Shown here: positions 1-25,974 of the stretch, piece by piece
Layout: each line of letters starts with the position of its first letter
How positions within the stretch are numbered: the stretch's first letter is position 1
Virus record (IMG/VR): IMGVR_UViG_3300034062_008799
Span: 1-25,974 of that record
Source of the DNA: a virus
Strand: one strand, 5' to 3'
Length of the DNA stretch: 25,974 nucleotides
The notes under the pieces: generated by a model
Told to the model about the DNA's origin: nothing
Database searches by the model: none
What the model saw: only the letters and a program-made list of their open reading frames with translations
Program-made: the position numbers and the translations under genes

Positions 1-567
1 TGGCCAATCACAATTGAAGCCGACGGCTTTGCTTATGACGGCAAAGGGGTGCTGCCTACACCCACATTGCGGCTGGGCAATGTCAATGGTGAAATCTCCG
101 CAATCCTCAATGAGGTAAATGCCTTCACCCCTGGCAACGACCTTGGCATGGCCAAGTTCACCAGAATCAGGACCCTGGCCAGGTTCCTTGATGCCGCGAA
201 TTTTGATGATGGGGTCAATCCTTACGGCACACCCAACCCGGCAGCGACATTTCCGCCAGAGATTTACTACTTTGACAAGAAAGAGCTTGAATGCCGCGAT
301 GTGGTGGAATTCAAGATGGAATCAGCGTTTAGTTTGGTGGGTGAACGGGGCCCTCGGCGCCAATGCCTCAAGCAATGCACCTTTGTGTTGGGAGGCGATG
401 GCTGCGGCTACAACGGCCCTAACTTTTTTGACGAGAATAACAATCCAGTCGCATCAGCCGAACTAAGCGTTTGCAGCCAGACACTGACTGGTTGTCGATT
501 ACGCCATGGCGAAGGCGCTGAACTTCCATACGGTGGTTATCCAGGTATTGGCAATTACAATGCCTGA
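1..567 (+). CDS. L: Minor tail protein L (lambda gpL-like), 5' partial
   Basis: The frame is open from base 1, so the gene begins before the window; 188 residues are visible. The C-terminal part matches the lambda gpL pattern: the stretch KKELECRDVVEFKMESA, then an RRQ motif, then four spaced cysteines (CTF, GCGY, VCSQ, GCRLR), ending in LPYGGYPGIG. In lambda, gpL sits in the tail tip and its C-terminal cysteines hold an iron-sulfur cluster; the same four-Cys layout is seen here, so the cluster is inferred. Gene K follows after 9 bp, as in lambda. An internal GTG at 49 could be called a start, but the upstream in-frame sequence (WPITIEADGFAYDGKG) reads like protein, so I treat the gene as truncated by the window edge. 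Confidence 0.9.
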   Translation, partial: WPITIEADGFAYDGKGVLPTPTLRLGNVNGEISAILNEVNAFTPGNDLGMAKFTRIRTLARFLDAANFDDGVNPYGTPNPAATFPPEIYYFDKKELECRDVVEFKMESAFSLVGERGPRRQCLKQCTFVLGGDGCGYNGPNFFDENNNPVASAELSVCSQTLTGCRLRHGEGAELPYGGYPGIGNYNA

Positions 568-576
568 TCGCCAGCA

Positions 577-1314
577 ATGAACAACCAGACCCGTGCTGCA
601 GCGCTGCTTGCCGCAGTGGCCGAAGCCCCCCGCGAAAGCTGCGGCCTGGTGGTGGTGGTGGGCGGCAAGGAGCGCTACTGGCCCTGCCGCAACATCAACC
701 CGATTCAGACCGATTTCAGCATTGATCCAGCCGACTACCTGGCCGCCGCCCGGGCCGGAACAATCGTGGCGGTGATCCATTCCCATCCCGACGGCTTCCC
801 ACATCCATCTGATGCCGATCGCGCCGGCTGCGAGAAGTGGGGGATCCCCTGGCACATCGTCTCCCCGCACCTGGGTGACGGCCAGGGCCAGTGGTTCAGC
901 TTCGAGCCCAGTGGCTGGAAGCCGCCGTTGATCGGCAGGCAATGGTCGTGGGGGGTTCACGACTGCTGGGCGCTAGTACGGGACTGGTACGCCGAGCAAA
1001 ACCTGCCCCTGCCGGACTTCGAGCGGCCCGCTGACCCAGAAGAGTTCCTGCGCCAGCCCCTGTTCGAGAGCCTCTACGCCGAGGCCGGCTTCTTTGCGGT
1101 GCCCCGGGAGCAGATCCGGGCCGGCGATGCCGTTCTGCAAAGCCGTTTCGTGCCCGGGCTCAACCATGTGGGCGTCATCCTGCCCGATGGCCGCCTGCTC
1201 CATCACGTAGAGGGCCGCCTGTCGAGCTCCGACATCTACGGCGACGGCCACCAGCGCAGCACCGGCCGGGTGTTGCGACCGCTTGCCTGGAAGGACAAGA
1301 GCCCCTGGACTTAG
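577..1314 (+). CDS. K: Tail assembly protein K: JAMM peptidase plus NlpC/P60 domain
   Basis: The 245-residue protein has two domains, as in lambda gpK. The first (about 1-110) is a JAB1/MPN metalloprotease with the complete JAMM signature: Glu20, then His68-Ser-His70, seven residues, Ser78, two residues, Asp81. The second (about 120-235) is NlpC/P60-like, with Cys130 in HDCWALVRDW, His197 in LNHVGV and a further His at 209/210. In lambda, gpK works with gpL and gpI in tail-tip assembly. Its peptidase domains are thought to help process a tail protein or the cell wall during DNA entry. All catalytic positions appear intact. It lies 9 bp downstream of L. The usual next gene, I, is displaced by two leftward genes. 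Confidence 0.93.
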   Translation: MNNQTRAAALLAAVAEAPRESCGLVVVVGGKERYWPCRNINPIQTDFSIDPADYLAAARAGTIVAVIHSHPDGFPHPSDADRAGCEKWGIPWHIVSPHLGDGQGQWFSFEPSGWKPPLIGRQWSWGVHDCWALVRDWYAEQNLPLPDFERPADPEEFLRQPLFESLYAEAGFFAVPREQIRAGDAVLQSRFVPGLNHVGVILPDGRLLHHVEGRLSSSDIYGDGHQRSTGRVLRPLAWKDKSPWT

Positions 1315-1320
1315 GGGCCC

Positions 1321-1580
1321 TTAGGCGCTCGCCGCCGGCCCCCCCCGTGGCGGTATCAAATCCAGTGCTCCGGGATTTCCGGACAACTCGAGCGGACTGG
1401 GCTGATAGCTGGCAGCTAGCTCCCAGAATTTGGCTGCCAGCTCCCGGAATTTGGCCAAAAATCGGCAACCCTGACTTGGATTTCACTGGGCGCCCCTCGC
1501 CGCCCCCCGAGCGTTTGCCGTTCCCCGGGCGTTATCAAATCGAACTATCCGGTATTTCCGGACAGTTCAGAGGCGCTCGA
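1321..1580. repeat. Paired dyad repeats and a 17-bp tandem repeat in the K/KilA-N convergent gap
   Basis: This gap between convergent genes has no ORF that I trust. Two similar segments, at 1353-1386 and 1533-1566, both read TATCAAATC and then TCCGG-N5-CCGGACA. The second forms an almost perfect dyad (AACTATCCGG / CCGGACAGTT, one mismatch). Both are preceded by a similar C-rich tract containing CTCGCCGCC. Between them lie two 17-bp direct repeats with one mismatch (AGCTCCCAGAATTTGGC at 1418-1434, AGCTCCCGGAATTTGGC at 1439-1455), 21 bp apart. They could be protein-binding sites or bidirectional transcription stops; no T-run follows the dyads. The second copy runs into the 3' end of the KilA-N gene. 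Confidence 0.6.
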
Positions 1581-2655
1581 ACAGCCAGCTGGGCCGCCCT
1601 GGGGGGAGGGTGCTGCCGAGATCACCGCAGCCGATTTTGCCCTGGCCGATCAGCTGCCAGCCATCGCGGCTGGCGCCGATGCCGTGGTGGCGCGACCAAT
1701 CGTTGATGCGGTGGGTGGTGATGCCCAGGATCCGGGCCAGCTCCGGGCCCGCAATCTGCTCACCTCGCCGGAACCGCCGAACCTGATCAGGCTCGATCGG
1801 CCGCAGGTGCCGGCAGACCATCGTTTCGGGTGGCTGGGCCGCCTGCCAGGGATCGGGCCCCGGCAACGGCGCCGATGAACGGCGACGGCGCCGGACCGGC
1901 AAATCCGCTGGGGTTGGGGTGGCCTGGGTGGCCGGCAGGGCCGCCACCGAACCAGTCGCCGAGAAATCTTCGGCAACTGGTAAGGCGGGCTTACAGGTTG
2001 GGGGGAGCACCAGCTGGGCATAGCGCTGCACCAACCAGCCCATGAAATGGGTGGCCAGGGGCCGGGCATAGCGCAGCGAGCGCGGCACCTCATGCGCCGC
2101 TCGGCCCTCGATGGCAGCTTCCACCTCCTTGGCATAGGCCGCAACGATCTCGTTCCAGTCCGCAGGGGCGGTCACCGCCGAGAACCCAAAAGCTGTGGCG
2201 GCTCCCCCCAGGGGGGTGGCTCCCGTGCCGGCCGCGGCGGCTCTGGCCCCTTGGGTCTGGGCCCCCTGGGCACCGGCATGCTGGGCCGCGGCGCCCTGGG
2301 CCTGCACCTGCAGCACCTCCAGAAACCAGCCATCCATCCAGACGGCAAAGGCGGGACTGATCCACCGGGCCAAATCCACGGCCAACCTGGGGTGGATCCA
2401 GGTGCCACGTAGGTGGTTTAGGCCTGTTGCAATCACCTGAATCAGGTCACCGCATTTTTGCGGCGACCCCAAATTTGCACCCAATGCAGCGAGGTAAGCC
2501 TGTGTGCGTTCAGATCTGAAATATGTGAACCATTCGCGGCCACCAGCCCGACACATGGCCGTGGCATTGACAAAGCCGTCAGCGGGCCGGCGCTGAATCT
2601 CCACACCGTTCCAGATGCGGCAATCCATCCCCATGGGGGAAGAAAAGCAATTCAT
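1567..2655 (-). CDS. KilA-N domain DNA-binding protein (phage moron)
   Basis: This 362-residue protein starts with a KilA-N domain (about 13-116). Key segments are IWNGVEIQRRPADGFVNATAMC, then FTYFRSERTQAYL, then HPRLAVDLARWISPAFAVWMDGWFLEVL, with the family's characteristic NATAMC and SPxFAxWM boxes. A low-complexity Ala/Gln/Gly linker (about 118-150) follows, then a middle region and an Arg/Pro-rich stretch. A C-terminal helix-turn-helix-like segment (about 303-325) contains GPELARILGITTHRINDW. KilA-N proteins of phages bind DNA and often act as antirepressors or regulators; the target here is unknown. It is antisense to the tail genes, next to a PspC gene, and separates K from I, so it probably has its own promoter and may be expressed in lysogens. 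GGGAG about 6 bp before the ATG is a usable ribosome site. Confidence 0.82.
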   Translation of the reverse strand: MNCFSSPMGMDCRIWNGVEIQRRPADGFVNATAMCRAGGREWFTYFRSERTQAYLAALGANLGSPQKCGDLIQVIATGLNHLRGTWIHPRLAVDLARWISPAFAVWMDGWFLEVLQVQAQGAAAQHAGAQGAQTQGARAAAAGTGATPLGGAATAFGFSAVTAPADWNEIVAAYAKEVEAAIEGRAAHEVPRSLRYARPLATHFMGWLVQRYAQLVLPPTCKPALPVAEDFSATGSVAALPATQATPTPADLPVRRRRRSSAPLPGPDPWQAAQPPETMVCRHLRPIEPDQVRRFRRGEQIAGPELARILGITTHRINDWSRHHGIGASRDGWQLIGQGKIGCGDLGSTLPPGRPSWLFERL

Positions 2656-2989
2656 GGGTTGCTCCCGCTCGAAACGGGGCTATCTGTAAAACTTGATGTC
2701 GCCACCAAGCCACCAGACATTACTGCATCCGTATGGAAATGGCATTAGGTGGAGGCTGGGCCTCCGATACCGGTGCCCAGGCCTGATGCCCAAGCTGAGC
2801 AGCGACAGACGGCACTGCTCCCGACGCCCAGCCTTGCGGTTAAGGCCGACCCAACCCCCAAAACGAGCGTACACGGTTCAGGATGAAAGGTTGGGAAAGA
2901 AAGGGGGGGCTGGAGAGGCCCCACAGCCACGGGGCTGGAGGGGGTTCCAGAGGCATGGCTCTGGAGGGGCTCCAGAGGCACGGGGCTGG
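2656..2989. other. Gene-free gap with tandem hairpin repeats 3' of the PspC gene
   Basis: These 334 bases carry no convincing gene; the small ORFs here have no recognisable features. The left part must hold the promoter of the KilA-N gene, but I see no clear -35/-10 pair. The right end (2929-2989) is a tandem repeat of about 26 bp in two full copies plus a partial third. Each full copy holds a hairpin; the best is CTCTGGAG-GGG-CTCCAGAG at 2959-2977 (8-bp stem, 3-nt loop). The array lies immediately after the PspC stop codon on that strand, and a run of C then TTTCTTT lies further on. It may act as a terminator or RNA-stabilising element. Confidence 0.55.
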
Positions 2990-3358
2990 TTAGTTGATGC
3001 CCAAAGCCTTTGCTCTCAGCTTTTCGGCCTCTGCATCCGAAATCAAAGCATCGTCTTTCATCTTTTGAATTCTTTCCAGTTGAAGCTGAACAGCATCCAG
3101 TGAAGGCCCCGCGGCCAGCCTGTTCGATCCGTCTTCCGATGCGGCTTTCCGCAGTTGCTCAAGCTGCTCTTTGCTCGCGACGGGAATTGCAATCCCCATA
3201 AGGATGTAAATAGGAATCCCAATCACGAAGAAAATAGAGCCAAAAGCAAACAGCAGACGGTAGGCCACAGCAGAGCCTCTGCCACTGACCTCTAACCCTT
3301 GGCATACCCCCGCAAGAATCGCCCCTTCTTTAACGCGATACAGCTTTGATTCAGACAT
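2990..3358 (-). CDS. PspC-domain membrane protein with C-terminal SHOCT-like motif
   Basis: The 122-residue protein opens with a PspC domain: LYRVKEGAILAGVCQGLE, then one hydrophobic stretch (about 34-60) that should span the inner membrane. After a charged linker, residues 93-120 (LERIQKMKDDALISDAEAEKLRAKALGI) look like a SHOCT oligomerisation motif. PspC proteins are part of the phage-shock envelope-stress response or act as antitoxin-like membrane proteins. In a phage, such a protein could protect the lysogen's membrane or block superinfection; that role is inference. The gene is leftward, divergent from I, with its own promoter candidate just upstream (3381-3409). It follows the KilA-N gene in genomic order and is separated from it by a repeat-bearing gap. 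Confidence 0.85.
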   Translation of the reverse strand: MSESKLYRVKEGAILAGVCQGLEVSGRGSAVAYRLLFAFGSIFFVIGIPIYILMGIAIPVASKEQLEQLRKAASEDGSNRLAAGPSLDAVQLQLERIQKMKDDALISDAEAEKLRAKALGIN

Positions 3359-3380
3359 GAAAACAAGACGACTTCTTCGA

Positions 3381-3409
3381 CATTAGCGGCGCATGACTAC
3401 CCTGGCAAC
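3381..3409 (-). promoter_or_regulatory. Sigma70-type promoter candidate for the PspC gene
   Basis: On the minus strand, TTGCCA (3409-3404) is followed by exactly 17 bp and then TAATGT (3386-3381). The predicted transcript would start about 15 nt before the PspC ATG. An independent promoter is what one expects for a moron gene silent to late-phage control. No experimental support is available. Confidence 0.5.
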
Positions 3410-3554
3410 AAAAAGTACATGGTTCCAGCAAGGCCGCGGCGGCAACTTGGACCATTTGCGTGCGGCCACGAAAATGGTGCTGACCAGACCGCTCGCGCCA
3501 ACCCCCACCGTGCCACTGGAGTGGGCTCCGTAGCCTGGGACTATTCAGTGGTCG

Positions 3555-4190
3555 GTGGCATTGGAGCGAACCTTGAGGCTGTACGGGCCCCTGGCCGAGC
3601 GGACCGGCTACACGGTTTTGAGCGCCAATATCGCTTCGATTGGCGAAGCCGTGCGGTTCCTGGTCGCCAATTGGCCCGATCTGGAGGCCCTCATCGCCGG
3701 ATACGACTGGCTGCTGTCGGAGGGCAGCTACAACCTCGGCGCCGATGAGATTCACTACCCCCTCGGCAGCGAGGACATCCACCTGGTGCCGATCGTGAGT
3801 GGTTCAGGATCGGCCGGCGCCAAGATTGTGGGTGGCATTCTGCTGGTGGCCGCATCGTTTGCGGTGCCGGGCATTGGCCTGGCGGCCTTGGGGCCCACCC
3901 TGTTTGGCGCCGGCATGAGCCTGGCCCTAGGCGGTGCCGCCCAGCTGCTGACACCCTCAACGCCCACTCCAGATCGCAACCGTGATCCCAAAGAGACCAA
4001 CTCCTATTCGGTATCAGGGGTGCAGTTGACTTCTCGAGAGGGCACGCCCGTCAACATCCCAAGGGGCCGCATCGTCATGGGCGCCATCGTCATCTCAGCC
4101 GGCATCAGCACAAGTGAGTTGCCTGGGGCGGGCGCCAACAAGCGATCCATGACCCTGGTGGAAGCGATCCAGGCGACGGGCAAGCGATGA
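3555..4190 (+). CDS. I: Tail assembly protein I (lambda gpI-like)
   Basis: The 211-residue protein has the gpI pattern. The N-terminus reads RTLRLYGPLAERTGYTVLSANIASIGEAVRFLVANWP (ubiquitin-like fold region). A central Gly/Ala-rich hydrophobic stretch (about 87-130) includes GAGMSLALGGAAQLLTP. The tail ends in VEAIQATGKR. In lambda gpI helps assemble the tail tip with gpL, gpK and gpJ. The size is close to lambda's 223 residues. The start is GTG at 3555, the first available after an in-frame TAG at 3531; TTG at 3561 is an alternative, since the Shine-Dalgarno is poor. The stop overlaps J by ATGA, so the two are probably translationally coupled. A 196-bp divergent gap upstream separates it from PspC. 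Confidence 0.88.
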   Translation: MALERTLRLYGPLAERTGYTVLSANIASIGEAVRFLVANWPDLEALIAGYDWLLSEGSYNLGADEIHYPLGSEDIHLVPIVSGSGSAGAKIVGGILLVAASFAVPGIGLAALGPTLFGAGMSLALGGAAQLLTPSTPTPDRNRDPKETNSYSVSGVQLTSREGTPVNIPRGRIVMGAIVISAGISTSELPGAGANKRSMTLVEAIQATGKR

Positions 4191-6373
4191 GGCAGATCCC
4201 CATAGACAGCCTGGTCAAGCTGCCACCATGGCCAGTGATCCAGGGGGCTGGCATCGGTGGCCAAAAAAAGGCCCAGGCCAGCCGTGGGGCCGCCACGGCG
4301 CCGGACACCCTTAACTCCACCCAGTACGCCCGGCTGCTGCTGCTGCTCGGGGAGGGCGAACAAGAGGGATGGCCGTCGGCCAGGGGCTATACGCGGGGCA
4401 GCAAGGCCTATGAAACCGCTCTGCTGAAAAATATTTATATCAACGGAACGCCAATTCTTAAGGCATCGGCAGATCCAAATAATCCGAAAACCACGGATTT
4501 TAACTTTCTAGGCGTTGTTGTTGAGCATCGCTATGGGACTGTTGACCAGTCTGCGATCAAAGGTTTCAATGCAACCGAATCCCAGCGAGGGGTTGGGCTG
4601 CCGGTAACAGCAGCGACGCCGCTGACACGCACGATTACAGATACTGCCGTTAATGCACTAAAAATTACCCTTAGCTGGCAAGCATTACAGCAGTATTACG
4701 ATCCCAAGAATAAGGTATCAAAATCGTTGACTTCCAGCATCTTGAAAGGTGGCGTCAAGTCACCGCAGGAGGGCGATGTCATTGCGGTGGAGGTCAAATA
4801 TCAGATCCAAGTGGCAACTGCAGGTGGCAGCTTCAAAACCGTGGTTGACACATCTGTGAAAGGCCGTTCTGGCGATCTGTTTCAACGCAGCCATGAAATC
4901 GAGATCTATGGCCCCTTCCCCGTAAGCGTGCGAGTGGTGCGAATCACCCCAGATTCAAACAACTCCAAAGTCAATGACACAATGGTTTGGAGTGACTATA
5001 CAGAATTAATCTATGCAAAGCTTAGATACCCATATTCGGCGTTGTTGGCGTTGCAACTAGACGCCAAGTATTTCAGTTCCTGGCCGCAAGTATCCGTAGA
5101 CCGGTTAGGTGTCAAAATTCCGATTCCTGACAATGCAACCGTCGAGCAAACCACCGGCCGGTTGATTTACTCCGGCATTTGGACGGGCAACTTTGCCGAA
5201 GCTCAATGGACGACCGATCCTGCCTGGCATTTTTACGACCAGGTCACCCATCCACGCTATGGGTTCGGCCATCGCTGCCCGCCTGAAACCGTCGATAAGT
5301 TTGCTCTGTATTCAATATCTAAATACTGCGCAGAACTTGTGTCTGATGGCAGGGGCGGTTTTGAGCCGCGTTTTGCCTGTTCAATCAACATCCAGAGCAG
5401 CGAAGACGCATACAAACTGATCAATCAGATGGCCAGTGTCTTTCGAGGCATGCCCCATTGGGGCAAAGGCTCGGTAACTGTTACGCAAGATGCCCCTGGC
5501 GATGCAATCGTCACCGTATCAAATGCAGACATATCGCCAGAAGGCTTTCGCTATGTCGGCTCCAGCCTGCGGGAGCGCCATACCGTCGCCGTTGTGCGGT
5601 ATTTCAACAACGAGAAACAAGACTATGATTTTGTAACGGTACAAGATAAAAAGGCAATTCAGTTATATGGGGCAAAGGTCGCCAATATCGACGCTTTTGC
5701 CTGCACATCACCTGGGCAAGCCCATCGCGCAGGGGAATGGCTGCTTTACACCGAACAATACGAATCAGAAGTTGTGATGTTTGAGGGCACCGTGGCTCTG
5801 GGGGTGGAACTTCGGCCGGGCCTGCGGTTCAGAGCAGCTGATCGTCTCAAAAGCGGCGTAAGGCGAGCTGGCAAAACCATTGCAGGCACAACAACCAGCC
5901 TCACTGTTGATGATGCAACCCAGACTGATCTGCCAACCGGGGCAGATGCAACGATCACCGCCAAGCTGGTTGATGGAAATCTGGAGACACGATTCATTGG
6001 TTCTATCAGCGGTGTGGTTGTTACACCAGCCCTGCCATTCTCGGCAGCGCCATTGATTGGTGGCACTTGGTCAATTGACAACAACGCCATGCGCACAAGC
6101 CTGTGGACGGCTATTGGCATCACCGAAAGCAGTCGGACGAAATATATGGTTTCTGCATTGCGCCATAATCCAAGCAAATATGACTACATCGAGCGTGATA
6201 TTCCATTAGATCTGCAAGTGTTTGCACCCCTTGAAATCAAGCCACCGGCGGCACCCTCCAGCGCAACAGCCATCGCCGTGGTAAATCCAGCCACACGGCA
6301 AACCGATATGCACCTCTCCTGGGAGGCCATTCCTGGGGCAGTCGAGTATGAGGTGGCGGTGCGCACCGTATGA
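4187..6373 (+). CDS. J: Central tail tip / host specificity protein J, N-terminal part
   Basis: The 728-residue protein matches the N-terminal two-thirds of lambda gpJ. Near the N-terminus come LLLLLGEGEQEGWPSARGYTRGSK, then KNIYINGTPIL and FNFLGVVVEHRYGTVDQ. The phage tail-tip core (about 260-480) has IYSGIWTGNF, the WHFYDQVTHPRYGFG motif, AYKLINQMASVFRGM and SNADISPEGFRYVG. In lambda gpJ forms the tail-tip hub and, at its C-terminus, binds the host receptor. The ORF stops inside what looks like a fibronectin-III domain (from about residue 686, ending LSWEAIPGAVEYEVAVRTV). The next ORF starts at the overlapping ATGA and supplies the rest of that domain, so the lambda-size protein (728 + 500 versus about 1132) is split in two. 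The central part is more AT-rich than its flanks. Confidence 0.9.
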   Translation: MRQIPIDSLVKLPPWPVIQGAGIGGQKKAQASRGAATAPDTLNSTQYARLLLLLGEGEQEGWPSARGYTRGSKAYETALLKNIYINGTPILKASADPNNPKTTDFNFLGVVVEHRYGTVDQSAIKGFNATESQRGVGLPVTAATPLTRTITDTAVNALKITLSWQALQQYYDPKNKVSKSLTSSILKGGVKSPQEGDVIAVEVKYQIQVATAGGSFKTVVDTSVKGRSGDLFQRSHEIEIYGPFPVSVRVVRITPDSNNSKVNDTMVWSDYTELIYAKLRYPYSALLALQLDAKYFSSWPQVSVDRLGVKIPIPDNATVEQTTGRLIYSGIWTGNFAEAQWTTDPAWHFYDQVTHPRYGFGHRCPPETVDKFALYSISKYCAELVSDGRGGFEPRFACSINIQSSEDAYKLINQMASVFRGMPHWGKGSVTVTQDAPGDAIVTVSNADISPEGFRYVGSSLRERHTVAVVRYFNNEKQDYDFVTVQDKKAIQLYGAKVANIDAFACTSPGQAHRAGEWLLYTEQYESEVVMFEGTVALGVELRPGLRFRAADRLKSGVRRAGKTIAGTTTSLTVDDATQTDLPTGADATITAKLVDGNLETRFIGSISGVVVTPALPFSAAPLIGGTWSIDNNAMRTSLWTAIGITESSRTKYMVSALRHNPSKYDYIERDIPLDLQVFAPLEIKPPAAPSSATAIAVVNPATRQTDMHLSWEAIPGAVEYEVAVRTV

Positions 6374-7872
6374 GCAGCAACTGGCAGACCTACACAACCT
6401 CCACGCCATCGATCGTGCTCCCAGGGGTGGCCGATGGGAGATACGAGATCGAGGTGGTGGCAATTGATGCCTTTGGCAACCGCTCCGATCCCTTTGTGCC
6501 GCCCACCCAAGAGGTGGATCGATCGGCTACCGGCGTCATCGGCATTGATGGCAGCGTCGAGCGGGTGATGGATGCAGCCGTGGTGGCGCTGGGCAAATGG
6601 GTGGTGCAGGCCAGCTGGGCCCAGGTCGACAACGATTCGCTGAGCGTGGCAATTCGGCATTCGCCGGACATATCAGGCGCCACTTGGTCAACCAGCAACC
6701 CTCTGGTCAAAGGGGAAACTCCCAACGCCGAAGGTCAGATGCTGCTGCCGGCGTTGACGGGGACCTACCTATTTCGCCACCAAAATGGCAGCGGTGCTGT
6801 TTCATTAACGACCCCAGTTGTATTCCATGTCCCGGAATCTGCGGTAGAGGTAATTGCCACCATTGATGAAGCAGCAACAGGATTCACTGGTGTCAAAAGG
6901 AATTGTGCCTTCGATGCCTCGATTCAGGCCCTTCGATTAAACGATGAATACTGGGACGACCTGGCGTTGGATGGTGATTTTGATGCGTTGCCAGGGCCAA
7001 TTGATGAGTATGGCGCACCAAGGGTAGATACAAATACATGGGATGATTTGGCGCAAGATGGCAACTTTGATGGGTTGCCAGGCCCGATTGACGACTACGG
7101 GTTTGACAGCAAAAGGGCAACTTATTACTTTGCAAGTGATTTTGATGCTGGCGCTGTGAAAGATTTGCAGCTGAGCCGCATAATCCGATCTCGCTCCAGA
7201 TTGGTTGCCACTTCTTGGGATTCACTCCTGGGCCCAGTTGATGAAATTTTGAGCATTGACAATGCAACTGCAGAAAGCGGCATTGTCCAATTGGAATATC
7301 AAGATTCAAACGATGCCCTAAATTCCGGCCTGGCAGGCAGTTGGTCGGGCTGGAAGCCTTTGACGCGCAGCATTGTCCGAGCTCGATCGCTTCGGTTTCG
7401 AGCGTTGCTCTCGGTTGTTGATATAAATCAAGACGTTGTGGTTACTTCACTTGCTGTTCAAGTTGCTGTAGCCGCAAGCCTTAACAGCAATGCAGCACAA
7501 ACCACGTACACAACAGCGGCGCTAGCTCCGAACGAAGTTGCAGATTTTGCAATGGAACTGGGAAAGCTTTCGATGCTTAAGGCTGTTCAGATTTCCGAGC
7601 CATCGTGGATTAGATTCTACAGATCTAGCGAACAGAGAGCATCGGACCCACGAACATCTCCAGGCGGGAGCATTCAGACAATGATTAGTCTACAAAACAA
7701 AAAGCCCTATGGAGAAGGTGTAACTACTTTGGCCTTTGAAACGCTTATCCCAAGCGGGATCCCTTCGCTGCTGGGGGACTCCGCTGGCTTTGTATATGTA
7801 AGACTTGTAAAACAAAGCGCAGGGACAGGGCCAGTCACTATAATAACGACAAGTATTCCACTGGAAAACTAA
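6370..7872 (+). CDS. J-like tail tip protein, C-terminal part (split J)
   Basis: The 500-residue ORF begins in the -1 frame at the ATGA that ends the first J ORF. Residues 2-41 (SSNWQTYTTSTPSIVLPGVADGRYEIEVVAIDAFGNRSDP) complete the FN3 domain opened in the upstream ORF. The rest resembles the gpJ C-terminal half, which normally faces the receptor. It contains a 29-residue tandem repeat: WDDLALDGDFDALPGPIDEYG at 195-215 and WDDLAQDGNFDGLPGPIDDYG at 224-244. A degenerate third copy (WDSLLGPVDE) lies further on. The first ORF has no obvious slippery heptamer at the junction, so coupled re-initiation is more likely than frameshifting. A sequencing or assembly indel remains possible. The next gene starts 5 bp after the stop. 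Confidence 0.8.
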   Translation: MSSNWQTYTTSTPSIVLPGVADGRYEIEVVAIDAFGNRSDPFVPPTQEVDRSATGVIGIDGSVERVMDAAVVALGKWVVQASWAQVDNDSLSVAIRHSPDISGATWSTSNPLVKGETPNAEGQMLLPALTGTYLFRHQNGSGAVSLTTPVVFHVPESAVEVIATIDEAATGFTGVKRNCAFDASIQALRLNDEYWDDLALDGDFDALPGPIDEYGAPRVDTNTWDDLAQDGNFDGLPGPIDDYGFDSKRATYYFASDFDAGAVKDLQLSRIIRSRSRLVATSWDSLLGPVDEILSIDNATAESGIVQLEYQDSNDALNSGLAGSWSGWKPLTRSIVRARSLRFRALLSVVDINQDVVVTSLAVQVAVAASLNSNAAQTTYTTAALAPNEVADFAMELGKLSMLKAVQISEPSWIRFYRSSEQRASDPRTSPGGSIQTMISLQNKKPYGEGVTTLAFETLIPSGIPSLLGDSAGFVYVRLVKQSAGTGPVTIITTSIPLEN

Positions 7873-7877
7873 CCAGC

Positions 7878-8870
7878 ATGGCCGTTGTTGAGGAAACCTA
7901 TCTAGCCACTGCAACATGGGCTGCCGCCACTGTATGTACTCGATTAGAGAGTGCATTGATTGACGCAGGATTAATGACTGCATGGCATGCCAGCTTTGTC
8001 TCTGGAGGAAGAGAGCATCGAGTTCTTGAGATTATCTATAACGGAGCCAAGGCATACGGAAAAACATATTATTGGTTCACTGTTGACGGAACAGGTATTT
8101 GGTGCAGAACCAGTACCGGATGGAACACTACAGCAAATATCCCGAGCGGCCCTGGCGTTGCTGGCACGCAGTACGTGGACTGGTTTGATACCAATACCAC
8201 CGCCAATAACGCTGCTCATTTACTGCTAAGTATATCGGCTTCAATTAACTTTACGATTACTCGCGCAACTTCGGGCGGCAGAAGCTTTTTCCTGCTGCGA
8301 ACGGGTACGACATCTCGATTGCTTACTATTGACCCGGCTGGCACAACCTTCAAGGCTTTCTACGATCTTGACCTGGGATACCACAGCGGCATATATTCAG
8401 TTGAAGCGTCATCAAAGCAGATTAGATTTAACTCTCTACAAAGAAATAGGCGTGAGCTTTTACTTGGATCTTGCCTTAACGGAAGCACCAGTTCCCCTGA
8501 ATTTCGGGCTCTTGTGTCGGTCAGCCCTTTTTCTATTCCCGTCAACTTTGGGAGCAACAGCACAGTCGTATTTCCCGATTCGGGGTTTGCACTTCCAGGT
8601 TGGACAACGGCGTCCAATCCAAGCGCTGGATCAAACTTCAACCCTGTTCATCGGGGCTTACGTTTAACCAGCGTACACGCAGCAGACATGCCTAACGACT
8701 TTGGGATTGCGTCACTCAAAATTAGCAACATCTCAGCCGTTGGAGACAATGCGAATGTCACCAACGGCGTGGAAGAGTACAAGATCGGAGCTCTCAATAA
8801 CGATGGCATCATTGGGGGGATCACAAGCAACCCCATATTTGTTTATCGCACAATCGGTTCCGACTTGTGA
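7878..8870 (+). CDS. Putative tail fibre / appendage protein, family not recognised
   Basis: The 330-residue protein has no signal peptide or membrane segment. It is rich in Ser, Thr, Asn and Gly with beta-strand-like patterning (for example FTVDGTGIWCRTSTGWNTTANIPSGPG), as in phage fibre and baseplate proteins. Its position directly behind J (5 bp) and its overlap with the next gene by GTGA place it in the late tail operon. A role in host adhesion is inferred only from context and composition. The DNA is less GC-rich than genes L to I, which is common in recently exchanged fibre genes. Confidence 0.7.
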   Translation: MAVVEETYLATATWAAATVCTRLESALIDAGLMTAWHASFVSGGREHRVLEIIYNGAKAYGKTYYWFTVDGTGIWCRTSTGWNTTANIPSGPGVAGTQYVDWFDTNTTANNAAHLLLSISASINFTITRATSGGRSFFLLRTGTTSRLLTIDPAGTTFKAFYDLDLGYHSGIYSVEASSKQIRFNSLQRNRRELLLGSCLNGSTSSPEFRALVSVSPFSIPVNFGSNSTVVFPDSGFALPGWTTASNPSAGSNFNPVHRGLRLTSVHAADMPNDFGIASLKISNISAVGDNANVTNGVEEYKIGALNNDGIIGGITSNPIFVYRTIGSDL

Positions 8871-9142
8871 CAATAACAACGGCTCAAAATTTATCAGGAG
8901 GGCCCTGGGATGGCAGTGGGGTCGGGGGAAGCATCACAACCCTTGGAAATTCAAGTCCACCATCAGCGGTCTCCCCGTCAGGCTTTAGCGCTTCGATCAG
9001 TGGCGTGAACCCGACGACATCAACAATTGGGGCGCCGGAAGGTATTGTCACTGTTACCACTGGATTCGACCCTGTGGCGGTAGCGGCATTACAAGTTATG
9101 CTGCCATCAACTGGCTGGATTTGGCCAAATGGTACATGCTGA
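8867..9142 (+). CDS. Small Gly/Ser/Thr-rich tail-associated protein, unknown
   Basis: The 91-residue ORF starts at GTG overlapping the previous stop (GTGA), suggesting coupled translation. The protein (starting MTITTAQNLSGGPWDGSGVG and ending GWIWPNGTC) is low in charge and rich in Ser, Thr, Gly and Pro. I recognise no family. Composition and position suggest a small structural partner of the preceding fibre-like gene. It could also be a remnant of a longer fibre gene. Confidence 0.55.
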   Translation: MTITTAQNLSGGPWDGSGVGGSITTLGNSSPPSAVSPSGFSASISGVNPTTSTIGAPEGIVTVTTGFDPVAVAALQVMLPSTGWIWPNGTC

Positions 9143-9181
9143 AAGGAAAAGAGAGGCTATTGCATACCACTTGCCAAATCA

Positions 9182-9194
9182 CTTAACCTGATCA
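9182..9194 (+). repeat. CTTAACCTGA motif, copy 1 (copy 2 at 9939-9951)
   Basis: The string CTTAACCTGA followed by one variable base and CAA occurs just upstream of the fibre gene at 9210 and again upstream of the small gene at 9967. The second copy is flanked by TTGCT and AGCAA, which can pair. It may be a shared regulatory or recombination element, and chance similarity cannot be excluded. Confidence 0.35.
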
Positions 9195-9209
9195 AGTTTC
9201 AGAATTGAC

Positions 9210-9923
9210 ATGGCCCAACACGATTTCGAAATTAGCAACTCCTCCGGTTTGGCCCTTCGGGAGGATGTGCAATTGGCGCTGGAGGCGCTAGTAACGCAAA
9301 ACTCTGGCAGTTTGCCACCTGCTATTACTTATCCATTCATGACTTGGCCTGATACGGGATCAGGCCTAATGATGCAACGAAACAGCACCGACACAGAATG
9401 GTTAGTCAAAGGAATACTCAATAGCAATGGATACCCATTTTGGTTTCGCCTGAATACAGCGCTTGCTGGGGCCAATATCAACACTGCCCAGAATCTACTT
9501 GGAGCAGGTGTCACGTTGGCCGTTGGCACCTACGAATTTGAGATCCTGTTCAGCCTGCTGAAGACGGCAGGCACCACGGCACACACTGCGGCAATCGGCT
9601 TTGGTGGCACGGCCCTGCTGAGCAGCATTGCGTACCAGCTGGTTTATCGATCACAAGATGGCGGTACCTTCCCGCCTGCGGCTCTTAGCCCGGCCTTCAC
9701 GACCTGGCTGCAGACTGCCACCCCTGCGGTGATTTCCGGATCCCTCAGCAGCGCCAGCGCCAGCCACCACGGCTTGATCCGAGGGACTGTCGCCATCAGC
9801 ACTCCCGGCACTTTTACCCCTCAATACCTGCTCTCGGCGGCCCCGGGTGGCGCTTACACCACCGGTGCCGGGTCCTTCATGCGAATTGCCCCAATCCAAA
9901 CCCGGGCAGCTGACTGGTCGTGA
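9210..9923 (+). CDS. Tail fibre-like protein with MAQHDFEISNSSG N-terminus
   Basis: The first 60 residues (MAQHDFEISNSSGLALREDVQLALEALVTQNSG, then ITYPFMTWPDTGSGLMMQRNSTDTEWL) match an N-terminal module I know from many phage tail fibre proteins. That module is thought to attach the fibre to the tail; the C-terminus would carry the binding function. The rest (about 75-237) resembles a beta-rich head domain without a recognised family. The start ATG is preceded by no strong Shine-Dalgarno. A motif CTTAACCTGA-N-CAA lies 15 bp upstream and recurs before the next gene. Confidence 0.78.
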   Translation: MAQHDFEISNSSGLALREDVQLALEALVTQNSGSLPPAITYPFMTWPDTGSGLMMQRNSTDTEWLVKGILNSNGYPFWFRLNTALAGANINTAQNLLGAGVTLAVGTYEFEILFSLLKTAGTTAHTAAIGFGGTALLSSIAYQLVYRSQDGGTFPPAALSPAFTTWLQTATPAVISGSLSSASASHHGLIRGTVAISTPGTFTPQYLLSAAPGGAYTTGAGSFMRIAPIQTRAADWS

Positions 9924-9966
9924 TGATTCCCAGATTTGCTTAACCTGAGCAAACACAAGTCATGCA

Positions 9967-10182
9967 ATGGGCGTCGGCGAAACAATTGCCCTGGTTGCCG
10001 TAGGACTTACGGGCGTAGGAATGCTTGGGGCAGGGGTGAAATCAGCAATTGAGGCTTTGTGGAGCATCTCCAGAGGCTTAGGGGCCTTTGAAGGAAAAAT
10101 TCTAGAAATTTTAAACCGCCATGATAAAGAATTAGCAAGTCTAGACGAACGATTCCGACATGTAGAGGATAAAGTTAGATGA
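9967..10182 (+). CDS. Small single-span membrane protein with cytoplasmic coil
   Basis: This 71-residue protein has one hydrophobic segment (about 5-27, ETIALVAVGLTGVGMLGAGVKSAI) and a charged, helical C-terminus (EGKILEILNRHDKELASLDERFRHVEDKVR) that should form a coiled coil. The layout fits a small phage membrane protein, possibly holin-like, but no family is recognised. It overlaps the next small secreted-protein gene by ATGA. The pair sits at the end of the rightward late operon, where lysis genes are common. Confidence 0.6.
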   Translation: MGVGETIALVAVGLTGVGMLGAGVKSAIEALWSISRGLGAFEGKILEILNRHDKELASLDERFRHVEDKVR

Positions 10183-10376
10183 AACGCTATCAGATTGTGT
10201 GTTTGGCATTTGTGGGGTTATTCCTGGCGATTGGTGCAACCCACGCCTCTGTGGGCTGGTTACGTTGTACACAAAGTCATGGGGGACTGGCTTGCAGATC
10301 CTTTCAGTCGGATGCCGTAGCTGGTTGGAGTCTGGTCGCAAACGCCTTTCAAGGAATTGCGTTTAAAGGGGAATAA
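10179..10376 (+). CDS. Small exported protein, unknown
   Basis: The 65-residue protein begins with a clear signal peptide (MKRYQIVCLAFVGLFLAIGATHA, predicted cut after Ala23). The mature part of about 42 residues has two cysteines (LRCTQSHGGLACRSF) that could form a disulfide in the periplasm. There is no lipobox. It is coupled to the preceding membrane protein by ATGA. With that partner it could be a lysis accessory pair, but this is inference. Its stop is only 5 bp from the end of the convergent fibre operon. Confidence 0.55.
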   Translation: MKRYQIVCLAFVGLFLAIGATHASVGWLRCTQSHGGLACRSFQSDAVAGWSLVANAFQGIAFKGE

Positions 10377-10381
10377 AATAT

Positions 10382-10702
10382 TCATTGGATCTTTTTAGAA
10401 ACTTTGATTAAAATAAACTCATCGTTTGGGAAGGTTTCAGTTGTGCCATCGGCATAGGTCACATCAAATTCGGCTTCATAAATGCCACTTGTGTTCCCTG
10501 TTTGCCATGAATATTCCACCGTTGGCGTATCCTTTTCGATCACGACCACGGCAGAATCATTAATCAACGTAGCCCCACCACGCGAGAGTAGCTCGCGCAT
10601 TTGAAACAGCACTGTTGCCCCCGTCAGATCCACCGTTGGCGGGTATAGCTCATATCGAATGGCGGGCGATGTGTTGCCCTCCTTTATGTAAAACGTATCC
10701 AT
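10382..10702 (-). CDS. BppU N-terminal-like tail/baseplate protein
   Basis: The 106-residue protein has the pattern of the phage BppU_N-like domain: YIKEGNTSPAIRYEL, then DLTGATVLFQMR, IEKDTPTVEYSWQTGNTSGIYEAEFDVTYADGTTETFPN and EFILIKV. These domains are small beta sandwiches that attach receptor-binding proteins to the distal tail. It is the last gene of a leftward operon. GAGG lies 5 bp before its ATG, 7 bp after the repeat-protein stop. Confidence 0.75.
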   Translation of the reverse strand: MDTFYIKEGNTSPAIRYELYPPTVDLTGATVLFQMRELLSRGGATLINDSAVVVIEKDTPTVEYSWQTGNTSGIYEAEFDVTYADGTTETFPNDEFILIKVSKKIQ

Positions 10703-10709
10703 CGGAACC

Positions 10710-11720
10710 TCAGATTACAATGCGCCCGCCACGGCGTGATATAGCTAGTGTACCGCCATTTGCTCGATCGCCAGGAAAGGCAAAGCGGGTGGAAATCATG
10801 GATGGCCCGTACCCAATCACCGTGGCCACCCCCATCGCTGTGCCCGCAGCACTGGCGGTCGACGCGCCCTGCCCCGATGCTGTGGCCGCTCCAAAGGCAA
10901 CGCCGGCAACGGACAGAATCAGCGCCACCTGGGCCTGCACCGTGGCCGCGCCTGCCGCCGATCCAGCGGCGGCGGCGATGGCCGCGCCCTGCCCCGATGC
11001 TGTGGCCGCGCCAGAGGACGCTCCGGCAAAAGCCAGAATCAGCGCGCCCTGGGCCTGCGCCGTGGCCAAACCGGCGACCGATCCTGCACCCGCAACAATT
11101 CCACCGCCCGACGGGCTTTGGCCCGCCGCCGTGGCCGCGCCTGCCGCCGATCCAGCGGCGGCGGCGATGGCCGCGCCCTGCCCACTTGCAGTTGCCACAC
11201 TTGCCGAAGACCCAGTGGCGGCAGCGCTGGACTGGCACTGGCCGGACACGGTTGCAGCGCCGTTTGAAGCCCCGGCTCCGGCTGCCACCGAGCCTGCAAC
11301 CGAGCCATCGCCGAGCACCGTTGCCGTGCTGGACGCCGATCCAGTTGCAGCGGCAATGGCCTGGCCTTGTGCTGATGCTGTGGCACCAGCTGCTGACGAG
11401 CCAGAAGCGGATGCCACCGAGCCACCGACACCGCTTGTCGTTGTAAAACCCGCCGACGATCCAATAACGGCAGCAATGGCCTGGCCTTGTCCTGATGCTG
11501 TGGCAACACCAGCCGACGACCCAACGGCGCTTGCTATCGATTCGCCAACGGAGCCGAGACCGGCTGCCGTGGCAATACCTGATGACGATCCAGTCGCAGA
11601 TGCAACAGACTCGCTCTGTGCGTGAGCGGTGGCAGTGCCCGTTGAAGAGCCCGCAGCGCCGGCGATCCCATCGCCACCAGCTGCTCCTGTCCCGAGTTGC
11701 GGTACCCGGAGGCGCAGCAT
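10710..11720 (-). CDS. Silk-like Ala/Gly/Ser repeat protein, probable tail fibre shaft
   Basis: The 336 residues are almost entirely about 14 tandem repeats, mostly 20 residues long, with a consensus near AIAAAxGSxxGxATASGQGx. Three copies carry three extra residues (for example LGSVGES in place of GQGQA). Such regular small-residue repeats with alternating Ala, Ser and Thr suggest a beta-solenoid or silk-like shaft. The flanking tail genes (LamG-like upstream, BppU-like downstream) place it in a tail appendage. The N-terminus (MLRLRVPQLGTG) and C-terminus (SMISTRFAFPGDRANGGTLAISRRGGRIVI) are not repeats and may be an anchor and a cap. The repeats differ at DNA level, so they are old, not a recent expansion. 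Because of the 60-bp periodicity a long antisense frame is also open, but it has no protein-like features. Confidence 0.8.
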   Translation of the reverse strand: MLRLRVPQLGTGAAGGDGIAGAAGSSTGTATAHAQSESVASATGSSSGIATAAGLGSVGESIASAVGSSAGVATASGQGQAIAAVIGSSAGFTTTSGVGGSVASASGSSAAGATASAQGQAIAAATGSASSTATVLGDGSVAGSVAAGAGASNGAATVSGQCQSSAAATGSSASVATASGQGAAIAAAAGSAAGAATAAGQSPSGGGIVAGAGSVAGLATAQAQGALILAFAGASSGAATASGQGAAIAAAAGSAAGAATVQAQVALILSVAGVAFGAATASGQGASTASAAGTAMGVATVIGYGPSMISTRFAFPGDRANGGTLAISRRGGRIVI

Positions 11721-11723
11721 GTA

Positions 11724-12533
11724 TTAGTCCCCGATCAGTGGTGGACGATTACGAAAGGGGTGTGATGCGCTCAGCAAGTTCCTAAAGGAACCGAGCCACG
11801 CATACAATCCCTGCAGTAAGTCAACCTCCTTGCTGTTCCACACGCCGTTGAAATGTATAAAAGTAGCGAGGTCGCCGTTGAACCAATCTGCTGCAGTTGC
11901 GCTTGCAAAACGCGAGCCGATCCGATACGGTGCAACGCTCGATGTTGTGTTTGTGCTTATTGTTCCGTTCACCCGATTCCCGTTTACTGATATGAACGAA
12001 TTAGCTCCATTATAGACAACCGCGATGGCCTGCCATCCAAAAATGGATGTGACTGGGGAAACAAGCGAACCGCCGCTGCCGTCACGCGAAGCCGTCACTC
12101 GTCCGGTCGCGTTTGTTATCTCTAACTGCCGCCTTGATAAAGCATTGTCCGCGCCCGTATCTAAGATGTTTTCGCCATTGACACTCGGGTTTGCGCTCCT
12201 CAGCACCAGGAACAGGCTTTGGTTTGCGCCAGAAAAAGCCACATTGCTGCTGTCCAGATTGTTCTGGCCCGTGCGCGAGAATTTTAGCGACGGCAGATCC
12301 GACGCAACGCCGGGTGTGTATGTCGGCCTGCGGGCATCCGTAGCCTGTGAAAAGCTGCCCGGCCGTTCAATCGCGTCTTGGATGGAAACCACTTTGCCGC
12401 CGCTTTCCAGGGTCATGCACTGTGGCAGTGCAGCGTCAAAAAAGAACGTTGTGCGGGCAGTGCCCAGCAGAGCAGCAGACCACAGGCGCCCCTGCAGCTG
12501 CGCCTCGTCCAGCTGTGACGTACCGCGTGGCAC
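11724..12533 (-). CDS. LamG/concanavalin-like tail protein
   Basis: The 269-residue protein reads like a LamG-type jelly roll. Segments include PSLKFSRTGQNNLDSS, SLFLVLRSANPS, WQAIAVVYNGANSFISVNGNRVNGTI, YRIGSRFASATAADWFNGDLATFIHFNGVWNSKEVDLLQGLYAWL. Such domains in phage tail proteins usually bind cell-surface glycans. It starts with GTG sharing one base with the preceding TAG stop. It ends 3 bp before the repeat protein. The N-terminal 50 residues (RLWSAALLGTARTTFFFDAALPQCMTLES) may be a tail-attachment segment. Glycan binding is inferred from the fold. Confidence 0.75.
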   Translation of the reverse strand: MPRGTSQLDEAQLQGRLWSAALLGTARTTFFFDAALPQCMTLESGGKVVSIQDAIERPGSFSQATDARRPTYTPGVASDLPSLKFSRTGQNNLDSSNVAFSGANQSLFLVLRSANPSVNGENILDTGADNALSRRQLEITNATGRVTASRDGSGGSLVSPVTSIFGWQAIAVVYNGANSFISVNGNRVNGTISTNTTSSVAPYRIGSRFASATAADWFNGDLATFIHFNGVWNSKEVDLLQGLYAWLGSFRNLLSASHPFRNRPPLIGD

Positions 12534-12952
12534 TAGCTGACTTCCTCGCTGTAGGTGCGGATATAGAACTCGTTCCCGCTTCCGGGGGTGCTGACACCTG
12601 CATTATTCACAATCTGAAAAATACAAGGGAAGGGATACACTCTGATCATCTTGAAAATCACAACCTTTGCACCCGTAGTTGTTGTCAGCCCTTCTACATA
12701 GCTATCAAAAGACCCACCGTTAAGATCTGGTGTATCCGTTCCGTCGCCGCAATATACACGCAGCGTGATTGAACCGCCCGCCATTGGCGTTAGGGATCCC
12801 AGTTTGACCGTGACAATCCCGTGAGGGTCTTTCACATTGCTGAGATCCAAGTTGATCGCCGCTCCAGCGGAGCCGTTTGCTATCGAGTTAAATGTTGTGC
12901 CAGCAAGGTTAGATGACCTTGTGCTTGGCGTTGTCCACTTTACGACGGCCAT
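12533..12952 (-). CDS. Conserved-looking phage tail-module protein, unknown
   Basis: The 139-residue protein starts MAVVKWTTPSTRSSNLAGT and is beta-rich, with low charge and several Gly-rich turns. It is reminiscent of small structural proteins in phage tail modules, but I cannot name a family. It overlaps both neighbours: ATGA with the upstream gene and a one-base TAG/GTG overlap with the LamG gene. That indicates one coupled operon. Confidence 0.7.
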   Translation of the reverse strand: MAVVKWTTPSTRSSNLAGTTFNSIANGSAGAAINLDLSNVKDPHGIVTVKLGSLTPMAGGSITLRVYCGDGTDTPDLNGGSFDSYVEGLTTTTGAKVVIFKMIRVYPFPCIFQIVNNAGVSTPGSGNEFYIRTYSEEVS

Positions 12953-13410
12953 CAGGCATTACCCCTTGCAATACCGACATCGCGAATTGTAACCTCACCC
13001 ACGCCTTCTATGTCGGCCCATGATTGATCAACGTCTGCCCGTGACATCATTGCGTTGCGGGTGTCATTTGTTAAAATCTGCGCAAGTACCAGACGGTCCA
13101 GCAGTAGAGCTGTTGCGTCGTATATCGCCGGGACGCTGGCGCGGATTATGTGTAATTGCATGATAGCGTCGCGTAGAACGATACACGCGCCGCGCACTTG
13201 TTGCGGAGCTTGAGTATTTTCGGCAGTAACAACCACTGCGGCCCATTCTCCCGTTGAAAGCAAGATCTCCCTGGCGTCGTATGTTCCCACATCGACTCGT
13301 TTTTTTGGCAAAGTGTTGTCTGGCGCATTAAGAGCGGCGGCGACATCCGACTCTGCCATCCCAGCAAACTGCGCCACCTTTGCCGCGATCTTCTGTTCCC
13401 GCTCCGTCAT
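12952..13410 (-). CDS. Phage tail-module protein, unknown
   Basis: The 152-residue protein is mixed alpha/beta with an acidic helical N-terminus (MTEREQKIAAKVAQFAGMAESDVAAAL). No family is recognised. A strong ribosome site (GGGGGG about 6 bp upstream) precedes the ATG. The stop overlaps the next gene by ATGA. Its place as second gene of the leftward fibre operon suggests a structural or assembly role. Confidence 0.65.
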   Translation of the reverse strand: MTEREQKIAAKVAQFAGMAESDVAAALNAPDNTLPKKRVDVGTYDAREILLSTGEWAAVVVTAENTQAPQQVRGACIVLRDAIMQLHIIRASVPAIYDATALLLDRLVLAQILTNDTRNAMMSRADVDQSWADIEGVGEVTIRDVGIARGNA

Positions 13411-13445
13411 TTATCACCCCCCTGCTTGCCAGAATAAAGACATAA

Positions 13446-13883
13446 TCATTCCTCGGTGACTGTGGTGGTCGAAAGTATGCGAGGAGTAACGCCAGGAGCT
13501 ATGGCAATGGGCGGGGTGAGCGTTCCTTTGTAGAGCACCAAGGCCGCGCCTGAAGATGCAACCCCAATCGCAAAATGCGTGGCATTCCCAGTGCCCACCG
13601 TACAGTTCGGAAAATCGACATGTGCTGCAGGTGACACCGAGTTGTCCGTCACCGTGAACCCGGCGCTGGATCGCGCACCGCCGACGCGGGCATAGCCGGT
13701 GTAGGACACCTCATTGGTGGCCTGTGTGCCTACCTCACCGGGATCTGCCGTGTGCAATGAAAAGAACAGCTGCCCCGCCGTTACTGACCCCCGCAATCCG
13801 GTCGCGTCACCGATATTGGCGATGGGTTCATTTAGGAACACTTGCCGCAACCAGGCGTTTTCAAAAGCATTCGATTTAGACAT
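13446..13883 (-). CDS. Gp80-like phage tail fibre protein
   Basis: The 145-residue protein matches a widespread phage tail protein pattern: MSKSNAFENAWLRQVF, LFFSLHTADPGEVGTQATNEVSYTGYARV, NSVSPAAHVDFPNCTVGTGNATHFAIGVASSGAALVLYKG, and a TEE C-terminus. This is the Gp80-type family of tail proteins, of about the same length. It is the first gene of the leftward operon. AGGA lies 8 bp before the ATG. The operon promoter should be in the gap at 13884-14333. Confidence 0.85.
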   Translation of the reverse strand: MSKSNAFENAWLRQVFLNEPIANIGDATGLRGSVTAGQLFFSLHTADPGEVGTQATNEVSYTGYARVGGARSSAGFTVTDNSVSPAAHVDFPNCTVGTGNATHFAIGVASSGAALVLYKGTLTPPIAIAPGVTPRILSTTTVTEE

Positions 13884-14162
13884 TTTAATTTCCTGTGTTT
13901 AGCGGCTGGATGAAGGCGGACCTAGAGGCGTCACTGGTGGTGACTCCGGTTTTAACGGCGGCCAGGTCTACAGCATTTTACCGACTCCGACCCAACTGAT
14001 CCGGGAATCTTCCTGCCAGGGACGCAACGGCAGCCCATTCATTTAGAAAACCAAGACCCCGATGGGCCAGCTGACTGAGGTTGAGGCTCAAGCGGACCGA
14101 GCAAGTCACGAACTAGGCACCGGCCAGACCAAACCCGTTGCCAGGCCTAGCTATTGCTCAAA
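13884..14162. other. Gap upstream of the fibre operon and att site
   Basis: No complete gene is supported between the fibre operon and the tRNA fragment. On the + strand a 47-codon frame (13903-14043) is open between TAG stops and reads like protein (for example GGPRGVTGGDSGFNGGQVYSILPTPTQL). It has no ATG, GTG or TTG start and may be a remnant. An inverted repeat GTCAC-N5-GTGAC lies near 13930-13944. The leftward fibre operon must be transcribed from this gap or from further right, but I see no clear promoter. Confidence 0.4.
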
Positions 14163-14204
14163 CTCATAATTCGCCTTAGCCGAGTTCGATCCTCGGGACC
14201 CCCA
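14163..14204 (+). other. attP: Phage attachment site: 3' part of a CAU-anticodon tRNA gene
   Basis: The sequence carries the 3' half of a tRNA. It has the anticodon loop CTCATAA (14163-14169), the 3' anticodon strand TTCGC, and a perfect T arm (CCGAG 14180-14184, loop TTCGATC, CTCGG 14192-14196). The acceptor 3' strand GACCCCC (14197-14203) and discriminator A (14204) follow; CCA is not encoded. There is no D arm or 5' acceptor upstream, and the 5' anticodon strand (TCAAA) does not pair properly, so homology starts at the anticodon loop. This is the classic attachment site of a tyrosine integrase using a tRNA 3' end, and int starts 130 bp downstream. The donor tRNA is elongator Met or the CAU-reading Ile; initiator Met is unlikely, as CCC is missing after the loop. 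Confidence 0.8.
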
Positions 14205-14260
14205 TCCCAAAAACCATAGTCAGGACAGGGGATCTCATCCAGCTGTGGCCATCCAGCCGG

Positions 14261-14330
14261 GCCTTCAGAAGGCACAAAAAGGCCTGAAAAGGCCCATAAG
14301 GGGCCAAAGTAGGCACGCTTTTAGGCACGG
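14261..14330. repeat. Helically phased 10-bp repeats between att and int
   Basis: AAGGC-type units start at 14269, 14279 and 14289, with a degenerate unit at 14299, exactly 10 bp apart, so all face one side of the helix. TAGGCACG follows twice (14310-14317 and 14322-14329). The palindrome GCCTTC-A-GAAGGC (14261-14273) lies at the left edge. The place, between the att core and the int start, fits integrase arm-type sites, excisionase sites or an operator controlling int. Confidence 0.5.
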
Positions 14331-14333
14331 CCG

Positions 14334-15437
14334 ATGCCCAAGGACCCGTATCTCTCCCGCGTCAACCGGGCCCTCCGTGCACTTGGAGCCAGCGTGTCGA
14401 TGGAGGTCTCGCCGTCCGGCGGCCGGCTGCGGTTGCGTGGCACCCTGCCAATGGCAGATGGCACCTGGAAGCAACGCCGGATCGTTACCGCCTTTCCCTA
14501 TCCCGCTGGGATTGACCAAGCCCGGGTGCTGGCTGAGCAGCTGGGCCAGGACATCGAGCTGCATCGCCGCGGCCTTCAGCCGTTCCCTTTTGACCGCTGG
14601 TCCCAGGCTGGTGCCGGATCGAGCAATTGGGCTGCTCGGGAAGGCATCAGCGGGCATGAAGCGATCCGGCGGACCGAGATCTGGTGGCACGAGCGGCGCC
14701 AGCGTGGCCCAAAATCGGCGGTGAGCTGGGCAACGGCCTACGGGGGGCCGCTGCGGCCACTGCTGCAGCAGCAGGATGTGACGCTCGACATTCTGCGAGC
14801 CCTGGTGGCAAGCAAGCCTGTTGGTGGGTGCGCACGGCGCAAGGCGGCATTGGCAGCGACGGCTGTGGCGCAGGCCCTGGCAATGGGCATGGAGGCTGTG
14901 CAAGAGCTGCGGGATCTCGGGAAGGGCTACAGCCCCTCGAAGGCGCGGCCGCGCAGCCTGCCCGATGACCAGGTGATCATCGATGCGATCGATGGAATGC
15001 CCGCCAATTGGCAGTGGGTTGCCGGAATCTGCGCCACCTATGGCACCCGCCCCCACGAGGCCCTGCTGATGGCCTCTGTCGAAAGTAATGGGCTGGCCGT
15101 GGTCCGGGCGGGGAAGACTGGTGCTCGAAAGAGCTTGCCGCTGCCAAAGGCCTGGATCGAGCGATGGAACCTCCAGGAGCAACGGCTGCCGGCAATCAAT
15201 TTCGAACGGGACAGCCGAACCGTGGGGGCGCAGCTGGCGGTGGCCTTTCGCCGGTTCCAGGTGCCGTTTCAGCCGTACGACCTTCGCCATGCCTGGGCCG
15301 TGCGGGCCATCTCCAACCCGCAGATCAGCCCATCTCTGGCAGCCAAGAGCCTGGGCCATTCCTTGATGGTCCACACCACGCTGTACCAGCGTTATTTCGA
15401 CAATGACTCGATGGCATCACTTGTGGCGCAGATGTGA
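14334..15437 (+). CDS. int: Tyrosine recombinase, phage integrase
   Basis: The 367-residue protein has an N-terminal arm- and core-binding part (about 1-200) and a C-terminal catalytic domain. The catalytic residues visible are Arg239 (TYGTRPHEALLM), Lys261 or Lys266 (GKTGARKS), Arg318 (PYDLRHAWAVR), His342 (LGHSL) and Tyr351 nine residues later (TTLYQRYF). The usual first His of the HxxR box is Tyr315 here. Integrases of this type cut at attP in the adjacent tRNA fragment and recombine with the matching host tRNA gene. Upon integration, int would lie just downstream of the restored tRNA and point away from it. Its 3' end overlaps the convergent excisionase-like gene by 21 bp. The Shine-Dalgarno before the ATG is weak. 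Confidence 0.92.
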   Translation: MPKDPYLSRVNRALRALGASVSMEVSPSGGRLRLRGTLPMADGTWKQRRIVTAFPYPAGIDQARVLAEQLGQDIELHRRGLQPFPFDRWSQAGAGSSNWAAREGISGHEAIRRTEIWWHERRQRGPKSAVSWATAYGGPLRPLLQQQDVTLDILRALVASKPVGGCARRKAALAATAVAQALAMGMEAVQELRDLGKGYSPSKARPRSLPDDQVIIDAIDGMPANWQWVAGICATYGTRPHEALLMASVESNGLAVVRAGKTGARKSLPLPKAWIERWNLQEQRLPAINFERDSRTVGAQLAVAFRRFQVPFQPYDLRHAWAVRAISNPQISPSLAAKSLGHSLMVHTTLYQRYFDNDSMASLVAQM

Positions 15438-15743
15438 GGCATAGCCCTCCACATCCACCAGGAGCCGCCGCCGCTTGCTGCTGTCCTCATTTGTGTCCCT
15501 GACGAACTTGGGAGGGATTGTGCCCCGGTCAATAGCCCCCCGCAGCGCTTTGGCACTGGAAAAGCGCAAAACTTCGGCGGCTGCGGGCAGGGGCAGCCAA
15601 AGGCTTTTCGGGTTGGACGGCCTGGCATGCAGCTGGAAACCGGCCAATAGCCTGTCCAGCTGCTCTGCAATGTCGTCGAGGCGCTTGTTGATTGCCTCGG
15701 CTGCAGCATCGCCCATGGCTTCAGTTGGTGAGCTGGACGCCAC
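15417..15743 (-). CDS. Excisionase-like small DNA-binding protein
   Basis: The 108-residue protein has an N-terminal helical segment (AAAEAINKRLDDIAEQLDRLLAGF). A winged-helix-like DNA-binding segment follows (about 48-100): LWLPLPAAAEVLRFSSAKALRGAIDRGTIPPKFV, then RRRLLVDVEGYASHL. This is the layout of excisionase/MerR-like proteins, where a short HTH reads DNA and a basic wing follows. It is the last gene of the leftward early operon and converges on int with overlapping 3' ends, which suits a directionality factor. I cannot assign it to a named Xis family from sequence alone. Confidence 0.6.
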   Translation of the reverse strand: MASSSPTEAMGDAAAEAINKRLDDIAEQLDRLLAGFQLHARPSNPKSLWLPLPAAAEVLRFSSAKALRGAIDRGTIPPKFVRDTNEDSSKRRRLLVDVEGYASHLRHK

Positions 15744-16143
15744 TGGCCTCTTTTAACTCGTGGATGGTGCGCCGCGCCGGCAGGGACTGCAACGGCAGAT
15801 CAGGCTGGAAAGGATCGTTGCGGCTCAGTGACCCCGATTCTTCATCGAAGAAGAAGAACGATGGATCCACTTCAGCCGTGGGCTTGCGAAGAACCACCTT
15901 GTCTTCGACAAGCATCTGAATGCCGCGGCCAGCCTTTTTGACCTTGATGGTGAGGGTGAGGCTGCCGGACTTGTCGGTGGCCATCACCGCCTGGGTGAGC
16001 TCGGCCAGGGCCACGGTGAGCTCGCCGTGCAAGGCGCCTTGACGCTGAAGAAACAGCCAGGCCGAAAAGGCTTGCAAGTTTGCGGTCTCGCCGTTGGCCG
16101 CGGCGTCATCGGTGGCTGGTAAACCTGAGGATTCGTAAGTCAT
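15721..16143 (-). CDS. Conserved phage early protein, function unknown
   Basis: The 140-residue protein contains a pattern I know from many phage early regions: GELTVALAELTQAVMATDKSGSLTLTIKVKKAG, VEDKVVLRKPTAEVDPSFFFFDEESGSLSRNDPFQ. No activity is established that I know of. It overlaps the excisionase-like gene by 23 bp and belongs to the leftward early operon. In other phages the family is often found next to DUF2303 or recombination genes, as here. Confidence 0.7.
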   Translation of the reverse strand: MTYESSGLPATDDAAANGETANLQAFSAWLFLQRQGALHGELTVALAELTQAVMATDKSGSLTLTIKVKKAGRGIQMLVEDKVVLRKPTAEVDPSFFFFDEESGSLSRNDPFQPDLPLQSLPARRTIHELKEASGVQLTN

Positions 16144-16229
16144 TTTGAGCTTTTATGAAAGAGGAAGAAAAAGCTGATGTACTGAAGCAAAATGGCAAAA
16201 AAAGCAATGCAAAAGAGGCTTTGATCTGT

Positions 16230-16255
16230 CACAGCGGGCCAGCTCAGATGCCGTT
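16230..16255 (-). repeat. Degenerate duplicate of the DUF2303 gene 3' end
   Basis: Read on the minus strand, this segment matches the last 26 bases of the DUF2303 gene (16646-16671) at about 21 positions. In the same frame it encodes NGI, a stop, AGPL and a stop, where the intact gene ends HGIPAGPL; the Pro codon CCG has become TGA. It suggests an old tandem duplication or recombination scar flanking the 131-residue ORF. Confidence 0.45.
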
Positions 16256-16649
16256 AAAGAGCATGAACATCACGCTCAAATACTGCGCGCACCATTGGCG
16301 GTGCATCTAATGGAACACCATGGAGTTGTTCGTCGACTAGATGCACCGCCAATGGTGCGCGTCGACAGCGGCCAACAACAATCACACAGCTCGGATCTTT
16401 ATAGCCAAAGTCTACAGCGATATCTGTGCGATCCTTTACCAACTTGTCAAGTTGGTCGATCCTTGCGTTTAGCGCAATCACATCGACGTGATGTTGAGAG
16501 CTAACCGCTCTAATCATTCCGCCCAATCGGGCCATATCCTGAGAGTAGTTAGCCCTTAAATCTCTAAGAAACGCAAGTGCGTTCCACCAGTTCTTGAATC
16601 CCATGGAGAAAAAATGCAAAGGGGAGAAAGCAAGGTATGAATTGATCAC
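16254..16649 (-). CDS. Small early protein, unknown, with hairpin insertion near its 3' end
   Basis: The 131-residue ORF starts at GTG overlapping the DUF2303 stop (GTGA); ATG at residue 16 is an alternative start. The body (GFKNWWNALAFLRDLRANYSQDMARLGGMI, a coil RIDQLDKLVKDRTDIAVDFG, and KDPSCVIVVGR) looks like a phage family whose members, as I remember them, end soon after a GRYRxxDYV-type motif. Here the sequence instead runs GRCRR, then about 24 residues encoded by a perfect inverted repeat (16286-16361), then VFERDVHAL. I infer that the hairpin was inserted into the 3' end. Function is unknown. Confidence 0.55.
   Translation of the reverse strand: MINSYLAFSPLHFFSMGFKNWWNALAFLRDLRANYSQDMARLGGMIRAVSSQHHVDVIALNARIDQLDKLVKDRTDIAVDFGYKDPSCVIVVGRCRRAPLAVHLVDEQLHGVPLDAPPMVRAVFERDVHAL
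16286..16361. repeat. Perfect 24-bp inverted repeat with 28-bp spacer
   Basis: The left arm at 16286-16309 (CGCGCACCATTGGCGG then TGCATCTA) is matched without error by its reverse complement at 16338-16361. The 28-bp spacer contains the palindrome CCATGG. GTCGAC occurs on both sides of the right arm (16332-16337 and 16361-16366). As RNA this would be a 24-bp hairpin; no T-run follows on either strand. It lies inside a coding frame, which makes a mobile miniature element or a regulatory RNA hairpin more likely than a terminator. Confidence 0.85.
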
Positions 16650-17551
16650 AGCGGACCAGCCGGAATGCCGTGGTAGACAACTAGGTCGGTTTGTTCTTCA
16701 ATCACCTTGATGGCATCGTTAATTGAGGATCGCAAGATTTGATCCGGCCTATCCAGCAGCAGCCGCAGGGTTAATCTTTGGTCGCGCAATGAATACCTAA
16801 ATCGTGCTGGGACTTTGAAGGGATCCGATCCTTCGAAAGGCGCCAAGGCCAAGGTGATGCTTTTGGGAATTTTCAGCTGGTTCTGCCTGCCGGCACTGGC
16901 GTTGTGCTCTTCGGTATATTGAAAACTTACTTCACCGGAAGCCAGCCTTAATGCCTGCTGGAATTTTACTCCAGAAGCAACAGAAAGACTGGAGGCAATC
17001 TCCAACAAGTCTGCCGCGTCTGGTTCCACAATGTCAGCCAGGTGGTCTTCCAAGAAATCGGCGAATTCATCTTGAGGATGGTTTTTCTTGCAGAATTCAA
17101 ACCATTCGGACCACGCTGCAGTGAGCTGGAATTCCAAGATTGCTCGATGAGCGCCCCAGCCAGGTTCTTGCTCTTTAAGATCCGAAGGGCTGTGGCGGCA
17201 ATGGCCATCCAATACGGCCGTGATTGTGTTCTGTTTGCAATCAGCCCATAGCTCAGCCCGTGGGCCAGGATGGATGTGACTATTGATATAGTCAATAAAT
17301 CCATTTAATTGATGAAATCTGAAAGTGCCTGATGGCCTTAATGGTGGCAAGCCAATTTCACAACGGTAGCCATTTCCCGTCAGATCAAGGATTTCCATGG
17401 TGCCCTTACCGGTATGGGCCCAGTAAATCCTTTGAGGCTCAACTTCAAGCGGCTTGCACGCAGATTGGGCAATTTCAGCGACAGCGTCGGCTTCTGTCCT
17501 CAAGCCTTCGTTACTCCAAGCGGCATGAACAATTGGATCAGAGTTGGCCAT
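16646..17551 (-). CDS. DUF2303 (YfdQ-like) phage protein
   Basis: The 301-residue protein matches the DUF2303 family along its length. Matching segments are HQLNGFIDYINSH, WGAHRAILEFQLTAAWSEWFEFCKKN, the DEFADFLEDHLADIVEPDAADLLEIASSL motif, KFQQALRLASGEVSFQYTEEHNA, LKIPKSITLALAPFEGSDPFKVPARFRYSLRDQRLTLRLLLDRPD, and the end YHGIPAGPL. DUF2303 proteins (E. coli YfdQ is one) occur in prophage early regions and have no proven function. The length is normal for the family. It is in the middle of the leftward early operon and its stop overlaps the next gene by GTGA. Confidence 0.9.
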   Translation of the reverse strand: MANSDPIVHAAWSNEGLRTEADAVAEIAQSACKPLEVEPQRIYWAHTGKGTMEILDLTGNGYRCEIGLPPLRPSGTFRFHQLNGFIDYINSHIHPGPRAELWADCKQNTITAVLDGHCRHSPSDLKEQEPGWGAHRAILEFQLTAAWSEWFEFCKKNHPQDEFADFLEDHLADIVEPDAADLLEIASSLSVASGVKFQQALRLASGEVSFQYTEEHNASAGRQNQLKIPKSITLALAPFEGSDPFKVPARFRYSLRDQRLTLRLLLDRPDQILRSSINDAIKVIEEQTDLVVYHGIPAGPL

Positions 17552-17614
17552 GGCGGAAAAAATTGAATGTGGGGAAAAGTTGCGGGTTGTCAGGCGTGGA
17601 TGATGGAAACGGAG

Positions 17615-18013
17615 CTAACCAAAACCTTCACCGACTGCCGGGGGGAGATCAGGTGTCGCAATCTCATCGCGGAGCTTTGCTCGCAGCAGCGCTTCCCATT
17701 GCTCGGGGTGCGCTGCAATCCACTCGCGGGCGGAATTGCAATGCTCGATTGGGGGCAGCCCTTGGCGCGATCGCCAGGCATTGGCTGCACAACGCGAGCA
17801 TTGGGCTCCGGTGCCGGGTTGATGGCATAGATCAAGCTGCTCCAGGGTCCAGTACCCATCCAAAACACCCATAGCCGCTCGCTGGCCCCAGTTCGTAACG
17901 CCCCTCTCAAGCCGAGAGCGCGTAACCACTCCCTCGCCAACGGAGACTGCGGAGATGTCAACTGTGGCCTCTGAAGCGACCAGATCATCCATGGTCGTGG
18001 GTGATTCCATCAC
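17615..18013 (-). CDS. Early operon protein with Cys/His cluster, unknown
   Basis: The 132-residue protein includes GVTNWGQRAAMGVLDGYWTLEQLDLCHQPGTGAQCSRCAANAWR and later IEHCNSAREW. The Cys-His, CxxC and HC residues could bind zinc, but no known finger is matched. Another minus frame (17590-17988) is also open, but this one overlaps the upstream gene by ATGA and has the more protein-like composition. Function is unknown. Confidence 0.6.
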   Translation of the reverse strand: MMESPTTMDDLVASEATVDISAVSVGEGVVTRSRLERGVTNWGQRAAMGVLDGYWTLEQLDLCHQPGTGAQCSRCAANAWRSRQGLPPIEHCNSAREWIAAHPEQWEALLRAKLRDEIATPDLPPAVGEGFG

Positions 18014-18516
18014 GCCTCAGCCAGCTGGGGTTCGGCGGCCGCGGCCATTGCAGGCTCAAGCGGATTGACCACGCCAGTAGCCGCGGCCAGGGCCAACAGG
18101 GACTCGATGCGCTCGGCCCGGGTCTTCGGTGGCGGCTGGATCGCCTGGGCAGGAGGCAGGGCAAAAGCCCGGTGCTCCGCAGGCACCGGCTGTAGAGGGG
18201 TGAAAGTCCCCGCAGCGGCCAGCCGCTGGGGCAGATCACTCCGCAGCCCGCGACCCACACACGGGGAAATGCCCTGGCAGGGATAGAGATACCGAAGCAA
18301 GGCCATGTGCAAAGCCATGTCTGGCACGGGCTCAGGATCCAGCAACAGCTGTTGTGCCGCAAAAATCAAATGAGCCTTGTTCAGCTCTTGCCGTGCCTGC
18401 TGCGGAAAGGTCAAAAACGCAAACGTGTGATCATCGCCAGTGAGCTTCTTGGCAAAGCGCTGGAGGGACGAAAGGCTCTCCAGCACGTCAAACAGGTCAT
18501 CGGAACTGATCGTCAT
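18010..18516 (-). CDS. Early operon protein, unknown
   Basis: The 168-residue protein has a helical N-terminal half (DDLFDVLESLSSLQRFAKKL, QQARQELNKAHLIFAAQQLLL). Its C-terminus is Pro/Ala-rich (PPPKTRAERIESLLALAAATGVVNPLEPAMAAAAEP). It overlaps the end of the replication-initiator-like gene by 20 bp. By position it could be a helicase-loader-like partner (as P follows O in lambda), but no motif supports that. Confidence 0.6.
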   Translation of the reverse strand: MTISSDDLFDVLESLSSLQRFAKKLTGDDHTFAFLTFPQQARQELNKAHLIFAAQQLLLDPEPVPDMALHMALLRYLYPCQGISPCVGRGLRSDLPQRLAAAGTFTPLQPVPAEHRAFALPPAQAIQPPPKTRAERIESLLALAAATGVVNPLEPAMAAAAEPQLAEA

Positions 18517-19696
18517 GGGCCCTCCGTACCTCGTGGTTGATCCCCCGATTCATCGCATCCCGCTTCTGCTGGCGCAGGTCGGAAGGGTCAAAATTCGGTT
18601 TGCCGGATCGTAGCATCCTGGATTCTGTATGGGCGAGGGCAAGCGTAAAATCGCTTGTTGTCGCTGCCTCCGCCAAGCCTGCAATCACCCGGCGGTGTCC
18701 CTCGTGGCCCAGGGATTGCCAGCCGGCTTCGGCTGCCTGTTCGAGGTAGCCCTCCAGCACGCCGTGCTCAACCGCCAGGCGAATGGCGTTCAAGGTCCGG
18801 GTTCCCAACTGCAGCCGATCGGCCCGGGGATGGACGCGGCAGCGGCGCTGCCACCAGGTCGCCAGCAGATCCAGCAGATCTGGCTCCAACTCCGGGGCAT
18901 CGCCCGGCAAGGGGCAAGCCTGCGCCGAGCGGCTTTTGGCGGTGGCCGCGGCCTTCGGTTGGGCTTTGGGTTTGCTTGCCGCTGCAGCTGCGACAACGGG
19001 TTCAGCGGTGATTGGGCTGGTGGCCGCGGCCACCGGTGCCGGGTCACCGGGGGCATCCGTCGGGGTCGGTTCAACCGGATCAAGGCTGATCACCTCCGTC
19101 ACCTCGACCACGCTGGCGGGTTCGTCCCCCGGTGCGCGCAGCGCAGTGGGGGATACAGGGGGTTCTAAAGGCTGTTCTTCTTTCTTCTTGTTAAGTACTT
19201 CTTGTTTGTATCCCCCATTTGGGGGAGGGGTCCCCTCCCCCGGTTGGGGTAGGGGTACCTCACCCCTTTTGGGGTATCCCCCATTTGGGGGAACCCCCCG
19301 TCTGGGGGATACCCCTTTCGGGGGAGTTCCCCTGCCAGGGGATGGGCCACTGTTTTGACGAGGCTCTTCCCCAGTGTTCATTAAGGTTTTGCCAAATACT
19401 GCCGGCTCGGATCGCACATGAAAAACGGTCGTGAAACCAGGCCGTTGGACACTGGTGACCCAGCCCCCGGCCTCAAGCCATCGATGGGCTTGACGCACGT
19501 CATCAGCCTTCATCCCGCATTCCACGCTCTGGGTTTCAATCGACGGGTAGGCCTTGTCGTCGGTGCCGGCATGATCCCAAAGCCATGCGTAGACGAACAA
19601 ATGGTTCTTCCGGTCTCTGCAATCCCGCAGCAACTGCTTAGGGACAATGACAAAATCAGTACGCTTAAGGGTTGACTGATCTGGCTGTGATGGCAT
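18497..19696 (-). CDS. Replication initiator-like protein (lambda O analogue) with internal origin
   Basis: I place the start at ATG 19696, giving 399 residues. The frame is open to 19957, but the extension would span a terminator-like hairpin and reads poorly. The N-terminal 110 residues form a winged-helix DNA-binding domain (FVIVPKQLLRDCRDRKNHLFVYAWLWDHAG, YPSIETQSVECGMKADDVRQAHRWLEAGGWVTSVQR), as in phage replication initiators. A Gly/Pro linker follows, encoded by seven palindromes, then a lysine-rich stretch. A long Ala/Pro region and a helical C-terminus (LDLLATWWQRRCRVHPRADRL, LEGYLEQAAEAGWQSLGHEG) come last. In lambda O, the N-terminal domain binds iterons located in the middle of its own gene. 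The same layout is seen here. It is the first gene of the leftward operon. Confidence 0.72.
   Translation of the reverse strand: MPSQPDQSTLKRTDFVIVPKQLLRDCRDRKNHLFVYAWLWDHAGTDDKAYPSIETQSVECGMKADDVRQAHRWLEAGGWVTSVQRPGFTTVFHVRSEPAVFGKTLMNTGEEPRQNSGPSPGRGTPPKGVSPRRGVPPNGGYPKRGEVPLPQPGEGTPPPNGGYKQEVLNKKKEEQPLEPPVSPTALRAPGDEPASVVEVTEVISLDPVEPTPTDAPGDPAPVAAATSPITAEPVVAAAAASKPKAQPKAAATAKSRSAQACPLPGDAPELEPDLLDLLATWWQRRCRVHPRADRLQLGTRTLNAIRLAVEHGVLEGYLEQAAEAGWQSLGHEGHRRVIAGLAEAATTSDFTLALAHTESRMLRSGKPNFDPSDLRQQKRDAMNRGINHEVRRAHDDQFR
19173..19341. other. ori: Putative replication origin: seven G/C-tract palindromes plus AT-rich stretch
   Basis: Seven palindromes of the form CCCC(C)-N4/5-GGGG(G) occur in 130 bp. 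They centre near 19218, 19243, 19268, 19284, 19301, 19317 and 19335. Two are identical: TCCCCCATTTGGGGGA at 19211-19226 and 19277-19292. Spacing is 25, 25, 16, 17, 16 and 17 bp. Immediately left lies an AT-rich pyrimidine tract (19173-19210) in an otherwise GC-rich gene. Reading along the initiator gene, the order is DNA-binding domain, iterons, AT-rich, C-terminus, exactly as in the lambda O gene and its ori. The origin role is inferred. The repeats also encode a Gly/Pro-rich linker (PPNGGY twice). Confidence 0.6.
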
Positions 19697-19792
19697 AGAA
19701 TTCAGATGTTGAATGTGATGGAAGAGGGCCTGGCCTGACTGGGCTCGACGCCTTACGGATCGCTGGGGAGCGGCTGTAAGCACACGTTCTGC

Positions 19793-19824
19793 AAAGAACC
19801 CCGGTTCGGCCCCGGGGTTTCTTT
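19793..19824. terminator. Bidirectional rho-independent terminator-like hairpin
   Basis: AAAGAACCCCGG, a 7-nt loop and CCGGGG-TTTCTTT form a stem of 6 G/C pairs flanked by an A-rich and a T-rich tract, with one bulged T. It could work in either direction. It lies between the divergent initiator and + strand operons, so it may end a short leader or small RNA (compare lambda oop). It also argues against the long N-terminal extension of the initiator. Confidence 0.55.
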
Positions 19825-19849
19825 GTGGATGCAGACATAGGCCATCCAC
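19825..19849. promoter_or_regulatory. Operator-like dyad in the divergent control region
   Basis: GTGGATG (19825-19831) and CATCCAC (19843-19849) form a perfect 7-bp inverted repeat with an 11-bp spacer, 25 bp in all. That is a size typical of phage repressor operators. It sits between two divergent early operons. No second full copy was found; the half-site TTTGTGGATG recurs at the ERF gene start (21138-21147). Confidence 0.4.
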
Positions 19850-19928
19850 GAAACAGGATAGGGGCTTGCTGGCGTCCCGAACAACTGATGGGCGGGAATC
19901 GGGCAGAATGCAAGAGCCACCCTTCTCC

Positions 19929-20846
19929 ATGCGGACACGGTCATTGCCCAAAGCCATCCCGCCAGAACTGCAGCGCTTTGCGCGCGGGCAAGAGACCTTC
20001 GCCGCTTTGACTCGCAGTTGGATGGCGCGCTCGGGCTGGAGCTATGCCGCCATGGCCGACCTGGCCGAAGCCGCCGTTGTCGCCCTGGAGGCGAACGGCA
20101 TCCCCGGCATGGGGCAGGGCCCTTATGCCAAGGATGACCTCGCCGTTGCCAATGGCCACGTCTGGCGCGCCAAGAGGGATGGCATTGGCAGCAACACCAC
20201 CATCCCCAAACTGAATCAGGAATCAGAGGACTGGGAACGGGTCGCCACCGTGCGCAGGATTTTTGCCTCCCAGATCAACAACCTGCAACGCCAACTGCTC
20301 AAGCAGGTATCGCCGGTGATTTTTGACAGCTACGGGCTGCTCAACAAATACATTGAGGCCGTCCAGACCGGCAAACTGCCAGCACCCAAATCAGAGGTGC
20401 TAGCTCGCCATATCAGCAGCGCTGTAACGATCACCGACGAACAGGGCCTTTACGGCGCCGAAGAATTTTTTAGCGTTTATCTGGGAAACTTGTCCCCGGA
20501 AATCGTGGAACCGGTGGTGAACGATCAGGAAGCTCGATCCATTAGCGCAGCCGTAGCCAAGAAAATTCGCGAAGGCATTCAGGCCTGCAAACTTGATCTG
20601 ATCGACGACTGGAGCCAGTTCCTCTCCTGTTACCCCACATCAAACCCTGAGCGACTGGCCCGCATCCGCGAGGTCGCCCTTGGCCTTGGTGCCTGGTCAG
20701 CGGATCAGGTGCGCGACGAGGAGGCCGCCGTCGCCATCGCCCTGGTCCGCCTGGCCAGCCGCAATCGGCCGCAGCTCAGCGATGCCTCAGCAACCGCTGC
20801 ACCAGCACTGGAGGAATCCCAAGCATCAACCCAGGGGCAGGGCTGA
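19929..20846 (+). CDS. Unrecognised early protein, possible regulator
   Basis: With the ATG at 19929 the protein has 305 residues. ATG 19908 and TTG 19866 (the latter with AGGATAGGGG just upstream) are alternative starts. The N-terminal region (QRFARGQETFAALTRSWMARSGWSYAAMADLAEAAV, then DDLAVANGHVWRAKRDGIG) has helix-turn-helix-like spacing but matches no family I can name. The rest is mostly helical, with RIFASQINNLQRQLLKQVSPVIFDSYGLLNKYIEAVQ. Its place, divergent from the initiator operon across an operator-like dyad and first in the rightward operon, suggests a regulator such as the repressor. That is inference. Confidence 0.6.
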   Translation: MRTRSLPKAIPPELQRFARGQETFAALTRSWMARSGWSYAAMADLAEAAVVALEANGIPGMGQGPYAKDDLAVANGHVWRAKRDGIGSNTTIPKLNQESEDWERVATVRRIFASQINNLQRQLLKQVSPVIFDSYGLLNKYIEAVQTGKLPAPKSEVLARHISSAVTITDEQGLYGAEEFFSVYLGNLSPEIVEPVVNDQEARSISAAVAKKIREGIQACKLDLIDDWSQFLSCYPTSNPERLARIREVALGLGAWSADQVRDEEAAVAIALVRLASRNRPQLSDASATAAPALEESQASTQGQG

Positions 20847-21086
20847 CGGGGCCGCGGCGGTCCCACTGCTCCCACGTTCGTACGCCAGCTCCACCTGCTC
20901 ATTGCTCTCCGGGCACCGCCAGCGCAACACCAGCCGGTCCACAGGCCAGAGCAACAACCATTGCGAGCGAGCCCGCCAAACCTTGTCGGCAGCTTCTGCC
21001 GAGCTGGTCTCACATGTCAGATCCGAACCTGTAACCGCAAAAATCAGCGCTGGAACCGTCACGGGCAAAGCAATGGGCATCGGCAT
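20826..21086 (-). CDS. Possible small leftward gene, unknown
   Basis: The 86-residue frame (starting MPMPIALPVTVPALIFAVTG and containing WRARSQWLLLWPVDRLVLRWRCPESNEQVELAYERG) fills the 294-bp space between two + strand genes. It has G/C-rich third positions like its neighbours, and its stop overlaps the preceding gene by 21 bp. No family and no clear ribosome site are seen. It may be real or chance; the space otherwise holds only a likely promoter for the ERF gene. Confidence 0.4.
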   Translation of the reverse strand: MPMPIALPVTVPALIFAVTGSDLTCETSSAEAADKVWRARSQWLLLWPVDRLVLRWRCPESNEQVELAYERGSSGTAAAPSALPLG

Positions 21087-21140
21087 ACAGGATCTTGGAT
21101 GGGTGCTATCCTTTGGCTGTCCAGCCCACCATACTGATTT

Positions 21141-22043
21141 GTGGATGTTCCCCAACAGGGCACCGAGCCCACGCTCACGGATGAAAAACCGGATCATCAA
21201 CCGGAAAACCTTCGCTTACAAGTTCTTGAAAAAAGGCTCGCAAAATTAGGCGAGTGGGCCTTATCTGCCCAGGAAGGGTTCAGAGGCCTACAAGAAAAAC
21301 AAGACCTGATTGCCGCTGACCTCGCTTCTCATCAGGCAGCATTACAAACTCAACAGCAGACCGCGGCTGTTGACGTGGTGATGGGTTACAGGCCTTCAGG
21401 TGAGCAGCTAATCCTGCTGTTTGAGGCCTTGGCGCAGTGGCAATGCGGTGCCCCTGAGGTTGAGAAATCAGCCCGGGCCAGTTTCAAAACCAAAGACAAT
21501 AACGAAGGAGGAGGAGGGGGGAAAGATGTAAATTATTCTTACGCGACGCCAGGAGAAATTTCCTCGCTGGCACGGACAGCAGGAGAAGTTGGGCTAGCGC
21601 ATTTTCATCGAGAAATTGTTCTTTCAGATTATAGTGTCATTAGAACTTATTTGTTACATAAGGGCGGTGGTTTTATTTACTCAGACGTGCCACTTTTGAC
21701 GAGGGAAAATAAATTACTTAGTCCTATGCAAGTTTGGTCAGTGGCTAACACTTCGGCAAGGCGACTAGGACTCCTTTCGGTCTTAGGCATCATGCCAAGC
21801 GACACCGATGATGATGGCAATCCGCGCCAGCCAGAGGGCCAGGCAAATGGCCGCGGCCGATCAATTCGAACTGTGGGTGCAAGTTTGGGCTCCTCCACCA
21901 GACTGGGAGAAAAACCACCGCCATTGCCTGAAGCGAACATAAAGCGCATCCCAACTTCCAAACCTGCTGCCGTAGGGGCGGAGCCTGGGCAAGCGGAAGC
22001 ACCGATTCCAACCACAGCAACGGCCGGCTATGTGCCCGCATGA
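21141..22043 (+). CDS. erf: ERF-family single-strand annealing protein
   Basis: The 300-residue protein starts at GTG, the first start after an in-frame TGA. Residues 22-72 are a likely coiled coil. Residues 90-228 are the ERF core: LFEALAQWQ, then VNYSYATPGEISSLARTAGEVGLAHFHREIV, YLLHKGGGFIYSDVPL, and NTSARRLGLLSVLGIMPSDTDDDGN, which corresponds to the family's TYxxRYxLxxxLGI...DDD end. ERF proteins (as in P22) anneal single strands and promote recombination or circularisation of phage DNA. An unusual poly-Gly insert (EGGGGGKD, about 122-129) interrupts the core. The C-terminus is Pro-rich and disordered. SSB and a nuclease follow in the operon, completing a recombination set. Confidence 0.85.
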   Translation: MDVPQQGTEPTLTDEKPDHQPENLRLQVLEKRLAKLGEWALSAQEGFRGLQEKQDLIAADLASHQAALQTQQQTAAVDVVMGYRPSGEQLILLFEALAQWQCGAPEVEKSARASFKTKDNNEGGGGGKDVNYSYATPGEISSLARTAGEVGLAHFHREIVLSDYSVIRTYLLHKGGGFIYSDVPLLTRENKLLSPMQVWSVANTSARRLGLLSVLGIMPSDTDDDGNPRQPEGQANGRGRSIRTVGASLGSSTRLGEKPPPLPEANIKRIPTSKPAAVGAEPGQAEAPIPTTATAGYVPA

Positions 22044-22243
22044 TGACCCTTGCCATCAAGCCATCCTTTTTGCTATTGCGCTGGCGAGTCAATTCTCAAT
22101 GGCGTTGTTTGAGTTTCTCAACCCATGATCCTCAATGGCGCGAGACATTCCAAACGATGGTGCGCAACCAATTGCAAGTCCATTTGATTTATCCTCCAAC
22201 CAAAGCATCTAAAGACCATGTCACGAATTGTTCGAACAGCTGA
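22040..22243 (+). CDS. Small recombination-operon protein, unknown
   Basis: The 67-residue ORF starts at ATGA overlapping the ERF stop and overlaps the next gene by 26 bp. The protein is basic with several Trp (RWRVNSQWRCLSFSTHDPQWRETFQ). No family is recognised. The tight coupling on both sides favours a real gene. Confidence 0.5.
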   Translation: MMTLAIKPSFLLLRWRVNSQWRCLSFSTHDPQWRETFQTMVRNQLQVHLIYPPTKASKDHVTNCSNS

Positions 22244-22703
22244 GCCTGATGTCTTCTTTCATGAAGACGCCGGTTATCTCATCCCTCCTAAACAGAGCAA
22301 TCTGGCGCCAGTGCTGTTGATTGCCCGATGTGGCACCCTAGGACTGCGTGCCAATGGCACCCTGGTTCGCTTGCACCGGCCTGAGGAATGGTCAGCCGGC
22401 ATGCACGGCATGTACGGCGAATGGAGCGAGATTGAGATGAATTGCCGAGGGCTTACCTGGGATGAAGATAGAACAAAGACTTTGTTGGAACAAACAGAAT
22501 CCATGCTTCTGTTGCCCGAAAAAAGCTTGAGCCAAGAGACCCTTGCGATAGCTTGCCTTGTTTGGGCCCAGGCCCACATCGTAAGCCTCATGCCGTACAA
22601 GAAAGCGCAGATTCGCATAGAAGAACTTCAAGAAGCCATTGAAGATGTCAAGAAGAAGAACAGTAAGCTAAAAGCAGCTTTGACTAAATCTAAAAATTCC
22701 TGA
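22218..22703 (+). CDS. Recombination-operon protein with C-terminal coil, unknown
   Basis: The 161-residue protein starts MSRIVRTAEPDVFFHEDAGYL and has a mixed fold followed by a lysine-rich coiled coil at the end (RIEELQEAIEDVKKKNSKLKAALTKSK). The acidic-basic coil could mediate oligomerisation or bind DNA. No family is recognised. It sits between ERF and SSB. Confidence 0.65.
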   Translation: MSRIVRTAEPDVFFHEDAGYLIPPKQSNLAPVLLIARCGTLGLRANGTLVRLHRPEEWSAGMHGMYGEWSEIEMNCRGLTWDEDRTKTLLEQTESMLLLPEKSLSQETLAIACLVWAQAHIVSLMPYKKAQIRIEELQEAIEDVKKKNSKLKAALTKSKNS

Positions 22704-22734
22704 AGCAAACTAACTACTAATTTTATTGCCTCCC

Positions 22735-23148
22735 ATGAACACAATTCAAATCATTGGCAAGATCACTCGCGAACCGGAAATAGACGGAGAAATTACGAGA
22801 ATGGAGTTAGCTTCCTTCGACAATCAAGATCCAAGGCCAATCTGGTTCAAGGTTTCCGTCAAGGGGCACAAAAAACTGATGGCAAGCATCAAGAAGGAAT
22901 CATTGGTGGCCATTACAGGCTCTATGAAATCTATGCACTGGCCCAACCCAGCCACAAATGTAACCTATAGGACACTGGTCCTATGCGCAACATCTGTGCA
23001 TTTGCTAGAAGATTTTAGAAATCGCCTGTCAATTGTCCATCAAGATGAGGCAAAGCCCAGCTTGGAATGCCGCATCCGAGATCCGCACCGTGGGGCAATT
23101 GAACAACATATCACTAGCGCTAAGCGATCTGGAGGTTTACTCGCATGA
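22735..23148 (+). CDS. ssb: Single-stranded DNA-binding protein (OB fold)
   Basis: The 137-residue protein reads as an SSB-like OB fold: MNTIQIIGKITREPEIDGEITRMELASFDN, PIWFKVSVKGHKKLMASIKKESLVAITGSMKS, YRTLVLCATSVHLLED. The classic acidic C-terminal tail of bacterial SSB is absent; the end is basic (AKRSGGLLA). I use ATG 22735 rather than TTG 22726. SSB coats single strands made during replication or annealing, consistent with ERF upstream. Its stop overlaps the next gene by ATGA. Confidence 0.75.
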   Translation: MNTIQIIGKITREPEIDGEITRMELASFDNQDPRPIWFKVSVKGHKKLMASIKKESLVAITGSMKSMHWPNPATNVTYRTLVLCATSVHLLEDFRNRLSIVHQDEAKPSLECRIRDPHRGAIEQHITSAKRSGGLLA

Positions 23149-23756
23149 ATCATGCAACACAAGGCCATGCCACAGACGAACAAGTGTTCCCCTTGTTATG
23201 CAAACAAGTGAATCAAGATAATCAAGTAAGATGGATTAAAACCAAGATTGGCGAGATCCTGTCTCGACATTTTGTCATTACTGAAGCGCATCTCAGGACA
23301 GAGCTGGCTTCCTATGCGGAGCGATTAACAGACGGCGATGGTAAAGATATGTTGTGCCTTGTTTTAGAACAGATGGTATTGCGAAAGCAACTCCAGCGAT
23401 GGCAGCCCTATCCAGGCATGCCACCTTCAACCTTTGGAAATGATGATTTTGTCTATTTAATGCCATCACAGGGAGACTTTGATGTTTTTGATTCAATTGA
23501 ACAGCTTGAACCACAAATAACCGAGCAAACAACTCGTGAGTTGCCGCAAACGCCACTCTCTTTAGCCAACCGTTTGGCAGCCGCTGCGTGTAAGGGTAGT
23601 GGCATTTGTGAAGCCATAACCCCAAAGACTGATGGGTATTGTGCTGTCTGCAGACAAATGAGCGCTGCAGTTGCCGCAGAGCTGGCCAAGGAACTACGCG
23701 AACGCCACGGTGGCAGCACCCAGGTTGCGGACATGCTCGATGGGTTGTTGGGATGA
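23145..23756 (+). CDS. Recombination-operon protein with late Cys motif, unknown
   Basis: The 203-residue protein has a helical N-terminal half (DNQVRWIKTKIGEILSRHFVITEAHLRTELASYAERL) and a C-terminal segment with four Cys (ACKGSGICEAITPKTDGYCAVCRQM) that resembles a zinc ribbon, which could bind DNA. It overlaps SSB and the nuclease gene by ATGA. No family is recognised. Confidence 0.65.
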   Translation: MNHATQGHATDEQVFPLLCKQVNQDNQVRWIKTKIGEILSRHFVITEAHLRTELASYAERLTDGDGKDMLCLVLEQMVLRKQLQRWQPYPGMPPSTFGNDDFVYLMPSQGDFDVFDSIEQLEPQITEQTTRELPQTPLSLANRLAAAACKGSGICEAITPKTDGYCAVCRQMSAAVAAELAKELRERHGGSTQVADMLDGLLG

Positions 23757-24253
23757 GCACAGGCAAAAGGCCCAAAACAAACTTATCAGCAAATGTATCA
23801 ACCAAGAAACGAAGTCGCTTGGAGAATGTTTTTAGCGCTAAATGGCTGCGCGATTACCCTCATTTGCATTTTGAACGTGAATATGTGATTCCTGGCTGGC
23901 GGGCATGGGCCGAAGAAAAAAAACAACTGGGCCTTGTTACCAGACGGGTTCCGTTCAAGGCTGATTTTGCTTGGCCTCAAGCGTGTGTAGTTGTGGAGGT
24001 TCAAGGCGGCACTTTTGTCGTTGGCGGCCATTCGACTGGGCCAGGCATTGAGCGCGACGCCATCAAAAGCCTTACAGCTCAAGTCAGCGGTTGGGCGCTG
24101 ATCTGCCTAACTGACAAGATGTTGACTCGCAATGGCGAGAAGATATGGCTGCCGAAACTGGCATCATTTATTGTCGCTCGAACCGCATCAAAAGCAGCAA
24201 TGCGTGAGATCGCCATAAAGCAATCTGTTGAAAACCTGATGATGCAAGGCTGA
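23753..24253 (+). CDS. PD-(D/E)XK-type phage endonuclease
   Basis: I place the start at ATG 23753, overlapping the previous stop; the frame is open further upstream but less convincing. The 166-residue protein has VPFKADFAWPQACVVVEVQGGTF, with Asp71 and Glu82-x-Gln84 forming the D...ExQ core. GGHSTGPGIERDAIKSLTAQVSGWALICLT follows, with His93, Asp102 and Lys105. This is the layout of a widespread phage endonuclease group related to Vsr/DUF559 nucleases. Gln in place of the usual Lys is a known variation. Likely roles are Holliday-junction or mismatch-type cleavage, or resolving branched DNA in the recombination pathway. The exact substrate cannot be read from sequence. Confidence 0.75.
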   Translation: MSTGKRPKTNLSANVSTKKRSRLENVFSAKWLRDYPHLHFEREYVIPGWRAWAEEKKQLGLVTRRVPFKADFAWPQACVVVEVQGGTFVVGGHSTGPGIERDAIKSLTAQVSGWALICLTDKMLTRNGEKIWLPKLASFIVARTASKAAMREIAIKQSVENLMMQG

Positions 24254-24864
24254 TGGCTATTGAAACGCAAGGCTTTTGGCTCTCTCTGTGGGGCAGAACC
24301 CTGGATTCCAGTGCGATTGTGGAGCTGCAGACTGGTCAGCCACGCAAATTTCTGCCGCCCGGGACATTCTGTAAGCCAGCAAAAGCCAGTGTTAAAGATG
24401 TGTTGGCAGAAGAAGCCTATAACATTCGCTCTGTTGCCGTCAACTTACCAGGAGAATGTTTGCCTTTTATTCTCTATACAGTTAAATTGGCTGATAACCC
24501 CAATGCAACAGGATCAAATCACAGAAAGTTAACCTTACCAACAGGGGGCCTCATCATCAACCCAAACCGAGAAACCCCTGCAAAACCTGTCACGCTGCGA
24601 TTCCCAGTGGGAACCTTGTTGCTCCGCTTGGAAAGGCCTTGTACTGAAAATCAATGGTGCCGTGATAAAGCACTGATTGCTACAGCTGTCCCCCGTTTCA
24701 CGGCTGATGGTTGGTGCCGCCGCACCTTCCATTACGACGACCCTGCCAGGGTGTTCAAACCCACTGCGATTGTTTACCGAGACAGCCTCGATGCCATCGT
24801 TTTTGTGGAAGAGTTCAACCATGTAGGCGACACCATCGTTGTCGAGCGATTCGCTTTGCAGTAA
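24253..24864 (+). CDS. Early operon protein, unknown
   Basis: The 203-residue protein starts at ATG sharing its A with the preceding TGA. It is beta-rich with two Cys pairs (PCTENQWC, DGWCRR) and contains FHYDDPARVFKPTAIVYRDSLDAIVFVEEF. No family is recognised. Its place between a nuclease and an endolysin gives little hint of its role. Confidence 0.65.
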   Translation: MAIETQGFWLSLWGRTLDSSAIVELQTGQPRKFLPPGTFCKPAKASVKDVLAEEAYNIRSVAVNLPGECLPFILYTVKLADNPNATGSNHRKLTLPTGGLIINPNRETPAKPVTLRFPVGTLLLRLERPCTENQWCRDKALIATAVPRFTADGWCRRTFHYDDPARVFKPTAIVYRDSLDAIVFVEEFNHVGDTIVVERFALQ

Positions 24865-24876
24865 TCGGCAGAATGG

Positions 24877-25623
24877 ATGGACAGCCTTGGCATCACGATG
24901 ACTGGACGGATTGCCGACAAGAAGCCTGAAGCGGTCAAAACCATCCTCACCATCACTGCTTTACAGGATTCCTGGCTCAAGCAGAAGCCAGTCCCAGCGA
25001 GTGACCTCAGCTCAGACCAAAGGAAGCCAGTGAAGGCAGGAGCCATTCACGGTTTGGTGGCCGTACGGGAAATCCCCCGCACGGCCCATGTTGAGGTCGA
25101 CCTTGCCGAAGGCGGCGGCACCTGGGTGATCTGGCAGCCCCACTGGAGAGGGTTCTCAGAGCCTCCCACCAGCACCATCGTGAGAGGCCTGATTGATTGG
25201 CGCGACATGGGCGCAGCGGTTTCCAATCATCTCAGCGTTGGGGAGGTGCTGCAGTTCGATCCCCGTCGGCGGCCATCACCTTCCAGCGGGGACATCCCCC
25301 GCATCATCCACACTGCACGCAAAGGCTTTGAGCCCCTCAGGCTTGCCTGGGGGACACCGCTGGGCGTGACCAGTTTCTACCGACCTGAGCCGATCAACGC
25401 TCAAGTTGGAGGGGTTCGGAACAGTCACCACATCCCCGGCAACGCATTTGACATCTACCCCATCGGCCGCAGCTTGGAGGAATTCTTCCAATGGGCTCGC
25501 GTTCGCTGGACTGGCGGCCTGGGCGATGGCCGGGATAGGGGATTTCTCCACTTCGACACCCGCAATTTTGGTGGATTCGCACCCGGCGGTGGCCGGCGGC
25601 CGGCGGCTGAGTGGATCTACTGA
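24877..25623 (+). CDS. Peptidoglycan peptidase M15 endolysin with N-terminal SH3-like domain
   Basis: The 248-residue protein has an N-terminal segment of about 30 residues (ALQDSWLKQKPVPASDLSSDQRKPVKAGAIHGL) typical of an SH3-like domain that I associate with cyanobacterial cell-wall proteins. A C-terminal M15A-type peptidase (about 155-248) follows. The peptidase has the TSFYRPEPIN motif, Ser183, His185 and Asp192 in the SxHxxGxAxD motif, and His225-x-Asp227, the zinc-binding and catalytic set. It would cut D,L- or D,D-peptide bonds in peptidoglycan and lyse the host. No signal peptide is present, so a holin or similar factor is expected. ATG 24877 is used; ATG 24873 is out of frame. Confidence 0.85.
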   Translation: MDSLGITMTGRIADKKPEAVKTILTITALQDSWLKQKPVPASDLSSDQRKPVKAGAIHGLVAVREIPRTAHVEVDLAEGGGTWVIWQPHWRGFSEPPTSTIVRGLIDWRDMGAAVSNHLSVGEVLQFDPRRRPSPSSGDIPRIIHTARKGFEPLRLAWGTPLGVTSFYRPEPINAQVGGVRNSHHIPGNAFDIYPIGRSLEEFFQWARVRWTGGLGDGRDRGFLHFDTRNFGGFAPGGGRRPAAEWIY

Positions 25624-25635
25624 TCACACAATTGG

Positions 25636-25812
25636 ATGCCCTACAGAAAACCCCCGCTCATCACTCCACCGATCCTGACGGCAGGGCAGGCATTGTTCCT
25701 GGCATCCCAGCAGCAGCTGCACCGCCAATCAATCGAGGAGACCAATGCTGACGCGGAACTTTTCGCTCACATAATGGATTTCGACGGAAAATTCCAGCAG
25801 AATCTTGCGTAG
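25636..25812 (+). CDS. Possible 58-residue protein, unknown
   Basis: Starting 12 bp after the endolysin, the frame MPYRKPPLITPPILTAGQA to DFDGKFQQNLA is uninterrupted for 58 codons and looks protein-like, with charged helical content. It overlaps the leftward gene from the right edge by 84 bp, so the two cannot easily both be freely evolving. It is a weak call. Confidence 0.35.
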   Translation: MPYRKPPLITPPILTAGQALFLASQQQLHRQSIEETNADAELFAHIMDFDGKFQQNLA

Positions 25813-25974
25813 GGCATCGTCGCTGCACGCTGCCAAGGTGGCCGTATCCCGAAGCAGGCAGTCGTAAACCGTCGACGCATCGCTGGAGGCACTGGGCGTC
25901 AAGGCAACAATCTGATCACGCAGTTGGCAGATCGCCACCCCCAGGGCAACAACCCCCTCGGTTTGCAGGGCCTC
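25729..25974 (-). CDS. Leftward gene, 5' partial at window edge, unknown
   Basis: The frame is open from the right edge (EALQTEGVVALGVAICQLRDQIVALTPSAS) to a stop at 25729. The visible 81 residues are helical with alternating charge, ending KFRVSIGLLD. A GTG at 25938 could be an internal start, but the open upstream sequence is equally protein-like. Family unknown. It converges on the endolysin operon. Confidence 0.6.
   Translation of the reverse strand, partial: EALQTEGVVALGVAICQLRDQIVALTPSASSDASTVYDCLLRDTATLAACSDDALRKILLEFSVEIHYVSEKFRVSIGLLD

Follow-up and report, generated by a model that had tools for sequence, protein, structure and literature searches.

A probable attP site through which a freshwater cyanosiphovirus would integrate into a host CAU tRNA gene

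The site at positions 14163-14204 of the window (the whole 25,974-nt stretch of viral DNA analysed here) is, with a probability of about 93%, part of the attP through which a temperate cyanosiphovirus of freshwater picocyanobacteria would integrate into a host CAU tRNA gene. According to the mechanism that we propose, the integrase encoded at 14334-15437 would recombine a 46-bp core with the identical 3' half of the host gene, and strand exchange would presumably take place across the 7-nt anticodon loop CTCATAA. Since the phage provides the 3' half, the tRNA would stay complete after integration, with int ~130 bp behind it (attL) and the tail/fibre end lying against the downstream host DNA (attR); excision would restore the order seen in the window. 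We infer working recombination, exchange within CTCATAA and arm binding at TAGGCAC repeats from comparison of natural sequences.

Annotation with PHROG and Pfam placed tail and fibre genes to the left of the core and int together with early genes to its right (Table 1). The integrase gene starts 129 bp right of the tRNA end, and replication and recombination genes as well as the endolysin gene lie further right. Neither an excisionase nor a repressor was recognised among the window genes.

Table 1. Coordinates of genes and putative recombination sites in the window.
Feature	Position	Strand	Basis
Minor tail protein	577..1314	+	PHROG phrog_30, E=2e-84
Lambda J-like tail tip / host specificity gene	4187..6373	+	PHROG central tail fibre J, E=1.9e-173
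Fibre/head-type gene adjoining attP, transcribed away from attP	13446..13883	-	phrog_240, Pfam Gp80
TAGGCAC, candidate arm-type site, P (tail-side) arm	14114..14120	+	47 bp before core in 7 attP contigs
Putative attP core (O)	14161..14206	+	46 bp common to attP, attB, attL and attR; G004 attL/attR flanks compared with window
tRNA(CAU) 3' half, probably tRNA-Ile2	14163..14204	+	Exact matches to complete host tRNAs
AAGGCAC, degenerate candidate arm site	14269..14275	+	AGGCAC at +109 in most phage contigs
TAGGCAC, candidate arm-type site, P' (int-side) arm	14310..14316	+	+149 in all attP/attL contigs; kept in chromosomal relatives
TAGGCAC, second P' candidate site, 12 bp after first, immediately before int	14322..14328	+	+161; kept in relatives
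Tyrosine-recombinase integrase, 367 aa	14334..15437	+	PHROG integrase, E=1.4e-7; Pfam PF00589 below cut-off
Early-region gene, DUF2303	16646..17551	-	Pfam PF10065
Replication-initiation-like protein	18497..19957	-	PHROG phrog_270, E=1.9e-7
Erf-like single-strand annealing protein	21141..22043	+	PHROG phrog_2324, E=1.8e-6
Endolysin, peptidase M15	24877..25623	+	PHROG phrog_894, Pfam PF08291

The tRNA fragment and its likely target

The 42 bases at 14163-14204, CTCATAATTCGCCTTAGCCGAGTTCGATCCTCGGGACCCCCA, are the exact 3' half of a picocyanobacterial CAU tRNA, running from the anticodon loop CTCATAA to the discriminator A. ARAGORN found no complete tRNA in the window and Rfam gave no match at its gathering threshold, leaving the 3' half without a 5' half. 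When genome contigs were scanned, the 42-mer was recovered exactly in 19 stretches, each time as the end of a complete CAU tRNA, and the number of such 42-bp matches expected by chance is ~1e-14. Nearly all of these stretches are labelled Synechococcus, Cyanobium or cyanobacterium; one carries the label Bifidobacterium breve, which is probably wrong because its contig has the same tRNA and the same integrase family. These results agree with the original prediction, made from the letters of the window, which had described a fragment extending from the anticodon loop to the discriminator base with tail genes on its left and int and early genes on its right, and the host search that it had proposed, for a CAU tRNA with these 42 bases at its end, returned complete tRNAs in host genomes.

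The target is probably tRNA-Ile2(CAU) and not a methionine tRNA, an assignment made by elimination as initiator and elongator-type CAU tRNAs are present separately in the host. In tRNA-Ile2, C34 is modified to lysidine, and a C3-G70 acceptor pair contributes to the identity of elongator methionine tRNA. In both genome G126 and genome G201 the CAU tRNAs fall into three kinds: an initiator with a mismatched 1-72 pair and a GGG/CCC anticodon stem, a second kind with a TTCATAA loop and an elongator-type acceptor stem, and the integration target itself, which has the CTCATAA loop and an unusual short D arm. Besides the separate presence of the other two kinds, the target lacks C3-G70, and we regard its being a methionine tRNA as unlikely.

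Junction types, genome order and alternative readings

Exact-pattern scans of viral contigs located 11 occurrences of the 42-mer, which we sorted by their flanks, and together with the host genomes all four site types were recovered. The attP type, in which the core stands between the tail arm and the int arm, is represented by seven contigs (the window, L002, L003, L004, L006, L010 and L012), and the complete tRNAs of Synechococcus and Cyanobium genomes represent attB. Two loci, L005 and L008, are of the attL type, with a complete tRNA, called by ARAGORN in both, and int ~130 bp downstream; the chromosomal locus L015, the integrase of which is 73% identical, is of this type as well. The attR type, in which tail arm and core are followed by host DNA, was found in L009 and L011, and also in L007 with a different left arm. 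The core delimited by these comparisons measures 46 bp, includes the tRNA 3' half and is exact in all seven attP-type contigs, and its ends are the exact attL and attR junctions in G004, the attL junction in G007 and the attR junction in G009.

Both junctions of a single prophage are contained in G004 (IMGVR_UViG_3300027763_000065, 60,785 bp), the two ends of which are L005 and L009. Its cores lie at 256 and 60,472 (reversed contig) and enclose a prophage of ~60.2 kb. At one end the rebuilt tRNA has int directly behind it, and at the other the tail arm and core run into host DNA; the host DNA is short, ~230-270 bp per side. Alignment with the window was syntenic and gave two blocks broken at the core, such that window positions 1-14215 correspond to one prophage end and positions 14161-25974 to the other, with an identity of mostly 89-95% that is lower across the fibre region.

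In L031, a contig of a Lac Pavin metagenome-assembled genome (G028), two neighbouring segments match the host flanks of G004 at 97.8% and 95.9% identity. When joined into a 304-nt query, the flanks align end-to-end on L031 at 80%, a value this low because the L031 site has ~44 extra bases. By this comparison, L031 is a near-empty site carrying both flanks, approximate rather than identical. Within L031 (3605-5660) the tRNA and the end of the upstream gene occur twice, at a distance of 1,983 bp and separated by small genes, possibly a remnant of an earlier insertion; owing to this duplication, the empty site is close to a perfect copy without being one.

The attP arrangement is also found in G010 (69,291 bp) and G001 (56,912 bp), both of which span the attP junction, and G001 crosses both G010 ends in order, matching G010 60,739-68,529 and then 465 onward. 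By this overlap the attP-type contigs represent one circle of ~69 kb, each opened at another place, and G004 is the same circle opened at the core. No end repeats were found in any of the compared contigs, the window included. The window is a ~26-kb fragment of a ~60-69 kb genome in excised or circular order. Among the late genes of G010 are those for TerL, portal, protease, capsid and a tape-measure-like protein. The phage genome also encodes an AbrB-like cyanobacterial regulator (L041 7946-8362, equal to G010 67946-68362; PF14250, E=5e-26), which could serve in lysogeny or in controlling the host.

Judged from its gene order, the window DNA would come from excised, circular, concatemeric or packaged phage rather than from a single integrated copy. 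The contigs alone do not separate a circle, a virion and a tandem-lysogen junction, which all have the same attP sequence. A tandem (double) lysogen or a replicating concatemer, of which the window would be an internal junction, is the alternative that survives best: a tandem array yields exactly the window's order of tail end, core and the int of the next copy, and the window has neither terminal repeats nor proof of circularity. Against a tandem array, six other contigs share this order and none of them has an added complete tRNA or a host flank, the two long contigs (57 and 69 kb) join up as a single circle, and tandem lysogeny in all of these cases is less likely than free phage DNA. We therefore regard this alternative as unlikely, and only as unlikely given that a tandem junction is identical in sequence to attP. 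Free phage DNA in attP order thus stays the preferred reading, as the original prediction had proposed: six further contigs and the ~69-kb circular map have the excised or circular order, the rebuilt tRNA with int directly behind it that it had foreseen upon integration is seen at one end of G004, and the arrangement it had named as counter-evidence, the window's order flanked on each side by a complete tRNA or a core copy, was found in none of the recovered contigs.

That the fragment is a relic tRNA piece with no role in integration, int using a different site, is highly improbable: phages do carry tRNA remnants, but here the attL and attR junctions fall exactly at the core ends in the three contigs named above and the integrase has chromosomal relatives at the same distance behind this tRNA. 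Equally improbable is an assembly chimera in which two phages, or a host and a phage, were joined across the conserved tRNA sequence. Conserved 42-mers can mislead short-read assemblers and G007 contains a suspicious join, but that join lies elsewhere (at 2228), and the junction is common to seven contigs that are several percent divergent, with conserved arm spacing on both sides. G007 (L035) consists of a tRNA-int-dnaB fragment followed by the abrupt switch to tail genes at this position. We rejected the idea that it is a 13.7-kb tail-only satellite, as the related G003 reads on through dnaB beyond that point, which makes G007 a deletion or an assembly chimera.

The integrase and candidate arm-type sites

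The integrase is divergent from described families. It scored 15.8 bits against Pfam PF00589, for which the cut-off is 27.1, found no match in NCBIfam, aligned weakly with a XerC-like protein (E=0.24) and had no match in 50,697 phage records (E 1e-5). By the test of catalytic R, K, H-x-x-R, H/W and Y residues it nevertheless counts as a tyrosine recombinase; R239, K261, R318, H342 and Y351 are invariant across 16 relatives, and the usual first box II histidine is replaced by Tyr315. Its predicted structure is poor overall (mean pLDDT 52.8), and the predicted beta-beta-beta-alpha N-terminus (local pLDDT ~65-80) would fit the arm-binding domain of a heterobivalent (lambda-like) integrase.

Relatives of the integrase (E<=1e-50) were detected in 21 of 300 Cyanobiaceae genomes, and an extra scan of viral contigs added one partial new contig, L098. 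Intact chromosomal relatives are located 133-166 bp behind a tRNA. Those nearest to the phage protein (62-74% identity) follow the CAU tRNA at 133-137 bp, and the others follow Leu-TAA, Arg-CCT and Ser-TGA tRNAs. Phylogenetically, the phage integrases group as a single clade inside the CAU-targeting chromosomal ones (supports of the enclosing sets 95/92 and 100/99), and this nesting suggests that the phage may have acquired its integrase from chromosomal elements, with the reservation that the tree is unrooted. The phage J and capsid genes were absent from the 300 sampled Cyanobiaceae genomes, whereas the same queries do recover the viral contigs, and lysogens would accordingly be rare or absent in the sampled genomes.

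Comparison of the two arms in the seven attP contigs returned TAGGCA and AGGCAC as the only common 6-mers, overlapping as TAGGCAC. In each of the seven this heptamer stands at -47, +149 and +161 relative to the start of the core, even in G003, the left arm of which is otherwise unalignable with the window (44/120 identical). It is found at -47 in the attR of G009 as well and in the attR of L007, which belongs to an element without other nucleotide similarity. Chromosomal elements have TAGGCA at +109 and +120. When the arms of the window were shuffled by mononucleotides, 28 of 2000 trials gave a 7-mer present at least once in P and at least twice in P'; by itself the window is hence suggestive at most, and the argument rests on conservation across contigs. 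The chromosomal relatives with 62-74% integrase identity carry TAGGCAC in two pairs, relatives with 42-49% identity carry TAGGCAA in matching pairs, and at the far end of the 58.5-kb element of G201 the repeats stand at -58 and -47 ahead of a second core. The TAGGCAC repeats are thus probably arm-type integrase-binding sites. Upstream of the integrase in L047 and L056-L068, the heptamer changes from TAGGCAC to TAGGCAA by clade and the paired spacing of 11-12 bp is kept, so that integrase and arm site look as if they had co-evolved.

Known systems and other elements at the same tRNA

In tRNA integrases of the lambda, P22 and P4 type (Campbell), the core lies in the tRNA 3' half, the tRNA is restored and int stands beside attP; Williams reportedly treated tRNA-targeting tyrosine integrases in 2002. 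The window resembles this type in core placement, tRNA restoration, the position of int and two-sided candidate arm sites, and differs from it in its divergent integrase, which has no above-cut-off Pfam or NCBIfam match, and in the arm motif TAGGCAC. Tycheposons are elements of Prochlorococcus that are moved into tRNA genes by tyrosine recombinases and carry cargo, and they are defined as picocyanobacterial tRNA-integrating islands without a full set of phage structural genes. The chromosomal integrase relatives are similar to tycheposons in being picocyanobacterial and in combining tyrosine recombinases, tRNA genes and cargo. The family of the window has tail, portal, capsid and terminase genes and falls outside this definition.

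Among phages, the Prochlorococcus siphovirus P-SS2 has a putative attP that was inferred without observed integration (PMC2784084). Like the window's family it is a cyanosiphovirus with int beside a match to the 3' half of a host CAU tRNA (36/53 bp) (PMC2784084). The P-SS2 stretch, however, belongs to the initiator tRNA, recognised by its GGG/CCC anticodon stem, and the window's to another CAU tRNA, and we rejected the possibility that the two share a target. Only attP is available for P-SS2, whereas attL and attR are seen in the window's family, and a tblastn comparison of the two integrases gave no match. S-LBS1, a siphovirus of freshwater Synechococcus with a 34.6-kb genome and an integrase, has been proposed to be temperate (PMC6157547) and is similar to the window phage in being freshwater and integrase-bearing; its proposed att repeats are 14-bp motifs within coding genes, and no prophage was found (PMC6157547). 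The closest capsid in the phage collection is that of the Synechococcus phage S-CBS4 (HQ698895; 44% over 96%), the genome of which (69.4 kb) is similar in size to that of the window's group. The relation is distant, and S-CBS4 gave no match to the window integrase at E 1e-5.

Lysogeny of picocyanobacteria has long been suspected from induction, prophages have been reported missing from cultured genomes, and lysogeny in isolates of unicellular cyanobacteria is regarded as rare or unproven (PMC2784084, PMC6157547). For a host group that is poor in such evidence, the complete junction set (attP, attB, attL and attR) of a single freshwater phage family has here been read from natural DNA, which fixes the site, the core and the candidate arm sites closely enough for recombination to be assayed directly. 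The integrase moreover ties the phage to chromosomal defence elements at the same tRNA.

One such element, of 58.5 kb, occupies positions 324,650-383,230 of contig 1 of G201 (L108-L110), a 2.6-Mb single-contig picocyanobacterial genome, and is bounded by the complete tRNA with int on one side and a second core with TAGGCAC repeats on the other. Its cargo comprises AbiEi/AbiEii, BrxC, a duplicated PglX, PglZ, BrxL and a DUF3987 protein, and it also contains phage head genes (capsid and portal-like). A second, unrelated phage-like type, found in L036 (IMGVR_UViG_3300034062_008862, 2212-19579), has the core and an arm site in common with the window. It encodes TerL, portal, scaffold and a collagen-like fibre, and neither a tail tube nor a tape measure was recognised in it. 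Its capsid, 46% identical to that of P-SS2, is encoded in 53 of 300 Cyanobiaceae genomes at up to 99% identity and in up to seven places per genome, and the type may comprise widespread prophages or capsid-encoding satellites.

Tentatively, and with more doubt than confidence, we consider that one module, made up of an unnamed integrase family and TAGGCAC or TAGGCAA arm sites, might be common to the cyanosiphoviruses, the second phage type and the AbiE/BREX chromosomal elements, all competing for the same CAU tRNA gene, and that integrase clades specialise on different tRNAs with the arm motif changing by clade. If this were true, an occupied site together with defence cargo could act against incoming phage.

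Two segments of the window differ between close relatives. The putative fibre region beside attP (11523-13441) is without a nucleotide match in G001, G005 and G010, the closest relatives, which have other genes in its place, and may constitute a receptor-binding module exchanged next to the att site. The ~390 bp at 16255-16645 lie between int and the DUF2303 gene; G001, G004, G005 and G010, in which the flanks abut, lack this segment, possibly a small insertion. On the host side of attR in L009 and L007, the first bases beyond the core resemble, by eye and in comparison with the L015 protein, the 3' end of AbiEi, which suggests leftovers of earlier elements at the tRNA.
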